Shown: piece by piece, positions 1-64,000 of the stretch
Numbering within the stretch: position 1 is the stretch's first letter
Layout: every line of letters starts with the position of its first letter
Notes under the pieces: generated by a model
What the model was told of the DNA's origin: nothing
The model's input: the letters and a program-made list of their open reading frames with translations, nothing else
Database searches by the model: none
Assembly (NCBI GenBank): GCA_016932165.1
Contig: JAFGDK010000022.1
Span: 1-64,000, forward strand
Length of the DNA stretch: 64,000 nt
Source of the DNA: Anaerolineales bacterium
GTDB lineage: Bacteria > Chloroflexota > Anaerolineae > Anaerolineales > UBA11579
Direction: 5' to 3'
Made by a program: the position numbers and the translations under genes

Positions 1-401
1 ATTTTTTCTATTCAGTAAATTTGGATTGTAGTTACCAACAAGCCCTTGAGAAAGTAACCGAAGCTCTCAAAACAGAAGGGTTTGGTGTCCTTACCAAAAT
101 AGACGTCAAGACTACCCTGAAAGAGAAAATCGGTGAAGATTTTCGACACTACGCGATCCTGGGCGCGTGCAATCCGCCCTTGGCACATAAAGCCCTGGAA
201 AACAACTCAATGCTAGGGCTGGTACTTCCGTGTAACGTGACAGTCGAAGAATCCAAACAGGGGGCAATTGTAAATTTAATCAATCCCAATACAATGCTGC
301 TCTCCATCCCCGGATTTGAGCAGAACCAAACCCTCAAGGAAGTTGCCTCAGAAGCAACCAAAAGATTTAAACGAGTAGCTGATGCTTTAAGGTCTGGCTA
401 G
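1..401 (+). CDS. DUF302 domain protein (5' end cut by window)
   Basis: The frame is open to the window edge, so the true start lies upstream; the TTG at 21 is not needed as a start. The segment after Asp-Cys-Ser-Tyr, with QALEKVTEALKTEGFGVLT, is the N-terminal signature of the small DUF302 family. The C-terminal half, with a PCNV strand and a final amphipathic helix (ATKRFKRVADAL), also fits. DUF302 proteins are about 130 residues, so only a few residues are missing. Function is unknown; members often sit near redox or sulfur genes. Family assignment is from sequence pattern, and no function is inferred. Confidence 0.8.
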   Translation, partial: FFYSVNLDCSYQQALEKVTEALKTEGFGVLTKIDVKTTLKEKIGEDFRHYAILGACNPPLAHKALENNSMLGLVLPCNVTVEESKQGAIVNLINPNTMLLSIPGFEQNQTLKEVASEATKRFKRVADALRSG

Positions 402-421
402 CATCCCACCCATCGGTCATT

Positions 422-427
422 TATAAT
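422..427 (+). promoter_or_regulatory. -10 box TATAAT, predicted leaderless start
   Basis: A perfect TATAAT ends only 7 bases before the ATG at 435. Transcription would start at or next to the start codon, leaving no room for a ribosome binding site, and none is visible. No good -35 box is seen. Confidence 0.45.
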
Positions 428-434
428 ATGCCTG

Positions 435-1247
435 ATGGAGAATAAACCGCTTGGCAAGCTCACCAGAGGAAAAACAACCCGGAACAGACTTCGCCGCGTT
501 GATCTTTTCATCGCCAGGTACGATCCCGGGCTTCTTCGTCAGGCCGATCCTCAAAACAAAAGAAATATCTATTTAGATCTTGGATTTGGGTTTGAGCCCA
601 TCACCACCCTGGAGAGCGCTGCCCGTTTCTCCAAGCTCAATCCACAGCTTTACACCATAGGCGTAGAAATTGATCCCGAGCGGGTAGAGGAAGCGCGTCC
701 GTTTTCCACACCAAATATTGATTTTCGCCACGGTGGATTCAACCTCCCCCTTAAAGCGAATGAATCCGCCCGTCTGATTCGAGCCTTCAACGTTCTTCGA
801 CAATACGATCGCCAAGAGGTGGCTTTCGCTTATCAAACCCTGACGGCATATCTGATTGAAGGTGGCCTCCTGATGGAGGGGACCTCAGACCCTTTCGGCA
901 GGGTTTGGACAGCAAACCTGATTCGCAAGCAAAATCAGCAGCAAACTAGCTATGAAGCAATCACCTTCAGCACTAATTTTCGCCATGGTTTTGAACCTGC
1001 AAACTTTCAGCCCGTTCTCCCTAAAAACCTAATACACCTGATGAAGAATAACAACAGGATCGAAACCTTCTTCAAAGATTGGAAAGCGGCCACATTGGAA
1101 ACGATCGGATACAAACAATTTGGGCTCCGGCAGTGGTTTATCGAGTCTGTCTACCTGCTTTCTCAGCAAGGCTACCAGCTTGATCTAAGGAAAAAGATGC
1201 TAAAATCCGGATTCCTCACTTGGAAGAAACCGGGATTGAATTACTAA
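435..1247 (+). CDS. SAM-dependent methyltransferase-like protein
   Basis: This 270-residue protein has a class I methyltransferase-like core. A motif I-like segment, YLDLGFGFEP (about residues 46-55), is followed about 30 residues later by an acidic strand, GVEIDPERVEEA, which usually holds the SAM ribose. The N-terminus is basic (KLTRGKTTRNRLRR). The substrate cannot be told. No Shine-Dalgarno sequence precedes the ATG, and a -10 box lies 7 bases upstream, so the mRNA may be leaderless. The gene converges on the rhodanese gene, with a hairpin terminator between. The methyltransferase fold is fairly sure; activity is inferred only. Confidence 0.65.
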   Translation: MENKPLGKLTRGKTTRNRLRRVDLFIARYDPGLLRQADPQNKRNIYLDLGFGFEPITTLESAARFSKLNPQLYTIGVEIDPERVEEARPFSTPNIDFRHGGFNLPLKANESARLIRAFNVLRQYDRQEVAFAYQTLTAYLIEGGLLMEGTSDPFGRVWTANLIRKQNQQQTSYEAITFSTNFRHGFEPANFQPVLPKNLIHLMKNNNRIETFFKDWKAATLETIGYKQFGLRQWFIESVYLLSQQGYQLDLRKKMLKSGFLTWKKPGLNY

Positions 1248-1256
1248 CCCCTGATT

Positions 1257-1291
1257 AAAAAATGAAGTCTGCGGAAATTCCACAGACTTCA
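1257..1291 (-). terminator. Intrinsic terminator of the cytochrome-rhodanese operon
   Basis: The inverted repeat TGAAGTCTG (1263-1271) / CAGACTTCA (1283-1291) has two more G-C pairs near a small loop and one mismatch. On the minus strand it is followed by six T (A-run at 1257-1262). It lies just beyond the stop of the rhodanese gene and may also stop plus-strand transcription of the methyltransferase gene. Confidence 0.8.
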
Positions 1292-1313
1292 TATAGTTGC
1301 AAGCTAGACAGGA

Positions 1314-2890
1314 TTACGGAGAAACGTACTCGCCAACCGGGTAACCTTCAGTCGCCCAGGCTCCAAACCCTCCCTTCAAACTACCAACATCTGTGTAACC
1401 ATAAGACCACAAAACAGTTGCAGCAATCGTTGAGCGGTGCCCGCTGCCGCAGTAAACCACAATCTTGGCATCCTTGTTTGGCCAATTAGCTTTCTGAGCA
1501 ATCAACTCTTCCAGCGGAATATTAATCCAGTTCTCGCCTTCGATCACACCATTTTCTTCCAGCTCACTTGTGGTCCGGACATCAATGAGTATCACCTCTG
1601 GTTCCTCAAACAGAGTAGTGTTCAATGCTTCCGCGGTCACCACTCCCCAACCTTCAGGAAGATTGGTCAATACTTCATCAAAGTAAACAACTGTACCCGC
1701 GTCCACTTCAGCTGCATTTAACAGTTCAGCCTCAGGTTCCAGCCCTTGAACAACAGCGTAACCACCCTCCGCCCAACCGGTATAGCTACCACCCTTCAAA
1801 CCTTTCACGTCTTCCCAGCCCATCGCTTCCAGGACAGTCAGGGCGATTGTGCATCGCCAACCGCTGCCGCAGTAAGATACAATCGGGGTATCAAAGCTTG
1901 GGAGATAAGCCAAGTTGTCAGCAAGCTCACGCAGGGGGATTAAAACAGAACCTTCAATATGGCCGCTGCCTTCAACTTCGCTAACATTGCGCACATCCAG
2001 CAGGAACGGCGGATTCTCTACCAATGCAGTGTTGAGTGCGTCCAGACTAATGGTGTTATATCCTTCCATATCAGCCAGGAAGGTTGAAAAAGCAGCATCC
2101 AGGTCAGGTGCGCCGCCTACAGTCGGGTAACCAGCGGTCTTCCATTCGCCAAAACCGCCCTTCAGACTGCCAACATCCGTATAACCATAAGTCCACAGAA
2201 TGGTGGCGGCAATTGTGGAGCGGTGCCCGCTGCCGCAGTAAACAACAATCGGGGCATCTGCAGCTGGCCATTCAGCCTTGCGGTCCACAAATTCCTGCAG
2301 CGGGATATAGACTACCTCAGGAGCATCAACAGCCCCCTGAGATTCAACCTCCTCAGCGGTGCGCACATCGATCAAAACAAGGTCAGGGTTTTCAACCAGG
2401 CTTGTGTTCAGCGCTTCAGCTGTGACCACACCCCAACCCTCGGGGACATACATTTCCAAAACTTCATCAAAGTATGCCGCCACTGCTGGATCAACTTCAA
2501 CGGCGTTCAGCATCTCGGCTTCAGGTTCCAGCCCTTCAACTATCGCATAACCACCGTCTGCCCAACCGCCATAGCTGCCGCCCTTCAAGCCCTTTACATC
2601 TTCCCAGCCCATTGCTTCCAGCATGGTCAGGGCGATCGTGCAGCGCCAGCCGCTGCCGCAATAGGAAACAATCGGGGTGTCAAAGCTGGGCAGGTAAGCC
2701 AGATTGTCAGCCAAGTCACGGAGTGGGATAAGCACAGAACCTTCAATGTGTCCGCTGCCTTCAACTTCGCTAACATTGCGTACATCCAGCAGGAATGGCG
2801 GATTCTCAACCAGAGCGGTGTTCAGTGCATCCAGACCAATCGTGTTGTAGGCTTCCATGTCATCAATAAAGACATCGAACATCACATCGA
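1314..2890 (-). repeat. Tandem duplication of a two-rhodanese unit
   Basis: The coding blocks about 2101-2890 and 1314-2100 encode the same pair of rhodanese domains in the same order. Long stretches are nearly identical at DNA level, for example around the active-site loops at 2640-2810 and 1850-2020, which indicates a fairly recent in-frame duplication. Boundaries are approximate. Confidence 0.8.
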
Positions 2891-3083
2891 GAGCAGCGGT
2901 GTCAAACTCTGCTGGCTCTTCAACTGCTGGCTCCACTTCCGTTTCAGTTTCTTCAACCTGAGTGTTTTCAGTGGTGTTTTGTACCACCACTGCTGGTTCT
3001 TCCACTGCAGCTTCGCCGCCGCAGGCGCTGAGCACGAGTCCCAACAGCATGACGATTGTCATCAACCAGGTAAGCTTTTTCAT
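1314..3083 (-). CDS. Lipoprotein with four rhodanese domains
   Basis: This 589-residue protein starts with a lipoprotein signal (LVLSAC, lipid cysteine about residue 21) and an acidic Glu/Pro/Val linker to about residue 65. Four rhodanese domains follow. Their active-site loops are YCGSGWRCT (about residues 139-147 and 403-411) and YCGSGHRST (about 280-288 and 543-551), each with the catalytic cysteine persulfide site. Domains 1 and 3 are nearly identical and domains 2 and 4 are close, so a two-domain unit of about 260 residues was duplicated. The protein should be anchored outside the cytoplasmic membrane and handle sulfane sulfur (or a selenium analogue, inferred). It follows the multiheme cytochrome gene by 54 bases with no terminator between, so they form an operon. 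Its ribosome binding site is AAAGGAG. Confidence 0.93.
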   Translation of the reverse strand: MKKLTWLMTIVMLLGLVLSACGGEAAVEEPAVVVQNTTENTQVEETETEVEPAVEEPAEFDTAALDVMFDVFIDDMEAYNTIGLDALNTALVENPPFLLDVRNVSEVEGSGHIEGSVLIPLRDLADNLAYLPSFDTPIVSYCGSGWRCTIALTMLEAMGWEDVKGLKGGSYGGWADGGYAIVEGLEPEAEMLNAVEVDPAVAAYFDEVLEMYVPEGWGVVTAEALNTSLVENPDLVLIDVRTAEEVESQGAVDAPEVVYIPLQEFVDRKAEWPAADAPIVVYCGSGHRSTIAATILWTYGYTDVGSLKGGFGEWKTAGYPTVGGAPDLDAAFSTFLADMEGYNTISLDALNTALVENPPFLLDVRNVSEVEGSGHIEGSVLIPLRELADNLAYLPSFDTPIVSYCGSGWRCTIALTVLEAMGWEDVKGLKGGSYTGWAEGGYAVVQGLEPEAELLNAAEVDAGTVVYFDEVLTNLPEGWGVVTAEALNTTLFEEPEVILIDVRTTSELEENGVIEGENWINIPLEELIAQKANWPNKDAKIVVYCGSGHRSTIAATVLWSYGYTDVGSLKGGFGAWATEGYPVGEYVSP

Positions 3084-3137
3084 TCCTTTACTCCTTTTCC
3101 TTTTCTTTGTTGTTATTTGGGGTTCTCTTCAACAGTC

Positions 3138-4559
3138 CTACGGGGTGCCAAAGGGATCAGGCACTTCTTCCACAATGACTGAGAGATTCGCTTCTAATTC
3201 CTCTGGGCTCAGTTTGTCAGCTGTGAGGAAGATATCAGGATTGCCGTGGCAAGCTTCGCAAGATTCAGTCTGCGGAGTATTTAACTGGATATTATGCGGC
3301 GTGGCATATACCCAGGTGGGCAACGCGTCAAACTCTGGCAGTAGATTCTCGCCATAATAGGCGAAGATATCAGGGTCTACAGGTACGTGTCTCAGAACAA
3401 CATACTCTTCTGGCCGGTGGAAGCTTTGCAGCGGATTCCTGCCGATCACAAAGGTTCCATAGGTGCCAGCAGTCTCAAATTTCGGGTTACCGGTTTTATC
3501 ACTGATCGAAACATGGCAGCTGTCACAACTTGTATAGGTTACCGAGTGGCAAACCTGGCACTGCAATTCATCACCATGCTGGTTGTGCATCACATTTCCA
3601 TCTGAGCCGGAGACAGCCTCAGGGTGGCAATCCTTACAGTCCGGGTTTGCCGGTCCGTCATACCGGTGAACCACCTCCACTTCTGGAAGCCCCTGACCGG
3701 TATGGCACTCTTCACAATAACCAGAGGAATTATGCATTTCCATACCGCTATGACAATCTACACAAGCCATTCGACCCTGGCGGAAGTGCAGATCAGCCAA
3801 AACGTCTTCATTCTTGCCCATATACTCATTCCCCACCCGGCTGCCGTGACAGGCAGTACAGTTCCGCGTTAGCGAAGGTGTCTTGTTAAACAAATGTCCC
3901 TCAATGAAACCACCGCCAACAGATGCCGGCTGGCTGATATGGCAATCACCGCAGGTGGTATGGCAGCTGGCGCAGTGGTTCCCAAACATCTCGTCTAACT
4001 CTGGATGATCTTCACTGCCTGCCCGGGCTTCAAGTACAGTCCAGTAGCCCGCCTGAGTTTTGTGCAGGCTGTCTCGGAAATCATCCGTAATCTCTGTATG
4101 GCAGGGACCACAGTAAGCATTGAAATCCTCACTGGGGCGCGCTACCAGTCCCACGTGGGCGATTTCCTTATCTTTTTCTCCCTGCTGACCGCTGTGACAG
4201 GCTGTACAAGGGAGCTGTCCATGCAAGGTTTGACTGAATTCATCTGCCGCGATCAATACTTTTTCCCAAGGCTCCAACGGAGCCACCTCACCACCTCAAC
4301 CCGCGCCTTCGTTTTCTTCTTCCACCTCCACTACTGGGGCAGCAGTATCAATCAGACGTTCCTTGTCTGAGTGACAGGTAGAACACTCGTCAGCCATCTC
4401 AGGTACATCTGTGGGTAGAACCCATTTTGGGCTACTACTGTCAACGGTTTCTTCTGTCGCAGTTTCCATTGGAGCATTTTCAACCGTTATATTTGCACCG
4501 CAACCAGCAAAAACGGTCATCAACACAATTACAGCAAGCAGAACGAAGTTTTTTCTCAT
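3138..4559 (-). CDS. 12-heme cytochrome c lipoprotein, probable selenoprotein (in-frame UGA)
   Basis: Read from ATG 4559 with the TGA at 4298-4296 decoded, this gives a 473-residue protein. It has a lipoprotein signal ending FAGC and one CSTCH heme site before the UGA. After the UGA come eleven more CxxCH motifs: CTACH, CGPCH, CASCH, CGDCH, CTACH, CVDCH, CEECH, CKDCH, CQVCH, CDSCH and CEACH. The frame is unchanged across the UGA. The downstream part alone could only start at a GTG (4286) without any export signal, yet c-type hemes are attached outside the membrane, so separate translation makes no sense. A hairpin with a GUU loop follows the UGA, as in the two hdrA genes. The context is Gly-Ala-Gly-Sec-Gly-Gly. 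AAGGA precedes the ATG. The first gene of an operon with the rhodanese lipoprotein; a role in envelope electron transfer is inferred. The alternative is a nonsense mutation. Confidence 0.75.
4270..4284 (-). other. Candidate bacterial SECIS hairpin (cytochrome)
   Basis: On the minus strand GGCTCC-GTT-GGAGCC forms a perfect 6-bp stem with a three-base loop starting 11 bases after the in-frame TGA (4298-4296). The loop GU lies about 18 bases from the UGA, within the range of bacterial selenocysteine insertion elements. The apex TCC-GTT-GGA equals that of the hairpin in the first hdrA. Confidence 0.65.
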
Positions 4560-4583
4560 AAATCCTTCTTTCTCCAACAAAAC

Positions 4584-4601
4584 TTGTGAGGATAATCACA
4601 A
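4584..4601. promoter_or_regulatory. Rex-like (or CRP/FNR-like) operator TTGTGA-N6-TCACAA
   Basis: TTGTGAGGATAATCACAA is a perfect 6+6 dyad with a 6-base spacer. It lies two bases downstream of the cytochrome -10 box and upstream of the ribosome binding site, so it covers the transcription start, as expected for a repressor. This half-site and spacing fit the NADH-sensing repressor Rex, but TGTGA-N6-TCACA also fits CRP-type regulators. Confidence 0.7.
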
Positions 4602-4603
4602 TT

Positions 4604-4612
4604 AGTATAACA
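4604..4612 (-). promoter_or_regulatory. Extended -10 promoter of the cytochrome operon
   Basis: On the minus strand TGTTATACT reads as an extended -10 element (TGn-TATACT). No matching -35 box is clear at the usual distance. It sits directly beside the TTGTGA dyad. Confidence 0.5.
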
Positions 4613-4720
4613 AATACTTATCAATAAATTTATTTTTTCATTATTCGTTCTACTAACTAACTGCTATAAATTCTGCTTATTTATACATAAATTTATCCGA
4701 ATACATCACTATCCCCTCAA

Positions 4721-4748
4721 TAAAAAAACAGGCCGATCCTGGCCTGTT
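4721..4748 (-). terminator. Intrinsic terminator after the glycosyltransferase gene
   Basis: The stem AACAGGCC (4727-4734) / GGCCTGTT (4741-4748) has a 6-base loop and is followed on the minus strand by a T-run (A-run 4722-4728). It lies 26 bases beyond the glycosyltransferase stop codon. Confidence 0.85.
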
Positions 4749-4773
4749 CAATTGTTCCTGTATGAAAATCCTC

Positions 4774-5976
4774 TTATCTGCTCAACCGATTCCGAAGCTC
4801 GCTGATCCCTTCAGTAAAAGACTCTCGCTCCCAGATCAACCACTTATACCCGCCTCCGGTAATTCCTTTCTCAATCACTTTTCGATAATTTTCCAGCAAT
4901 TCATTCAGTGTGATTTCCCAAGTGCGCATTTCGGCCATCTTGCGCCCCTCCCTGCCGAAAGCGGCGGCCAGGTTTCTATCCTTGATCATCGGAGCAACCG
5001 CTTCAAGAATGCTTTCTTTTTGATTAGGATCATACAACCGCCCATTATAACCATCAATGACCAGGTCTGTCACGCCCCCACTGTTTGGCGCCAGCACCGG
5101 TAAGCCCGACGCCATTGCCTCAACCACCACATTGCCGAAAGTTTCTTTATCCCCGGTGAAGGTAAAAATATCACCAGAAGCATATGCAGCAGCCAGCTCT
5201 TCGCCTTTAAGATAGCCAGTGAATACAGTATCCGTTTCCGAGAACTTCTCTTCCAGATCCGCCCTGGCAGGGCCATCTCCCACAATCGCCAAACGCGCCT
5301 CGGGGTGAGCTTTCATGATCGGAAACAGCCGGTCAATCCTCTTTTCTGGCGAAACACGTCCAATATACAACAGCAAAGGCCGGTCAGGTTGGTTTGCACT
5401 TAAACGCAAGCGCATTTCCTCCGAACGTTTATGCGGTGAATATAGATCAATATCCACGCCCCCCCGCCATATCTCCACACGTTCAAAATTATGTTCGTAT
5501 AGTTGCCGGCGGGTGAATTCCGATGGACATACATTCAGATCAACCCGGTTATGAATCCAGCGAGCATAGCGGTAAATAGATTCAGAGAGGAACCCCAAAT
5601 TCCAGTGCTCGGCAAAACCCGGCACGTCTGTGTGATACGAAGCCAGGACTGGCACCTGATAAAGCTTCGCCACCCGTAGGCCTGCCAGACCAAGCGAAAC
5701 CGGGTTTACCAAATGGATCAGATCAGGTTTAAATTTATTGATTGTCCGGTCGACAAAAGCCCAGGGTGGAGATATGCTCATCTCCGGGTAGAAAGGCACA
5801 CTCATCGAATGGAATGAATACACTTTCGCACCCGCATAATTTTCGGGAGAACCGCTGGGGGCATATACAATTGCTTCGTGCCCATGAGCCTCAAGGTGTT
5901 CCAGCAATCGGCAGACTTTAACGACTATCCCATCAACCTTTGGAAGAAAGGTCTCAGTGAATATGGCTATCCGCAT
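4774..5976 (-). CDS. Glycosyltransferase family 4, SqdX/MgtA-like
   Basis: This 400-residue GT-B glycosyltransferase begins with MRIAIFTETFLPKVDGIV, the N-terminus typical of the SqdX (sulfoquinovosyltransferase) and mannosyl/glucosyl-lipid transferase group. SYHTDVPGFAEHW and HLVNPVSLGLAG continue that resemblance. The C-terminal donor-binding motif KETFGNVVVEAMASGLPV supplies the E(x7)E pair. It probably adds a sugar from a nucleotide donor to a membrane lipid acceptor. It is the second gene after a PAP2-like membrane gene, six bases apart, which supports a lipid role. Without a nearby sqdB homologue the sulfolipid assignment is only one option. Confidence 0.85.
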   Translation of the reverse strand: MRIAIFTETFLPKVDGIVVKVCRLLEHLEAHGHEAIVYAPSGSPENYAGAKVYSFHSMSVPFYPEMSISPPWAFVDRTINKFKPDLIHLVNPVSLGLAGLRVAKLYQVPVLASYHTDVPGFAEHWNLGFLSESIYRYARWIHNRVDLNVCPSEFTRRQLYEHNFERVEIWRGGVDIDLYSPHKRSEEMRLRLSANQPDRPLLLYIGRVSPEKRIDRLFPIMKAHPEARLAIVGDGPARADLEEKFSETDTVFTGYLKGEELAAAYASGDIFTFTGDKETFGNVVVEAMASGLPVLAPNSGGVTDLVIDGYNGRLYDPNQKESILEAVAPMIKDRNLAAAFGREGRKMAEMRTWEITLNELLENYRKVIEKGITGGGYKWLIWERESFTEGISELRNRLSR

Positions 5977-5982
5977 TTTGAC

Positions 5983-6612
5983 TTATGGCCTCCAGACCGC
6001 ATTCAGCACCAACCAAGTGGTCAAGATAAAGGTTGTTCCGGTCAATACACCGGCGATTGTTTGCCAGACAGTATGGCTGTGTGTGCGGATGCGCGCCCAT
6101 GCAACCAATGGTACCATCACCAGCATCGGTGCTAGCGACCACCCCAGAGCGGCAACCATAAACACCGAAAGGCCGGAAATCGCTGTGGCGTGTCCGCTGA
6201 TTTTCCAATACCTGTTAATCACGAACATGAGTGTTGACTGGATCACACCCATCACTGCAAAAGCAGCCAAAAGGAATGGTGCACCCATTACCGCCATCAG
6301 AATCACTCCCAAGAGATTCGTGCCAATGATCACCAGATATGGTTTCGTGCGATTTTCTCTGTTTGGTATGTGAAAATTTTCTATCTTACCTTGCTTCAGG
6401 AGGAGGAGCACATACCCGGTTGGCACCAGGACTACCAACATGACAAACAGAACCGCCCAGCGCCAGGCTTCCTTTGTTCCGATGAACCATGCCATCACCA
6501 AAATCCCCAACGCGGATAACAGAGGTGGGTTTAGAACATTGGAAACCAGTCGGGCAGCCTTATAATCCCAACTCTCCAGATTCTTATCTGCCTTAGTCTC
6601 AAAAGTGTTCAT
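5983..6612 (-). CDS. PAP2-like membrane phosphatase family protein
   Basis: This 209-residue protein has about five to six hydrophobic helices. Pieces of the PAP2/haloperoxidase signature are present: a basic loop KIENFHIPNRENR, then ISGHATAISG with the Ser-Gly-His core, then RIRTHSHTVWQT with the Arg and His. The final acidic residue of the usual H-x3-D pattern is a Gln here, so catalysis may be altered. The family dephosphorylates lipid phosphates at the membrane. It is co-transcribed with the glycosyltransferase that follows six bases later. A hairpin sits just before its ribosome binding site. Confidence 0.75.
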   Translation of the reverse strand: MNTFETKADKNLESWDYKAARLVSNVLNPPLLSALGILVMAWFIGTKEAWRWAVLFVMLVVLVPTGYVLLLLKQGKIENFHIPNRENRTKPYLVIIGTNLLGVILMAVMGAPFLLAAFAVMGVIQSTLMFVINRYWKISGHATAISGLSVFMVAALGWSLAPMLVMVPLVAWARIRTHSHTVWQTIAGVLTGTTFILTTWLVLNAVWRP

Positions 6613-6628
6613 ACATTAAAATCCTCAA

Positions 6629-6649
6629 CCCTCAATAAAACATTGAGGG
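6629..6649. other. Hairpin between the DUF1786 and PAP2 genes
   Basis: CCCTCAAT (6629-6636) / ATTGAGGG (6642-6649) is a perfect 8-bp stem with loop AAAAC. On the minus strand it is followed by GATTTTAAT rather than a strong T-run, and it ends about 17 bases before the PAP2 start. It may be a weak terminator of the DUF1786 unit or a 5' leader hairpin. Confidence 0.45.
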
Positions 6650-6798
6650 CTCATTAATTTTATCACGGAGAGGGCTTCCTATCTGATTTTACCTTTGATT
6701 TATGTAAAATTTTTCATTGGCTATACTTTATACGCGTTGTTTGATATCTACATCAAAAACTTCCAGCCACACCACTGATTGAGAAAGATAAGAGACAA

Positions 6799-7938
6799 TT
6801 AAGGCAGCTCCCAGGGCGGCTTTTCCCTCCCAGAACCCAGCGCAGCTTCAATTTCCTCCTGATAATCAGGGAAATGTATAGCGACCGATTTTACCAGCCC
6901 AAAACACCCGGACATCATCATATCCCCATGAGGTGTAGCGAAATGTGGCCTTAGCCGAGAATGCTGCATCATCCGCCAGCGCGGCCCAGTCACCGATACC
7001 TCAAATTCTGCGTCTTTGTCCCGCTTACCAGCCCTAGAACTTGTCAACGCGCCATGCCCGTGATCGCCAAACACCTCTCTATGGGTTAAGCACCCGTTCC
7101 CTAACCGGGTCAGTAAGCCATCGAGTTTAGCTGTATCCAACATCCCTGTGTGGTGCTCAAATACTCCTCTAATCTCCTCTCTCCACATATGGAAACCAAT
7201 TGTGTGGAAATTTCCGACGTTTGTCACCAGGAATTCATCCGCCTTTGCCACAACTCGGTCCTGCATTGCGCCTAAGACAGCTGCCGGGGCAGTATCCATC
7301 ACAACCAGGGGTAACCCTACCTCTGAAGCGCTGTGTGCCACAGCGGACATACGGGTCATAATCGCCGGGAGTTCGTCCGACAGGTAGGAAAATGCGCTTA
7401 ACAATGGCTTTTCACGAACCCGTTTGGCAATATAGTCAAACCTGAATTGCCTGTCCGAATATCCGGGCGGTGCTGCGCCATGATCAAACACCGCAATCGC
7501 AAGTACATCCAGATCCGCCAAGGAGACCCTAAATTGTTCAAATGCCCGCGCAATCATCTCAAAGTCAAAATCCTTCAAGGTGAGTCGGACCACATCGGAA
7601 GACAAAGTCTTTGCTTCATGTTCACCCGCCAACTGAATCCCAGAGGCTTGAACGATTTCCAAATCATCATTGAATGATTGCGCGGCAGACGGGACCGCAT
7701 ATACTGGAAGTCCAGCTGCCAGGTGCTCCTCAACCGCCCAATGACTCGGACCACCGCCCATTGTCACCCCGCTTAGAAAAATCCCCTTTTTCTGATGAGT
7801 CGCCTCCTTGATCCGTCTGTGAGTGATCATAGTAGGAGAAGGCTGCACCATTTTCAGGTTGTTCTCAACATCTAATTGGGTATCGAACAACAAAATATCT
7901 TGTGTGCCAGTCCCAATATCCACTGCCAATATCTTCAT
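6799..7938 (-). CDS. DUF1786 family protein (ASKHA-like)
   Basis: This 379-residue protein opens with ILAVDIGTGTQDILLFD, a phosphate-binding-1-like loop of the actin/hexokinase/Hsp70 fold. GVTMGGGPSHWAVEEHL, VFDHGAAPPGYSDR and MDTAPAAVLGAM match the DUF1786 family, which is sometimes annotated as pyruvate formate-lyase activating-like without proof. No CxxxCxxC radical SAM motif is present, so that label should not be used. It starts one base after the stop of the upstream lipoprotein gene with AAAGGA before the ATG, so the two are translationally linked. Function is unknown. Confidence 0.8.
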   Translation of the reverse strand: MKILAVDIGTGTQDILLFDTQLDVENNLKMVQPSPTMITHRRIKEATHQKKGIFLSGVTMGGGPSHWAVEEHLAAGLPVYAVPSAAQSFNDDLEIVQASGIQLAGEHEAKTLSSDVVRLTLKDFDFEMIARAFEQFRVSLADLDVLAIAVFDHGAAPPGYSDRQFRFDYIAKRVREKPLLSAFSYLSDELPAIMTRMSAVAHSASEVGLPLVVMDTAPAAVLGAMQDRVVAKADEFLVTNVGNFHTIGFHMWREEIRGVFEHHTGMLDTAKLDGLLTRLGNGCLTHREVFGDHGHGALTSSRAGKRDKDAEFEVSVTGPRWRMMQHSRLRPHFATPHGDMMMSGCFGLVKSVAIHFPDYQEEIEAALGSGREKPPWELP

Positions 7939-7939
7939 T

Positions 7940-8386
7940 TCAGTCCTTTTCGTGGATCACCAAATCCGCTCTAAAAATTCTCACCCTTCCCCCTTCTGCA
8001 TAAAAATCGACTTCAACCCAGTATTCTCCCGGACTCAGATCAACCTCACACATCATTGGCGCTAAATAACTCACCTTTGTCACCCCTCTTACATTTGTTT
8101 CTCGTGACATCAACCGGAACTTGTGGTCAAAGGGATTACAAATCACTTCCTGGCTAAAATCCCCCTTCTTATAAAACTGTATCTCATACCAGATAGTCGT
8201 GCTTTCAATATATTCAATATCCAGATCAGTCCAAAGAGCAATTGACTTTTCAGTGTGTATAAACTCAAACTCATAATGACCGATATTTTGAATTGACACC
8301 CGGGCAATCTCAGAACCACACCCTGGTAGCAGAATAATGATAATCGCAACGAATGGCAATAAAACAATCAAATTCTTACGCCTCAT
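7940..8386 (-). CDS. Small lipoprotein, unknown function
   Basis: This 148-residue protein has a basic N-terminus, a hydrophobic core and a lipobox-like LLPGC, giving a lipid-anchored mature part of about 125 residues. The mature part is rich in beta-strand pattern and contains two cysteines that could form a disulfide. GGGAAGGTGA precedes the ATG. I do not recognise the family. It is the first gene of a two-gene unit with the DUF1786 gene. Confidence 0.7.
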   Translation of the reverse strand: MRRKNLIVLLPFVAIIIILLPGCGSEIARVSIQNIGHYEFEFIHTEKSIALWTDLDIEYIESTTIWYEIQFYKKGDFSQEVICNPFDHKFRLMSRETNVRGVTKVSYLAPMMCEVDLSPGEYWVEVDFYAEGGRVRIFRADLVIHEKD

Positions 8387-8521
8387 GATTCACCTTCCCT
8401 GCTCTTGTTCCCTTCCCCGCCTTGCGGTAGTCGATTTCCAGGAGTCCCATTCCCGATTTTACCAAACATTCGATGGTATCATTTACCCAGGCTCATCCAA
8501 TAAACATTTTCAGGAGAGATA

Positions 8522-9700
8522 ATGATCAACAGAATTATCCTGATCGTACTTGACAGTGTGGGGATTGGAGAAGCCCCTGATGCTGCTGAGTACGGGGACA
8601 CAGGTTCCAATACATTAGGAAACATTGCAGCCGCCGTAGGCGGACTTCAGCTGCCCAACCTCCAACGCATGGGACTGGGGAATATCGCCCCAATTGAAGG
8701 CATCTTGCCTCATCAACACCCATCGGCTGCATTCGGCAAAATGGCCGAGGTCTCCCCCGGCAAAGACACCACTACTGGTCATTGGGAGCTTATGGGCATT
8801 CATCTCAAACAACCTTTCCCACTCTACCCTGAGGGTTTCCCACATGAGGTAATGGAAACCTATCAAGCCCAAACTGGCCGTGGATGGCTGGGGAATTATC
8901 CTGCATCTGGCACCGAAATTATCAAGGAATTGGGCCAGGAACACATAGAAACCGGCAAGACGATCGTCTACACCTCAGGAGACAGCGTTTTTCAAATCGC
9001 CGCTCATGATGAGATTATTCCCCTCCCAGAGCTATACGATATCTGTAAGATAGCAAGAAACATTCTCTCAGGAGAACACGAAGTCAGCCGCGTGATTGCC
9101 CGTCCCTTCATCGGAGAACCAGGTAATTTCGTTCGGACAGCCAATCGAAAAGATTTCTCGGTGGTTCCGCCCGAACCCACCTTACTGGACAATCTTAAAG
9201 AAGCTGGTTTTATGACGCATGCGGTCGGCAAAATAGAGGATATTTTTAATAAGGTAGGGATCACCTCGGCCGTACATACCAAGGACAATATGGATGGGGT
9301 TGAAAAAACCATCGAAGCGATGCTAAATTTGACCCAAAAAGGCCTGATCTTCACCAATCTCGTCGATTTTGACGCCAAGTTCGGTCATCGCAATAATCCT
9401 CAGGGCTATGCCCAGGCATTGGTTGAATTCGATCAGTGTCTTCCAGATATTCTAAAAACACTTAGAAATGATGACCTGCTGGTAATCACCGCAGATCATG
9501 GCAACGATCCCACGACTCCCAGTACAGACCACTCTCGTGAATATGTGCCTATTCTCCTATCTGGAGAACAGATAAAACCAGGCGCAGATATCGGTATCCG
9601 TCAAACCTTTGCCGATCTCGCTGCCACAATTGCAGACATTTTGGAGGTAACTCCTCCCCCTAAGGGCTTAAGCTTTAAGCATAAAATCCTGGGAATCTAA
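8522..9700 (+). CDS. deoB: Phosphopentomutase
   Basis: This 392-residue protein matches the alkaline-phosphatase-superfamily phosphopentomutase over its full length. It has the N-terminal metal site [18 protein letters not shown] with TGSNTLGN, then [15 protein letters not shown] with the phosphorylated Thr region. [26 protein letters not shown] and the C-terminal [22 protein letters not shown] metal ligands follow. The enzyme interconverts ribose/deoxyribose 1- and 5-phosphates in nucleoside salvage. AGGAGAG precedes the ATG. The gene stands alone and its stop overlaps the stop of the convergent gene by four bases. Confidence 0.97.
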
Positions 9701-10629
9701 GGCTGTTGTAGATAAACACAACGGAATCCGACACCGCTGCTGAAAACTTCAGGAAAATTAGCTGTCCGGTTTGTTGCCCGTCCCCCTGAAAGCAGATTCT
9801 TCCAGGATCCACCCCGCGCCACTTTCATCTCGCCTTCAACCGGTCCAGTTGGGTTCTCTTCCGGTGAATTAGCATAATAATCCGTACTATACCAATCTGC
9901 CACCCACTCGGCAGCATTCCCAGCTAAATCCAAAACGCCATAGCTGCTGGCCCCGGAAGGAAAACTTCCTACATCCAGGGTCAACCCCTCCGTACAGCCC
10001 CTTAAGTTTGCATGCCCGCACTCAATCATATTTCCCCATGGGAATACTCTTTCATCACTACCCCTGGCTGCTTTTTCCCATTGTGCTTCAGTTGGCAATA
10101 AACCGCCAACAAAGCGGCAGTATGCATCCGCCTGATACCAGCTAACAAACACTACCGGGTGGTTATCAAAGATAGGATTACTGTAAAACTCTTGAATAGC
10201 TGGAGGTACACATTTTCCGGCGGCCACGCACAGCCGGTATTCCGAATTCGTCACCTCAAACTGTCCAATCCAGAACTCATCCAGGTACACTGAATGCACC
10301 GGTCCCTCATCCCTGAAATCTGCCAACTCGCAACCCGATCTACTTTTTTCGCAGATCTCCAGACCTACTACAGCATCAGCTCCCATCAAAAAACTGCCTT
10401 CCTGCACCAAAACCACCCTTGCATCATCATTCTCTGTTATCTGTTGAGTATCACCAACTGGCAGATTAATTTCCGGTATTTCTTCGACATTTGTTACTGC
10501 CACACTAATCAGAGGCGATGGAGTGAGTTTTTCCACCTCGAAAGTCAGCGCCTCCCTGCCTTCATCGCACCCAGTAAACCACATTCCAAATAGGAATAGT
10601 GCTATAAACCATTTATTACCAAATTTCAT
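9697..10629 (-). CDS. SUMF1/FGE-sulfatase-domain lipoprotein
   Basis: Starting at ATG 10629, this is about 310 residues with a signal ending FTGC, a lipoprotein anchor. The longer frame to 10671 would add 14 residues ahead of the signal and is less likely. The domain (about residue 70 to the end) shows the formylglycine-generating-enzyme fold: [63 protein letters not shown] and GFRCV. Most members outside true FGE are not sulfatase activators but binding or protein-kinase-linked proteins. Its role outside the membrane is unknown. It converges on deoB with overlapping stops and no terminator between. Confidence 0.85.
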
Positions 10630-10740
10630 TTCACAAAAGTTATACCACGGCAAGCGCTGAATTACCCACAAAGAAATATAAGCACACTAAATTGCCCGTC
10701 TGCCACATAAAAAATCCGTCCTTGCCCTCACCTTTCAACT

Positions 10741-10758
10741 TTGTGATTTTATCCACTA
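10741..10758. promoter_or_regulatory. Operator-like site 1 (TTGTGA-N6-CCACTA)
   Basis: TTGTGATTTTATCCACTA matches the left half of a TTGTGA-N6-TCACAA operator perfectly and the right half in four of six bases. Together with the next site it forms a larger mirror-symmetric array in which TTGTGA, ATCCAC, GTGGAT and TCACAA are evenly spaced. Confidence 0.55.
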
Positions 10759-10760
10759 TT

Positions 10761-10778
10761 TTGTGGATTTTTTCACAA
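10761..10778. promoter_or_regulatory. Operator-like site 2 (TTGTGG-N6-TCACAA), hdr promoter
   Basis: TTGTGGATTTTTTCACAA differs by one base from the TTGTGA-N6-TCACAA dyad found at the cytochrome promoter. It ends eight bases before the -10 box, so it covers the -35 region and would block RNA polymerase when occupied. Rex or a CRP/FNR-type regulator is the likely ligand. Confidence 0.65.
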
Positions 10779-10785
10779 TATATGC

Positions 10786-10791
10786 TATAAT
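10786..10791 (+). promoter_or_regulatory. -10 box TATAAT of the hdr operon
   Basis: A perfect TATAAT follows the operator pair. The best -35 candidates (GTGGAT, 17-base spacing, or TTGTGG, 19-base spacing) lie inside operator 2. Confidence 0.6.
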
Positions 10792-10932
10792 GAAAAAATT
10801 ATATCTGTATTCCAAAATTGCCAGTTCAAGCCAGCCCCATTGCAAAACGTGCCTAGCAAACTAAAGAAATTAATATGTACGCATATCAACGGCACAACTT
10901 CAAACCATCACCGCTCAGATAAGTCCAAATCG

Positions 10933-10991
10933 GGGTAGTGCTGCGCTCCCTAAGTTCGAGCACAAATCAATTCTGATATCCACACTACCCC
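10933..10991 (+). other. Long-range stem in the hdr leader RNA
   Basis: GGGGTAGTG (10933-10941) pairs perfectly with CACTACCCC (10983-10991), enclosing 41 bases. An inner alternative is GTGCT/AGCAC. The stem ends a few bases before the ribosome binding site. No T-run follows, so it is not a terminator. Confidence 0.5.
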
Positions 10992-11011
10992 ACTGTCGAA
11001 AGGATCATACT

Positions 11012-13021
11012 ATGGTCGAAACAGGCAGCAACGGGCATAGCAGCCAGCCACCCAGAATCGGTGTGTATGTCTGCCAGTGCGGCACCAACATTGCGGGGAC
11101 AGTAGATGTAGAGAAAGTCACCGCCCATGCAAGTCGACTCCCAAACGTCACCATCGCAAAAACCTATACCTACATGTGTTCCGATCCAGGTCAAGCATTG
11201 ATTAAACAGGATATTCAGGAACATGGCCTCAACCGGATTGTCGTTGCTTCCTGTTCCCCGCTAATGCACGAATCAACTTTTCGAGCAGCCTGTTTAGAAG
11301 CAGGATTAAATCCCTACCTTTTCCAGATGACCAATATACGCGAGCATGTGGCTTGGGTCCATACGAACCAACCCGAATTAGCCACCCGCAAAGCAATCGA
11401 TCTGGTTAGCGCGGCTGTTGAGAGAGTGGCTGGCCACCAACCAATTGAACCTCGTTACTCGGATGTGACCCAATCTGCACTCGTGGTTGGTGCCGGTATC
11501 GCCGGGATCGAAGCTGCCTTGCGCATTGCGAATTCAGGCAAGCATGTTTACCTGGTCGAAAAAGAGTTGGGGATCGGCGGGCACATGACCCAGATATATA
11601 AAACCTTCCCCACGCTCGATTGCGCGGCTTGAATTCTCACCCCCAAAACGGTGTCCGTTGGACGCCACAAAAACATCACCCTCCTGACCTACGCAGAAGT
11701 TGAGGATGTCTCAGGCGTAGTTGGTGATTTCAAGGTCATTGTGCGCAAGAAAGCCCGTTATGTTAACGAAGAGCTTTGCAATGGCTGCGGCACTTGCGTT
11801 GAGAAGTGCCCCTGGAAGAAAATCCCCGATGAATTTGAATTGGGTCTCGGCTACCGAACTGCCATCCACTTCCAGTATCCGCAAGCGGTGCCGAAGATTC
11901 CGCGCATTGATGCTGAAAATTGTGTCTACTTTAAGAATGGAAAATGCAAAGCCTGCGAGAAATTCTGTCTGCGCGGAGCGATAGACTTTGAACAGCAAGA
12001 CGAATTTGTCGAGTTCGAGGTCGGCACTATCATCCTCGCCACCGGTTTTAAAAATTTCAATCCAGAAAAAACCCCAAAATACGGTTACAAAAAGCTGGAA
12101 AACGTGCTCACTGGCCTTGAATTTGAGCGTATGGTCAATTCCGGTGGGCCGACAACCGGTCGCGTTCGACTCGCTGATGGCTCAATACCCGGGAAAATCG
12201 CCATTATCCATTGCGTCGGCAGCCGCGGAGACCACAACGAATATTGCTCCCGAGTGTGCTGCATGTACTCTCTCAAACTTGCCCACCTGGCTAAAGAACT
12301 CATCGGGGCAGATATCATTGAATATTACAGGGATATGCGTACTTTTGGAAAAGACTATGAGAATTTTTACGAGAGGGTCCGAGAAGAGGATATTGCCTTC
12401 GTGCGTTATGAAGATATCCGGGTTTCAGAAGACCAAGAAGGATTGGTCGTCACCACAACTGACCTATACAATGGAGATATTATCTCCAACCATGTAGACA
12501 TGGTGATCCTCAGTACCGGCATGGAGCCCCAAGAAGACCAACAAAAGATCGCCAGCACCTTCGGCATCTCTCTCAGCCCTGACGGATTCTTTTTAGAGAA
12601 GCACCCCAAGCTGGCCCCAGTTGAAACCGCAACGGATGGTGTCTTCCTCGCTGGCACTTGCCAGGGACCCAAGGATATTCCCGATACAGTCGCGCAAGGT
12701 GGCGCTGCTGCTGCCTCTGCCCTATCGTTGATGGATTATGGACGCGTTGTGCTGGAACCATTTACTGCTTCCATCGATCCAGAGAAATGTAGCGGCTGCC
12801 TGATCTGTGTGGACACCTGTCCATTCGGTGCAATCGACACCACTATACACAATGGGCGCACTATCTCGCAGGTTAATGAAATCATCTGTAAAGGATGCGG
12901 TACTTGTGTGGCAGCTTGTCCGTCCGGCGCTGCATCCCAGTTAGGGTTCACAAATCACCAGATTTTCTCCGAGATCGACGGAATTCTACGGCAATCCAGC
13001 CTAATGGAGTTGACCATATGA
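11012..13021 (+). CDS. hdrA: HdrA-like bifurcating flavoprotein, selenoprotein
   Basis: With the TGA at 11630-11632 read as selenocysteine (residue 207) this is a 669-residue HdrA of normal family length. The N-terminal domain is IGVYVCQCGTNIAG; the FAD site is VVGAGIAGIEAAL. TLDCAA-Sec-ILTPK corresponds to the family motif DCxxCILTPK, so Sec replaces the second Cys. Cluster motifs follow: CNGCGTCVEKCP, CVYFKNGKCKACEKFC, and two C-terminal ferredoxin sites CSGCLICVDTCP and CKGCGTCVAACP. HdrA carries the bifurcating flavin in HdrABC/MvhD complexes and splits electron pairs between ferredoxin and a high-potential acceptor in the cytosol. It is the first gene of a six-gene operon, and its stop overlaps the next start as ATGA. 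Confidence 0.93.
11650..11666 (+). other. Candidate SECIS hairpin in the first hdrA
   Basis: GGTGTCC-GTT-GGACGCC forms a 7-bp stem (one G-U pair) with a GTT loop, starting 17 bases after the TGA. The loop GU lies about 25 bases from the UGA. The sequence also codes for the conserved Val-Ser-Val-Gly-Arg stretch, so part of its conservation may be protein-driven. Confidence 0.75.
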
Positions 13022-16000
13022 ACAGATCTAAACCAAGAATTGGCGCATATATCTGCCGTTGCGGCACCAATATCGCAGCTACAGTTGATGTGGAGGAAGT
13101 AGCTAAAAAGATTGGCTTCCTCCCCGGTGTGGTCATTGCCCGAGACTACACCTACATGTGCTCTGACCCAGGCCAAAATCTCATCAAGTCCGATATCAAA
13201 GAACACAACCTAAACCGGATAGTAGTGGCCTCTTGCTCCCCCTTGATGCATGAGGCCACTTTCCGGCATGCAATAGAAGAAGCCGGCCTCAACCCCTTCT
13301 ACTTCCAGATGGCGAATATCCGTGAACAATGCTCCTGGGTGATTAAAGATAAAGCGCTGGCAACAGAAAAGGCGATTAAGATGACCACCGCTGCCGTTCA
13401 GCGGATCAGGTACCACCGTCCTGAGAAGATGCGCCCGATTGACATTACTCCCGCAGTATTAGTGATTGGAGGCGGCATTGCTGGAATCGAAGCATCCCTC
13501 AAAATTGCCGACGCGGGTAAACAGGTCTACCTGGTGGAGCGCGAATCTTCAATCGGTGGGCACATGGCCCAACTGTACAAAACATTTCCCACTTTAGACT
13601 GTTCGGCTTGAATACTCACACCCAAAATGGTGTCCGTGGGACGCCACGAAAACATCGAACTCCTCACCCTGAGTGAAATTGAAGAATTGAGCGGTTATGT
13701 AGGGAACTTCAAAGCCACTATCCGCCAAAAAGCCCGTTACGTTCAAGAAGATATGTGCACCGGTTGTGAGGCATGCACACAGGTCTGCCCCATTGAGGTG
13801 CTGAACCCCTTTGAACTCGGCTTGGCCATGCGCCATGCCACCTACCGCAATTCCGCCCAGTCCACTCCGAATGCGTTTGCCATCCAAAAAACAGGCATTG
13901 CTCCATGTCGGGATGCATGCCCAGCAGATCAAAGGGCCATGGGTTATATCAGTCTCGTGAAGAAGCACAGGTTCGCAGATGCCTACTGGACGATTCGCAG
14001 GGAAAATCCCTTCCCATCGGTTTGTGGTCGGGTGTGCAACCATGTTTGCGAAGACGCTTGCAGCCGCGGCGAGTATGACGAACCAGTGAATATTGTCGCT
14101 ATCAAACGTTTCGTCGCCGATTGGGCCTACCAACATCGGGATGAATTGGATCAGATGCCTGATAAATCCATTCCTGGCACACCGTTTATCCACAAACACC
14201 AACCAACAGGGAAAAAGGTCGCCATTATCGGATCCGGTCCGGCAGGCCTCACCGCCGCCCTCGACCTGGTCAGACTCGGCCACAAACCAGTCGTTTATGA
14301 ACAATTCTCAGAACCAGGCGGGATGATGCGCGTTGGAATCCCCCCACACCGCCTCCCTTATGACCGTTTAGCCTGGGAGATCGACCTGATTCGCCGCGAG
14401 GGGGTCGAAATTCACCTCAATCATCGCGTTAGCAATGCCCCCGGCCTGCTCAACAAAGGCTTTGACGCTGTTCTGATCGCTGCAGGTGTCCATAACGCGG
14501 TCAAACTTCCTATTGATAATTCCGATCACCCCGGGAATTGGCTCTCAACTGAATTTTTACGCAAGGTGCTGCTTGGAGAACGGATCGATCTCTCCGGCCG
14601 TCATGTTATTGTCTTGGGAGCTGGGGATGTTGCCCTGGATGTTGCCCGCACCGCCATCCGTCTCGGCCAGCCAAAAGTTCAAATCTTATGTCGAGGAATG
14701 CGGTGTTCTGAACATGAGCTCAAAGCAGCCGAAGAAGAAGGTGTGCGAATTCTCTCCAGCCGGGTCTTTAAAAAGGTAGTCACCGCGGATGAAAAAATCA
14801 TTGGCATTCGCTGCCTGGATGCTGAGGTTGGCGGGATAGTAGATGGCCGCCGCATTGTACGCGAAAAACCCGGTACAGAACATTTGGTAGAAGGTGATCT
14901 GATCATCTGGGCATTAGGCCAAAAAGGAGATTATGACTTCCTACCAGAGGAAACGCCTATTGTTTCCCAAAATCCAACTGGAATCCAGACAAACAACGAG
15001 ATGATGACCAACATTGACGGCGTGTTCGTCGCTGGTGATATCCGCCAGGGCTGGACCAGTTTCGTTGTAAACGCCATTGATGAAGGCCACCACGCTGCCA
15101 GAGCAATCGATCGTTATCTAAACGCAGGGGCCGGCATACCAGAGCCATCTCATGGTATGCCTGTTGCCAAATTGACACGCGAAGAAATTGAACTAAAGAT
15201 CACCGCTGGAAGGGCGTCAAATCAACCCAGGATTAAAATCTCCTCCATTCCGCCGGAGGAACGGATCAACAACTTTAAGGAAGTAGATCTCACGCTAACC
15301 GAGGATCAGGTAGTCGCAGAAGCCTCTCGCTGCCTTGAGTGTGGTGTATGTGGGGAATGCATGGAGTGTGTTGCTGCCTGCGAAAAGGGGGCCATTGATC
15401 ACACCATGCGGGATCGAATCATAGACGTCAATATCGGAGCAGTTATCGTGACCACCGGTTTCAAGGACTTTGATCCTCGGATTGCCCCCGAATATGGATA
15501 CCAATACCCCAATGTTATTACCGCGCTAGAGTTTGAGCGGATGATTAATCCCAGCGGACCCACTGGCGGCAAGGTGGTCATGAAAAATGGGAGGCGCCCA
15601 AGAAAAGTAGCCATCATCCATTGTGTTGGCAGCCGAGATGATAAATATCATCAATACTGTTCCCGGGCATGCTGCATGTATTCACTCAAAACCGCCCAGC
15701 TGGTTCATGAATATGTTGAAGCTGAAGTTCATGAAATTTACCGGGACATGCGTACTTTTGGCAAAGGTTACGAAGAATTTTTCAATCGCACCAAGCAGGA
15801 GGGAGTACATTTCCATCATGGGCGGGTAAAAAGTATCACCCGTGAGGAAGGGTACCTCCACGTCTCCTGGGATGAGGCATTCTTCCAGCAACCCGATCAT
15901 GTTGATGTGGACATGGTTATTCTCGCCACGGGCATGGAGCCCCAGCAAGATGCCGCCCGCCTGGCCGCTACCCTCGGAATCAGTCGCAGCAACGATGGCT

Positions 16001-16395
16001 TCTTCCTTGAACTTCACCCCAAACTCGGCCCTGTGGAAACCAGGTCTGAGGGTATCTTCCTTGCAGGCGCTTGTCAAAGTCCCAAGGACATCCCTGATAC
16101 AGTTGCCCAAGCAGGAGGAGCAGCTGCGGCAGCTCTGTCACTGATCGACCAGGGTACGGTGAAGTTAGATCCCGCTATTGCACAGGTCCAGGAAGCTCTG
16201 TGTGCTGGTTGTGGACAATGCGCAACGGTCTGCCCCTATGGCGCCATCTGGATTGAAAACGGCATCGCCCACATCGATGAATATAATTGCAAAGGATGTG
16301 GAACCTGTGCCGCCACCTGCCCCAACAAGGCAATGACGCTAATCCACTTTGATGATAAACAATTGATCTCCGAGTTGGTTGGTGCACTCAGTTAG
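13018..16395 (+). CDS. HdrA with inserted GltD/NfnB-like domain, selenoprotein
   Basis: From ATG 13018 and with the TGA at 13609-13611 read as Sec198, this is a 1125-residue protein, almost twice HdrA length. The HdrA N-half has IGAYICRCGTNI, the FAD site VIGGGIAGIEASL and TLDCSA-Sec-ILTPKM. After CTGCEACTQVCP an insertion begins near residue 290. It has the GltD-type cluster ligands CRDACPADQ and CGRVCNHVCEDAC, a second FAD site IIGSGPAGLTAAL (about 400) and an NAD(P) site VLGAGDVALDVA (about 530). The HdrA fold resumes near residue 770 with CLECGVCGECMECVAAC and ends with CAGCGQCATVCP and CKGCGTCAATCP. The insert suggests a direct NAD(P)H entry or exit, as in NfnB and glutamate synthase small subunits. 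It overlaps the preceding stop (ATGA), so the two are translationally coupled. Confidence 0.92.
13628..13646 (+). other. Candidate SECIS hairpin in the second hdrA
   Basis: T-GGTGTCC-GTG-GGACGCC-A gives an 8-bp stem with a GTG loop starting 16 bases after the TGA at 13609-13611. Stem sequence and position match the hairpin in the first hdrA. Confidence 0.75.
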
Positions 16396-16403
16396 GAGGG
16401 AGT

Positions 16404-16871
16404 ATGTTTGAACCCAAGATCATCGCATTCTTGTGTACCTGGTGCAGCTATACTGGCGCCGACCTCGCTGGGACAACTCGCTTGAAATCCCCCTGGAATA
16501 TCCGCGCCATCCGCACGCCATGCTCCGGAAGAGTCTCCCCTGAGCTAATCATCCGCGCTTTCGATGAAGGAGCAGATGGAGTGCTGGTGCTTGGCTGCCA
16601 TATCGGTGAATGTCATTTCGATACTGGGAATCACCGCACGGCAAAACGTATTCCTATCTTGAAAGAGCTGCTCTCCTTTGTTGGACTGGAACCTGAACGC
16701 CTTCGTCTGGATTGGGTTTCAGCATCAGAGGGCGAGCGCTTTGCACACATCACTAACGATTTCACTGAAACCATCCGCCAATTAGGTCCCTGTCAATGGC
16801 AGCAAAAGCCGTCCTGGCGGCAGACCCGCCCAGAACTCGCTGTCATCACAGAATTGGAGGCCGCCGAATGA
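16404..16871 (+). CDS. mvhD: MvhD/FlxD-like iron-sulfur subunit
   Basis: This 155-residue protein matches the delta subunit of methyl-viologen-reducing hydrogenase. FLCTWCSYTGADLAG, TPCSGRV and GCHIGECHFDTGN hold the five cysteines that bind the [2Fe-2S] cluster. In MvhAGD and FlxABCD complexes this subunit passes electrons between a hydrogenase or an NADH-oxidising module and HdrA. Strong RBS GGAGGGAG. Here no hydrogenase genes are present, so the electron donor is more likely the reductase encoded at 18696-19541. The stop overlaps the next start. Confidence 0.94.
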   Translation: MFEPKIIAFLCTWCSYTGADLAGTTRLKSPWNIRAIRTPCSGRVSPELIIRAFDEGADGVLVLGCHIGECHFDTGNHRTAKRIPILKELLSFVGLEPERLRLDWVSASEGERFAHITNDFTETIRQLGPCQWQQKPSWRQTRPELAVITELEAAE

Positions 16872-17704
16872 ACAGAACTGAACAGATTCAGGAAACAGCA
16901 AGAGACCTGCTTGAGCGCGAAAAAGTCAATTGCGTTATCGGTTACGAACCTGGCAGCAGAGGCCATGCCAGGCCGGCATTTATTTACAAAGCAGAGGATG
17001 TTGAGCGTCTCACCTGGGACGAAACCTGCACCCATAATCTGGTGAGGTATTTACTCAAACGTGAGGATGAATACCTGGCTATAGTGGTAAAACCCTGTGA
17101 CGCGAGAGCAATCAATGTCATGCTGGCCGAGAACAAATTATTCCGAGAACATATCTACATCATGGGTGTGAAATGTGAAGGGGTCAAAGTCCACGGGAAC
17201 CTTCAGGATCGCTGCCAGCGCTGCACACAACGCACCCCCGTTATTTATGACAAACTCATTGACGGAGAACCAGCTACCATCAGTTATGATACACCCGTTG
17301 GCGAGATTGCCTACAAACAGATTGAATCCCTTTCACCGAAGGAAAAAATGGAGTTCTGGCTGGAACAATTTGACCAGTGCATCCGTTGTTATGCCTGCCG
17401 CCAAGCCTGCCCGATATGCAGCTGTCCCACCTGCCTGTACGAACGTGATGATTCCCACTGGGTTGGTATCGGTATTGGCGTCTCTGAGAAACGCGCCTTT
17501 CACCTGGGAAGAGCCTTCCATCTCGCTGGAAGATGTGTTGGATGCAATGAATGCCAGCGCGTTTGCCCCGTAGATTTACCGATCAGTATGCTCAATCAGA
17601 AAATTCACCAGGAAATGCAAAATTTGTTCAATTACACGCCCGGACTTTCACAAACCATTTCTCCCCTGACAACGGTATTATCTCCAGAGGAGGTGCTGCC
17701 ATGA
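16868..17704 (+). CDS. 4Fe-4S dicluster protein, FlxB/FlxC-like
   Basis: ATG 16868 overlaps the MvhD stop (ATGA) and gives 278 residues; earlier in-frame starts inside mvhD are not needed. The N-terminal part (AIVVKPCDARAINVMLAENK, IYIMGVKCEGV) resembles the N-domain of coenzyme F420 hydrogenase/dehydrogenase beta-type proteins. The C-terminal half has two ferredoxin-like clusters: CIRCYACRQACPICSCPTC (an extra CxxC pair, possibly a third site) and CVGCNECQRVCPVDLP. It is probably a soluble electron wire between the flavin reductase and MvhD/HdrA. An exact equivalence to FlxB or FlxC of Desulfovibrio is not certain. Confidence 0.8.
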   Translation: MNRTEQIQETARDLLEREKVNCVIGYEPGSRGHARPAFIYKAEDVERLTWDETCTHNLVRYLLKREDEYLAIVVKPCDARAINVMLAENKLFREHIYIMGVKCEGVKVHGNLQDRCQRCTQRTPVIYDKLIDGEPATISYDTPVGEIAYKQIESLSPKEKMEFWLEQFDQCIRCYACRQACPICSCPTCLYERDDSHWVGIGIGVSEKRAFHLGRAFHLAGRCVGCNECQRVCPVDLPISMLNQKIHQEMQNLFNYTPGLSQTISPLTTVLSPEEVLP

Positions 17705-18699
17705 AATTCATCACCAAAACAGATCTTTCTGCCTGGATCGATGCCCAGATAACCAATTGTGAAGTGGTTGCGCCAATAGAACATAACGGCCATTACCTCT
17801 ACGAGCCAATCCAATCTAGCAGAGAGATTGACTGGTCTTTCACTCGTCCGATCCTGCCGGTAAAAGAATACTTCTTTAATCCAACTGAGCAGATCCTTAC
17901 ATTCACAAAACAATGGGGGAACGTAACCATCCACGAAACCCTGCAGGAAGACCAGCGGATAATTATCGGTGTGCGTCCTTGTGATGCACATGGACTTAAA
18001 GTGCTAGATGCCATGTTCTTAGATGCAGATCCTCTGGATCCCAACTACAAAGCCCATCGAGACCGCACTCTCCTGGTCGGTTTTGCCTGTATTGAAACCC
18101 TCCCAACCTGCTTCTGCACCAGCCTGGGAGAAGGTCCAGATAGCACAGATGGACTGGATTTATTGATCACACCCATCAATGATGGATTTATTGTGGAACC
18201 GGTAACCGCTCGAGGGGAAGGCCTTGCTGCCAGTATGGGTTGGGTTGACCGCGAGATTGAAAAACCTGCCCCACCTGAGATGCCCATTATCCCCTTTCCT
18301 GAACAAGGAGCTTGGGAAGCCCTATTCCATCTGCCGATCTGGGAACAAACAGCCGAGCGATGCCTTAGCTGCCGTATTTGTGCGTATGTCTGTCCTACCT
18401 GCCGATGCTTTGACATCCGCGATGAATTGATCGCTGCCAAGGATGGCAAGCAAGAATTTGAACGGATTCGTGTATGGGATAGCTGTGCCAGCGAAGCCTA
18501 TCGAAAGATTGCCGGCGGCCACAACCCGCGCAAAGCCAAAGCAGAACGCCTGCGCAACCGCTTCTATTGCAAATTCGATTATTTCCCCAGCCAATATGGG
18601 CCTTTGGCCTGTACTGGTTGTGGCCGCTGTATTGAGCTATGTCCGGTAAATATCGACATTTGTGAAACACTCAATCAATTGGCTGAGGTGGTCACATGA
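17701..18699 (+). CDS. AsrA-like 4Fe-4S protein (Flx component)
   Basis: ATG 17701 overlaps the previous stop and gives 332 residues. The N-terminal and middle part (IIGVRPCDAHGLKVLDAMF, FACIETLPTCFCTSLGEGP) and two C-terminal cluster motifs, CLSCRICAYVCPTCRCF and CTGCGRCIELCPVNID, match the anaerobic sulfite reductase subunit A / hydrogenase beta-type family. No sulfite reductase catalytic subunit (AsrC) is nearby, so a Flx-type electron-transfer role is preferred over sulfite reduction. Cytosolic, no signal peptide. Its stop overlaps the next gene. Confidence 0.85.
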   Translation: MKFITKTDLSAWIDAQITNCEVVAPIEHNGHYLYEPIQSSREIDWSFTRPILPVKEYFFNPTEQILTFTKQWGNVTIHETLQEDQRIIIGVRPCDAHGLKVLDAMFLDADPLDPNYKAHRDRTLLVGFACIETLPTCFCTSLGEGPDSTDGLDLLITPINDGFIVEPVTARGEGLAASMGWVDREIEKPAPPEMPIIPFPEQGAWEALFHLPIWEQTAERCLSCRICAYVCPTCRCFDIRDELIAAKDGKQEFERIRVWDSCASEAYRKIAGGHNPRKAKAERLRNRFYCKFDYFPSQYGPLACTGCGRCIELCPVNIDICETLNQLAEVVT

Positions 18700-19541
18700 G
18701 CAATGAATTTGGAAAACCTTCTATGATCCCTTATCTGGCGAAAATCGTCAGTATCGAGAATCTTGCCCCTGAGATCAAACTTTTTGCGGTGGAAATATTA
18801 GAAGGACAGAAACTTGATCCGATGGAATTTAAACCGGGTCAATTTGCCTTCATTTCTGCTTTTGGTGTAGGAGAAGCCCCCTTTGGCATTGCCGCACTGC
18901 CCAAAGATAACAAAAAACTGGAGTTTGCTGTCCAGCGTTTGGGAACTGTCACCACAGAATTACATGAACTTGATTCAGGCGATGTAATTGGTATCCGCGG
19001 ACCGCTTGGCAACCATTTTCCATTAGAAGACTTCCTGGGTAAAGATATCCTTGTCCTGGGTGGCGGCATTGGCGGAGCGCCACTCCGCCCTGTGATTGAA
19101 TACATACTCCAAAAACGTGAGGATTACGGAAGGTTGACGATTCTCTGGGCGGCCAGATCACCAGATTTGCTCCTCTTCAAAGAAGATTATGAAAAATGGC
19201 GGCAATCACCTAACACAGAACTTCACATCACCGTGGACATAGGCACAGAGGATTGGGACGGCAGAGTTGGCCTGATTACCGATTTATTGACGGATATCTC
19301 TCCAGACTCCGAAAATGCCGTCGCAATTACCTGCGGCCCTCCGATCATGATCTTTTATGCAGACAAAGTATTGGATCATCTTGGTTTCCTCCCAGAGCAG
19401 CGTTATGTTACCCTTGAGGCTCGTATGCACTGCGGGATTGGCAAATGCGGCCGCTGCAACCTTGGGGATATCCTCGTGTGTGTAGATGGCCCTGTCTTCT
19501 CAATGGACCAGGTTGGCACTTTGCTGGAACCTTTCCACTAG
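18696..19541 (+). CDS. AsrB/FlxA-like FAD/NAD(P)-binding reductase
   Basis: This 281-residue ferredoxin-NADP+ reductase-like protein starts at ATG 18696 (ATGA overlap). The FAD domain has FKPGQFAFISAFGVGEAPFGIA. The nucleotide domain has VLGGGIGGAPLRPV, the AARSPDLLLFKEDYE segment and the CGPP motif (TCGPPIMI). The C-terminus HCGIGKCGRCNLGDILVCVDGPVF supplies a [2Fe-2S] site as in PyrK and AsrB. It most likely oxidises or reduces NAD(P)H and links the pool to the two 4Fe-4S proteins, MvhD and the HdrAs. Last gene of the operon; a strong terminator follows. Confidence 0.9.
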   Translation: MSNEFGKPSMIPYLAKIVSIENLAPEIKLFAVEILEGQKLDPMEFKPGQFAFISAFGVGEAPFGIAALPKDNKKLEFAVQRLGTVTTELHELDSGDVIGIRGPLGNHFPLEDFLGKDILVLGGGIGGAPLRPVIEYILQKREDYGRLTILWAARSPDLLLFKEDYEKWRQSPNTELHITVDIGTEDWDGRVGLITDLLTDISPDSENAVAITCGPPIMIFYADKVLDHLGFLPEQRYVTLEARMHCGIGKCGRCNLGDILVCVDGPVFSMDQVGTLLEPFH

Positions 19542-19560
19542 TAACAATTTCTAACTGCAC

Positions 19561-19594
19561 AAAAGCGAAGCAAACCAGCTTCGCTTTTCTTTTT
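19561..19594 (+). terminator. Intrinsic terminator of the hdr/flx operon
   Basis: AAAAGCGAAGC (19561-19571) / GCTTCGCTTTT (19578-19588) is a perfect 11-bp stem with loop AAACCA followed by CTTTTT. It marks the end of the six-gene transcript. Confidence 0.92.
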
Positions 19595-19680
19595 AACGGT
19601 TTGTTCAGAGAAAAAATTCTTAACAGAAAATTTTTAAGCCTTACCTAAAACTGATGGGGGATTCAGTCTAGTAGAAAAGA

Positions 19681-20568
19681 TCAACTTGAACCCAAAAACT
19701 TTTGGAACTCAGCCGGCCACTGACCATTTTGGTAAACCCCCCACTCTTCGATATGGCTTGCCTGATCACCATTACTTAGTGTCACCACTGGACCCAGCGT
19801 TTCGAGCTCAATAAAATCAGGGTTGCAGTAGATCTGGCTGGAGGCTCCCCGATCAAGATAATTTCCGCCCTCCACAAAATCTGCCCGTTTGATGAACAAT
19901 AAATCATCCAAAGCATAGCCAATCCAACCCATCGGATTTGGACTCCCGATCTTTAAAGCCCCCTCCTCCATATTGGCAATTACATATATCCCCCAATTCT
20001 CCAACCAAATATTGGGGGAATCAAGATCAGTATAGGGCCACAAAACAATATTCCGATTCGGCAGCAGCCCATATCGGTCAGCATGATCTGTTTTTTGGGG
20101 GATCACAGCTTTACCGCCAGGTTTCAGCTGGGTGATTGCCCAAGGTGCCAGCGTGAAAGTGTCGTTACCATGGTAGGTTAGGATGTGAGTAACGGTAATT
20201 TTGGCTTCATCATCCGATAGCTGGATCGATATGCCCTTCTGGACCCTGGTCGGCTCATCCATCTCTTGGATCAGTTCAACGCCATTCTGAGTTTGCCGCC
20301 ATCCGACTGGTTTGCTGTCTGGGATATAGGTGGTTGCGGGATCTTCTGGTGCATACCACAAACGGTGTCCGCCAATCAGCGCCAGATCACCCTCACCTGA
20401 ATATTCCAGCACGGCATCCGGAAGTTCTGCAAATAAATTGTCTTTACCAAATGCAGATAAACTTATAATTCGAGGCCCGGTAGATACCGTAACCATCAGG
20501 CTGATCATCGCATTGGATACTTCCACCACCTCGTAACCCTGATAGCTTCTCGTTTTGACCTCCACCAT
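19681..20568 (-). CDS. DUF4380-like protein (mutarotase-like fold)
   Basis: This 295-residue protein with no signal peptide has a beta-rich pattern. Segments such as STGPRIISLSAFGKDNLFAE, GGHRLWYAPEDP and GWIGYALDDLLFIKR resemble the DUF4380 / galactose-mutarotase-like carbohydrate-binding superfamily. A His-Arg-Leu-Trp motif near residue 69 may line the pocket. AAGGAGAGAG precedes the ATG. It stands in the same direction as the arsenate-reductase-like gene. The substrate is unknown. Confidence 0.65.
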   Translation of the reverse strand: MVEVKTRSYQGYEVVEVSNAMISLMVTVSTGPRIISLSAFGKDNLFAELPDAVLEYSGEGDLALIGGHRLWYAPEDPATTYIPDSKPVGWRQTQNGVELIQEMDEPTRVQKGISIQLSDDEAKITVTHILTYHGNDTFTLAPWAITQLKPGGKAVIPQKTDHADRYGLLPNRNIVLWPYTDLDSPNIWLENWGIYVIANMEEGALKIGSPNPMGWIGYALDDLLFIKRADFVEGGNYLDRGASSQIYCNPDFIELETLGPVVTLSNGDQASHIEEWGVYQNGQWPAEFQKFLGSS

Positions 20569-20613
20569 AACTCTCTCCTTGCAATTGGGATAACCTCTAC
20601 CCAGGATTATAAT

Positions 20614-21033
20614 CTACTCCTGTTCGTGAAGAAATCCTAATACCTGGTCTGCAATTTGCTCACGCACATCCCTGAAGACTGACTCGACTTCTTCCTCGCT
20701 CCCTTCAGCCTTTGCCGGATCAATAAAACCGATATGGTGGCGGCTGCCCTTCCCCAACCAAACGGGACAATTTTCTGCTGCGTCTCCGCATACTGTGATC
20801 ATCAGATCCCAGTCGACATCCGGGAGAGCGCCAATGTGTTTGGATTCTCCCTCCCACTCGATTCCCACTTCACCCAGCACCTTAACTGCCAGGGGGTGAA
20901 CGTAACCCGCCGGGTCAGTCCCTGCACTGTATGCGTCCCACAAATCTCCCAATTGTTGATTAATCAATGCCTCAGCCATTTGCGAACGGCAAGAATTACC
21001 TGTACATAGAATCAAAACCTTCTTTTTATTCAT
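20614..21033 (-). CDS. arsC: Arsenate reductase, LMW phosphatase family
   Basis: This 139-residue protein starts with VLILCTGNSCRSQMAEA, the P-loop CX5R of low-molecular-weight phosphatases and thioredoxin-linked arsenate reductases. ITVCGDAAENCPVW supplies the two further cysteines of the ArsC redox relay, and HIGFIDPAKAEGSEEE the catalytic Asp. It reduces arsenate to arsenite in the cytoplasm. No arsR or efflux pump is next to it. ATAGGAG precedes the ATG. Confidence 0.9.
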   Translation of the reverse strand: MNKKKVLILCTGNSCRSQMAEALINQQLGDLWDAYSAGTDPAGYVHPLAVKVLGEVGIEWEGESKHIGALPDVDWDLMITVCGDAAENCPVWLGKGSRHHIGFIDPAKAEGSEEEVESVFRDVREQIADQVLGFLHEQE

Positions 21034-21111
21034 CTAAGTTGCTCCTATCCAGTCAATTCCACTATTCTATCCCCTGGCTGAATTGAAGTTGTAAACAATT
21101 TGTAAGAACAA

Positions 21112-21151
21112 GAAAAAAGCATCAATTTATCAGAACACCTAAATTGATGCT
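21112..21151 (-). terminator. Intrinsic terminator of the liv operon
   Basis: AGCATCAATTTA (21118-21129) / TAAATTGATGCT (21140-21151), a 12-bp stem with a 10-base loop, is followed on the minus strand by TTTTTTCTTG. It lies 28 bases after the livM stop. Confidence 0.85.
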
Positions 21152-21179
21152 CACTAACTTTTATAAACGAGTTTAGACT

Positions 21180-22244
21180 TTATTTTTCCAATTTGAGCAG
21201 TTTTAGTAAACGCTTCCGTCCCTCCGTGATCTTTGCGGATTGCATCCGCCAGGTACCCACAATTCCGAATGGCAGATAAAGTACGATCAGGATGTAGATA
21301 GCCCCATTAATGAAACTGGCACTCTCGCCCAGGTATCTTCGTAATCCAAAATCTAACAATCTGTAAACTGCCGCACCCACCAGGGCGCCGTTTAAGGTGC
21401 CCACCCCCCCAATCAAAATGATTAACAATGCCGTCACTGTAAATCCCAAACCCGCGGTATTTGGGGATACAATTGGCTGATAAAGAGTATGAAGCGTCCC
21501 GGCTAATGCAGCTGTAACTGAGGAGAGAACCAACGCCACAATCTTAAAGTAAAAAGTATTGAACCCAAGCATCTTCGCTCGGTCCTCATTTTCTCGAATC
21601 GCCACACACACGCGGCCTGTGGGTGAATCTACAAACCGCTTGTATATAAAATAAACCACCAGAAGCAGGACGATTGCGACAAAATAAAAAGTCAACCGGT
21701 GGGTAGCGGGGTTAATAAATTCAGGCACAGGCACTGCCTGCAGGCCCACGTCTGCCCCCGTATAGTCGCCCACCTCACGAGACATAATCACAATATGGAA
21801 AACTGAACCCAATCCCAATGTCACCAGAGCAAACGTGATTCCTTTTACCCGTGGAAGAACTATCCCAAAAAGGAACGCGTTCACCACTGCAATCACCAAA
21901 ACCCAAACCAATGTCATTCCCAGGGACAGATCAAAACTCTTCAGCAGAATCCCAGAAAGATAAGCTCCTGCCGCAAAAAACATCGAGTGACCAAAAGAAA
22001 GCAGCCCGGTAATCCCAAAGATCAAATCATAACTGAGGGCATAAATCGCCAGAATGAAAATCTCTATTGCCAGTCCTTGCACAAATTTTGAAGTACCGCT
22101 CTCATTCTGCCATACCGCACCCAGGGAAGCACCCTCAAACAACCCGACAATGAATGGCAAAACCACCAGGGCCAGAAGGGAGAGTATCAAACCTCTGTTT
22201 TGAGAAACAAACGAATTAACAGTGGGAGATGTCTTTTCAGTCAC
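21180..22244 (-). CDS. livM: Branched-chain amino acid-type ABC permease
   Basis: This 354-residue membrane protein has about nine to ten helices. The family segments YDLIFGITGLLSFGHSMFF, LGFNTFYFKIVALVLSS and IGGVGTLNGALVGAA are present. It forms the importer channel with the LivH-like permease. Translation probably starts at GTG 22244, placed 7 bases after AAGGAG, which itself lies in the last codons of livH. The name follows family only; such systems also import aromatic acids, urea and short-chain amides. Confidence 0.93.
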   Translation of the reverse strand: MTEKTSPTVNSFVSQNRGLILSLLALVVLPFIVGLFEGASLGAVWQNESGTSKFVQGLAIEIFILAIYALSYDLIFGITGLLSFGHSMFFAAGAYLSGILLKSFDLSLGMTLVWVLVIAVVNAFLFGIVLPRVKGITFALVTLGLGSVFHIVIMSREVGDYTGADVGLQAVPVPEFINPATHRLTFYFVAIVLLLVVYFIYKRFVDSPTGRVCVAIRENEDRAKMLGFNTFYFKIVALVLSSVTAALAGTLHTLYQPIVSPNTAGLGFTVTALLIILIGGVGTLNGALVGAAVYRLLDFGLRRYLGESASFINGAIYILIVLYLPFGIVGTWRMQSAKITEGRKRLLKLLKLEK

Positions 22245-22247
22245 AGA

Positions 22248-23795
22248 TTACTCCTTCCTGCCCAGCAATCCATTTGGCATGAGCAATAATATGATTACCA
22301 TCAGCAGCACCGTGGAGGCCGGAACCAATGGCGGCGTTGGCTTGAATATAATCTCTGTAAATGGTATTGGGATCCCAATAGCACCATATTTAATAATGAA
22401 CTGCTGTAATAATCCAACCAGAATGGAACCCAATGCTGCTCCAGGATAGCTGGTCAGCCCTCCAATTGCCAAAGCAATCAGCGCGTTCAATAACAGGCTC
22501 TCCCCCATCACATTTGATAACCCCATCGATGGAGCTGCTAAAGCGCCTCCCAGGGCAGCCAGACCAACACCCAACGCAAATACCAAAGTGAATACCCGCC
22601 GCACGTTGATCCCCAGAGCCTCAACCATCTCGCCATCTTGCACACCTGCCCGGATGATCATCCCCAACTTGGATCGCTGCAAAAGCATCCAGACTGTGAT
22701 CAGCACCACCAGCCCCACAACGGGAATGAATATCTCGTTATACACTCGTATCCGGCCATCTAGTAATTCGATTGTCGAACAATGATACTGAACCAGATCG
22801 GCCAGCGTGGTTGCCGGGCACCCTTCTCCGGTACCAGAGAACATCGCCGGTTTGGGCATCACAAATTCTGGCCTCCCCCATATTGCCCGCACCACCTCTA
22901 TACCGATCGCGCTCAACCCGATCGTCAACATTAATTGGTATATTGGACGAACATATAACGGCCGGATCAATGTGGATTCCATCACACCACCCAGCAAAAT
23001 ACCGAAGGATACCGCTGACAATACAGCAAGAAAGAACAACCAATTGGAATTTATACCTGTAAGAAATGCTGTTAGCCCATCATTTAAAAACAATGCCGCC
23101 AACCCAACCAGTGCAACCATGAAAAATCCCAAATAACTTCGCCAACCAACTTTTAAATTCGCTTGAGTGCTTTTCTTGAAAAGGCTAAGGCTGAAACCTG
23201 CGATGAGACTACCTGCCATCAAACCGATTGCCGCCACGGCAGGTGAAATTTCTTCAAATGGCTCACCTTCTGGCAGCACCAATAAACCCTGGTCTGCCAT
23301 GAAAGAATACGTCACCGGGCTTTGAGCATAATTTCCCACATCCCATATCGTGATTGGAAAGCGTCTGAATACTAGAACAACAATCACTGCCGCCAGCATA
23401 AGACCCATCCAGGGCAATGCTTTTCTTAAAAACCCATCGATTCTTATCCCTTCACGCAGCCTGTCCCACAACCCTGAAAGCATGAACCCGCTGACCAGCA
23501 GCAAACCTGGCGCAAGCAAATCCACAAAAGTATCAGGACGCACATATACCGTCCAGGCGACGTAAGCGCCGATCATGAACATTGTGCCATGCGCCAGGTT
23601 CAGCACATCCAGCAAGCCAAAAATCAGAGAAAAACCTGAAGCCACCAGGAAAGTGACTGCCCCAACCGATAATCCTCGCAGCAAGGTGATTACCCAATCT
23701 TCTGTGTCCATCCCTCGAGCTGCCATCACAAAGAAGATTACCAGCACCAAAATGGTCAGCCACAAAACGAGATTCTTTCTAATCACATTTATCAT
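22248..23795 (-). CDS. livH: Branched-chain amino acid-type ABC permease, enlarged
   Basis: LivH permeases are usually about 290-310 residues; this one has 515. The N-terminal FSLIFGLLDVLNLAHGTMFM and C-terminal IRAGVQDGEMVEALGINVRR with GGLTSYPGAALGSILVG are the normal family core. Between them lie an extra block of about 150 residues (roughly 85-265), predicted to add several helices and an extracytoplasmic loop, and a second loop with two cysteines (GEGCPATTL, QYHCST). AAGGAG precedes the ATG. The extra loops could interact with the binding protein. Confidence 0.9.
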   Translation of the reverse strand: MINVIRKNLVLWLTILVLVIFFVMAARGMDTEDWVITLLRGLSVGAVTFLVASGFSLIFGLLDVLNLAHGTMFMIGAYVAWTVYVRPDTFVDLLAPGLLLVSGFMLSGLWDRLREGIRIDGFLRKALPWMGLMLAAVIVVLVFRRFPITIWDVGNYAQSPVTYSFMADQGLLVLPEGEPFEEISPAVAAIGLMAGSLIAGFSLSLFKKSTQANLKVGWRSYLGFFMVALVGLAALFLNDGLTAFLTGINSNWLFFLAVLSAVSFGILLGGVMESTLIRPLYVRPIYQLMLTIGLSAIGIEVVRAIWGRPEFVMPKPAMFSGTGEGCPATTLADLVQYHCSTIELLDGRIRVYNEIFIPVVGLVVLITVWMLLQRSKLGMIIRAGVQDGEMVEALGINVRRVFTLVFALGVGLAALGGALAAPSMGLSNVMGESLLLNALIALAIGGLTSYPGAALGSILVGLLQQFIIKYGAIGIPIPFTEIIFKPTPPLVPASTVLLMVIILLLMPNGLLGRKE

Positions 23796-23804
23796 CTCTG
23801 CTCC

Positions 23805-24509
23805 TTACGCCGCTCCCAGGTATCGATGGATCGTCTCGTGATCATTCACCAAATCTTTCATCATCCCGCTTTTCACCGATTTTCCTTCCTCAATGATCAC
23901 AAAATATTCCGCCAGCTGGCTTGCCACTAGAAAATTCTGTTCAACCAATACAACCGTGCTCTCAACAGAAAGCCGACTGATCACTTTCATCATCTGTTCG
24001 ATCAGCACCGGCGCCAGCCCCTCACTCGGCTCATCGATGAGCAGCAATTTGTTATCGGCCACCAAAGCTCTGGCGATTGCCAGCATTTGTTGTTGACCGC
24101 CAGACAGATTTGCCCCAGAGAGCGTGATCAAACGCTTCAAGTCTGGGAAGAGATCAAAGATCATATCTGACTTCCGGGTGTAGTCACCCTTCTCTCTCTC
24201 AGCAATCTTAAGATTCTCCTCGACACTCAGATCGCGAAAGATTGCCCGATGTTCAGGCACATACCCAATCCCCAACGCCGCGATGTCAAAAGACCGCATC
24301 CCGCTTAGGTCCCTCCCATCAAAGACCACTTTTCCCTGGCGTGGGGCCGTCAATCCTAAAATTGACTTCAAAGTGGTTGTCTTGCCAGCCCCGTTTCGCC
24401 CCAGCAATGCTGTGATGCTGCCCTGCGGCACTCCCAGACTGACCCCTTCTAATATGTGATATTGGCCAATAAATGTGTGGATTTCTTGTACATCCAGAAG
24501 AGTATCCAT
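23805..24509 (-). CDS. livF: ABC importer ATPase, LivF type
   Basis: ATG 24509 (MDTLLDVQEIHTF) is the likely start, preceded by GAGG and lying 7 bases after the livG stop; the longer frame to 24578 overlaps livG. The protein has 234 residues: Walker A GRNGAGKTT, Q-loop region, signature LSGGQQQMLAIARAL, Walker B LLLIDEPSEGLAP and switch His in the VVLVEQN-type form. LivF pairs with LivG to drive import. Confidence 0.93.
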   Translation of the reverse strand: MDTLLDVQEIHTFIGQYHILEGVSLGVPQGSITALLGRNGAGKTTTLKSILGLTAPRQGKVVFDGRDLSGMRSFDIAALGIGYVPEHRAIFRDLSVEENLKIAEREKGDYTRKSDMIFDLFPDLKRLITLSGANLSGGQQQMLAIARALVADNKLLLIDEPSEGLAPVLIEQMMKVISRLSVESTVVLVEQNFLVASQLAEYFVIIEEGKSVKSGMMKDLVNDHETIHRYLGAA

Positions 24510-24516
24510 GCAAACC

Positions 24517-25302
24517 TCACAGATCCAATTGGTACAAACCGCCCAGATAAGCAGTTTGCACGGTTTCATTTGCCGCAATTTCAGAGGGGCTCCCCTCCGC
24601 CAGCACAGCCCCTTGGTGCATCACCGTGATCACATCCGAAACACTCATCACCACATTCATATTGTGTTCTACCAGCATCACTGTTTTATCACCCGCCTGT
24701 TGTATTCCTTGAATCAGGGTAATCAGCTCGGGCACCTGCTCAGCCGCCATCCCCGCAGTCGGTTCATCCAACAGCAGAACTTCAGGATCAGGGGCAAGAA
24801 TCATCCCCAATTCTAATTTCCGTTGATCCCCATGGGGCAGCATTCTTGCAGGGGTTGTCGCCCTATCGACCAATCCCACCAGTTCAATCACTTCCCATGA
24901 TCGATTTGCATATGACTGGAACGAACCTGTTCGGCGGTAGAATTTAAAGTTATCTCTTCCCATTGCCTGACTTGCCAACCGGATATTTTCAAATACCGTG
25001 AGATTAGGAAAAATATTCGTAATCTGGAACGAGCGTCCAATCCCAAAATGGATCGTTCGGTGAACTGGTTGATTGGTGATATCCTTCCCTTTGAAGAACA
25101 CTTTTCCACTGGTCGGTTCAAGGTTTCCGCTTAGCAGATTGAAAAAAGTGGTTTTCCCGGCTCCATTCGGGCCGATGATCGCATGCAGAGTGTTTTTATG
25201 CACCTTGATGCTGACATCATTCACGGCCACCAGCCCCCCGAATACCTTTCGAAGATCTTCCGTTTCAAAAATGATTTCTGAGTCCATATCACCTTCCATC
25301 AT
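24517..25302 (-). CDS. livG: ABC importer ATPase, LivG type
   Basis: This protein of up to 261 residues has Walker A GPNGAGKTT, the LivG-specific Q-loop region GIGRSFQITNIFPNLTV, MLPHGDQRKLELGMILA in place of the usual LSxGxQ signature (typical of LivG), Walker B VLLLDEPTAGMA and switch MLVEHNMNVVM. The start may be ATG 25302 or ATG 25287; the second follows GGAAGG closely. It sits downstream of livK behind a strong hairpin. Confidence 0.93.
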   Translation of the reverse strand: MMEGDMDSEIIFETEDLRKVFGGLVAVNDVSIKVHKNTLHAIIGPNGAGKTTFFNLLSGNLEPTSGKVFFKGKDITNQPVHRTIHFGIGRSFQITNIFPNLTVFENIRLASQAMGRDNFKFYRRTGSFQSYANRSWEVIELVGLVDRATTPARMLPHGDQRKLELGMILAPDPEVLLLDEPTAGMAAEQVPELITLIQGIQQAGDKTVMLVEHNMNVVMSVSDVITVMHQGAVLAEGSPSEIAANETVQTAYLGGLYQLDL

Positions 25303-25372
25303 GTTAGTGTGTCATCCTGAGCGCTGCAAAACCCCCCCCACTTCACCCCGCTCAGCATAACAAACCAAAAGA

Positions 25373-25401
25373 TTTCCTGGGGGCAAAATGCCCCCAGGAA
25401 A
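25373..25401 (-). terminator. Hairpin between livK and livG (attenuator)
   Basis: TTTCCTGGGGGC (25373-25384) / GCCCCCAGGAAA (25390-25401) is a perfect 12-bp stem with a 5-base loop. On the minus strand TCTTTTGG follows, a weak T-run. Partial termination here would give more binding protein than membrane components, as is common in Liv operons. Confidence 0.75.
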
Positions 25402-25422
25402 ATTCTCCTTTACAGTTGATGA

Positions 25423-26847
25423 TTATTCGCCGCTAAGAGAACCGTAGGGCAGATCGCCGCAGCGGTCCGCCAGTTCTTCCGGCAGCAAGCACGGAGGCTC
25501 GGGGCGAGTGGTTTCTACGTACTCATAGTATGCAGCATCGGCAGCCGTAAGATCAATCAGCTTAAGGATGTACATATCCTGGATTGCCACATGGTCTTCC
25601 GGACGAATATAGACCGTACCTTTTGGTCCTTCAAAGGTCATACCTTCCATCACGCCGACCAGTGCGTCCCCAGATACATCACCGTTGGTTGCCTTGATCG
25701 CCTCTACCACCATGATGGCTGCATTCATGCCGTCCGCGTCAAACAGGTCTGGAGCCGTTCCGTATCGGGCCTTATCCTCTGCAAAGAGGAAGTCATTGGC
25801 AGCGTTGTTAGGTGCTGACCAATGGTAGAGGATACCATTCGTGCTGCCAACAGCATTGCCGTACCACAGGGGCATCAGCACATTGTCGATGAAGGTCGCG
25901 CCCAGGGCCATTTCCTCGTTCACGCCCAGGTCGGTGGCAGCCTGCATCAGCGGGACAAAGCCGCTGCCAGCCCAGGTCACGATATAAGCCTCTGCGCCGG
26001 AATCCAACACCTGCTCCATGTAAGGAGTAAAGTCGGTCGTATCTGCTGGTGCAAAGATATCATCCGCCACAAATGTGGCTCCCGCCAGCGAGCAGGCATC
26101 GCGGAACGCAGTCGCAGAACCCCAACCAAATGCATAATCCGGGGCGATCTGCACGAAACTCTCGTACTGTTTTGCCAGGTACAGACATTCGTTGATCGCA
26201 TCCTGGTAGTTGTTGCGGCTGGTGCGGAAGGTGTACTCATTGAAATTCACGCCTGTGATGTCATTCGCCGCGGCTGGCGCAACAATCAGAGGCACTTTGC
26301 TCTCAAAAGCAATCCCCTGCAAGGTCGCCGTAGCGCCAGAGGAAACCGTACCTACCAGAATATCAACGCCTTCAACATCGATCAGTTCGCGCGCCACGGT
26401 TGCCGTGTTTTCTGGGTTGCTTTGGTCATCCCGCACAAACACTTGGATTTCACATCCTTCCAACATGAAATTGTTTTCTTGGGCGGCGGCAAAATCAAAC
26501 ATCCCCCCCGCAGAGCCAGGGGCACCGGTTGCATATTCCATTCCCAGCATAAATGAGCGCAAGATATGTGCGCCATATATCGCTAGCGAGCCGGTCGCGT
26601 CTGTGATCAATCCTACTTTGATCGGCTCCTCACAGGTCAAGCCAGCCGCGGGTTCTTCAACTGGTGCTTCAGTTGGTGCTTCCGCAGGCTCTTCTGCTGG
26701 TTCTTCAACCGGTTCCTCTACTGGTTCATTCACCATGTCATCGTTGGTATCCACAGGTTCTTCGGTATTTCCACCACCGCACGCGGTCAGAACCAGCATC
26801 AGGATAACCATCACGAAAAACAATACTCTAAGGGACTTTTTCATCAA
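25423..26847 (-). CDS. livK: Substrate-binding lipoprotein of the Liv-type importer
   Basis: This 474-residue protein has a lipoprotein signal (MLVLTACGGG) and a low-complexity Glu/Pro/Val/Ala linker to about residue 68. The type I periplasmic binding fold starts with IKVGLITDATGSLAIYGAH. Features such as DDQSNPENTATVARELI, VGTVSSGATATLQGIA and IAPDYAFGWGSATAF are typical of the LivK/AmiC branch. It captures the substrate outside the membrane for LivHMGF. GATAGGAG precedes the ATG. It is the first gene of the liv unit and lies just downstream of the catabolic genes on the same strand. Confidence 0.93.
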   Translation of the reverse strand: MMKKSLRVLFFVMVILMLVLTACGGGNTEEPVDTNDDMVNEPVEEPVEEPAEEPAEAPTEAPVEEPAAGLTCEEPIKVGLITDATGSLAIYGAHILRSFMLGMEYATGAPGSAGGMFDFAAAQENNFMLEGCEIQVFVRDDQSNPENTATVARELIDVEGVDILVGTVSSGATATLQGIAFESKVPLIVAPAAANDITGVNFNEYTFRTSRNNYQDAINECLYLAKQYESFVQIAPDYAFGWGSATAFRDACSLAGATFVADDIFAPADTTDFTPYMEQVLDSGAEAYIVTWAGSGFVPLMQAATDLGVNEEMALGATFIDNVLMPLWYGNAVGSTNGILYHWSAPNNAANDFLFAEDKARYGTAPDLFDADGMNAAIMVVEAIKATNGDVSGDALVGVMEGMTFEGPKGTVYIRPEDHVAIQDMYILKLIDLTAADAAYYEYVETTRPEPPCLLPEELADRCGDLPYGSLSGE

Positions 26848-26920
26848 TCTCTCCTATCAAATAGTGTACATTGGGAATAACTATTCAACTTTAAGTTTCT
26901 TTTCCTTTATACTTCACCTC

Positions 26921-27724
26921 CTATCTTACAAAATCGAGAATATGCTTTGATGCAATTTCTGGAACTTCGATTGGGAAGAAATGTCCCGCATCAGGCAGGA
27001 TAACCGAGACACTATCTGGTATTTTTGATTGCAATAAGTCCGCATTCGCTGGGGGTACAACCTTATCATCTGCACCGAATAATATTAATGTCGGCGCAGC
27101 TACCTCTGCTAATCTTCCTTCAAAGCAAGCCTCCCCCGAAACCAGCCCCAACCCAATGGCCAGTTGTGACTGGTAGCCCTGAATATCAATGGGGTTCGCC
27201 ACCCGCCAATCTACCCATTCTTGAACCATCTCTGGGTTGCTTTCTGCCCATCCTGGCGCTGTACTGACTCGCAAGCCATTCTTAAACCTGGTTATAGGAT
27301 CTGAAGCTGTATCAGACAACACAGCCCAGGCCTCAGCAGTAACCGGTACATGGTTGGGGCCTCCAAAATTGGTTGAACATAGGATTAATTTATCCACCCG
27401 TTCAGGATAATCCAGGGCAATTGCCTGGGCAATAAACCCACCCATCGAGTGCCCGGCGATCACCGCCTTGTCAATCCCCAACACTTCCAACAAACCCACA
27501 ACATCAGCTGCCAGAAGCTGAGCAGAATAAGGACCTTCTGGCTTCTCAGACTCTCCAACTCCCCGATTATCTAAAGCAATCACCAAGCATTCATCTGCCA
27601 GCAAAGGCACCATCTTATGCCATTGCCACATCGGGTAACCCAATCCAGAGATTAACACCACAGGTGTGCCTTCCCCAGCAATTTGGTAATTCAGGATGAT
27701 TCCATTTACTTTAACCTTTGGCAT
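26921..27724 (-). CDS. Alpha/beta hydrolase
   Basis: This 267-residue hydrolase has the oxyanion strand VVLISGLGYPMWQW, the nucleophile elbow IAGHSMGGFIA (Ser about residue 93), an acid near LFGADDKVVPP and the catalytic His in LPDAGHFFPIE. The overall pattern resembles 3-oxoadipate enol-lactonase-type hydrolases. AGGAAAGGA precedes the ATG. It is the last gene of the catabolic run before livK. Likely substrate: an ester or lactone intermediate of the same pathway (inferred). Confidence 0.88.
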   Translation of the reverse strand: MPKVKVNGIILNYQIAGEGTPVVLISGLGYPMWQWHKMVPLLADECLVIALDNRGVGESEKPEGPYSAQLLAADVVGLLEVLGIDKAVIAGHSMGGFIAQAIALDYPERVDKLILCSTNFGGPNHVPVTAEAWAVLSDTASDPITRFKNGLRVSTAPGWAESNPEMVQEWVDWRVANPIDIQGYQSQLAIGLGLVSGEACFEGRLAEVAAPTLILFGADDKVVPPANADLLQSKIPDSVSVILPDAGHFFPIEVPEIASKHILDFVR

Positions 27725-27764
27725 CTTCTATCCTTTCCTGATCCTAAAGTACCGCCACGATCAA

Positions 27765-30185
27765 TTAATCGGAGAAATCCAATGCACCAATTTCAGACAC
27801 CCATCTTCCATTCGCGGCTCTTTGCAGCGAGAGTGTCATCAACCCGTGATGATCTGTCTTGCTGTAACTGATCTGAGGCAGGACCCCACCCGTCCATCTC
27901 TCCAAACTCTCCAAGGCTTCAATAAATCTACTCCGGGAAGGGTTTGGGCCAGCGCGCCGCAAACCTTCCACAACTACCTGGGCAGCGGCATATCCAATCC
28001 GGTTATGGGTGCTTGGCAGCGTTCCGGGATATTTCCGTTCTAACAATTTCTTGAAGAGTCTTTCACCCCGATGGCTTCTCGGCCCGCTTGGATACGCCGC
28101 AGTTCTCACACCTTCGCTTGCTTCCCAACCAGACAACTGGAGAAGTTCCGTGCCTGAGATCACATAACTACCGAGCCAATTCGGTTTGAAACTAATCTTC
28201 AAAGCGCTTTCCAGTAGATCAGCAGCTGGTTTCACATAGGTGAAAAGCATCACCAGGTCTGGATCTGCATGCGCCAACTTTGCCGCCCATTCCTCGCTGT
28301 TATAATCTCCATCACTGTGGGTGATCTGCACCACCAGTTCAATGCCTTCCTTTTTCAGGCTGGTAATAAATGATCTGGCTCCTTCCTGACCGTAATGATC
28401 ATCCACTGAAACCACCGCGGCTTTTTTCGCCCCTAAAAAGTCAACAGCATACTTTGCCAGGAGTCTTCCCTCAACTTCGTACGATGGCTGCAAGGCAAAA
28501 TATGTTGGCTTAACAGGATTAGACCACACCGAAATACCGCTGTGTGGTGAGATCACAGGCACCTCATTTTCAAGAAAATAATCCATAACCGCCAGATTGG
28601 GGGACGTACCCAGGGGGCTAACAATGGCAAACACCTGGTCCTCTTCCACTAGTTTTTTGCCTGCATTAATCGCTCTCTTAGGGTCAAAACCATGGTCTTC
28701 GACGATTAATTCGATTTTTTTTCCGTGAATACCCCCCCAATAATTGATATGTTCATAATAAGTTGAAAATCCACGATAAGCGTCTATCCCAATATCTGCC
28801 TGCTGACCTGAAAGATCGCATAGCGTCCCTAATTTTATCGTGCCCAGATCAGTCCTTTCAGAAAATCCTGGCACTGCCAGATTAGGAACAATTTTCAAGC
28901 GTTCTGCCTCTTCCCTGATCCAATCGCGGAAATCTGGATGTGCGATCTGGATGAGAGCTTCCATTCGCTGTTTGACGTTAAGCCCTCGCAGCCTGGCAAT
29001 CCCAAATTCTGTCACGATCGTATCCACATCCTGACCCGCGATCGTCACCTCTGCGCCAGGGCTGAGCATAGGAACAATCGTCGATATTGTTCCGCCCTTA
29101 GCGGTAGAATGCAGGGCGATAATCCCACGCCCCCCTTCCGCCATCTGCGCCCCCCGGTGTGTATCCAGCTGCCCGCCGGTTCCGCTGTAATGCCTTGGTC
29201 CAATACTCTGGGAACAGACCTGCCCGTTGATATCCACCTGCAGGGCGGTATTTACACTCACCATCTTATAATTTTTGGCAATCGTGTAAGGATCATTTGT
29301 CACCTTGCCCTGCTGGAACTCAACGCCCAAATTATTATCGAGGAAATCATACAATTTTTGTGAGCCCAGTGCAAATGCTCCAACCATCTTTCCTGGCCAG
29401 AGCGTTTTCTTCCGGCCAGTTACCACGCCCGCCTCATATAGGTCCACCATCCCATCAGTGAACATCTCAGTGTGAATTCCCAAATCTCGCCGCTCAAGTA
29501 AAAACGCAGTGATCGCGTTAGGAATCCCGCCAATTCCCAATTGCAATGTTGCCCCATCATCAATCAGTTCAGCAATATGCCCCCCAATCTCCCTCTCCCA
29601 CTCGCTCGGCGGAGCAGAGGGCAGCTCAAACAACGGCACGTGGTTTTCAACCAGATAATCCACTTCAGAGATATGGATATGAGTATCGCCCAACGTCCAA
29701 GGTAGGTTTTCATTGATCTCCAGGATCACCAGGTCCGCCGCCTCAATTAACATTTTTTCAATTACCAGGGAAGTGGAGAGCGACAGATACCCCCTATTGT
29801 CTGGTGGCGTAGCTGTCCCCCAAAACACATCCAATTGATTACCAGCAGCCTCCAGTCGTACCTTTGCTGCCGCATGAAGGTTATTGGGAATATACGAAAT
29901 CCGCCCCTGTGGATGAACTGCCCGGTCGGGTGCCCCGTAGAACCAGTTTTCCACGAAGAAATGCCCAGCCATCTCCGGTTTGATTACAAAATCATATTCC
30001 CGCAGTGGCAGACAGACCCATATCTTGACATCATAAAGCCGTCCCCTGTGCTGTCCCAGTTCAGTTAACAACCCAACTGGTTCAGCAGCAGCCATACTGG
30101 TCCCAATTACATGATGTGATTGGGTCATCCCAACGGCATCCGGAATCGAGATCAACTTATCGTGGAAAATTTTTTTAATACTCAT
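27765..30185 (-). CDS. CoA-transferase fused to a periplasmic-binding-protein domain
   Basis: This 806-residue protein has no signal peptide. Residues about 1-435 are an acetyl-CoA hydrolase / 4-hydroxybutyrate CoA-transferase: NLPWTLGDTHIHISEVD, GATLQLGIGGIPNAI, HTEMFTDGMVDL with the probable catalytic Glu near 237, YSGTGGQLDTHRGA and FGIARLRGLNVKQR. Residues about 445-800 are a type I periplasmic binding fold of the LivK family, starting IKLGTLCDLSGQQADIG and continuing with VEDHGFDPKRAINAGKKL and VSVDDHYGQEGA. There is no stop or frameshift at the junction. A ligand-binding domain that is normally exported is here part of a cytosolic enzyme, which suggests allosteric sensing of a pathway compound (inferred). 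It lies four genes' breadth from a real livK. Confidence 0.92.
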   Translation of the reverse strand: MSIKKIFHDKLISIPDAVGMTQSHHVIGTSMAAAEPVGLLTELGQHRGRLYDVKIWVCLPLREYDFVIKPEMAGHFFVENWFYGAPDRAVHPQGRISYIPNNLHAAAKVRLEAAGNQLDVFWGTATPPDNRGYLSLSTSLVIEKMLIEAADLVILEINENLPWTLGDTHIHISEVDYLVENHVPLFELPSAPPSEWEREIGGHIAELIDDGATLQLGIGGIPNAITAFLLERRDLGIHTEMFTDGMVDLYEAGVVTGRKKTLWPGKMVGAFALGSQKLYDFLDNNLGVEFQQGKVTNDPYTIAKNYKMVSVNTALQVDINGQVCSQSIGPRHYSGTGGQLDTHRGAQMAEGGRGIIALHSTAKGGTISTIVPMLSPGAEVTIAGQDVDTIVTEFGIARLRGLNVKQRMEALIQIAHPDFRDWIREEAERLKIVPNLAVPGFSERTDLGTIKLGTLCDLSGQQADIGIDAYRGFSTYYEHINYWGGIHGKKIELIVEDHGFDPKRAINAGKKLVEEDQVFAIVSPLGTSPNLAVMDYFLENEVPVISPHSGISVWSNPVKPTYFALQPSYEVEGRLLAKYAVDFLGAKKAAVVSVDDHYGQEGARSFITSLKKEGIELVVQITHSDGDYNSEEWAAKLAHADPDLVMLFTYVKPAADLLESALKISFKPNWLGSYVISGTELLQLSGWEASEGVRTAAYPSGPRSHRGERLFKKLLERKYPGTLPSTHNRIGYAAAQVVVEGLRRAGPNPSRSRFIEALESLERWTGGVLPQISYSKTDHHGLMTLSLQRAANGRWVSEIGALDFSD

Positions 30186-30218
30186 ATCTCAGTTTAATTG
30201 AGAACGGTTTCTCACTGG

Positions 30219-31034
30219 TTACAACCTTTGTTCATTCGCGCTTTGTTTTGCAAGGAACCCTAATACTATCGAATTAAATTCCTCTGGCCTCTCCCAGCAG
30301 CTGGCATGGCCAGCCCCATCAAGGATGTGAAGCTCAGCATGTGGAATCCCGCTGAATAGTATCTGGGAATACTTCAATCCTTTCAGAATATCCTTGCCGC
30401 CTACAATAATACAGGTAGGAGCCGATATTTCACCCAGCCTTGAAGTGAAATCTACTTCCAGGAAAGCCTCGCACAGCCGGAGGATGGCTTGAAAGTCCAA
30501 CAAAGCATACCGCTCCTTGGATGCCTCCAGGAGAGCAGTGTTCGTCTCAATGAACTCAGCGCTGAAATTCCACGGGACCGTCGCGTTGAAAAACCCCAAA
30601 GGATCACCAAGGCGCAATGCATCCATCCAGGCCTGGATTACGATCCGTAATTCAGGCCGTACCTCACAGACCGTATCAACTAAAATCAGGCTGCGGGTTT
30701 TTTCAGGAAAATCCAGCGCAAATGCCTGTGCAACCTCACCACCATACGATATTCCAGCAATATGGGCGGTCTGAATGCCCAGCCCTGCCAGCAATCCAGA
30801 CAGATCCTCTGCGTGGACCGCCATGGAATAACCCTTTTCTGGGTGGTCAGATTGCCCCTGTCCCCGGCAGTCATATTGCAAAACGCGGTAACCCTTTGAT
30901 AATGTCTTGGTTTGATACACCCAACTGGTAGCCGCATTCATGATGATCCCGTTATTCAAAACCAGCACAGGTGCGGCTTCCGGCCCGTGAAGTTCGTAAT
31001 ACAGATTAATTCCATTAACCTTGATTTTGGCCAT
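30219..31034 (-). CDS. Alpha/beta hydrolase
   Basis: This 271-residue protein resembles the hydrolase at 26921 (same N-terminal pattern KVNGINLYYELHG). The oxyanion region is VLVLNNGIIMNAATSW. The nucleophile elbow is IAGISYGGEVA, the usual His before Ser being Ile. The acid lies near IVGGKDILKG and the catalytic His in LDGAGHASCWE. It lies between the DUF35 gene (8 bases) and the CoA-transferase fusion (33 bases) in one operon. Specific substrate unknown. Confidence 0.87.
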   Translation of the reverse strand: MAKIKVNGINLYYELHGPEAAPVLVLNNGIIMNAATSWVYQTKTLSKGYRVLQYDCRGQGQSDHPEKGYSMAVHAEDLSGLLAGLGIQTAHIAGISYGGEVAQAFALDFPEKTRSLILVDTVCEVRPELRIVIQAWMDALRLGDPLGFFNATVPWNFSAEFIETNTALLEASKERYALLDFQAILRLCEAFLEVDFTSRLGEISAPTCIIVGGKDILKGLKYSQILFSGIPHAELHILDGAGHASCWERPEEFNSIVLGFLAKQSANEQRL

Positions 31035-31042
31035 TTAAGTCT

Positions 31043-31459
31043 CTATTTCACATCAAAAGCCAGGAAAGTCTTCTTTTCCTCTCCTTCACCTCGCTCCAGG
31101 AATACCGCTTCCACTGGTGCGCCGATCTTTATCGTCTCTGGCAAAGCAGTGTTCACTCCCAAAATTTGGGCGCTGATCGAGAGTCCGTTTTCTAGTTTCA
31201 CAATCCCTGAGCAATGCGGGTTCTCTCTTCCATACCCTGCTTCAATCATCGCGGTTGAAGCAATATAAACGATCGTAAATGCTTCCAATGTGCCGTTGGT
31301 CCCTGCCTCTACCCATTCCAAATTATCGCTGTAACAATTGGTGCACATCGGCTTGGGCGGCAAATACATCCTGCCGCATTCCTCACACCTGGATGCCATC
31401 AACTTGTGAGACGCCAGTTTTTCATCAAACCCGGCCTTGTTAAATCTCTGCTCTGTCAT
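31043..31459 (-). CDS. DUF35 OB-fold / zinc-ribbon thiolase partner
   Basis: This 138-residue protein has a rubredoxin-like zinc ribbon CEECGRMYLPPKPMCTNC (four Cys) followed by an OB-fold (GTLEAFTIVYIAST...HCSGIVKLENGLSIS). DUF35 proteins bind SCP2-type thiolases and shuttle acyl-CoA; in archaea they join thiolase to HMG-CoA synthase. It starts three bases after the thiolase stop, which supports such a pair. Confidence 0.9.
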   Translation of the reverse strand: MTEQRFNKAGFDEKLASHKLMASRCEECGRMYLPPKPMCTNCYSDNLEWVEAGTNGTLEAFTIVYIASTAMIEAGYGRENPHCSGIVKLENGLSISAQILGVNTALPETIKIGAPVEAVFLERGEGEEKKTFLAFDVK

Positions 31460-31462
31460 TGC

Positions 31463-32728
31463 CTACCTCCTCCCAAAGATGTGTACTGTACAGGTTCCGC
31501 CAGTACCGCCGACATTATGAGTTAACCCAAACTCCAACTCACCTGCAACCTGGCGATCCCCTGCCAACCCCCTCATCTGTTTCCAGATTTCGATAACTTG
31601 CCCGGCGCCAGAAGCCCCGACTGGATGCCCTTTTGATTTCAACCCCCCAGAGGTATTGATCGGCTTTTCTCCGGTTCGCCCGGTGACCCCCGTTTCAGCT
31701 GCTCTGTAGCCCTCGCCTTCCGGGAAGAAACCCAGATCTTCGATGGCGATCACTTCAGCAATCGTAAAACAGTCATGCACCTCAGCAACCTGGATATCAG
31801 CCGGGGTCACCCCGGACATCAGGTATGCCTGCCTTGCAGCTTCTCGCGCAGCCCGCAATCCAGTTAGATTTTCACGCTCATGCAAAGCGACATCACTGGC
31901 CTGTCCGGTTCCAAGAATATATAAAGGATCTTCGCTAAATTTATTCGCCAAATCTTCGCTGACAAGCAACAATGCCGCAGCCCCATCCGAGATCGGAGAG
32001 CAGTCAAACAGGCGCATAGGCCAGGCAATGATCGGATTCGCCCGGGCATCTTGCAAGAAGGCAATTTCATTTTCCCAGACCGGGATTGGCAGACCTCTCG
32101 CCTCTGACTTGGCAATTTTATCATCCATCACCTGACGGATGGTTTTCCCAAACTGGGCTTTATCATTCAAAGCGCCATTTTCATGGTTCTTGATGCCCAC
32201 TTTCATAAAGGATTCAGGGGTTGCCCCAAACTTGTGCATGTAGGAGGTCGCCATTGAGGCATAGAAACCAGGGAATGTAAAACCGGCAGGGATCTCATAG
32301 AGCATATCGCTTGCAGTTGCCAACGTATCTGTCACTTCGGCAGTCGGCAGGTCAGTCATCTTTTCAATTCCACCCACCAGGACAATATCTGCAACTCCAG
32401 AGGCAATTGCGAGGATCCCCTGCCGGAGGGCCACACCACTGCTGGCACAAGCATCTTCCACTCTAACAGCAGGTTTTGGTGCCAAACCCACCCACTCTGC
32501 CATGATCGGGGCAGTATGTCCTTGGCCTTCAAACAAATCACTTGAAAAGTTGCCAATATACAATGCATCAACCTCAGCAGGATTAAATCCCTTATCAACA
32601 GAATCCCGCATCTCCAAAAAAGCTTCCACAAACAAATCTCTAGTGGATTTTCCTGGAAAAGCGCCGAATTTACTCATTCCAGCTCCCACTACAGCAACGC
32701 CTCGAGAAAGGGGGCGAAATTTAGCCAT
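31463..32728 (-). CDS. Thiolase family protein (SCP2-type)
   Basis: The start at ATG 32728 (MAKFRPLSRG) has a textbook AAGGAG seven bases ahead; the ORF extends further to 32749 but lacks an RBS. The protein has 421 residues. VAVVGAGMSKFG opens it; VEDACASSGVALRQG holds the acylated Cys; EVHDCFTIAEV and INTSGGLKSKGHPVGASG hold the His motifs; HNVGGTGGTCTVHIF closes it in the manner of archaeal/SCP2 thiolases. It probably cleaves or forms a 3-oxoacyl-CoA. The DUF35 partner follows at once. Confidence 0.92.
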   Translation of the reverse strand: MAKFRPLSRGVAVVGAGMSKFGAFPGKSTRDLFVEAFLEMRDSVDKGFNPAEVDALYIGNFSSDLFEGQGHTAPIMAEWVGLAPKPAVRVEDACASSGVALRQGILAIASGVADIVLVGGIEKMTDLPTAEVTDTLATASDMLYEIPAGFTFPGFYASMATSYMHKFGATPESFMKVGIKNHENGALNDKAQFGKTIRQVMDDKIAKSEARGLPIPVWENEIAFLQDARANPIIAWPMRLFDCSPISDGAAALLLVSEDLANKFSEDPLYILGTGQASDVALHERENLTGLRAAREAARQAYLMSGVTPADIQVAEVHDCFTIAEVIAIEDLGFFPEGEGYRAAETGVTGRTGEKPINTSGGLKSKGHPVGASGAGQVIEIWKQMRGLAGDRQVAGELEFGLTHNVGGTGGTCTVHIFGRR

Positions 32729-32793
32729 CTTGAATCTCCTTATTTTCATTGGTGAATTCTGGCCAAATCACCAGGCCAGAATCGCTAAATCTG

Positions 32794-33855
32794 TTAGGCC
32801 AACACCTTCTTAAAAATATCCATGAACTCCTGCGGTTTTTCCACGAACGGAGTGTGGGCTGTATCTGCCATCACAAACTCTTCAAAATCACCGCCTTTAG
32901 CTTTATAAGATTCCAGCAAATATCGTGTCTGGCTCACCATTGGCTGAGGCGGATATACATCCAATCCCGGCCACCCTGGAACCAGCCCCATCTGACCCAA
33001 AGTGCCAAAATCAAACAGTGAAGTATCCGAGACAATCTGATCAGCCTCTCCCCTGATCCAGAGAACAAAAGGCTTTGGTTCTGCTGCCAGGAACTTTTCA
33101 ACGCTGTCTCCCACATATTTTGGAGAGATCGCATTGATCGGACCGAACCTGCCTGGGGCAACATTTGGCCAGTTCCCTGAAGGAACCATATCACCCGGAT
33201 ATCTATCCGCACCGATTTTCTCTGTTAAGAGCGATGACAGCAAATCTTCCTCGCGTTCAGGCACAAACGGCGGCTTCCAGTAGAAACTGTTCATTACCAC
33301 CCGCGGGGATGCCTGCGGGTTGTCGCTCGAACGGTCTCCTTCACCAATCAGGCGCGGAAAATCCGGATTGACAATCCCACCCCCAGAACCGGCAAAATCT
33401 TCATAGCAGGGCTGTCCATCTACGCCCTTGCTGCCGCCAAACCCGAATATCGATCCTGGATTCACCACGGTGGCACTCAGAACACGCTCTGGATGGGCGG
33501 CAACCATTCCAAAGACAAGAGTGCCGCCCATCGAATGACCGATCAAATGAAATTTTTGAACCGCAAGAGTATCAAGCAGGTCAGCAAGGTCATCAATCCA
33601 GTCACCCATCCCGCGTTCAGCATCAATCACTTTGTCCTCAGTATCACCATACCCACGCAGGTCAGGTGCTAATCCCCGGTAACCCTCCGGGAGCATCAAC
33701 ATGATCTCTTCCCAAAAAGTAGCTGAGGATGCATTCCCATGCAAAAAAAGCACAGGGGCTCCATCCGCAGGGCCGCTAAACAGCACGTGGGTTTTTATTC
33801 GGGAGGTCTCTACCATTTTAGAGTCAATCCCATCCAAAGTTGGCACACTAGACAT
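32794..33855 (-). CDS. Alpha/beta hydrolase, long form
   Basis: The start at ATG 33855 has AAAGGAG ahead of it, which lies in the end of the ligase gene; a GTG at 33861 overlapping the ligase stop is the alternative. It has 353 residues: the oxyanion segment is LFLHGNASSATFWEE, the nucleophile elbow LIGHSMGGTLVFG, the acid region WIRGEADQIVSD and the catalytic His TAHTPFVEKP. An extra lid of about 90 residues lies between the elbow and the acid. Third hydrolase of the locus. Confidence 0.88.
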   Translation of the reverse strand: MSSVPTLDGIDSKMVETSRIKTHVLFSGPADGAPVLFLHGNASSATFWEEIMLMLPEGYRGLAPDLRGYGDTEDKVIDAERGMGDWIDDLADLLDTLAVQKFHLIGHSMGGTLVFGMVAAHPERVLSATVVNPGSIFGFGGSKGVDGQPCYEDFAGSGGGIVNPDFPRLIGEGDRSSDNPQASPRVVMNSFYWKPPFVPEREEDLLSSLLTEKIGADRYPGDMVPSGNWPNVAPGRFGPINAISPKYVGDSVEKFLAAEPKPFVLWIRGEADQIVSDTSLFDFGTLGQMGLVPGWPGLDVYPPQPMVSQTRYLLESYKAKGGDFEEFVMADTAHTPFVEKPQEFMDIFKKVLA

Positions 33856-33857
33856 TT

Positions 33858-35411
33858 TCACTCCTTTCCAATCAATTGGTTTCGCAACTCGCGCTTTAAA
33901 ATTTTACCCATCCCAGAAAGTGGCAGCGCATCCATGACTGCCACACCTTTCGGAACCTTATAACTCGCCAGGTGTTCCTTCATGTACGCGATTAATTCTT
34001 CCCCGCTTACCTTGGCATCCGGCTTGAGCACAACACAGGCGTGCCCCACCTCTCCCCAGCGTTCATCTGGCAGACCAATGACTGCACACATTTGAACCGC
34101 AGGATGCCGATAGAGCACGTTTTCAATTTCTACAGGATAAACATTCTCACCCCCCGAGATGAACATATCCTTCTTGCGGTCCCGCACATAGAAGTACCAC
34201 TCGTTATCGTATTCGACAATATCGCCAGTGTGGAACCAGCCATCTTCATCAAACACCTCTGCGAATGCTTCCGGATTTTGCCAGTACCCCGAACATCCGC
34301 TGGGGCCTTTCAGAAGCAACTCGCCAGCCATATTGGGGCCTAGCGGCTTATTGTCCTCATCAACTACCCTTACATCCACAAAAAAGTTCGGCCGGCCGAT
34401 GCTGCCTGCTTTGCGCACTGCATCCTCAGGCGGCAAGGCGAACAAACCGGGACCGTATTCTGTCATCCCAAAACCCTGTTTGAACCGCACATTTTTTTCG
34501 GTAGTGAATTTTTCGACCAGGGGAACGGGGAGCGGAGCTCCCCCACTAGTGCAGAATCTCAAGCTGCTGAGGTCTGAACTCTCCCAATTTTCTGCCTGAG
34601 TCAAGAACTGATACATCGTCGGCACGCCGGCAAATACGGTTACCTGCTCGCGTTCGATTAAATCCAAAACTTGCTCCGCATCAAACTGCCGTGTCAGGAT
34701 CGTGGTATTCCCAAACAATATTTGTGATGAGATATAGGTAAAGAGACCTCCTGTGTGGAACAGCGGGAACACGCACAAGTAAACATCGCCGTGCGTAATA
34801 TCATGTATCACTGTATTCAACACATTCCAACATATCTGCCTGTGGCTTATCTGCGCGCCCTTCGGTAAGCCGGTTGTCCCACCAGTGAACAGAAGACAGG
34901 CAATATCCTCCCTCTCCAAAGTTTCACAGGTCACCGGCGAGGTTGGAGACCCTTCAAGAACCTCATCATAAAGCAGACTGCCTTGAATCCCAGTTCCCTC
35001 TATATGAAGGTAGTAACTTATCTTAGCTGGGGTATCGACTGTGGCTAAAAATATCTCATTAACCTCACTGAGAAAATCATCTGAGTAGATCAGCACGTTT
35101 GGCGAAGTCTGTTCAATTAATGAGAGATTTTCTCTCCAGTGCAGCCGCCAATTTAGCGCGGTATGGATCGTACCCAATTTAGCACAGGCGTAAAAACAGT
35201 CCAAATGCTCGATCCCATCTCTGGCAAGGATTGCCACCCGGTCGCCCTTTCGGACGCCCGCCACATCCTGAAGCCAGTTTGCCAGCCGGTTCACTCGCCG
35301 ATTCCACTGTCTGTATGTCAGACGAATTTCAGGGACCTTCCCAGCATCAATGATTGCTAAATTGTCTGGAGAGTAGATTTCCCGCCGGCCCAGATAATCA
35401 CCTATATACAT
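33858..35411 (-). CDS. Acyl-CoA synthetase (AMP-forming)
   Basis: This 517-residue ANL-superfamily enzyme has the phosphate loop LLFTGGTTGLPKGAQ, the aromatic motif QGFGMTEYGPGLFALP, GELLLKGPSGCSGYW, the hinge WFHTGDIVEYDNEWYFYVRDRKKDMFISGGENV (hinge Asp/Arg in two pieces) and the C-terminal lysine of MGKILKRELR. It activates a carboxylic acid to its CoA thioester via an acyl-adenylate. The position between KAS III and the thiolase suggests that it charges the imported substrate or a cleavage product. Confidence 0.93.
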   Translation of the reverse strand: MYIGDYLGRREIYSPDNLAIIDAGKVPEIRLTYRQWNRRVNRLANWLQDVAGVRKGDRVAILARDGIEHLDCFYACAKLGTIHTALNWRLHWRENLSLIEQTSPNVLIYSDDFLSEVNEIFLATVDTPAKISYYLHIEGTGIQGSLLYDEVLEGSPTSPVTCETLEREDIACLLFTGGTTGLPKGAQISHRQICWNVLNTVIHDITHGDVYLCVFPLFHTGGLFTYISSQILFGNTTILTRQFDAEQVLDLIEREQVTVFAGVPTMYQFLTQAENWESSDLSSLRFCTSGGAPLPVPLVEKFTTEKNVRFKQGFGMTEYGPGLFALPPEDAVRKAGSIGRPNFFVDVRVVDEDNKPLGPNMAGELLLKGPSGCSGYWQNPEAFAEVFDEDGWFHTGDIVEYDNEWYFYVRDRKKDMFISGGENVYPVEIENVLYRHPAVQMCAVIGLPDERWGEVGHACVVLKPDAKVSGEELIAYMKEHLASYKVPKGVAVMDALPLSGMGKILKRELRNQLIGKE

Positions 35412-35445
35412 CTACCAACCTCCGATCTACATTCAAGCGGAATTA

Positions 35446-36444
35446 TCAACCCGTCCACTTCCAAACCGAGGAAGCCATACTGATCCCACCACCACTGGCA
35501 CAGAACACGATCACATCCCCTGGTTTAGGTCCCCTTCCATGGGTAATTGCATCGTCAAGCGCCATGATTACACATGGCGAGCCAGTGTACCCCCATTTAT
35601 CCATCACCCAATACGTTTTTTCAATTGGCTGCTTTAGCAATTCCATCATATATTCAATTGTGCGCAAATTCAGCTGCGTCCACAGGAACAAATCTACATC
35701 ATCGTAACTTAAATTCACCTTGTCCAATGCGCCTTTTACAAGCAAAGGCCAGTATTCTGTATTGAATGTTTTGGGGAACTTGCGAACAAATTCCACTTTC
35801 GGGGGGCCAAATTTTTCAATATTCTCTGGCGTTGCCGGGCGGTTTACACCGCCAGTGTAGATACCGAGTGCATCGTGAAACTCCCCCTTGGCCAAAAGAT
35901 TGCTCGCCAGAAATCCGGGTTCTTCCCCGATACCCAATAGAGCAGCCCCAGCTCCATCAGCGAACAAGTTGGCGGTTTTCTTATCCTGGAAATCCAGGTA
36001 CCGGCTCATCCCATAACCGCCCGTCACCAGCACATATTCTGCCGATGGTTCGGTCGCCAAATACCGGGCCCCCAGATCCAAAGCAGTCACCCATCCCGCG
36101 CACGCACTGTTTACATCGTAACATCCTGCATTTACCACCCCCAGTTTGTGCTGTACCACAATCGAAGTGCTGGGGGATAAATAATCCGGTGTATCAGTCG
36201 AGACGATCACCAACCCAATCTGTTCAGGGGAAACCCCGGCTTTCTCCATTGCCCGTTTGCCGGCCTCAACAATCAGATCAGAGGTGGTCTGGCCGTCCAC
36301 CATCCAGCGCCTTTCCAAAATGCCTACATTTGCCTCCAGCCATTCGCTGGTGCTGACCCCCATGATTTCATCGATCTCAGCATTTGTAACTACACGCTCT
36401 GGCACATAACTACCTGTTGAAATAATCTGTGCAACCCTTGCCAT
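35446..36444 (-). CDS. KAS III-like protein lacking the catalytic His and Asn
   Basis: The start at ATG 36444 (MARVAQIISTGSYVPERVV) is preceded by GGGAGAG; 332 residues. It follows FabH over its length: GILERRW, STDTPDYLSPST and the nucleophile VNSACAGW. The usual PHQANLR reads FLWTQLNLR, so the His is Thr, and the HGNTSAAS region reads KWGYTGSPC, so the Asn is Tyr. The pair that drives decarboxylative condensation is therefore absent while the acyl-accepting Cys remains. It may be an acyl-transferase or a thioester-cleaving enzyme rather than a fatty-acid initiator. It follows the SDR gene by 16 bases. Confidence 0.88.
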   Translation of the reverse strand: MARVAQIISTGSYVPERVVTNAEIDEIMGVSTSEWLEANVGILERRWMVDGQTTSDLIVEAGKRAMEKAGVSPEQIGLVIVSTDTPDYLSPSTSIVVQHKLGVVNAGCYDVNSACAGWVTALDLGARYLATEPSAEYVLVTGGYGMSRYLDFQDKKTANLFADGAGAALLGIGEEPGFLASNLLAKGEFHDALGIYTGGVNRPATPENIEKFGPPKVEFVRKFPKTFNTEYWPLLVKGALDKVNLSYDDVDLFLWTQLNLRTIEYMMELLKQPIEKTYWVMDKWGYTGSPCVIMALDDAITHGRGPKPGDVIVFCASGGGISMASSVWKWTG

Positions 36445-36460
36445 CAGATTCTCTCCCAGA

Positions 36461-37219
36461 TCAGGTGCCAACCACAATTGCGCCGTCTACACGCAAAGTG
36501 ACACCCGAGATATAGCTGGCCTCGTCTGAAGCCAGGAACAGGTAAGCGTTAGCAATATCAATCGGTTCACCTAATCTGCCCAGCGGGGTTTTGGCTTTCA
36601 TGCCATCGAGAATTTTTTCCGGCATTTGCTTCACCATTTCGGTCAGGGTGAATCCAGGCGCAACCGCATTCACTCTAATATTGTGTCGCCCCAATTCTCG
36701 CGCCCACACTTTGGTCATCCCAATCACACCTGCCTTGGTGGCAACATAATTCGTCTGCCCAAAATTACCATCCAATCCCACAATCGAGGTAGCATTCAGG
36801 ATCACCCCTCCGCCCTGATTGATCATAAACGGAGCCACTGCCTGAGCGCAGTTGAAGGTGCCTTTCAGATTCACATCAATCACCAGATCCCAATCTTCCT
36901 CAGACATTTGCTTCACAAGCTCGCCATCCTTGACCTTGACAAACAAACCATCTCGCAGCACACCAGCGTTATTAATCAACACATCCACCCGGCCATAGTT
37001 TTTAATCACATCATCAACCCACGCCTGCACATCCTGGCGGTCTGCCACATTAACTTTGTAGAAGTTCCCCCCGATTTCTTCAGCAACCTGCTCCCCAGCC
37101 TCAATTGACAAGTCGCAGATCGCCACCTTAGCACCTTCTTCAGCAAAACGCTGCGCGGTTGCTTTACCGATGCCTGCTGCGCCGCCGGTCACCAGGCACA
37201 CTTTATCCTTCATTCTCAT
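36461..37219 (-). CDS. Short-chain dehydrogenase (FabG-like)
   Basis: This 252-residue protein has the NAD(P) site TGGAAGIGKATA, NNAGVLRDG and the catalytic Ser (NATSIVG) with YVATK. Asp in AICDLS after the second strand favours NAD(H). The C-terminus SGVTLRVDGAIV is typical. AAGGAG lies six bases before ATG 37219 within the end of the small upstream gene. It probably oxidises or reduces a 3-hydroxy/3-oxoacyl-CoA in the catabolic locus. Confidence 0.93.
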   Translation of the reverse strand: MRMKDKVCLVTGGAAGIGKATAQRFAEEGAKVAICDLSIEAGEQVAEEIGGNFYKVNVADRQDVQAWVDDVIKNYGRVDVLINNAGVLRDGLFVKVKDGELVKQMSEEDWDLVIDVNLKGTFNCAQAVAPFMINQGGGVILNATSIVGLDGNFGQTNYVATKAGVIGMTKVWARELGRHNIRVNAVAPGFTLTEMVKQMPEKILDGMKAKTPLGRLGEPIDIANAYLFLASDEASYISGVTLRVDGAIVVGT

Positions 37220-37439
37220 TTTGTTCTCCTTTTTGATTGCCTAAAGTTTCAATTGGAAACATTCGTTTGATGAAATTTTCCGCATCCTGCCAGCATGTAA
37301 AGCTGAACTCCTCATCCGTTTGTATATGGCGGATCAGCCCGCGGTATCCCCCTTCATGATCGGCCTGGGGCTGATCTTGGACAATTCGAATCAGGAATGA
37401 TGCAACTTCCGGGTAAGCTTTCTCAAACATGGTTTTCAT
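37203..37439 (-). CDS. Small conserved-looking protein, unknown
   Basis: About 78 residues from ATG 37439 (83 if 37454 is used). The pattern FLIRIVQDQPQ..GGYRGLIRHIQTDEEFSF..DAENFIKRMFP, with a basic/acidic exchange and aromatic anchors, is seen in many small Chloroflexota proteins of unknown role. The 3' end overlaps the SDR start and carries its ribosome binding site, so it belongs to the operon as first gene. An inverted repeat lies just upstream. Confidence 0.55.
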   Translation of the reverse strand: MKTMFEKAYPEVASFLIRIVQDQPQADHEGGYRGLIRHIQTDEEFSFTCWQDAENFIKRMFPIETLGNQKGEQNENEG

Positions 37440-37456
37440 CCTTCTCATAACCACAA

Positions 37457-37472
37457 TAACACAAGCGTGTTA
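37457..37472. promoter_or_regulatory. Inverted repeat TAACAC-N4-GTGTTA, possible operator
   Basis: TAACACAAGCGTGTTA is a perfect 6+6 dyad just upstream of the first gene of the catabolic run and downstream of the regulator gene. It has no T-run, so it is not a terminator. It could bind the STAND/BTAD activator or another regulator. Confidence 0.4.
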
Positions 37473-37524
37473 CCCGGAGGTTACAAACTGATTAATCTAA
37501 AACCTGTTGGTGATCCTCGTGAAA

Positions 37525-40500
37525 TCAGCCGGCTTTGGTGAGTTGCTTGAATAACGTTTGGGTTTCCGGCGAGGGATCAATTCCAAGTTCCGACCGCAAA
37601 ACCTCAACACAGCGATGATAAGTGCGGGCTAACTGTCCATGATCTCCCAGGCCATCATAGGCGACCATCAAATGCCGGTATGCCCGTTCCCAACAAGTAT
37701 CCTGCCCAAGAATTTTCTGGCATTCATCAATCACATCTACAAATCGATGAAGTTTCAAGCTTAGTTCGCAAAACCTGTCCGCAGACTGTAAATAGGTAAC
37801 GGCCAGATGCTCTCTCTCCACAGCAGACCAAACTTTAAAACGGGCATCAGGCAAATATTCTCCATTGTATAAGCCCAAAGCATTTCGATAGGCTTCAAGT
37901 GCTTCGCCAATATCGTTTCCTGTAAGTTTTTCAGCCCGTTTTATTTCAGCCTCAAAAGTATCAACATCGAGGGATAAATCACAACCAGGCCGCAGGCCAT
38001 AAACAGATCCTTCTCGCAGCACAAAAGCAGACTCTGAACCGGCTATTCGGTCTGGTTCAAGGACGCGAAACAAGGTATTCAAAGAAACTTTAAAGTTTCC
38101 CTGCGCCGCTTTTTCTTTTATTCCCGGCCAAAGATATTCACAGATTTGATCTCTATCAAGTGGAGAGTTCCTGAAGGTCAGCAGCAGTTGGAAGAGGCGG
38201 CAAGTATTTTCTCGTTTCCAATCGCTATGCGCAACACACGAATTTCCTCTCCATAACTCAAAGTTTCCCAGAGTCTTCACGCGTAATTGATACCCGGGAT
38301 GAGATTCTATACCTGGAAGCCCCATCATCGCGAGCAGTTTTTCTGCGTATGGGCTAGATATCCTGTTTTCGCGTGCCCAGATCAGCAATGGGGCGATGAT
38401 TCGTTCATCAGGCAGCCCGACCATGGTTCGCCGGTATAACAGGTAATCATATTGGTTTTTCCGGCACACAGAGAAAACATCTTCAAGGGTTGGGATCAAA
38501 AGTTCAAACGCCTGTTTTTTGAACCAAGCCAGACATTGCCACATTCGCGCTGCACTCAGACCAAAACTATCACTGCATTCGTCGAATCCACGCACAGATT
38601 GATCTAACCACTCAAGTGCTTGATCTAATTTACCCTCCAATAAATAGCTTGTCCCCAAAGACATCCGGATATGTGAAGCAATCCACTCATCGCCTGCTTG
38701 GTTGGCAATTCCACATCCAATTTCCGCAACGCTGAGGGCTTCATCCAGCTTGCCCTGGTACCCGTTCACCCGGGTAAGCCCCCAAAAAGCCTCTACTCGC
38801 AATCTGGCCACAGAAAGTTCTTTGCTGATTTGTATTGCCCGTTGGAATAAATCTTCCGCCTGTTGGTAGCTTTCGTTGTCTGCTTTCCCCATCATCAGGG
38901 CACTGCCTTTACGCATATAGCCCACCGCTTTCACGAAAGGTGAAGACAACATCCTGCCCCGCACAATACCAGCCTCCGCACTGAGTAAAGCTTTATCCTT
39001 TTCTCCTTGCAAGGCATAGATCAAAGATAGCAGCAGTTGAGTTTCCCGATGTGCACGTGGGGTATAAACTGGTTCGGACGCTTCCTCCTGAGCCAATTTC
39101 TCTAATTGTTGCAGAGCCTCTTCCAGTTTCCCGGTTCGGAGCAAGACTCGCACCCAAAGCTCAGAATCAGCCGGTCCTTCCCGCCTCAAAATCTCCGCCT
39201 GATCTCGAAGTTTTTTAGCTTCTTCTACATTGCCAAGGTTTAATTTATTCTCTGCCAAGAGTTGGTATAACCTGACCTTTGCTTCCCTATCAGTAGTACC
39301 ATCACTTAAGCGCAAAGCCTGCTGCAAAAGCTCCTCTGCCCTCGCAGGGTTAACGGTATCAAGATAGATTCTTGCCTGCCCCCGCAGAGAGCGGCTCACA
39401 CCAACCGGATTCCCGCGCTCGCGAAACAAAGCTTCTGCCTGCTGGTACCATGCCAGAGCGTCTTGGAACCGGCTATGCAGTCGGGCCAGATCACCCAAAT
39501 AGTAGATTAAGTTTGGGAACTGACCGAGTACATCAGGGGACAGAGAGTCAAGGTAATTTGCCAGTGTATCTAAATGCCCCAAAGCCTGTAATTCCCCGCT
39601 GTAACTGTCCAGCAGATCAGCTGCGTTGAAAAAATCCTCAGCTCTTAGATAATGGTAGATCGCCGAGTTGATCCGGTCTTGGCTCCGGTAATACTCGGCA
39701 GCCCGCAGATGCAAGTTTTCCTTTTCAGCCGGCAGGAGCAGCTGGTTCAGAAATTGCTGAAAGAGGGGATGATACCTGAGATCCCCCCCTCCCAGTTGTG
39801 AAATGAATAGATCATTGTTTTGTAGGATTTTAAGATACTCATTGGAGTTTTCAATACCCAACAACCAGTTGCACACATCCGTGGTAAGCGATCGGAGCAC
39901 AGATGTTTTCCGCATAAAATCCTTCATCTCAGCACTTTGGTCTTCAAGAACGTCGTGAGCGAGGATTTCAAATAGGCTTTCCAGAGGCGAGTTGCGTCTG
40001 GACAATGCCTCCTTTATCGTTTTGACCGACCCGCTGAATAATGCGCGCCCGATCAATTGCAAGCTGATTACCCAGCCTTCTGTGGCTGCATACAAATCCT
40101 CAATTTCATCTGGTGTAAGCTCATAATGATAATGGATCTCGAATAGTTCTTTGATTTCTTCCTCTGAAAACATTAACATCGATTGGTCAATTTCCAGCAC
40201 CTGTCCCTGTGACCGCCATCTATAAAGGTTTGGTAACTGGATTGGCACGCGGGTTGCGCCAACAAAATGTAAATTTTCTGGAGCCAATCCAATCAAATTA
40301 TCCAGGATCAATGCAATCTCAGATGTTTCGGCTATCTGGTGCAAATCATCAAAGATCAGTACTGCTGGAGCACCAATCCCTGCCCCAACAACATGCAGAT
40401 ATTGAGCAACCACTTCCCGTGAAGGCAAAGGGCCGCGAGCGCTATCCCACGCATCCAATAGAGTAGTCGGAAGTCCAGTTATCGAAGGGAATGCATTTTC

Positions 40501-40758
40501 TGTCGCATAGCAAAGGCGGCGCAGAAAAACAACCGGATCCTGATCCCCTTCTGAGAGGTTGTACCAAATTGTATTGGGCAGATCATCAACCATTATCGCC
40601 AGGGCTGTGCTTTTCCCATATCCCGCTCCAGCCTGCACCAGGGTCAACCGATGATCAAAAACCCCTTCCAGGGCTTTTTTCACCCTATCGCGCATTAAAA
40701 GATAACGGTTCAGCTTTGGTGGTACGATTTTAGTTTCCAGGATGATCGGTTGAGACAT
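37525..40758 (-). CDS. STAND ATPase transcriptional activator with BTAD domain
   Basis: This 1077-residue protein starts with ILETKIVPPKLNRYLLMRDRV, as in MalT-like regulators, and has a P-loop VQAGAGYGKST near residue 45 and a Walker B-type ALILDNLIGLAP region. A long TPR-like superhelix (about 350-800) follows. The C-terminus has a winged-helix part (LRVKTLGNFELWRG, LLLTFRNSPLDRDQICEYLWPG) and a bacterial transcriptional activation domain (LGLYNGEYLPDARFKVWS, LRSELGIDPSPETQTLFKQL). Such proteins bind an inducer and ATP, then activate nearby genes. It lies directly upstream of the catabolic run on the same strand. A -10 box ends six bases before its ATG, so its mRNA may be leaderless. Confidence 0.92.
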   Translation of the reverse strand: MSQPIILETKIVPPKLNRYLLMRDRVKKALEGVFDHRLTLVQAGAGYGKSTALAIMVDDLPNTIWYNLSEGDQDPVVFLRRLCYATENAFPSITGLPTTLLDAWDSARGPLPSREVVAQYLHVVGAGIGAPAVLIFDDLHQIAETSEIALILDNLIGLAPENLHFVGATRVPIQLPNLYRWRSQGQVLEIDQSMLMFSEEEIKELFEIHYHYELTPDEIEDLYAATEGWVISLQLIGRALFSGSVKTIKEALSRRNSPLESLFEILAHDVLEDQSAEMKDFMRKTSVLRSLTTDVCNWLLGIENSNEYLKILQNNDLFISQLGGGDLRYHPLFQQFLNQLLLPAEKENLHLRAAEYYRSQDRINSAIYHYLRAEDFFNAADLLDSYSGELQALGHLDTLANYLDSLSPDVLGQFPNLIYYLGDLARLHSRFQDALAWYQQAEALFRERGNPVGVSRSLRGQARIYLDTVNPARAEELLQQALRLSDGTTDREAKVRLYQLLAENKLNLGNVEEAKKLRDQAEILRREGPADSELWVRVLLRTGKLEEALQQLEKLAQEEASEPVYTPRAHRETQLLLSLIYALQGEKDKALLSAEAGIVRGRMLSSPFVKAVGYMRKGSALMMGKADNESYQQAEDLFQRAIQISKELSVARLRVEAFWGLTRVNGYQGKLDEALSVAEIGCGIANQAGDEWIASHIRMSLGTSYLLEGKLDQALEWLDQSVRGFDECSDSFGLSAARMWQCLAWFKKQAFELLIPTLEDVFSVCRKNQYDYLLYRRTMVGLPDERIIAPLLIWARENRISSPYAEKLLAMMGLPGIESHPGYQLRVKTLGNFELWRGNSCVAHSDWKRENTCRLFQLLLTFRNSPLDRDQICEYLWPGIKEKAAQGNFKVSLNTLFRVLEPDRIAGSESAFVLREGSVYGLRPGCDLSLDVDTFEAEIKRAEKLTGNDIGEALEAYRNALGLYNGEYLPDARFKVWSAVEREHLAVTYLQSADRFCELSLKLHRFVDVIDECQKILGQDTCWERAYRHLMVAYDGLGDHGQLARTYHRCVEVLRSELGIDPSPETQTLFKQLTKAG

Positions 40759-40764
40759 GGGGGT

Positions 40765-40770
40765 ATTATA
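40765..40770 (-). promoter_or_regulatory. -10 box TATAAT, predicted leaderless start of the STAND regulator
   Basis: On the minus strand TATAAT is followed by six bases (ACCCCC) and then the ATG at 40758. Transcription should begin at the start codon. No Shine-Dalgarno sequence is visible. Confidence 0.5.
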
Positions 40771-40927
40771 CGCTGAACTTGAAACGATGGGTGTAGAAGA
40801 ATAAATTAATTTATCCCTTAAAAGTACTCACAAATTAATTAGGACTATAATAACCTCGTAATCATCGATTTATGTTTTTGGCAGCTTGAGGATTTTTTAA
40901 ACCTCGAACCAGCCTTGGAGAATCCCA

Positions 40928-41689
40928 TTGAATAATATTCTACACAGAATATCCGAATCCCTCCCTGATGGAGAAGTTGAGAAAATTTGTGTTGGTGCAA
41001 ACTGGTCAGCAGTTGTCATTCGTACAGATACCCAGCGCGTTTGTGGATTGGCCTCCAATCCAATAAAAAATCTTGATGTCAACCAGTCCTTCAAAGACAA
41101 TCTGAAAACATTGGAAAACAAATCAGCCAAAGAATTATTCCCACTGGTTCTAAACCCACACGAGCTATTTGCGGGCGTTGGATTAGCAGCAATGAATGCA
41201 ATCATTCCACAATCACCTTTCCCGTGGGTTGACGGCAACGCAGGCCGCCTGATTGGTGAAAAAGGTGCTGGAAAGCGAGTTGCACTAGTCGGTCATTTCC
41301 CGTTCGTTCCTGATCTAAAGGAAAGAGTTGGAAGGCTAGATATTCTCGAACTCAAACCCCGCGAAGGAGATTTCCACGCCAGACAAGCTCCAGAGATCCT
41401 CCCACAAGCAGATGTGATCGCCATCACCAGCATGGCTTTCGTCAATGGCACTATGGAAGGCTTGCTTGAACTATGCCCCAGCGAGGCTTATATCATTATC
41501 CTCGGGCCCAGCACCCCACTCAGCCCAATAATGTTTTCCGCAGGAGCAAACTTGCTGTGCGGCAGCATCGTTGAGAAGATTGATCCCGTATGCCAGAGCG
41601 TTTTGAGCGGGGATAATTTTCGGCAGGTAAAGAAAAATGGCGTTCGCTTGGTAGCCATCGAAAACCCGGCAACAATGAAAAATTTATAG
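40928..41689 (+). CDS. DUF4213/DUF364 protein (putative heavy-metal chelation)
   Basis: This 253-residue protein starts at TTG 40928, with GGAG seven bases ahead. The N-terminal DUF4213 part (ICVGANWSAVV, CGLASNP) and the C-terminal DUF364 part (GKRVALVGHFPFVPDLK, DVIAITSMAFVNGTMEGLLEL, ILGPSTPLSPIMFSAGANLLCG) are clear. The family often sits near molybdate/tungstate or other metal genes and has been proposed to bind metal. A TATAAT at 40846-40851 could be its -10 box. No neighbours point to one metal. Confidence 0.85.
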   Translation: MNNILHRISESLPDGEVEKICVGANWSAVVIRTDTQRVCGLASNPIKNLDVNQSFKDNLKTLENKSAKELFPLVLNPHELFAGVGLAAMNAIIPQSPFPWVDGNAGRLIGEKGAGKRVALVGHFPFVPDLKERVGRLDILELKPREGDFHARQAPEILPQADVIAITSMAFVNGTMEGLLELCPSEAYIIILGPSTPLSPIMFSAGANLLCGSIVEKIDPVCQSVLSGDNFRQVKKNGVRLVAIENPATMKNL

Positions 41690-41727
41690 TTGGGGAACCT
41701 CCAATTTGACGCAAATAATCATAGCGC

Positions 41728-41749
41728 AAAAAAGCACCTTGAAAGGTGC
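41728..41749 (-). terminator. Intrinsic terminator of the DUF2225 gene
   Basis: GCACCT (41734-41739) / AGGTGC (41744-41749) with loop TGAA is followed on the minus strand by TTTTTTGCGC. It is 36 bases past the stop of the minus-strand gene. Confidence 0.75.
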
Positions 41750-41785
41750 CGATTAATTCTCAATGTAAGTCTATGTTCGATACTC

Positions 41786-43321
41786 TCATTCTCGTAATCT
41801 GCGGTTTTTTATTAGCCGAATTATCAAATTTAATCCTAGAACCAATATAATGGACAGCCCGACTGAGACAATTGCTGGCCACCCGGCATAAACAACAGTG
41901 AAAACCACCCCACCAAGAAACACAACAAGAGGAATCACATATTTGACTATTGGATGTTGATAGCCGTCCCTTTTGGAAATTCTACCAATTAACTTCGCTG
42001 CAGGCTCTAACAGCCTTTGACCTAACCCCCAGATCAACCAGGTAGCGGCTGTTCCCCCAAAAATCAAGAGCCAATATTTGTAGATCTTTAAGGCTTCTAG
42101 ACCATAGAACGTAAGTGCTGAGGAAGCTAATATTGTGACCAGACCAAACAGGAAAAAGAGAATAATATTCCATCTTTTTTCTATTCGTCTCTCATCAACA
42201 ACCTGATAAGACTGCTGCTCATCTGGTCTATTTCGTTTGTTGTAGTGCTTCTTTAACGCCCCTTCAAGTTCTTGCATTTCTGTGGCATATGCCTTGCTCT
42301 CAACCTCTATCCTTTCAATCAAGGTAGAATCCTGAATGATCGATTTGAGATTCTTCAATTGTGATAAACTCTGCAAGCCCATCATCACCAAACAATCATC
42401 CGCCCAAAATCCCATTCTTCGTTCTGCTAATGACAATTTCAGCAATTCCCCGGTCAAATACTCGTCACCATTAAATAAAATCTTTGGCGTTTTGGATGAT
42501 TTAATTCTTTCTATCGCTGGTTTGCAAAGGTTATAGGCGCGATCATACAATGCCACCGCACTTTGCTGCTGCGTATACCGATAATATATGCCAATCGAGG
42601 TTAGAATTTTCCCATGGTAGTAGTCCAACGGGTCTAGGATCAAACCATCTGAGAAATTCCAGATCGGCTCATCCGATGGAGCAGTTGATTGCCGATGAGA
42701 CATTTCAAGCAGAAAACTATAAGTCCTGATTGCTAATTCTGGGGATTTGCTGCTCAACTTGTTCGCAACATGATATAAACGCTCTGCAGTCAGATACTTC
42801 TCTAATTTCCTGGCCATCTCGCCGCCAAGGTATGCTGCTATAGGCGCCTCAGCGCTGCCGATTGTGTCTTTTGCTGAAACTGCATTCTCAAAATAGCCAA
42901 GCGCCAGCTCTCTGCATTCATCAGAATTATTGATCCAACTGGCGCGCAGGTAAGCTTTCCCAATGTCAAAAAGCCTGGCACCACTAAACTCTAGATATTG
43001 AGCATAGTTTTCAAATTTTGACGAGGGCGATGAACTGTTTAACGAAGATTTTTTCCAAATTTTCGGCAAGGCTTCTTCAGAAAACTTTTGCAGGTCTGCT
43101 GAAATTGGCTCGTCAAATCGTTCGGGAATACTTCTTTCGGTAAACCCACACTGATTGCATTGGTAGAGCAACAGCTCAGTAATTGGGGCATCACTCACAA
43201 AACCCGGCTCGAAATCAGCTTTGAATCCCATCCCAGATAGATGTATTACACCTGCAAATACATCTTCAAATTCTTCCCCGCAATTAGGGCATCTAAGTTT
43301 TAGTGTAATAGGATCTGCCAT
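41786..43321 (-). CDS. DUF2225-like protein with C-terminal membrane segments
   Basis: From ATG 43321 this has about 511 residues. The N-terminus has two zinc-ribbon-like Cys pairs (LRCPNCGEEF and YQCNQCGFTE) as in DUF2225. A helical, TPR-like middle (SWINNSDECRELALGYFENAV) follows. The C-terminal 130 residues contain about four hydrophobic helices and a basic end. DUF2225 alone is cytosolic, so the membrane tail is notable. Function unknown. It follows the tyrosine-kinase gene by 38 bases. Confidence 0.75.
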   Translation of the reverse strand: MADPITLKLRCPNCGEEFEDVFAGVIHLSGMGFKADFEPGFVSDAPITELLLYQCNQCGFTERSIPERFDEPISADLQKFSEEALPKIWKKSSLNSSSPSSKFENYAQYLEFSGARLFDIGKAYLRASWINNSDECRELALGYFENAVSAKDTIGSAEAPIAAYLGGEMARKLEKYLTAERLYHVANKLSSKSPELAIRTYSFLLEMSHRQSTAPSDEPIWNFSDGLILDPLDYYHGKILTSIGIYYRYTQQQSAVALYDRAYNLCKPAIERIKSSKTPKILFNGDEYLTGELLKLSLAERRMGFWADDCLVMMGLQSLSQLKNLKSIIQDSTLIERIEVESKAYATEMQELEGALKKHYNKRNRPDEQQSYQVVDERRIEKRWNIILFFLFGLVTILASSALTFYGLEALKIYKYWLLIFGGTAATWLIWGLGQRLLEPAAKLIGRISKRDGYQHPIVKYVIPLVVFLGGVVFTVVYAGWPAIVSVGLSIILVLGLNLIIRLIKNRRLRE

Positions 43322-43359
43322 AATTCTAACCAACTTTTGCTAAATCACTTATGCCTCAT

Positions 43360-45180
43360 TTAAATCAGATTGTCATCAACAAAGGTTTTAGCTAAATTTT
43401 GCCATCGCTTATTTGCAATAACCCTGCCGGCAACAATACTACCAATGTAATTTGACATATCCGCGGGTAGTTGTATCGTAACTATATAAAATGAGGCTAG
43501 CAACTGTTCCAGCCTGTTTGACCTAATAGGAATGCGAGGTGCACTTTGTGCCCTAGGAGTTCTTGGAGTTCTGGGAGTCCTAGCGAGTCTTTTGGCGTCT
43601 GAGATTCCCCAAATTCTTTCATTAATCCTTGTGATTGTCTCAATATCCGCAGAAGACGTTCGAACTCTCTTTTCCCCTGATGGCATGGCAGGTTGTTGAT
43701 AATCTAACCCTTTTTGCGGTTCAGGGATCTTATTAATTTGAACATCTTCTCTCTCAGGCCGAGGAATTGAGATTCCCTCTTCCTTGATTTCATCTAAAGC
43801 AAGTGGCTCTAATGCTTGTCTATCTTCTTTGAGAGAAGAACTCCAAACCTCCTCTTTTGCGCTCCGATCTATCTTACCGAGGACCTGCGCGGGTTGATGG
43901 ATTTCCTTTTGATAATATGCGTAATATTTTTGCGTGTTTGGGTTCCTGGTTTGGTTGACGACTGCACCGATTAAATTAGCCTGTGCATCCCTCAACTGCT
44001 GAACACATGATTTCAAATCCGTTTCGGTAGTTGATGCAAAGTTACTTACCATCACCACACCATCAGCCTGTGGGACAATCATTAAACCATCCGCAACGCT
44101 CAAAATCGCTGGAGTGTCCAGGATAATTAAATCATATTCCTCGCGAAGTTTGAGCAGCAGCTTCTTCATTTTCTTTGATCCGAGCAGATCAGCTGACTGG
44201 ATTTTGGGAGGTCCGCTTGTAATTACATCAACATTTAGATAATCAGTTTTATTGATAACCTCGTTGAGGTCATTTTCCCCACTCAGCAGGTTACTTAAGC
44301 CAGTATTGTTCTTAAGATCATAAAAATTATCGATAGTCGGATGTAGCATATCGGTGTCAATGATGATAGTCTTTAATCCAGCTAAACCGAAACTCCGCCC
44401 AACATTCGCTGCAATAGTCGATTTTCCATCCTCTGGAACAGCACTGGTAAACGCGATGACCGCTTTTTTGGGTAAATCTTCCCGAGAGAGGATATTTGTC
44501 CTTAGACGCAGAAAGGTGTCGTAAAATGGATAGGTGTCTAGGATAAATTTAGTTGCCGTTTTTCCTCTGTGCGATGGAATTTCTCCAATTACCTTTAGCC
44601 CTGTTGCCCTCTCTACCACATTTGATGAACGCAAGCTGGTCTCATACCTTTCAAGCAGGTATGCCAGCCCGACACCAACAACAAGCCCAAGAATTCCTGT
44701 GATTGAATAAAACAAGATTTGCTGCAACAATTGTGGTGAGTCGGGTAAAGAAGCAGGTTCAATAATACTTAATTGCATATCACTGATCGGTTCAGCTTCA
44801 ATAATCACTTGGGCAAAAGTATTTGCTAATCTTTGTGCTCGTTGTGGATCAGAATCTCTGACTGTAATCTCAACCAACTCAGAGTTTGGAATCGAAATTA
44901 CTTCAACACTTAGCTCTTCCCCCTGATCAATCCCTGCCTGATCACGAAACTCATCAATGATTGGCTTGCTCCCGGCAATCTGAATGAAGGTATTCATAGT
45001 TCGTTCAGATAATTCAGTATTTGAATTTTCCGGAAGGGTAAACCGCAGTGTGGCCGTGGCAACCACAGAGTTGAAAAAAAGGGCTTTCCCCGCAAATGCA
45101 AGCAGCAAGGCAATTAGTATTGTTATAACAATGACAAGATAACGCCTTTTTAGGATTTGAAAAAATTGAAATAAATTCAT
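43360..45180 (-). CDS. Wzz-type chain-length regulator fused to a BY-kinase
   Basis: This 606-residue protein has a first membrane helix near 15-35, a periplasmic Wzz domain, and a second helix near 157-178. A cytosolic CpsD/Wzc-type kinase follows with Walker A SAVPEDGKST, Walker A' TIIIDTDMLHP and Walker B LIILDTPA. A basic tail follows with RTPRTPRTPR. The typical C-terminal tyrosine cluster is weak (only YYAYY near 420). It controls export and length of a surface polysaccharide. Sugar-nucleotide genes lie a few kilobases downstream in transcription of the next cluster. Confidence 0.9.
   Translation of the reverse strand: MNLFQFFQILKRRYLVIVITILIALLLAFAGKALFFNSVVATATLRFTLPENSNTELSERTMNTFIQIAGSKPIIDEFRDQAGIDQGEELSVEVISIPNSELVEITVRDSDPQRAQRLANTFAQVIIEAEPISDMQLSIIEPASLPDSPQLLQQILFYSITGILGLVVGVGLAYLLERYETSLRSSNVVERATGLKVIGEIPSHRGKTATKFILDTYPFYDTFLRLRTNILSREDLPKKAVIAFTSAVPEDGKSTIAANVGRSFGLAGLKTIIIDTDMLHPTIDNFYDLKNNTGLSNLLSGENDLNEVINKTDYLNVDVITSGPPKIQSADLLGSKKMKKLLLKLREEYDLIILDTPAILSVADGLMIVPQADGVVMVSNFASTTETDLKSCVQQLRDAQANLIGAVVNQTRNPNTQKYYAYYQKEIHQPAQVLGKIDRSAKEEVWSSSLKEDRQALEPLALDEIKEEGISIPRPEREDVQINKIPEPQKGLDYQQPAMPSGEKRVRTSSADIETITRINERIWGISDAKRLARTPRTPRTPRAQSAPRIPIRSNRLEQLLASFYIVTIQLPADMSNYIGSIVAGRVIANKRWQNLAKTFVDDNLI
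43553..43579 (-). repeat. 9-base tandem repeat in the kinase tail
   Basis: Three 9-base units (CTAGGAGTT, CTTGGAGTT, CTGGGAGTC on the plus strand), with a decayed fourth, encode Arg-Thr-Pro repeats. The length is a multiple of three, so copy changes keep the frame. Confidence 0.75.
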
Positions 45181-45291
45181 AATCTAAACCTGGAATACAC
45201 TCCTCAACTACCTATTATAACCCAGGAAACTCCTTGTTATACTCGATGATTAATCTTGTTATAACAAAAAAGATTATAAGTTCTTTCTCAA

Positions 45292-45873
45292 TCAAAAGCC
45301 GGCTTCACGTGGCTCTTCCAACCTCTCATAGAACACTAATAGCGTATTTCCATATTTTCGCCGATCGAACTCCGCGAAGTGTCTCAGACTGAACGTTTGA
45401 TACTCGCGCGGGTCGATCTGCACCACAACCCAGCCATCCCCCACCAGCCAATCCGGATTCTCATCCAGACCTTCCAATACTGTTACCCACATCCCCTGAT
45501 ACTGGGGAGGTGCAACATAAACGTAATCAAATTGCCTGTCTGGTTGCCGTCCCAGGTACGCAAATGCATCCATTCGCAAAACCTCCGCCCTCTCACCCAG
45601 CCCGACAATATCTAGGTTCTCCATAATGGTCCAGTGGGCTCTTCTCCCAAGTTCAACAAAACGCACAAACCCGGCACCCTGGCTGAGCGCCTCAATTCCC
45701 ACACTTCCAGTGCCGGCAAACAGATCAAGAAAATTGCACCCTGCCAAATCCAACCTGATGATGTTGAAGAAGGCTTCTTTCACTCGATCGGTTACCGGGC
45801 GGGTCCCGCTGCCCGGAACGAGTTTAAGCTTTTTGCCCTTTGCGCTGCCTGCAATCACCCGGATTGGCATCAC
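45292..45873 (-). CDS. rsmD: 16S rRNA (guanine966-N2)-methyltransferase
   Basis: This 193-residue protein begins with IRVIAGSAKGKKLKLVPG and TRPVTDRVKEAFFNII, the RsmD signature, then the SAM site FLDLFAGTGSVGIEALSQGA. The usual DPPF/Y catalytic motif reads VYVAPPQY, an Asp-to-Ala change; the two prolines and the aromatic residue remain. It methylates G966 of 16S rRNA during 30S assembly. It overlaps the upstream ATPase gene by four bases. Confidence 0.9.
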   Translation of the reverse strand: MMPIRVIAGSAKGKKLKLVPGSGTRPVTDRVKEAFFNIIRLDLAGCNFLDLFAGTGSVGIEALSQGAGFVRFVELGRRAHWTIMENLDIVGLGERAEVLRMDAFAYLGRQPDRQFDYVYVAPPQYQGMWVTVLEGLDENPDWLVGDGWVVVQIDPREYQTFSLRHFAEFDRRKYGNTLLVFYERLEEPREAGF

Positions 45874-47084
45874 CCTCCCCCAAAAATTTTAATAATCTTC
45901 TCGCTTATTTCTGTCTCCTCGGCATCCTGTTCAGCAAAATATTCCTCAATAAATTTTGACCGCCTTAACCGCAGTGCCATGATGGCTACCTGACGCAAAT
46001 CATCCTCATCGACAACTAACCGGTTATCTGCCGCGGCCATCGCCCTGGCTGCCTCAAAAAGAGTAATCTCCGCCCGAAGGGAGGCAATCCCCACATCCCG
46101 GATCAAATCCAGTCCCATCCTGGAAATCTTATCAGGCAGTTCAACCTGAGACACGATTTCCCGGGCTGCCAGGAGTTCATCGCGGGCAATCATCATCTCA
46201 TCCGCGTACATCTCCACCACCCGTTTTGGATTAATCATATATACTCGCGCCAGCTGATATGCTGCCTGTCGTTCATTCACATCTTTTAATCCCTGCACCA
46301 TCAACCTCAGACCAAATCTATCCAGGATTTGTGGACGCAAGCTTCCTTCTTCAGGATTCATCGTTCCGACCAGAGTAAAACGAGACCGGTACGTGGCTGA
46401 AAACTGACCACGCCGTACAGTATAGCTGCCCTGGGCAGAAGCATCCAGGATAACATCCACGACCTCATCTTTTAGAAGATTAACTTCATCAATATAAAGA
46501 ATATTCTTATCCGCATGAGATAAAATGCCACGTTTTACCCGCAATCGCTGGCTGGCTGCTGCCCTTTCATCCAAAGACCCAATCACATCCTCCATCTTGG
46601 CGTTCAGAGGCAATTCCACAAGTTTGGCTGGTCTGAGGGACGATAATCGTTCACCGTTTTTATATTTCTGCGCGCAAGAGGGACACAAAGACTCAATCCC
46701 GCCGGTCTCCACATCCTCCTCCAGACAGCCGTAATAGCAATTGCTTTCATTTACATACGGCATTAAGTCCATCAAACTGCGCACGCTGGTGGTTTTTCCC
46801 GTTCCCCTCGGTCCAACCAGCAGTACGCCCCCAACATTGGGGTTGATCAGCGTTAGGATCAACCCCAGTTTCATCTCCTTTTGTCCCACAAGAGCCAAGA
46901 ATGGAAACGGCCATTGTTCAGCAAATCCGGCATCGCCCTGGGATAAATCGTCAAGATGCCTCCCGGTTACGCGGTCAATCAAATCACGAATTGAACGGAT
47001 ACCGGTGGTCACCTCAGTGCCCTCTGGATTGCGGAAATCCCTTTCATCCGGTTTTAATTCTGCATCATCCATATCTGCATCCAA
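45870..47084 (-). CDS. Magnesium-chelatase subunit I-like AAA+ ATPase
   Basis: This 404-residue protein has Walker A LLVGPRGTGKTTSVR, a Cys insertion (CYYGCL...LCPSCAQ), the ChlI-type GSLDERAA, Walker B ILYIDEVNLL and sensor TMNPEEGSLRPQILDRFGLRL. The fold matches BchI/ChlI. No BchD or BchH gene is close, and the gene is found with housekeeping genes, so it may serve another chelatase or a MoxR-like maturation role. The rsmD gene starts within its end. Confidence 0.88.
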   Translation of the reverse strand: MDADMDDAELKPDERDFRNPEGTEVTTGIRSIRDLIDRVTGRHLDDLSQGDAGFAEQWPFPFLALVGQKEMKLGLILTLINPNVGGVLLVGPRGTGKTTSVRSLMDLMPYVNESNCYYGCLEEDVETGGIESLCPSCAQKYKNGERLSSLRPAKLVELPLNAKMEDVIGSLDERAAASQRLRVKRGILSHADKNILYIDEVNLLKDEVVDVILDASAQGSYTVRRGQFSATYRSRFTLVGTMNPEEGSLRPQILDRFGLRLMVQGLKDVNERQAAYQLARVYMINPKRVVEMYADEMMIARDELLAAREIVSQVELPDKISRMGLDLIRDVGIASLRAEITLFEAARAMAAADNRLVVDEDDLRQVAIMALRLRRSKFIEEYFAEQDAEETEISEKIIKIFGGG

Positions 47085-47087
47085 TCA

Positions 47088-47555
47088 TCACAATTGAGCC
47101 AAACGTGATTCCTGACGGAATTTACCTGCATTAAATCTTCTTCGCTCCTCTTCTGTTTCCAAAATCAAATCTGGAACCTCCACCGGGTTTCCTTCCGCAT
47201 CCAAAGCAACGTACACCAGGTAGGCTGTATTAGTCTGCATCCTTTTCCCCGAGACCGGGTTTTCAGCATAAACCTGCACCTCAGCTTCCATTGACGTGCG
47301 CCCTACATAGCTGACCACAGCCTCTAATATCACCAGGTCGCCAATTTCGATTGGGTGTTTAAAGGTCATTCGGTCCACAGCCACTGTCACCACCCGGTTT
47401 TGAGCGTGCCGCATACAGGCCAATGCGCCCGCTTCATCCACCAGCTTCATGATCCATCCCCCATGAATGTTTCCGCGGGAATTTGCATGTTCGGGCTGCA
47501 TCAATTGGGATAAGATCGTCTTTGAACTGCTTGGGGGCTTGGCTTTTTTTTCCAT
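47088..47555 (-). CDS. Acyl-CoA thioesterase, hotdog fold
   Basis: About 155 residues from ATG 47555; the frame reaches to 47594 but would overlap the previous gene by 29 bases. The motif MQPEHANSRGNIHGGWIMKLVDEAGALAC is the BACH/YciA-type hotdog signature (split here: HANSRGNIHGG, then VDEAG). TVAVDRMTFKHPIEIGDLV continues it. It hydrolyses acyl-CoA to free acid and CoA in the cytosol. Confidence 0.88.
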   Translation of the reverse strand: MEKKAKPPSSSKTILSQLMQPEHANSRGNIHGGWIMKLVDEAGALACMRHAQNRVVTVAVDRMTFKHPIEIGDLVILEAVVSYVGRTSMEAEVQVYAENPVSGKRMQTNTAYLVYVALDAEGNPVEVPDLILETEEERRRFNAGKFRQESRLAQL

Positions 47556-47565
47556 TATTACATCA

Positions 47566-47943
47566 TCAATCCAGATCTTTCTTATGCTCTCCATGGTCCA
47601 AGGTCGGCAGTTGGTCCGGCCATTCCTGCAGGATATCTACCACATCATAGGTCAACTCTGCCATCAATGGAGCTAAAGGCCCCAACGCCGGGACTACCAG
47701 TTTCTTTGGTTTTGGTGGGGGTGTTATTTTGGGTTTATCATAAGAATAGCTTCTCTTCCTCAATATCCTGGGGTCATTACTCAACCAGCCCACATATTGC
47801 CCATAGACTGAGTATACTTCCCGGTCACGGGTAACAAAACCAATCCAATCGCCCTGGCAGTTAAAAAGATACGGATATTGCAGATAAGCCTCGGTATCTC
47901 CTTTGGACGAATAGACCGGGATTAATGTTTTATTCTTTTTCAT
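47566..47943 (-). CDS. 4-fold beta-flower domain protein
   Basis: This 125-residue protein has repeated short strands: VYSSKGDTEAYL, YLFNCQGDWIGFV, REVYSVYGQYVGWL. This is the pattern of the 4-fold beta-flower domain with its G-D-W/Y turns. A Pro/Lys-rich linker and a short helical tail follow. Function unknown. It sits between GtrA and the thioesterase on one strand. Confidence 0.7.
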   Translation of the reverse strand: MKKNKTLIPVYSSKGDTEAYLQYPYLFNCQGDWIGFVTRDREVYSVYGQYVGWLSNDPRILRKRSYSYDKPKITPPPKPKKLVVPALGPLAPLMAELTYDVVDILQEWPDQLPTLDHGEHKKDLD

Positions 47944-47955
47944 CCATCCCCTTTC

Positions 47956-48411
47956 TTACTTTACATCATTATACGTCCAGAATCGATTAATAAAGAAATT
48001 CCAAAACATAACGATGATTACTACGATAGCTAAGGACATATTCTCCCCCAAAACCGTTGGTGAGAGCAAAAAATCTGGCAAAATGATTTCAAATAACTTT
48101 ACCATTGGCTTATGGATCAATGAGAACACCACCGTACGGATTAGCAGACCAGCTGTGTTGACAATCGCAAATTGCCCTATCTGGTTCACGACAGGTTTTG
48201 AGCGCGAGTCTGGATATGTCCAATAGCGATTGAATAGAAAATTAGATACTACCGCGGCACAAAAAGAGATCACCGACGAGATCTCAGCAGGAAACTTGAG
48301 ACCAGACCTCACCAGGTTAAAAGTTAATGAATCAACCCCAAACCCAATCGTTCCCACCACTGCGAACTTAACAAATCGCTCGCGTTCTTTTGCATCTCTG
48401 ATTAAAATCAT
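47956..48411 (-). CDS. GtrA family membrane protein
   Basis: This 151-residue protein has four predicted helices. [22 protein letters not shown] and [16 protein letters not shown] and [14 protein letters not shown] are the GtrA hallmark, with the NRxWTY motif twice. GtrA proteins are thought to help transfer lipid-linked sugars across the membrane. Its ATGA start overlaps the stop of the SDR gene. Confidence 0.92.
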
Positions 48412-49367
48412 CGGGTTACCAATGCATCCTTAAAATAATCGATTGTCAGGCGTAAACCTTCCTCCAGAGTAACCTCCGGTTCCCAGCCCAGGATCTCTTT
48501 CGCCCTGGATATGTCGGGCTGACGCCGCTGTGGATCCCCTTCAGAGCGCTTGGCTGGGTTAAATTCATACCCCGCATCATTACCGGCGATCTTGTTGATA
48601 AGCTGCGCAAATTCAAGCACCGTCAGCTCCTGCGGGTTGCCAATATTTACCGGGTAATGTTCAGTTGACTCAAGCAGCTGGTAGACGCCCTCGATTAAAT
48701 CTGTCACATAACAAAATGATCGGCTCTGCTGTCCGTCACCGTATACCGTCAGAGGCTTTCCTTCCAACGCTTGTGTAATAAAATTAGGAACAATTCTGCC
48801 GTCGTCAATGTTCATCCGGGGACCAAAGGTATTAAAAATCCTTACGATTCGGGTATCTACCCCATGAAAGCGATGGTAAGCCATCGTCAACGCTTCCGCA
48901 AATCGTTTCGCTTCGTCATAGACTGATCGCGTACTGATTGGATCAACATTTCCCCAATAACTCTCGCGCTGAGGGTGTTCCAACGGATTCCCATAAATCT
49001 CACTGGTAGAGGCAAGCAAATATTTTGCACCCTTAGCCAGGGCAACCCCCAAGGTATTGTGAGTCCCCAGCGCTCCCGCCTTCATCGTCTGGATCGGTAA
49101 ATTAAAATATCCATACGGGGAATTCGGATTTGGGCTGGCTGGTGACGCAAAATGCAAGACAGCGTCTAAATCTCCAGGCACGAAAATATAATCTGAAACA
49201 TCGTGCCGGATAAATGAAAATCCCTGTTTGCCGCTAAGGTGTTCCAGGTTTTCCGGCTTACCGGTGATGAAGTTATCCATCCCCACCACCTGATGTCCTT
49301 TGCCTAAAAAATAATCACAAAGGTGAGACCCCAAAAAGCCGGCTGCCCCGGTGATCAACACGCGCAT
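48408..49367 (-). CDS. UDP-glucuronate decarboxylase-like NAD-dependent SDR
   Basis: This 319-residue extended SDR has [32 protein letters not shown], the active-site [19 protein letters not shown] and [21 protein letters not shown]. These are typical of UXS, which converts UDP-glucuronate to UDP-xylose; dTDP-glucose dehydratases are the next alternative. It lies 10 bases after the lipoprotein gene and is coupled to gtrA. It supplies sugar for surface glycans. Confidence 0.9.
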
Positions 49368-49377
49368 ATTTCACCTC

Positions 49378-50997
49378 TCAATTCCAATCAATCGCTGTAA
49401 CCAGTCCATCACCGGTGAGTTGTTGAGCTTCTCCGCTCTCAGTATCCACAAGCCAGAGATCTCCTTGATAGATCAAGGCCAGGTACATTGGCGAAGATTC
49501 AACCGCATACTGTGGAAGCCAATAATACTGATGTGGGGATAAACCTTGGCCCTCTCCAACCGGGAAAAGCCTTCGAAGATTTGAACCATCCTGGTCCATC
49601 ACCATTAATTGGTAACTGCTCGTCCGGCTTTGTCTTGGCTCAAGCGCCTGTAAAAATGCAACCCTGAAAACCCTTTCACCATTTTCCAAGACTTTCTGAG
49701 GAGAAGGCAGGGGATAAGCAAACATCCCCACATCTTGAATAATCGATACTGGTGCACCGCCGACAAACGGATAAACAGCCAGATCAAACACCTGAGATTC
49801 TTCATCCACCGCAACGCCTTCCTGCGGAACATGATTCACAAAATAGATAAATTCTGAGCCAGGCGCCCAGGCAATTGGCGGGATCCACGCCCAATCACTT
49901 CGAGTCTGAACAGGCAAGGCGCGCACCAACTCTTGCATCGCACCCGTCTCAGGATTCAACAACCCGAACCCGTCTGGACGTGAGTATGCCATGTTTTGCC
50001 CTTCAGGTGAATATAAGAACTCAGTTCCCCACCACCCGTATAAGCCTCCTAGATTTTGAGAGAGCGCTTCCCTCGGTGACGACGTCCATCCAGACTCTTG
50101 GCTGAAGTTTAGGAAATAGAGATCATTGTTTGCCTCCCAACCTGGCGGGCCGGGAATGATTTCAGTTGTAGAATAGCCAATCCCCGTCTGTGACCCGGGG
50201 ATCCAATCTGCAAAGTGGATGATATTTTCAACGCCCAGATCAAATTGCTTTCCGTTTTCTACTTCAATCTGTGCCACCCACAGGGAATTGATCTTCTCCT
50301 CTCCGTCACCCGAGCGGGTATACAGCAGCCAGCGGCCGTCCGGGGATATTGAAAATATTCTGCCATCCAGATCGCCAGTTGTTACCACCGGTTGGCGCAG
50401 CCCTGTATTCTCGCGGATAATCCATGCATTTCCGGCAGAAATATACGCCAATATCCCGGGAATCGGGAGAGCAGTAAACGGAGCCTGGCTGCCCTCCATG
50501 ATGATTTCGGCCACCGCTGGGGTTACCACCACTGTACTAGACAGAGTCCGGCTGACTTCATCTCCATCCTCGATCAGGATCCGATAAGTATTCTCTTGCA
50601 GTCCATTCTGGCCTGGCTGGATCAGCCTCCGTTCACCTTCAGACAATGATTCATTCCGCAGCACCTGGGTATCATAGGCAATCACAGTCTGTTCTACCAG
50701 ATACTCTTCTTCGACCCGGACAAAGTGCACAGTATCTCCATCCTGAAGTACCGAATAAAGCGGAGGATCGCTTCGATCCAGCGAATCAATGATTAAGCCC
50801 GCCCCTTCTAGCACTTCCCGTGCCGTCGAACCCGCGCTCACCTCAACTGTTTGGCTGCCTTCTGCAGTCACAACAGTGACAGAAATCAACGCCGAACCAG
50901 GCTGCAGACTGCTGCATCCGGAGACAAAAAACACACTCAACAGGAGTATGCCATGTCTCGCAGTCTTCAAAACCAACTGGTATAATCTCATTTGCAT
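49378..50997 (-). CDS. Lipoprotein with DUF348/G5-like domains and TolB-like propeller
   Basis: This 539-residue protein has a signal ending FVSGC. A ubiquitin-like DUF348 segment follows (SVTVVTAEGSQTVEVSAG, AREVLEGAGL), then a G5-like segment ending near residue 165. The rest is a beta-propeller with TolB/DPP-like blades: FSISPDGRWLLYTR, FADWIPGSQTGIGYS, WWGTEFLYSPEGQNMAYSR, AWAPGSEFIYFVN. Likely a wall- or matrix-binding surface protein. It is divergent from scpB with only 35 bases between. Confidence 0.8.
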   Translation of the reverse strand: MQMRLYQLVLKTARHGILLLSVFFVSGCSSLQPGSALISVTVVTAEGSQTVEVSAGSTAREVLEGAGLIIDSLDRSDPPLYSVLQDGDTVHFVRVEEEYLVEQTVIAYDTQVLRNESLSEGERRLIQPGQNGLQENTYRILIEDGDEVSRTLSSTVVVTPAVAEIIMEGSQAPFTALPIPGILAYISAGNAWIIRENTGLRQPVVTTGDLDGRIFSISPDGRWLLYTRSGDGEEKINSLWVAQIEVENGKQFDLGVENIIHFADWIPGSQTGIGYSTTEIIPGPPGWEANNDLYFLNFSQESGWTSSPREALSQNLGGLYGWWGTEFLYSPEGQNMAYSRPDGFGLLNPETGAMQELVRALPVQTRSDWAWIPPIAWAPGSEFIYFVNHVPQEGVAVDEESQVFDLAVYPFVGGAPVSIIQDVGMFAYPLPSPQKVLENGERVFRVAFLQALEPRQSRTSSYQLMVMDQDGSNLRRLFPVGEGQGLSPHQYYWLPQYAVESSPMYLALIYQGDLWLVDTESGEAQQLTGDGLVTAIDWN

Positions 50998-51032
50998 ATA
51001 AATCCCAATTAAAAATCAAGCAGAATTATAGC

Positions 51033-51653
51033 ATGGCTGAGACCAAAGAGAAATTAAAACCAACCCCCGATAATTCGCTCTCCCTAAGCGCCAGAGTAGA
51101 AGCGTTATTATTTGTCGCCTCTAACTCTACCTCCACCAAACAATTAGCTGATTCTTTAGGCGTTTCAACACAGCGAATTAACACCGCCATTGATGAACTG
51201 CAACAGACTCTGGCTAATCGCGGTATCCGGCTCCAGGAAAACAAAGGTCGCTATCAGCTTACTACTGCCCCAGAAATTTCTGAGGAGGTGGAATTTTTCC
51301 TCCAATTGGAAAGTACAGCGAGATTCACAGCTGCATCCCTGGAAACCCTGGCCATTGTCGCCTACCAGCAGCCTATCACCCGCCCCGGTGTCGATGCCAT
51401 TCGCGGCGTCAATTCAGATAGTGTCATCCGAAACCTGCTCTCCAAAGGTTTGATTGAAGAGATCGGACGCAGTGATGGCCCGGGCCGGCCAATTCTTTAT
51501 GGAACCTCACCTGAATTCCTTCAGTACTTTGGATTGGGATCTATCAAAGACCTGCCTGAAATTGAGATCAAGAGAACTGTAGATTTTCTCACTGATGAAA
51601 GCTCACCTGCCCAGCATGAGCTGCCGCTGGATAACCACCTGTTGAAAGAATAA
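51033..51653 (+). CDS. scpB: Segregation and condensation protein B
   Basis: This 206-residue protein has two winged helices: LSARVEALLFVASNSTSTKQLADSLG and ETLAIVAYQQPITRPGVDAIRGV, the latter being the ScpB signature, with LLSKGLIEEIGRSDGPGRPILYGTS. ScpB joins ScpA and Smc in chromosome condensation. A TATAAT at 50981-50986 may be its -10 box. scpA is not in the window. Its stop overlaps the rluB start (TAATG). Confidence 0.95.
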   Translation: MAETKEKLKPTPDNSLSLSARVEALLFVASNSTSTKQLADSLGVSTQRINTAIDELQQTLANRGIRLQENKGRYQLTTAPEISEEVEFFLQLESTARFTAASLETLAIVAYQQPITRPGVDAIRGVNSDSVIRNLLSKGLIEEIGRSDGPGRPILYGTSPEFLQYFGLGSIKDLPEIEIKRTVDFLTDESSPAQHELPLDNHLLKE

Positions 51654-52375
51654 TGGCTGAAGAACGAGTACAAAAAATCCTGGCAAATGCCGGACTGGGT
51701 TCCCGCCGCTTCTGCGAAAAATACATCGAAGCAGGTCGTGTGACCGTTAACGGTCAGGTGATAAAACTCGGCGCAAAAGCCGATCCGGCTAAAGACCAGA
51801 TAAAATTGGACGGTAAAGAGATCAACCCTCTTCCTGATTATGTTTACATTGCCCTGTATAAGCCTCGCGGGATACTCTCCAGCACAAAAACAGAACATGG
51901 TCGCAAGTCTGTACTGGATATCGTCCCCGTTCCAGAACGAGTTTTTCCTGTCGGGCGGCTCGATATTGAAAGTGAAGGTCTCATGCTGCTGACCAATGAT
52001 GGAGAACTGGCCAATTTGCTGACCCATCCTCGCTACGGGCACGAGAAAGAATACAAGATACTTATTGCCCGCCACCCGGATGAAGACCAACTGGCGGCCT
52101 GGCGGCGCGGTGTTGTGTTGGAAGATGGCTACCGCTCCCAACCCGCCTTTGTCCAAATTGATAAATTACAAGGAAAAGGAGCCTGGCTCAAGGTTGTGAT
52201 GAAAGAAGGACGAAAGCGCCAGATCAGAGAAACAGCTGCCCAACTGGGGCTTCCGATTGTCAAATTGATCCGTATCCGCATCGGTAGCCTAAAACTGGGG
52301 GGGTTGCGCCCCGGCCAATTCCGCCCTCTGACCCCTGCTGAAGTCCGACAACTGCAGAGACCAGAAATAGAGTAG
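51653..52375 (+). CDS. rluB: Ribosomal pseudouridine synthase, RluB/RsuA family
   Basis: This 240-residue protein has an N-terminal S4 domain (ERVQKILANAGLGSRRFCEKYIEAGRV in parts) and the catalytic domain with PVGRLDIESEGLMLLTNDGELANLL holding the active Asp and TKEYKI-like HEKEYKI. KEGRKRQIRETAAQLGLPI closes it. It isomerises a uridine in 23S rRNA. scpB-rluB is a common bacterial pair. Confidence 0.94.
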   Translation: MAEERVQKILANAGLGSRRFCEKYIEAGRVTVNGQVIKLGAKADPAKDQIKLDGKEINPLPDYVYIALYKPRGILSSTKTEHGRKSVLDIVPVPERVFPVGRLDIESEGLMLLTNDGELANLLTHPRYGHEKEYKILIARHPDEDQLAAWRRGVVLEDGYRSQPAFVQIDKLQGKGAWLKVVMKEGRKRQIRETAAQLGLPIVKLIRIRIGSLKLGGLRPGQFRPLTPAEVRQLQRPEIE

Positions 52376-52388
52376 TTTTTTCTTTTCC

Positions 52389-52428
52389 AGGAGATTCAGC
52401 GCCCGCTGAAATGGCGAAGCCATCTCCT
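52389..52428 (+). ncRNA. Compact three-way-junction RNA element (unknown)
   Basis: A 40-base stretch folds completely. The outer stem is AGGAG/CTCCT (52389-52393 and 52424-52428). It encloses hairpin TTCAGC-GCCC-GCTGAA (52395-52410) and hairpin ATGGC-GAA-GCCAT (52411-52423), with one unpaired A. It lies 13 bases after the rluB stop. No T-run follows; a T-rich tract precedes it. The fold is read by eye and transcription is not shown. Confidence 0.4.
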
Positions 52429-52518
52429 AAAATATCATCCCCGCTAGTATTAATTTAATTAACCTCAAAGGCCTGATTGTGGCCATTTCTTTTCAATTCA
52501 CCCATAACGCCCACATGG

Positions 52519-52524
52519 TATAAT
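52519..52524 (+). promoter_or_regulatory. -10 box TATAAT of sucCD
   Basis: A perfect TATAAT lies 48 bases before the sucC start in a region without genes. The -35 is poor (TTCACC with short spacing). Confidence 0.4.
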
Positions 52525-52572
52525 CACCCCGTCTTATCAATCCTGCAACTAGTCAAAACAAGAGAAATATGG

Positions 52573-53712
52573 ATGAAACTACACGAATACCAATCAAAAA
52601 GATTATTTGCTGAACACGGCGTCCCAATCCCCAACGGCGAAATCGCCACCACACCGGAAGAAGCTAGAATAATTGCAGAAAAACTAGGCGGGGCAGTGGT
52701 GGTAAAATCCCAGGTGCTGGTCGGTGGTCGCGGAAAAGCAGGCGGTATAAAGCTTGCCAAAAACCCTGCTGAAGCGCAGATCCTGGCTGAGAAGATTCTA
52801 AATCTGGAGATTAAAGGCCTTCCAGTGCGTAAAGTATTAGTCGACGAAGCTGCCGACATCCAGACAGAGATCTACCTCGGCATCACCAATGATCGGGCAG
52901 CCAAAAAACCGGTTTTCATGGCATCCGCTGCCGGCGGAGTGGATATTGAAGAAGTCGCCGCCACAACGCCTGAGAAAATTATTAAAATCCATATCGATCC
53001 CCTCCTCGGGCTGCAAGACTTTCAGGTGCTCAACCTGGCCGTCGGCATTGAGATGCCCCGTGATCTCTGGGATCAGTTCAACACAGTCGCCCACGGCCTT
53101 TGGCAAGCGTACAAATCTTTCGATGCCACCCTTGCTGAGATCAATCCCCTCATCATCACCGGCGATAACCGGTTGATCGCAGTTGATGGGAAAATGATCA
53201 TCGACGACAACGCTCTCTTCCGTCACCCCGATCTTGAAAGTCACCGCGATCTTGACGTGGAAGATGCTTCTGAAACTGAAGCAAAGGAACATGGGCTTAC
53301 CTACATTAAATTAGAAGGCGAGATCGGCTGTATGGTCAATGGAGCTGGACTTGCCATGGCCACCATGGATATCATCAAATTTTTCGGCGGTGAGCCGGCT
53401 AATTTCCTCGATATCGGCGGCGGTGCAGATGAGCAGAAAGTGGCAGCTGCCTTGCGAATCATTCTTAAAGATCCAAACGTCAAAGCTGTCCTTATCAATA
53501 TCTTCGGCGGGATCACCAGGGGAGACCTGGTGGCCAAAGGCATCCTGGCTGCTCTCGAAGAGGTCAAACCCACCATACCGATGGTTGTCCGCTTGGTCGG
53601 CACCAATGCAGAAGAAGGGCGTGAATTACTTGCCAATGCCGATATGATCACTGCTGAGACGCTCGCAGACGCAGCCCAAAAGGCAGTCGCTGCCGCAAGA
53701 GGAGGGAACTAA
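52573..53712 (+). CDS. sucC: Succinate-CoA ligase, beta subunit
   Basis: ATG 52573 ([20 protein letters not shown]) is the family N-terminus; the longer frame to 52477 runs into the promoter region. The protein has 379 residues, the usual length. The ATP-grasp part has [19 protein letters not shown] and INPLII; the C-terminal part has [11 protein letters not shown] and [13 protein letters not shown] with [10 protein letters not shown]. With SucD it makes succinate and NTP from succinyl-CoA. Confidence 0.96.
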
Positions 53713-53713
53713 A

Positions 53714-54583
53714 ATGAGCATCCTGATTGATAGCAACACTCGTTTGGTAGTTCAGGGGATCACCGGACGTGAAGGTCTGTTTCACTCCCGGCAAATGCTG
53801 GAGTACGGCACCCATGTGGTTGCAGGGACTCGCCCAGGCAAAGGCGGAGAATGGGTACTGGATGGCAAGGTTCCTGTTTTCGACTCTGTCCAGATCGCTG
53901 TTGATGTCACTGGCGCTAATACCAGTGTAATATTTGTCCCTGCTCGTTTTGCCGCAGATGCCATGTTGGAGGCAGCCGATTCAGGGGTTAACCTGATTGT
54001 TTGTCTGACCGAAGGCATCCCGGTTCAGGATATGATGCGCGTCCGAAATTACTTGGACCAAAGGGAGGTCCGGCTGGTCGGACCAAACTGTCCTGGTCTC
54101 CTCACCCCAGGAGAATCCAAAGTGGGTATCATTCCAGGAAATATTGCCATTCCCGGCAATATCGGCGTCGTCTCCCGCTCAGGAACACTCACTTACGAAG
54201 TGCTGTATGCATTGAAAGAGAAAAATATGGGGGCCAGCACCTGTGTCGGTATTGGCGGAGACCCGATTAATGGGACCAACTTCATTGATGTATTGGCTAT
54301 GTTTGAGGATGACCCCAAAACAGATACAATCGTCATGATTGGCGAGATTGGCGGCACCGATGAAGAAAAAGCCGCTGAATACATCAGCAAGCACATCACA
54401 AAACCAGTCTACAGCTTCATCGCTGGTGCTACTGCCCCTCCCGGGAAGCGGATGGGGCACGCTGGTGCTATCGTGGAGGGCAGCGAGGGCACTGCTCAAG
54501 AAAAAGTCAAAGCCTTGCGAGCGGCCGGCGTGGCTGTCGCCAATCACCCCGAAGAAATACCGGATATGATTCTAGGTGATTAA
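53714..54583 (+). CDS. sucD: Succinate-CoA ligase, alpha subunit
   Basis: This 289-residue protein has [20 protein letters not shown], the CoA-binding part, [15 protein letters not shown] and [17 protein letters not shown]. The phosphohistidine site is [12 protein letters not shown]. The start follows sucC by one base, and the RBS (AGAGGAGGGA) is in the sucC end. A bidirectional terminator follows. Confidence 0.96.
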
Positions 54584-54604
54584 TAGATCATCCTTTCTTA
54601 AACG

Positions 54605-54635
54605 AAAAACTGCTGTCGTTTTGGCAGCAGTTTTT
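54605..54635 (+). terminator. Bidirectional terminator between sucD and acpP
   Basis: AAAAACTGCTG (54605-54615) / CAGCAGTTTTT (54625-54635), an 11-bp stem with a 9-base loop, ends in a T-run in both directions. It serves sucD on the plus strand and acpP on the minus strand. Confidence 0.88.
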
Positions 54636-54653
54636 ATTTACTTCTAAAGATCA

Positions 54654-54884
54654 TTACCTGGATTCAATGAACTTCACCACATCCCCAACGGTCTCGATAT
54701 TCTGCGCATCCTCATCAGAGATCTCACCGCCAAATTTATCTTCAAAAGCCATAATCAGTTCTACGATGTCAAGCGAGTCAGCTTCAAGATCTTCCCTGAA
54801 GCGGGAATCCATTGTGACTTGATCTTCATCAACACCAAGTTGCTCTACAATAATTTCTTTCACATCCGCGAAAACTTCTGACAT
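54654..54884 (-). CDS. acpP: Acyl carrier protein
   Basis: The start at ATG 54884 has AGGAGG six bases ahead; the frame to 54917 is not needed. The 76-residue acidic protein has the DSL phosphopantetheine site in [19 protein letters not shown]. It carries acyl chains in fatty-acid synthesis. It stands alone, away from fab genes. Confidence 0.96.
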
Positions 54885-55031
54885 TTTTAGCCTCCTGTTT
54901 ACTCTTGATTGTTCCAAACTATTCTAATCTGAATGAACCTGGTGTCAAGCAGATTTTGGTGTGCGCCCGCTGTTGTTGACAGCGTTATCTCGGGCTGGTA
55001 ATATTCATCCAACCTTCAGGAACACCAGCCC

Positions 55032-56066
55032 ATGAAAAAAGTTACGAATACCAGTTCTCGCAAGGCAGATCACATCCGCATTAACCTTGAGGAGCAGGTG
55101 ACATCTTCCCTGACCACTCGTCTGGAAGAATACCGGTTCATCCATGAGGCTTTGCCAGATCTAGATCTGGCTGGTATTGACCTTACCGCCTCCATTTTCA
55201 ACTCAGAAGTCCAATCACCTCTCTACATTTCCTCAATGACAGGCGGAACTGAAGAAGCCGCCAGGATTAATCGGAATCTTTCCCTTGCAGCCCAACAGGC
55301 AGGCATCGCCATGGGGGTGGGTTCGCAGCGAGCCGCCCTGGAGGACCCCTCCCTGGCTCCCTCTTTTCAAATTCGCCAATACGCCCCCGATATTCTCCTT
55401 TTTGCCAACCTTGGTGCGGTTCAGTTAAATTATGGAATTGGCGTAGATGGCTGCCGCAAAGTGATAGACATGATTGAAGCAGACGCGCTCATTCTCCATC
55501 TTAATGCTTTGCAGGAAGCACTCCAACCCGAAGGGGATTCCAACTTCAAAGGCTTGCTAAACAAGATAGAACAGGTTGCCGCCAGCATTGACCGGCCGGT
55601 GATCATCAAAGAAGTTGGTTGGGGCATTTCGGTATCGACCGCTAAACGCCTCTATGATGTAGGAGTCACCGCTTTCGACATAGCCGGTTCCGGCGGTACA
55701 TCCTGGTCTCAAGTGGAAATGTACCGCGCCAAAACCGACTCTCAAGCCCGAATCGCCAGTCAGTTCATCAACTGGGGCATCCCCACCGCTGAGGCAATTT
55801 CTCAGCTATCTGCAGCCCTCCCCGATGCAACCATTCTGGCCTCTGGAGGGCTGAAAAACGGCGTCGATATCGCCAAATCGATTGCTTTAGGTGCAGATCT
55901 TGGCGGGATGGCCAGTCCTTTCCTCAAGGCAGCCGTAATTTCACAAGAAGCGGTGTATGATTTCATTACTGAAACCAACCAAGTAATTAAAATCGCGATG
56001 TTTGCTGCTGGGATCAAGGATCTCAAGGCGCTTAAAAAAACCCACAAATTAGTTAAGGTTACCTGA
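55032..56066 (+). CDS. fni: Isopentenyl-diphosphate delta-isomerase, type 2
   Basis: This 344-residue FMN-dependent enzyme has RKADHIRINLEE, YISSMTGGTEEA, MGVGSQRAALED, HLNALQEALQPEGD, IIKEVGWGIS, DIAGSGGTSW and ILASGGLKNGVD, the full Fni motif set. It converts IPP to DMAPP for isoprenoids. The prenyl synthase gene follows by three bases. Confidence 0.96.
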   Translation: MKKVTNTSSRKADHIRINLEEQVTSSLTTRLEEYRFIHEALPDLDLAGIDLTASIFNSEVQSPLYISSMTGGTEEAARINRNLSLAAQQAGIAMGVGSQRAALEDPSLAPSFQIRQYAPDILLFANLGAVQLNYGIGVDGCRKVIDMIEADALILHLNALQEALQPEGDSNFKGLLNKIEQVAASIDRPVIIKEVGWGISVSTAKRLYDVGVTAFDIAGSGGTSWSQVEMYRAKTDSQARIASQFINWGIPTAEAISQLSAALPDATILASGGLKNGVDIAKSIALGADLGGMASPFLKAAVISQEAVYDFITETNQVIKIAMFAAGIKDLKALKKTHKLVKVT

Positions 56067-56069
56067 TCC

Positions 56070-57080
56070 ATGGGTCTCCCAGACTTTTCACAGCGCTTCC
56101 TGCCAGAAATCGAAACACAGATCATCAAGGTGATTGAGTCAGCCAAAATTGACCAAGACGAATCTCTGTATCAGATGCTTGGATACCATCTGGGCTGGTT
56201 TGGTACAGGTGCTGGAGAAAGAGCCCAAGGCAAAAGGATACGACCATTAATCACACTCCTTGTTGCAGAAACTGTTGGCGGCGATTATCAAGACGCCCTC
56301 CCCGCGGCCGCAGCGGTGGAAATTCTCCACAACTTCTCCCTGATCCATGATGACATCGAAGACCAAAGTGACAAACGCCGCGGCCGCGAGACGCTGTGGA
56401 AGATACATGGCATCCCAATCGCCTTAAACGCTGGTGATGCCATGTTCTCCCTCGCTTTCATCGCGTTCAATCTTCCTGGCAACCGCCATTCATCTGATAT
56501 AAACTTCCAGGCCTCAAGCCTGCTTGCCGCCACCTGCCTGGCCTTGACCAAAGGCCAGCACATGGATATCTCCTTTGAAACCCAAACCAAAGTCAGTACA
56601 GATGACTATCTAGCCATGATCAAGGGAAAAACAGCCGCCTTGTTAGCTGCCTCAATGCAGCTTGGCGCACTTCTCGGTGGCGCGCCAATCGATACCCAAC
56701 AAGCTTTCTACCAGGTAGGCATCAATATCGGTCTGGCTTTTCAGGTTTATGATGACATCATTGGGATCTGGGGAGATTCAGATTTTACCGGCAAATCCGC
56801 GGCTACTGACCTGATTACCCGCAAAAAAACACTGCCAATTCTCTACGGACTAGAACAAAATGGCGAATTTTCCCGCATGTGGCAGTCGGATATTACCACC
56901 AAAAACGCCCCTTTACTGGCCGAACAGTTAATGAACGAAGGGGCGCTGCGCTATGCAAAAAAAATAGCGGGAGAATACACCTCTTCAGCTCGTAATCAAC
57001 TCGCAAAACTTAGCCCCCTCAATTCCGCCGGTGAAGCCCTCGCCGAATTGATCTCTACCCTGATCCAAAGGGACTCCTGA
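56070..57080 (+). CDS. Polyprenyl (geranylgeranyl/farnesyl-type) diphosphate synthase
   Basis: This 336-residue protein has the first Asp-rich motif LIHDDIEDQSDKRRGRET and the second YDDIIGIWGD (shortened from DDxxD). KGKTAALLAASMQLG and KRIRPLI are typical. It lengthens IPP/DMAPP into longer prenyl diphosphates for quinone or lipid. Product length cannot be told. It converges on hemW with one base between stops. Confidence 0.9.
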   Translation: MGLPDFSQRFLPEIETQIIKVIESAKIDQDESLYQMLGYHLGWFGTGAGERAQGKRIRPLITLLVAETVGGDYQDALPAAAAVEILHNFSLIHDDIEDQSDKRRGRETLWKIHGIPIALNAGDAMFSLAFIAFNLPGNRHSSDINFQASSLLAATCLALTKGQHMDISFETQTKVSTDDYLAMIKGKTAALLAASMQLGALLGGAPIDTQQAFYQVGINIGLAFQVYDDIIGIWGDSDFTGKSAATDLITRKKTLPILYGLEQNGEFSRMWQSDITTKNAPLLAEQLMNEGALRYAKKIAGEYTSSARNQLAKLSPLNSAGEALAELISTLIQRDS

Positions 57081-57081
57081 T

Positions 57082-58263
57082 CTACACAAACGCGCTGAAC
57101 ACCTGATTCCCCAGCAAATATCCTCTGGGCGTCAGGCGGATTGCCTTCATTTCCCCATTTGCCCACTCAAGCAATCCGAGTTTTATATACCGGTCAATCT
57201 TCTGACCAAAAATATCAACCAGCTGCTCGCCAAACCGCTCAGCAAATATATCAGCAGATACCCCTTCTTGCAGCAAACGCAATCCCATCATCAGGGTCTC
57301 ATTCATTTCTCTCTCGCGGCTTATTTTTTCCTGCTGAACGACTACAGGAGAGGTTTCCGAGTCAGCATTTGAACCCAACTTATGGATGTACGCAACAAGG
57401 CTAGGTTCATTTCCATACCGCTTGCCACCAAAGAAACCATGCGCGCCTGCGCCAACCCCTAAGTATGGCAGATTCCGCCAATACTGCTGGTTGTGGCGGG
57501 AAACAAGCGCCCTCCCATCCCGGAACAGCCCCCAGTTGGAGATTTCATAATGCTGGTAACCTAACCCGCCTAATTTTTTTCGGGCAAGATCATACATATC
57601 CGCGGCAAGATCTTCATCCGGGGCTTCAACCACCCCTGCCTTCACCTTTCTTTCTAGCGGGGTTCCGGGTTCCACCGTTAGAGAGTAGAGCGAAAGATGT
57701 TCGGGTTGGAATGAAATCGCCGCTTGCAAACTCTCCATCCAGGATTTCACTGACTGCCCCGGAATCCCAAAGATCAGATCAAGGCTGAGGTTCATAAATC
57801 CAGCCTCTCGAACCGCGGCTATGCCCTTCTGGACTTCAGAAAATCCATGCAGCCGGTCCAGCACCGCAAGTTCCTCAGCAACCGCGCTTTGCACCCCAAG
57901 ACTGATCCGGTTCACCCCAAGGGTTCGAATCCCCTCCAGGTAATCTCGATAAATAGTTCCTGGATTCGCCTCAATTGTGACCTCACAGTTATCAGTAATC
58001 TCAAAATTCTGCTTAATAACCCCGATCAATCGTTCAAATTGGCGCACTGTGAGCAAAGAGGGTGTCCCACCGCCAAAATAGATCGTGTGCAAATGGCCTG
58101 TTTGCGCCTGGCTGGTGCGCTTTCCGTAGAATTTAATTTCATCAGTTAATGCGTCCAGATAAAACGAGATCAAATCATCCTGCCCCGCATAGGTAACAAA
58201 ATCACAATAGCCGCAACGGCGCTGGCAAAACGGAATGTGCAGGTAAAGGCTTAACATCTCCAC
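57082..58263 (-). CDS. hemW: HemW-like radical SAM protein
   Basis: This 393-residue protein has LYLHIPFCQRRCGYCDF, the CxxxCxxC cluster site with the extra Cys, YFGGGTPSLL, EANPGT, RISLGVQS and IFGIPGQSVKSW, as in the HemW/HemN family. HemW is a heme chaperone rather than a coproporphyrinogen oxidase. Heme delivery fits an organism with a 12-heme cytochrome. The start is GTG 58263 or ATG 58257. Confidence 0.9.
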   Translation of the reverse strand: MEMLSLYLHIPFCQRRCGYCDFVTYAGQDDLISFYLDALTDEIKFYGKRTSQAQTGHLHTIYFGGGTPSLLTVRQFERLIGVIKQNFEITDNCEVTIEANPGTIYRDYLEGIRTLGVNRISLGVQSAVAEELAVLDRLHGFSEVQKGIAAVREAGFMNLSLDLIFGIPGQSVKSWMESLQAAISFQPEHLSLYSLTVEPGTPLERKVKAGVVEAPDEDLAADMYDLARKKLGGLGYQHYEISNWGLFRDGRALVSRHNQQYWRNLPYLGVGAGAHGFFGGKRYGNEPSLVAYIHKLGSNADSETSPVVVQQEKISREREMNETLMMGLRLLQEGVSADIFAERFGEQLVDIFGQKIDRYIKLGLLEWANGEMKAIRLTPRGYLLGNQVFSAFV

Positions 58264-58349
58264 TCACGCAGTATATCACGCCTAATCATTCCTCATTTAT
58301 CGCCTGCCACCTGCCTCCCACAACCCAATGTCATTCGCCCACAAACTGG

Positions 58350-58355
58350 TATAAT
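58350..58355 (+). promoter_or_regulatory. -10 box TATAAT near the LysM protein start
   Basis: TATAAT ends 11 bases before the ATG at 58367, so the 5' leader would be only a few bases or absent. No ribosome binding site is seen. Confidence 0.5.
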
Positions 58356-58366
58356 CTCCGGCAATC

Positions 58367-59557
58367 ATGACCTTACCAGGTGAATCACAACAAAAAACCG
58401 TTTGTCCCACCTGCGGTACCCAGGTGAGCAAAAACGCATCCCGCTGCCTTGTATGCGGCACTCAGTTAGAACAATCGCGCAAAACACGCTCCTCACGAGA
58501 AAGACAACCTGCTGCTCATAATCAAGATCGTAAAGGCAAGCGGATCAGTGGTAGTCAGATGCCCGTGATTACCCTTAGCGTACCGATTGTGATCATATTG
58601 CTGGTGTTGTTCATTGCTGTCGGCGGTGGGATCACCTATCTAGGATTAAACCTTTCTGGAGGCCTAGCGGAACCAGAGAGTACAGGAACACCAACCATCA
58701 CCCTCTCTCCTACGATCACCCCCTCGCTGATCGCCCCCTCTGCCACCAACACGCCCCTGCCAACCCCCACTCCTCTCTCTTATATCGTCGTAGAGAACGA
58801 TACTTGCCTGGCAATCGCCTTCACTTTCAACGTTTCTGTTCAAAGCATTGTGCTTCTGAATGGTCTCGCCGCTGACTGCACAAACCTCTCCGTTGGTCAG
58901 GAATTGAAAATCCCTCACCCAACACCAACCTCAACTCCACTTGCGACCAATACGCCCAGCAGCCAGCAGGCCACAGTTGAGGCTTGCGAAAAAATCTATC
59001 ATGTCGTCCAGGAAAATGAAACCTTGAGCTTGATTGCCGCCATGTACGAAGTGCCGATGGAATACATCATGGAGTGGAGCGGCAAATCGGTGGATACAGC
59101 ATTTTATGGGGAAACGCTCACCATCCCTATGTGCTTGCGCAGCTCCATTGCCGGCGCCACCGTTACCCCCAGCCCGGCGCCTGATTATCCAGCGCCCGAA
59201 CTGCTTAGACCGCGCAATGGGGAAGCTTTCACGCTTGAAAACGACACCATTACCTTACAATGGGCAGCCGTTGGCGAACTGCGCGAAAATGAATCTTACC
59301 TCGTCCAAATTGTCGATCTCACCTCCGGCCAGCGGTTAGAACTGACTGTCGCAGTATTAGATACCAAATATGTCATCCCACAATCCATGCGCCCAGCAGA
59401 TGATTCGCCCCATATTTTTCGCTGGTCTGTTGTCCCTGTCGCACAGGTAGGCGTGGATGAAGACGGCACACCGCGCTACCGCGAATCTGGTCCAACGAGC
59501 GGTTATGGCTATTTCTCCTGGCTGGGAGGAACGTTGGCGCGCACACCCCAACCGTAG
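58367..59557 (+). CDS. Zinc-ribbon, single-helix, double LysM protein
   Basis: This 396-residue protein has a zinc ribbon (CPTCGTQVSKNASRCLVC), one membrane helix (about residues 65-95), a Thr/Pro linker and LysM 1 (YIVVENDTCLAIAFTF...SVGQELKIP). A second linker and LysM 2 (YHVVQENETLSLIAAMY...GETLTIP) follow. The C-terminal part resembles a fibronectin-like domain (LLRPRNGEAF...ITLQWAAVG). The ribbon is inside and the LysM part outside, where it may bind peptidoglycan or other glycan. Probably leaderless. Confidence 0.82.
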   Translation: MTLPGESQQKTVCPTCGTQVSKNASRCLVCGTQLEQSRKTRSSRERQPAAHNQDRKGKRISGSQMPVITLSVPIVIILLVLFIAVGGGITYLGLNLSGGLAEPESTGTPTITLSPTITPSLIAPSATNTPLPTPTPLSYIVVENDTCLAIAFTFNVSVQSIVLLNGLAADCTNLSVGQELKIPHPTPTSTPLATNTPSSQQATVEACEKIYHVVQENETLSLIAAMYEVPMEYIMEWSGKSVDTAFYGETLTIPMCLRSSIAGATVTPSPAPDYPAPELLRPRNGEAFTLENDTITLQWAAVGELRENESYLVQIVDLTSGQRLELTVAVLDTKYVIPQSMRPADDSPHIFRWSVVPVAQVGVDEDGTPRYRESGPTSGYGYFSWLGGTLARTPQP

Positions 59558-59581
59558 ATAACCCGCCAGGGATAAGGTTTC

Positions 59582-59612
59582 AAAAAATGGCGCTGGAATC
59601 ATCCAGCGCCAT
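59582..59612 (-). terminator. Intrinsic terminator of mdh-gltA
   Basis: ATGGCGCTGGA (59587-59597) / TCCAGCGCCAT (59602-59612), an 11-bp stem with loop ATCA, is followed on the minus strand by TTTTTTG. It lies 23 bases past the gltA stop. Confidence 0.88.
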
Positions 59613-59634
59613 CTCGCATCAACTGCCAAAATAA

Positions 59635-60921
59635 CTAGCGTTCTTCAATCGGGACAAACTTCTTATCCACCGGCCCCAGGAATACCTGGCGCGGGCGGGC
59701 AATCTTTTGCTCGTTATCACCAAGCATCTCGGTCCACTGGGCCAGCCAGCCCACCATACGCGGGATAGCGAACATCACAGTGAACATCGAAACCGGAATG
59801 CCCAGCGCCTGGTAGATGATTCCCGAGTAAAAGTCCACATTCGGGTATAGCTTGCGCTCGATGAAGTAATCCTCGCTCAATGCGATCTGTTCAAGCTCCA
59901 GGGCAATATCCAGCAGCGGGTTCCGTCCAGTGACCTTGAACACATCCTCGGCCACTTTCTTGATGATCTTGGCGCGCGGGTCGTAATTCTTGTACACCCG
60001 GTGACCAAAGCCCATTAAACGCTTGTCGCCACTGCGGACACTGTCCATGAAGGCGGGGATATTGCTCACATCTTCGATCTCAGCCAGCATGCGCAGCACA
60101 GCTTCATTCGCACCACCGTGCAGCGGGCCATACAGCGCAGCAGCAGCCCCGGCAGCCGCAGAATACGGGTCGGCCTGGCTGGATCCGATCGTCCGCATCG
60201 TGGTGGTGCCGCAGTTCTGCTCATGGTCGGCATGCAGGATGAACAGGATGTTGATCGCCCGTTCCACTGCCGGATCAGGAGTGTAATCCCCACCGCCTTC
60301 GTGGAACATCATCCGCAGGAAATTGCCCGCATAGCTCAATTTCTCATCCGGGTCAACGAACCCCAAACCCTGTGAATGACGATAGAAATACGCGCCCAGG
60401 GAAGCAGATTTTGCCACCAGGTTCTTGATATGCTTCCAGCGCAGCTCTTCGTCCAGTACCTCACGGGCATCCGGATACAAAGTGCCCAGTGCGGCCGTAT
60501 TGCTCACAAAAGCGCCCATCGGGTGTGCATCCTTGGGGAACGCTTTCATAATATTCGGAAGCGCTTCCGGCAGAGCCATCTGGGTTTTGATCTCGGCCTC
60601 CCATTTGGCCAATTCGCCTGCCTTAGGCAGCTCACCGAACAGAATCAGGTAAGCAACTTCCAAGAAACTGGCATTCTCCGCCAGGTCAGCGATCGGATAA
60701 CCGCGGTACTGCAGAATACCGTTGCCGCCATCCACCAGGGTCACGGTGCTCTTGGTATTGGCTGTGTTCAGGAAGGCCGGATCATAGCTCATCATCCCAA
60801 AGTCGCCGTCCTTGACTTTGATCTGGCGCAAGTCCATCGCCCGGATGGTGTCTTCCCAGATCGGGATTTCATATTCTTTTTCGGTTCTGTTGTCACGAAT
60901 GGATAATGTATCTTTGCTCAT
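59635..60921 (-). CDS. gltA: Citrate synthase
   Basis: This 428-residue protein has the family sites: LHADHEQNCGTTTMR, GPLHGGANEAV with the catalytic His, MGFGHRVYKNYDPRA with the second His, and VDFYSGIIYQALGIP with the catalytic Asp. It condenses acetyl-CoA and oxaloacetate. AGAGGTGG precedes the ATG. It is the second gene after mdh, 15 bases apart. Confidence 0.97.
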   Translation of the reverse strand: MSKDTLSIRDNRTEKEYEIPIWEDTIRAMDLRQIKVKDGDFGMMSYDPAFLNTANTKSTVTLVDGGNGILQYRGYPIADLAENASFLEVAYLILFGELPKAGELAKWEAEIKTQMALPEALPNIMKAFPKDAHPMGAFVSNTAALGTLYPDAREVLDEELRWKHIKNLVAKSASLGAYFYRHSQGLGFVDPDEKLSYAGNFLRMMFHEGGGDYTPDPAVERAINILFILHADHEQNCGTTTMRTIGSSQADPYSAAAGAAAALYGPLHGGANEAVLRMLAEIEDVSNIPAFMDSVRSGDKRLMGFGHRVYKNYDPRAKIIKKVAEDVFKVTGRNPLLDIALELEQIALSEDYFIERKLYPNVDFYSGIIYQALGIPVSMFTVMFAIPRMVGWLAQWTEMLGDNEQKIARPRQVFLGPVDKKFVPIEER

Positions 60922-60936
60922 TTCAATCCACCTCTA

Positions 60937-61926
<990 letters not shown>

Positions 61927-61930
61927 TCAC

Positions 61931-61961
61931 AAAAAAACGTGCGCCTTTTTGGCGCACGTTT
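61931..61961 (-). terminator. Intrinsic terminator of trxB
   Basis: AAACGTGCGCC (61935-61945) / GGCGCACGTTT (61951-61961), an 11-bp stem with loop TTTTT, is followed on the minus strand by TTTTTTT. Confidence 0.92.
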
Positions 61962-61965
61962 CTCA

Positions 61966-62928
61966 CTACTCTATTGATTCCAGGTATCTGGTCGCCTGGA
62001 TTGCGGCGGCTGCCCCCATACCAGCCGATGTGATCACTTGCCTGAAATGCGGATCAGCAATTTCGCCTGCTGCGTACACACCAGGCTTGTTTGTTTCCAT
62101 CAGGTGATTCACAACCAGGTAACCGTCATCATCAAGTTCCAATTGGCCTTCAAACAACTCAGAATTGGGGGTATGTCCGATGAAAATAAACACCCCGTCG
62201 GTATCAAAAGTTGAAGCTTCTCCTGTTTTCACATTCTTCAGATTGACATGGGTTACTGCATCATTACCCTCAATGCTTTCAACAACCGTATCCCAGATAA
62301 ACTCGATCTTCGGATTGTCTTTGGCCCGCCTCTCAAGAATCGGGCTGGCGCGCAGCTCATCACGACGATGGATGACCGTCACCTTGGTAGCAAATCGGGT
62401 CAAGAAGATACCCTCTTCCATAGCGCTATCGCCGCCACCTATGACAACAACCTCTTTACCCTTGAAGAAAAAACCGTCGCATGTACCGCAGTATGATACA
62501 CCCTTTCCAGTAAACTCCACCTCCCCTGGAACCTCAAGGTGTCGGGGAGTAGCCCCAGTGGTGATAATCACAGAATCAGCAGTATAAGTGCCACTATAGG
62601 TAGTGATCTGATAATGCCGTTCAGAAAAATCCACCGCTATGGCTGTGTCGTACACCACCTCAGCGCCAAATCGCTCGGCCTGTGACCTAAACAACTCACC
62701 TAGATGAGGGCCTTCAAGCCCATCCGGAAAACCAGGGTAATTCTCAATTATGTGGGTGATAGATGCCTGGCCGCCAAAGGTCATCCCCGTCAATACCACC
62801 GGTTTTAAATCCGCCCTGGCAGCATACAAAGCAGCAGCCAGCCCAGCTGGACCAGACCCAATGATCAACACCGGGACATGCTTGGGCTTTCCAGCCCCAT
62901 CTGAAGTTTTGCTAATGTTTAATTCCAT
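61966..62928 (-). CDS. trxB: Thioredoxin-disulfide reductase
   Basis: This 320-residue flavoprotein has the FAD site LIIGSGPAGLAAALYAAR, the redox pair CGTCDG, the NADPH site VVIGGGDSAMEEGIFL and the C-terminal GVYAAGEIADPHFRQV. The last site normally reads AAGD; here AAGE. It reduces thioredoxin with NADPH in the cytosol. The thioredoxin gene is not in the window. Confidence 0.95.
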   Translation of the reverse strand: MELNISKTSDGAGKPKHVPVLIIGSGPAGLAAALYAARADLKPVVLTGMTFGGQASITHIIENYPGFPDGLEGPHLGELFRSQAERFGAEVVYDTAIAVDFSERHYQITTYSGTYTADSVIITTGATPRHLEVPGEVEFTGKGVSYCGTCDGFFFKGKEVVVIGGGDSAMEEGIFLTRFATKVTVIHRRDELRASPILERRAKDNPKIEFIWDTVVESIEGNDAVTHVNLKNVKTGEASTFDTDGVFIFIGHTPNSELFEGQLELDDDGYLVVNHLMETNKPGVYAAGEIADPHFRQVITSAGMGAAAAIQATRYLESIE

Positions 62929-63228
62929 ATTGTTCCCTTAATAGATAAATTTTCCACCAAGTTTCTGACGCATATATCAAATACAATATTACCTTACCAG
63001 CCTAGGTAATTAACCAAGAAGGGATATAATCCATATAATAAATCTAGTGTTCTATCAAAGGTCTTTTGAATAGTCGGATTGTTGATCAACGGAACACTTA
63101 ATACTTAGTCAAAGGCTGCATGCAGGCGTTTTAAATTTTTTTTCAACTACTTTTCTTCTAAATACACCTTTTTGCTTTGACAAAGTACTAGCTCTTTCAT
63201 CTTAATTCACTATCTTGGAGGTACCCAA
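62929..63228. promoter_or_regulatory. Divergent intergenic region, trxB and membrane protein
   Basis: These 300 bases hold AT-rich DNA with a TATAAT at 63025-63030 and a TTGACA at 63177-63182, with CTTAAT 18 bases on as a possible plus-strand promoter for the next gene. GGAGGT precedes that gene. No TTGTGA dyad, hairpin terminator or small gene is seen. Confidence 0.45.
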
Positions 63229-63690
63229 ATGATCACAGGAAAAGTCATCCTTCTAGGAATTCACAATTTACTGCGCTGGGCAATTGTCATCTCTGCAGTT
63301 TTCACCTTATACCGGCTCTATCGAGGTTGGCTCCAAAAAAAGCCGTGGGAAAATATTGATCAAAAAGCCATCATGGTTTTTACCATCTTTCTCGATACCC
63401 AACTCTTGATTGGCCTGTTGCTCTATTTCATCTTTTCCGACCTGGTCAAAGCCGCCTTCTCCAATATGGCGGCAGCTATGGGCAATCAGGTTCTCAGGTT
63501 CTTCACCATAGAACACACCCTGTTGATGATCGTTGCGATCGTTTTGAGCCATATTGCTGGCGCGGTTGGAAAAAAAGATCTCCCTGAGAACACAAAATTC
63601 AAACGTAGCGCGGCACTGATAACTCTAGCCTTAATATTCCTGCTCGCCGGCATCCCCTGGACATCAAGACCATTGCTGCCTAGTTTCTAA
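63229..63690 (+). CDS. Four-helix membrane protein with conserved-looking His
   Basis: This 153-residue protein has four predicted helices. His residues lie at the membrane positions of HNLLRW (helix 1), IEHTLLM and LSHIAG (helix 3). This layout resembles small b-type-heme membrane proteins of unknown role, but no family is certain. GGAGGT lies 8 bases before the ATG. A perfect 15-bp terminator follows, so it is a single-gene unit. Confidence 0.7.
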   Translation: MITGKVILLGIHNLLRWAIVISAVFTLYRLYRGWLQKKPWENIDQKAIMVFTIFLDTQLLIGLLLYFIFSDLVKAAFSNMAAAMGNQVLRFFTIEHTLLMIVAIVLSHIAGAVGKKDLPENTKFKRSAALITLALIFLLAGIPWTSRPLLPSF

Positions 63691-63720
63691 ACAATCAACA
63701 GAATATTAATACAAAATAAT

Positions 63721-63760
63721 AAAAATGCAATAATTTGAAACAATTATTGCATTTTTATTA
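63721..63760 (+). terminator. Intrinsic terminator, 15-bp stem
   Basis: AAAAATGCAATAATT (63721-63735) / AATTATTGCATTTTT (63742-63756), with loop TGAAAC, ends in a T-run. Confidence 0.9.
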
Positions 63761-63768
63761 GATTTTAC

Positions 63769-63796
63769 TTGACATTTCTTCATCTTTTGCTATAAT
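63769..63796 (+). promoter_or_regulatory. Consensus sigma-70 promoter
   Basis: TTGACA (63769-63774), a 16-base spacer and TATAAT (63791-63796) make the best promoter in the window. It drives the gene starting at 63830. Confidence 0.85.
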
Positions 63797-63829
63797 TTTT
63801 TAAAATTTACTTTTCTGATAGGTTTAGAA

Positions 63830-64000
63830 ATGAATTTTCAACAAATTAATTCTTACATAAACGCTTGGCAAACTTCAATTCCTTTCTCGCCTGTCGCTTC
63901 GATTTTGAATCAGGATAATCTAATGCATCTTAAAAGCCAACTTCTGGCCGCGATAAATTGGATCGCTAATAAATTACCTTCTGTTCGACCGCAATTTCTT
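63830..64000 (+). CDS. Unknown protein, 3' end cut by window
   Basis: ATG 63830 opens a frame that stays open for 57 codons to the window end. The visible part is rich in Gln, Asn, Ile and Leu, with no motif I recognise. A consensus promoter ends 33 bases ahead; the ribosome binding site is weak (ATAGG). Confidence 0.55.
   Translation, partial: MNFQQINSYINAWQTSIPFSPVASILNQDNLMHLKSQLLAAINWIANKLPSVRPQFL

Follow-up and report, generated by a model that had tools for sequence, protein, structure and literature searches.

The window (the whole stretch of 64,000 nucleotides analysed, from contig JAFGDK010000022.1 of an Anaerolineales bacterium) carries on its minus strand a predicted selenoprotein gene of the multiheme c-type cytochrome kind, followed downstream by a gene for a lipoprotein with rhodanese domains. 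The main features, with selenocysteine abbreviated as Sec or U, are as follows:

3138..4559, minus strand: predicted selenoprotein gene encoding a multiheme c-type cytochrome (473 aa once TGA is taken as Sec, 12 CxxCH motifs, lipoprotein signal)
4500..4559, minus strand: lipoprotein signal peptide with lipobox Cys20 (TVFAGC), read from the translation
4371..4385, minus strand: heme site 1 (CSTCH, residues 59-63), the sole heme site 5' of the UGA
4296..4298, minus strand: in-frame UGA, codon 88, predicted Sec in GAG-U-GG (UGA in 69/70 family members)
4270..4284, minus strand: putative SECIS hairpin GGCTCC-GTT-GGAGCC, beginning 11 nt past the UGA, with frozen codons and compensatory changes
3138..4295, minus strand: part translated solely via UGA readthrough, with eleven heme sites and without an export signal of its own
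1314..3083, minus strand: downstream partner, a lipoprotein with four rhodanese domains (PF00581, four stretches)

The cytochrome frame opens with an ATG at 4559, is interrupted once, by the TGA at 4298-4296, and then stays open to a stop at 3138. An earlier note on this DNA had described the UGA as parting a signal and one heme site from eleven further heme sites that lack an export signal, and both statements hold in the translation. The perfect hairpin that it placed 11 bases past the UGA is found at 4284-4270, and its GAG-Sec-GG context without a CxxU pair is likewise seen in the window protein, where neither UxxC nor a nearby Cys occurs around residue 88. The one CxxCH before codon 88 and the 11 after it give the 12 hemes originally counted, with the correction that 11, not 12, are conserved family-wide. 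With several CxxCH motifs and an export signal, the product has the attributes of a multiheme c-type cytochrome, and its lipobox Cys20 is nearly invariant in alignment A1. The putative Sec lies among glycines, 25 residues past the heme-1 His and 30 ahead of the first Cys of heme 2. The window protein scores above threshold with PF14522, which is matched in 14/14 members; a sequence search of the PDB returned weak multiheme matches alone (best E 0.1), and the structures predicted from 14 homologues, once at full length and once with the signal peptides removed, were unusable (pLDDT 41 and 42).

Two tandem hdrA genes lie on the plus strand of the same window (11012-13021 and about 13006-16440), and both contain a TGA in frame (at 11630 and 13609, respectively) at a position where HdrA has Cys (FPTLDC-A/S-A-U-ILTPK). 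They are two genes of Sec-HdrA, a known selenoprotein family, and the Cys/UGA swap is the classic Sec exchange. In the second hdrA, a region resembling NAD(P)/FAD oxidoreductases seems to be inserted.

The UGA codon and its hairpin across homologues

A first scan of GTDB species genomes yielded 13 relatives of the cytochrome (twelve Chloroflexota records and one Syntrophaceae, with 43-73% identity in the best segment), all 13 of which have TGA at the codon-88 column. Application of a profile built from these relatives to sampled Chloroflexota (400) and Desulfobacterota (395) genomes identified the family in 12/400 vs. 48/395 genomes, respectively. The earlier note had suggested looking for homologues in other Anaerolineae; the family is not confined there and is commoner in the Desulfobacterota sample. 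No relatives were found in viral contigs. UGA occupies the column in every full-length Chloroflexota match and in the Desulfobacterota matches read, with the exception of one Tyr fusion. A joint 70-member alignment, from which two partial matches are excluded (L068, truncated where its contig stops, and the fragment L113), gives UGA in 69/70 members (68 rows read directly and L050, which is trimmed in the alignment and has the UGA in its sequence). Extra copies in three genomes (G429, G773, G474), known from the search table alone, have one internal TGA each. The check proposed in the earlier note, whether this column is Cys or UGA in homologues, thereby has a clear outcome: Cys, Trp, TAA or TAG occur in 0/70 members, although distant Cys forms may escape a search that sampled the phyla and scored few candidates per genome. 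Cys-containing homologues, which are usual for selenoproteins but not required, are accordingly absent among the 70 members, and the residues flanking Sec are usually G-x-G-U-G/A-G. The single non-UGA member (L067) is a diverged, long-branch sequence with Tyr at the column and is nevertheless fused to a rhodanese; therefore, Sec may be dispensable in some branches.

The hairpin (a perfect stem with the loop GTT, whose G is invariant in alignment A2) has frozen codons. The codons for A93, P94, L95 and E96 (GCT-CCG-TTG-GAG) are identical in 14/14 relatives, whereas outside the hairpin 0/34 invariant 4- or 6-fold-degenerate positions keep one codon in the same 14 sequences. In a more varied set of 35 sequences, pairing in the stem amounts to 91%, both sides change in 5/8 pairs, and the covariation score is 0.277, as compared with 0.023-0.128 for slid versions; 0/500 shuffles reach this score. 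The clearest compensatory change, seen in several relatives, is an exchange of arms, from GGCTCC...GGAGCC to GGAGCC...GGCTCC, which also alters the protein (from AP-LEP to EP-LAP), so that the amino-acid sequence yields to the RNA. A second Desulfobacterota subfamily has a different stem (CCGCC-loop-GGCGG), 94% paired and with almost no covariation, the sequences having too little variation. No gathering-level Rfam match was obtained in positions 1-16000 of the window. Judged on these sequence patterns, the hairpin makes a convincing bacterial SECIS candidate, and the retention of both the UGA column and the hairpin in ~70 homologues argues that the UGA is not there by chance.

The translation apparatus points in the same direction. 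The source genome carries SelA, SelB and a tRNA-Sec with the anticodon UCA, that is, the Sec machinery whose lack had been named in advance as fatal to the proposal. SelA is found in 12/12 Chloroflexota carriers of the family, which is weak evidence alone because 321/400 (80%) of the sampled genomes of this phylum have it, and in 44/48 Desulfobacterota carriers, the remaining four of which have SelB and tRNA-Sec. Overall, the machinery is present, at least in part, in every family-bearing genome checked. None of the outcomes listed in the earlier note as refuting was encountered.

Two explanations that dispense with Sec have to be weighed against this evidence. In one of them, the UGA is a genuine stop that closes a short one-heme lipoprotein, and translational coupling starts a second cytochrome from a GTG just downstream; indeed, a GAGG stretch followed by a GTG lies a few bases past the UGA in the window and in many Chloroflexota copies. 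This restart codon is, however, absent in L033, L060-L065 and L070-L073 (L062 excepted), the reading frame is kept throughout, the hairpin covaries, and neither TAA nor TAG replaces the UGA in any of ~70 genes, though these two stops end 32/52 long open reading frames of the window. Moreover, attachment of c-type heme needs export, and the downstream part has no signal for it. We consider such a gene pair highly improbable. Even less credence is given to a UGA that is read as another residue, arose by sequencing error or marks a pseudogene. An additional TAA in one relative (L032) does suggest that single broken copies may exist; nevertheless, an identical UGA recurs in dozens of independent assemblies, UGA ends 20/52 long open reading frames of the window and is thus a normal stop, a UCA tRNA-Sec is present together with SelA and SelB, and the neighbouring hdrA genes have UGA where HdrA has Cys.

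The selenoprotein that was at the outset merely possible is now very likely, in view of the UGA in 69/70 members, the SelA/SelB/tRNA-Sec set and the covarying hairpin, and codon 88 almost certainly specifies Sec insertion. SelB and tRNA-Sec would decode the UGA as directed by the hairpin just 3' of it, and the readthrough product would be one exported lipoprotein with 12 hemes.

The rhodanese partner and a possible role of the selenocysteine

A feature overlooked in the earlier note is the rhodanese beside the cytochrome. In the window, the partner gene is an open frame without an in-frame UGA, and its product scores 126 bits against NF041203 (rhodanese-related (seleno)protein; cut-off 115). 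Across the family, a rhodanese gene or domain adjoins the cytochrome at 69/74 loci (65 within 2.6 kb downstream, 4 upstream), and the five loci without one in the scan include L013, where the scan was centred on a different cytochrome although a rhodanese is present, as well as L056 and L111, which end within 300 bases. At one locus (L089), the cytochrome is fused to two rhodanese domains in a single protein. The cytochrome family and the adjacent extracytoplasmic rhodanese thus very probably constitute a functional pair, and with comparable assurance we take the best overall explanation of the locus to be a Sec-decoded 12-heme lipoprotein cytochrome working with this rhodanese.

Several further observations concern the arrangement of these loci. 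The only clear fusion with a C-terminal rhodanese is the Sec-less (Tyr) member itself (L067 / L089), the genome of which retains SelA. The rhodanese domains of L034 / L078 and L069 directly precede the cytochrome, possibly in one frame with UGA readthrough. In 14/34 loci surveyed, a gene belonging to one and the same cluster lies near the cytochrome; the example scanned (L004 8450-9445) encodes a LysR-type regulator and might thereby point to the signal controlling the operon.

Eleven CxxCH motifs and nine further His are invariant over the 70 alignment rows (heme 1 being cut off only in the truncated L050), whereas in the 14 closest sequences the invariant free His number eleven for the eleven conserved hemes, a number consistent with bis-His ligation throughout these hemes, Sec being left free. 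In the proposed mechanism, the rhodanese would supply or accept a sulfane-sulfur (or selenium) group. The Sec selenol, on the Gly-rich stretch that links hemes 1 and 2, would receive or attack what the rhodanese handles, be it a sulfane-sulfur, a polysulfide or a selenium-oxyanion species. The Sec would form and break a chalcogen bond, and the bis-His heme chain would carry electrons to or from this species. An extracytoplasmic chalcogen oxidoreductase of this type, with Sec as the chemical site, hemes as the wire and a substrate suggested by gene context, is a plausible, if tentative, assignment for the cytochrome. Somewhat more speculative is its extension to an obligate-Sec multiheme family in which Sec is the active site of a respiratory chalcogen oxidoreductase outside the cytoplasm, served by a dedicated rhodanese and with eleven hemes as its wiring.

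Alternatively, the protein could be a true selenoprotein in which Sec is not the chemical site but takes part in folding or, unusually, ligates a heme. In favour of this, the Sec lies between hemes 1 and 2 with no Cys or Sec partner, and nine invariant free His for eleven hemes would leave up to two hemes without a universally conserved His ligand. Yet in the 14 closest sequences, with eleven invariant free His for eleven conserved hemes, no heme need be short of a His ligand and Sec is still retained, and the Gly-rich flanks suggest a mobile loop, making a ligand or folding role rather improbable.

If the obligate-Sec reading is true, selenium chemistry would be coupled directly to multiheme electron transfer in both Desulfobacterota and Chloroflexota. 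Since standard annotation splits or truncates selenoproteins, a conserved, perhaps respiratory, cytochrome of this kind would look like two unrelated fragments.

Comparison with known selenocytochromes and related families

The closest precedent is ExtKL of Geobacteraceae (GSU2937-GSU2936; NF040886), a multiheme selenocytochrome predicted in 2007, at which time its SECIS was not identified, with five hemes in its N-terminal part (PMC1914089) and described in that year as having no non-Sec homologues (PMC1914089, PMC5877670). The ext cluster is linked to selenite and tellurite and includes the rhodanese ExtH (PMC5877670). Like ExtKL, the present family combines a multiheme c-type cytochrome, one in-frame UGA, no CxxU, a rhodanese in the cluster and no Cys form found; unlike ExtKL, it has one heme before the Sec, ten or eleven after it and a clear hairpin, and the five-heme N-terminal layout does not occur. 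NF040886 (cut-off 250 bits) gave no match at family loci in 26 genomes and none to the window protein at E<=1. One Desulfobacterota genome (L114, G676) has both a true ExtKL (with one internal TGA) and a member of the cytochrome family at separate places, and is apt for comparison.

This resemblance raises the prospect that the cytochrome is an Ext-like reductase of selenite/tellurite (or metal), acting on selenium oxyanions and not on sulfur. ExtKL is itself a selenocytochrome clustered with a rhodanese (ExtH), and selenite and tellurite are reduced less when ExtI, a porin of that cluster, is lost (PMC5877670); in addition, family members weakly resemble ExtM/ExtN, and one rhodanese part resembles ExtH, at scores below cut-off. 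These similarities are, however, far below curated cut-offs, NF040886 does not reach the family genes, and a non-exhaustive scan of the surveyed loci recognised neither a porin nor further Ext genes. A reductase of the Ext type therefore seems unlikely, though it deserves more weight than a ligand or folding role for Sec.

Other known families are more remote. TIGR04315 (tetrathionate reductase family octaheme cytochrome) is also multiheme and c-type, with one GenBank-annotated Sec form (PMC13188914), but the top score in our family, that of L069, is 30.6 bits where the cut-off stands at 375, and the window protein has no match at E<=1. TIGR03508 (DmsE-type decaheme) scores far below its cut-off as well, and none of the NCBIfam cytochrome models exceeds its cut-off for the 11 members tested. 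The cytochrome c7/c3-type models PF14522 and PF14537 detect heme-packing motifs above Pfam thresholds in the family, but they are generic, cover part of the protein and have their best matches outside the Sec linker. Selenoproteins are also found among rhodaneses (NF041203; PMC13188914), whereas here the Sec is in the cytochrome and not in the four-domain rhodanese partner.

A 2026 inventory of 119 prokaryotic selenoprotein families includes ExtKL and one octaheme form (PMC13188914). The present family was not recognised there, nor was it found in NCBIfam or Pfam, although a family missing from the inventory and from NCBIfam may still have been seen by others; a literature search, with most subscription papers outside its scope, found no description of it as a selenoprotein. 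The earlier claim that no multiheme cytochrome of this type had been described thus stands for the family, which is apparently an unlisted selenoprotein family, but not for the kind, which was known from ExtKL and others. Separated from ExtKL by its profile and absent from the inventory and NCBIfam, it counts as a new family within a known kind, and the rhodanese theme recurs in it. Overall, it would provide a second, widespread example beside ExtKL, the one selenocytochrome followed experimentally, with the rhodanese pairing repeated, and it opens to direct testing the question of what role a selenocysteine plays beside a heme chain.

Follow-up and report, generated by a model that had tools for sequence, protein, structure and literature searches.

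A family I CoA-transferase fused to a signal-less type I periplasmic-binding-protein domain in Chloroflexota and Gammaproteobacteria

Background

Type I periplasmic-binding-protein (PBP) domains are known as export-dependent parts of transporters, as ectodomains of receptors and as cytosolic sensors in gene regulation, the latter including AmiC and the LacI-type proteins. AmiC, which senses amides for the ami operon of Pseudomonas aeruginosa, frees its partner AmiR upon acetamide binding (PMC5259723). Family I CoA-transferases use a ping-pong mechanism via a catalytic glutamate, and in RipA the active-site pocket reaches toward the C-terminal helix (PMC3180442). The family members with solved structures (AbfT 3gk7, 3eh7, 2oas and RipA) are 434-476 aa long, and none of them contains a PBP domain. 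A literature search for CoA-transferase/PBP fusions or for other cytosolic PBP-enzyme fusions retrieved no paper, which is not proof of their absence.

Here we describe a gene that combines these two protein families in a 64,000-nucleotide stretch of an Anaerolineales genome from Chloroflexota (hereafter, the window). Its features are listed in Table 1.

Table 1. Features of the fusion gene and of the surrounding operon in the window, in the order of transcription
Feature	Position	Strand	Remarks
MalT-like TPR/BTAD transcriptional activator	37525..40758	minus	upstream of operon, conserved with operon
SDR (FabG-like) dehydrogenase	36461..37219	minus	
KAS III-like condensing enzyme	35446..36477	minus	
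AMP-forming acyl-CoA ligase	33858..35411	minus	
Alpha/beta hydrolase 1	32794..33861	minus	
SCP-x-type thiolase	31463..32749	minus	
Zinc-ribbon/OB-fold (ChsH2/DUF35-type) partner of thiolase	31043..31459	minus	
Alpha/beta hydrolase 2	30219..31034	minus	33 bases upstream of fusion gene
CoA-transferase/PBP fusion gene	27765..30185	minus	806 aa plus stop; single frame kept in 7 other species
Family I (4-hydroxybutyrate-type) CoA-transferase domain, residues 1-434	28884..30185	minus	Pfam PF02550/PF13336; 9vag, 3eh7, 3gk7; AF2 pLDDT mostly >90
Codon of Glu240, catalytic glutamate position	29466..29468	minus	corresponds to Glu238 in the AbfT of C. aminobutyricum (3gk7); no variation among 40 aligned sequences
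Interdomain linker, residues 435-448	28842..28883	minus	pLDDT <50 at 435-447; relatives have ~10 residues more
Cytosolic type I PBP domain, residues 449-806, without signal peptide	27768..28841	minus	Pfam PF13458; AF2 pLDDT 91.8, pTM 0.89; 3td9 Z 41.4, AmiC 1qo0 Z 35.7
Alpha/beta hydrolase 3	26921..27724	minus	40 bases downstream of fusion gene
LivK, exported lipoprotein, different PBP branch	25423..26847	minus	
LivG, LivF, LivH, LivM	21180..25302	minus	

Domain content of the fusion protein

The earlier note on this DNA had described an uninterrupted frame joining a 4-hydroxybutyrate-type CoA-transferase to a type I PBP fold without a signal peptide, and this description was confirmed. The frame starts with ATG and comprises 806 codons with zero internal stops. 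Three Pfam domains were detected in it, namely AcetylCoA_hydro (residues 80-182), AcetylCoA_hyd_C (274-427, E 1.9e-61) and Peripla_BP_6 (449-791, E 1.1e-57); each match lies far above the Pfam cut-off, and both halves of the protein are complete. By inspection, neither an export signal nor a lipobox precedes either domain, and the same holds for the split forms described below, whereas nearly all other free PBP/LivK ORFs of the fetched loci carry one or the other. Export of the fusion protein was rejected for this lack of a signal sequence.

When CoA-transferases and LivK proteins were aligned together with MAFFT, the PBP rows were misplaced, so separate alignments served for modelling the full-length protein and the PBP domain. 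For the full-length protein, AF2 shows two formed domains and a disordered linker, with an unreliable relative orientation (pTM 0.57), while the PBP domain on its own was predicted with confidence as a complete fold. Counted between the IVP motif and the first PBP strand, the linker varies in length from about 17 to 31 residues.

The CoA-transferase half is best read as an active enzyme on the strength of its conserved residues. Its relatives in the PDB are the 4-hydroxybutyrate CoA-transferases (9vag, E 2e-105; 3eh7; 3gk7), and it has both Pfam domains and the catalytic glutamate of the family I 4-hydroxybutyrate/butyryl-CoA group. The glycine-rich motifs are invariant in the 40-sequence alignment, and the SGTGGQ motif is present. 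These domains, the glutamate and SGTGGQ are common to the fusion and to the structurally solved family members, which end approximately where the fusion linker begins; the attachment point of the PBP lies near the region corresponding to the C-terminal helix of RipA. The best NCBIfam equivalog, TIGR03948 (butyryl-CoA:acetate CoA-transferase), reached 281 bits where 675 are required, and naming the protein accordingly was rejected. With a score this far below the cut-off, "4-hydroxybutyrate-type" is used here as a label of sequence family with no substrate claim. The genes for an SDR, a thiolase and an acyl-CoA ligase nearby make it conceivable that the enzyme acts in a pathway of hydroxy or keto acids.

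Operon context

The fusion gene belongs to a co-directional run that starts with the activator, continues through the SDR, KAS III-like enzyme, ligase, hydrolase, thiolase with its OB-fold partner, second hydrolase, fusion and third hydrolase, and ends with LivK-G-F-H-M. A full Liv importer with its own LivK is thus encoded at the locus (26847-21180), as reported previously. A largely similar operon (activator, SDR, KAS III, thiolase/OB, hydrolases and Liv) with an ordinary unfused CoA-transferase was found in many Chloroflexota, so the fusion is an addition to a widespread cassette.

Several side observations were made in the window. The KAS III-like enzyme, the SCP-x thiolase and the zinc-ribbon/OB-fold protein stand together on the minus strand (31043-36477), and we take this set to resemble multi-component acyl-transfer complexes such as the archaeal thiolase/HMG-CoA synthase and PhlACB. 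LivH (22248-23795, minus strand) is unusually long at 515 aa, and its Pfam match falls into two separated stretches, which suggests an insertion. A lipoprotein-like ORF at 1314-3083 on the minus strand contains four rhodanese-like repeats, as judged by eye.

Fused, split and lost forms in related genomes

Genome samples covered 396 genomes of the class, 400 of the phylum and 321 of one proteobacterial class, and relatives were taken from the best 80 of 125 related loci; the search for fusions included no class-wide sample of Bacillota. Five other Chloroflexota species carry the fusion as a single open frame (66-70% identity), as do two gammaproteobacterial MAGs, G997 (825 codons) and G880 (829 codons), with 55-56% identity over 801-802 residues. 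The gammaproteobacterial origin of the latter two contigs rests on MAG binning; the Pfam domains were confirmed in the gammaproteobacterial fusion of locus L155. Counting that of the window, a minimum of eight species, belonging to two phyla, have the fusion. We regard it as a genuine, recurrent domain fusion, for which a regulatory function is plausible.

An assembly or sequencing artefact joining two genes might be suspected in a fragmented draft genome of 128 contigs. The same stop-free junction in seven other species with independent assemblies refutes such a join and makes this explanation vanishingly improbable. The earlier note had suggested looking for the same domain order in relatives and had raised two objections, a read-level join and absence of the fusion from all relatives; the order was found in these seven species, and both objections fall with them.

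The distribution of the fusion is patchy, as a search of 23 further genomes from the family to which the window belongs gave no fusion. In two further Chloroflexota species (G425 and G437/G774) the PBP is a separate gene whose product is 56-58% identical to that of the window. Here the CoA-transferase ends with TGA, followed by an SD-like AGGAAGGGAG and, about 33 bases on, by the ATG of a PBP without signal peptide. The split genes of G425 are located on one contig (L079), where the CoA-transferase copy carries frame disruptions, while those of G437 sit on two contigs (L016 and L124) whose ends share sequence. Comparison of the two stand-alone PBPs gave dN of 0.013 and dS of 0.095, so that the stand-alone cytosolic PBP is under purifying selection. 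Loss of the domain is visible in G237 (family f43), where a copy of the CoA-transferase terminates after VPGFTAE, right within the linker, and the CoA-transferases of family f35 (L007) also lack a PBP. These losses show that the PBP domain is dispensable in the relatives concerned, and the majority of such operons in Chloroflexota do without the domain.

Phylogeny and origin

All ten cytosolic PBPs, eight fused and two split, form one clade with 100/100 support that was recovered in 100% of bootstrap trees. Its sister group consists of exported lipoproteins from the Chloroflexota family f15 (44% identity). In the CoA-transferase tree, the Chloroflexota fusion halves group together, with the gammaproteobacterial ones and the unfused f35 proteins nearby (91/88). 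The simplest story is one gain of the domain, a transfer to Gammaproteobacteria and subsequent losses. However, three changes are required on the CoA-transferase tree, and the branch of the split pair is deeper, so that an ancestral pair of neighboring genes may instead have been the origin.

The PBP domain diverges approximately twice as fast as the CoA-transferase domain, with end branches of 0.45 and 0.22-0.23, respectively. Together with the patchy distribution and the losses, this rate would suit a passenger, i.e. a LivK gene product that lost its signal sequence, became fused to or settled behind the CoA-transferase and now binds nothing useful. We consider such a scenario hardly probable, as the PBP has been retained across the depth separating two phyla, its stand-alone form bears the mark of purifying selection, the confidently predicted fold is intact, and pocket residues are invariant in the eight Chloroflexota sequences.

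Ligand pocket of the PBP domain

The fused domain shares its fold and family with the LivK/LivJ-type binding proteins of ABC importers. It has the Peripla_BP_6 domain and the type I PBP fold expected of a Liv/HAAT importer component, but it lacks the export signal and is joined to, or encoded behind, a cytosolic enzyme. The pocket is also distinct, with His548, Tyr650 and His727 in the Chloroflexota cytosolic PBPs in place of Ala, Ile and Tyr in the nearest exported relatives.

For comparison of ligand positions, the fused PBPs were aligned to Escherichia coli LivJ, using 13 ligand positions of this protein, among which Glu226 is the amino-group ligand. In the eight Chloroflexota cytosolic PBPs, nine of the 13 positions are invariant, compared with 142 of 361 (39%) overall; the hypergeometric P of 0.026 is a modest signal given the few and related sequences. 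At the amino-acid site of LivJ (Ser79, Thr102 and Glu226), the fusion has Thr527, Gly550 and Tyr674. A LivJ-type alpha-amino-acid sensor was rejected because the equivalents of Glu226 and Thr102 are lost, and the missing amino-group glutamate argues against an alpha-amino acid as ligand. The gammaproteobacterial fusions differ from the Chloroflexota proteins at positions 548, 674 and 727, having Ile, Asn and Trp instead of His, Tyr and His, so that two of the three distinctive residues (His548 and His727) are not kept. The putative ligand is probably an organic acid rather than an amino acid, and it probably changed between lineages.

Comparison with the LivK of the same operon gave 16% identity, a different branch of the PBP tree and none of the 13 ligand-position residues in common. 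The low identity and separate branch led us to reject the fused domain as a copy of the operon's own LivK. Liv-type permeases are encoded elsewhere in the genomes of the gammaproteobacterial fusions, and no Liv genes occur within the 15-20 kb examined beside the fusions themselves. The pocket mismatch and the absence of adjacent Liv genes imply that the domain need not read a compound imported next door. The proposal in the earlier note that it senses the compound taken up by the adjacent Liv system is not supported by these observations; what stands of that reading is the signal-less PBP itself, which is real, recurs among species and is attached to a CoA-transferase whose catalytic motifs are intact.

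Possible functions of the fused domain

A cytosolic sensing or regulatory role would be the most economical explanation for the PBP domain. According to this model, the PBP would bind a small metabolite inside the cell, and the open/closed motion of its two lobes would modulate the attached CoA-transferase. That the domain binds a ligand and thereby alters CoA-transferase activity is an inference, as are the class of this ligand and the direction in which control would act. We see about even chances that the protein is an active CoA-transferase modulated through lobe motion by a cytosolic PBP that binds a small metabolite, likely an organic acid and not an alpha-amino acid. The regulatory reading draws on the fusion in eight species, the split cytosolic form, the single clade, the kept Glu240, the conserved pocket and the confident fold. 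The variable, low-confidence linker and the unfixed domain orientation speak against tight coupling, and the losses in close relatives and the pocket residues not kept in the gammaproteobacterial fusions also count against regulation.

Alternatively, the PBP may capture the substrate, binding the carboxylic acid acceptor tightly and handing it to the CoA-transferase site, which would raise the local concentration with no regulation involved. The fixed pairing of both activities, either fused or as neighboring cytosolic genes, and the flexible tether fit such a role, and a pocket without the amino-group glutamate is compatible with a plain acid. We nevertheless find substrate capture unlikely, since slow release from a tight cleft is no obvious help to a turnover enzyme and relatives manage without the PBP.

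AmiC provides a precedent for intracellular sensing. Like the fused domain, it is an intracellular protein of the type I PBP fold without an export signal, and it is among the structure matches of the PBP model (1qnl at rank 50; 1qo0 at 16% identity). However, AmiC acts on the antiterminator AmiR as a protein of its own, whereas the fused PBP is a covalent part of a metabolic enzyme. The domain is best read as analogous to AmiC in location and fold, not by membership; the precedent makes an intracellular PBP sensor feasible and does not turn the fusion into an AmiC. Among the annotations of the operon genes examined, the MalT/BTAD activator is present and no AmiR-like antiterminator was found. 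By analogy with the release of AmiR, the partner of the PBP could be another cytosolic protein, such as this activator, with the enzyme serving as carrier (a trigger enzyme). Conservation of the activator gene alongside the operon favors this reading, but the gene also accompanies many unfused operons, and neither such an activator nor such an operon surrounds the gammaproteobacterial fusions; signalling of this kind therefore seems improbable.

Returning to control of the enzyme by its own PBP, we tentatively suggest that the fusions may represent a new class of allosterically gated CoA-transferases, for which the case falls somewhat short of balanced. An importer-type PBP would have been drawn into the cytosol as an effector module that arose once, exists in fused or split form, passed between phyla and changed its ligand specificity. 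If true, attachment of a PBP to an enzyme of central metabolism would be an unusual way for allostery to arise, and it would offer a ready-made scaffold for enzymes switched by a ligand. With split forms, fused forms and domain-loss strains at hand, the role of the PBP can be tested directly.

Other PBP arrangements

Three further PBP-containing ORFs were noted in the fetched loci. A signal-less stand-alone PBP of another subfamily (L010:9685-10914, plus strand) lies two genes behind an unfused CoA-transferase, with a small ORF between, and may be a further cytosolic PBP, independent of the first, in operons of this kind. Tandem LivK domains occur in one 858-codon frame (L032:11231-13804, plus strand), which could be a genuine double PBP or result from assembly. 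In genome G774, a Ser/Thr protein kinase-like protein (L163:1030-3474, minus strand) has a membrane span and, at its C terminus, a Peripla_BP_6 domain, and is a putative kinase receptor.
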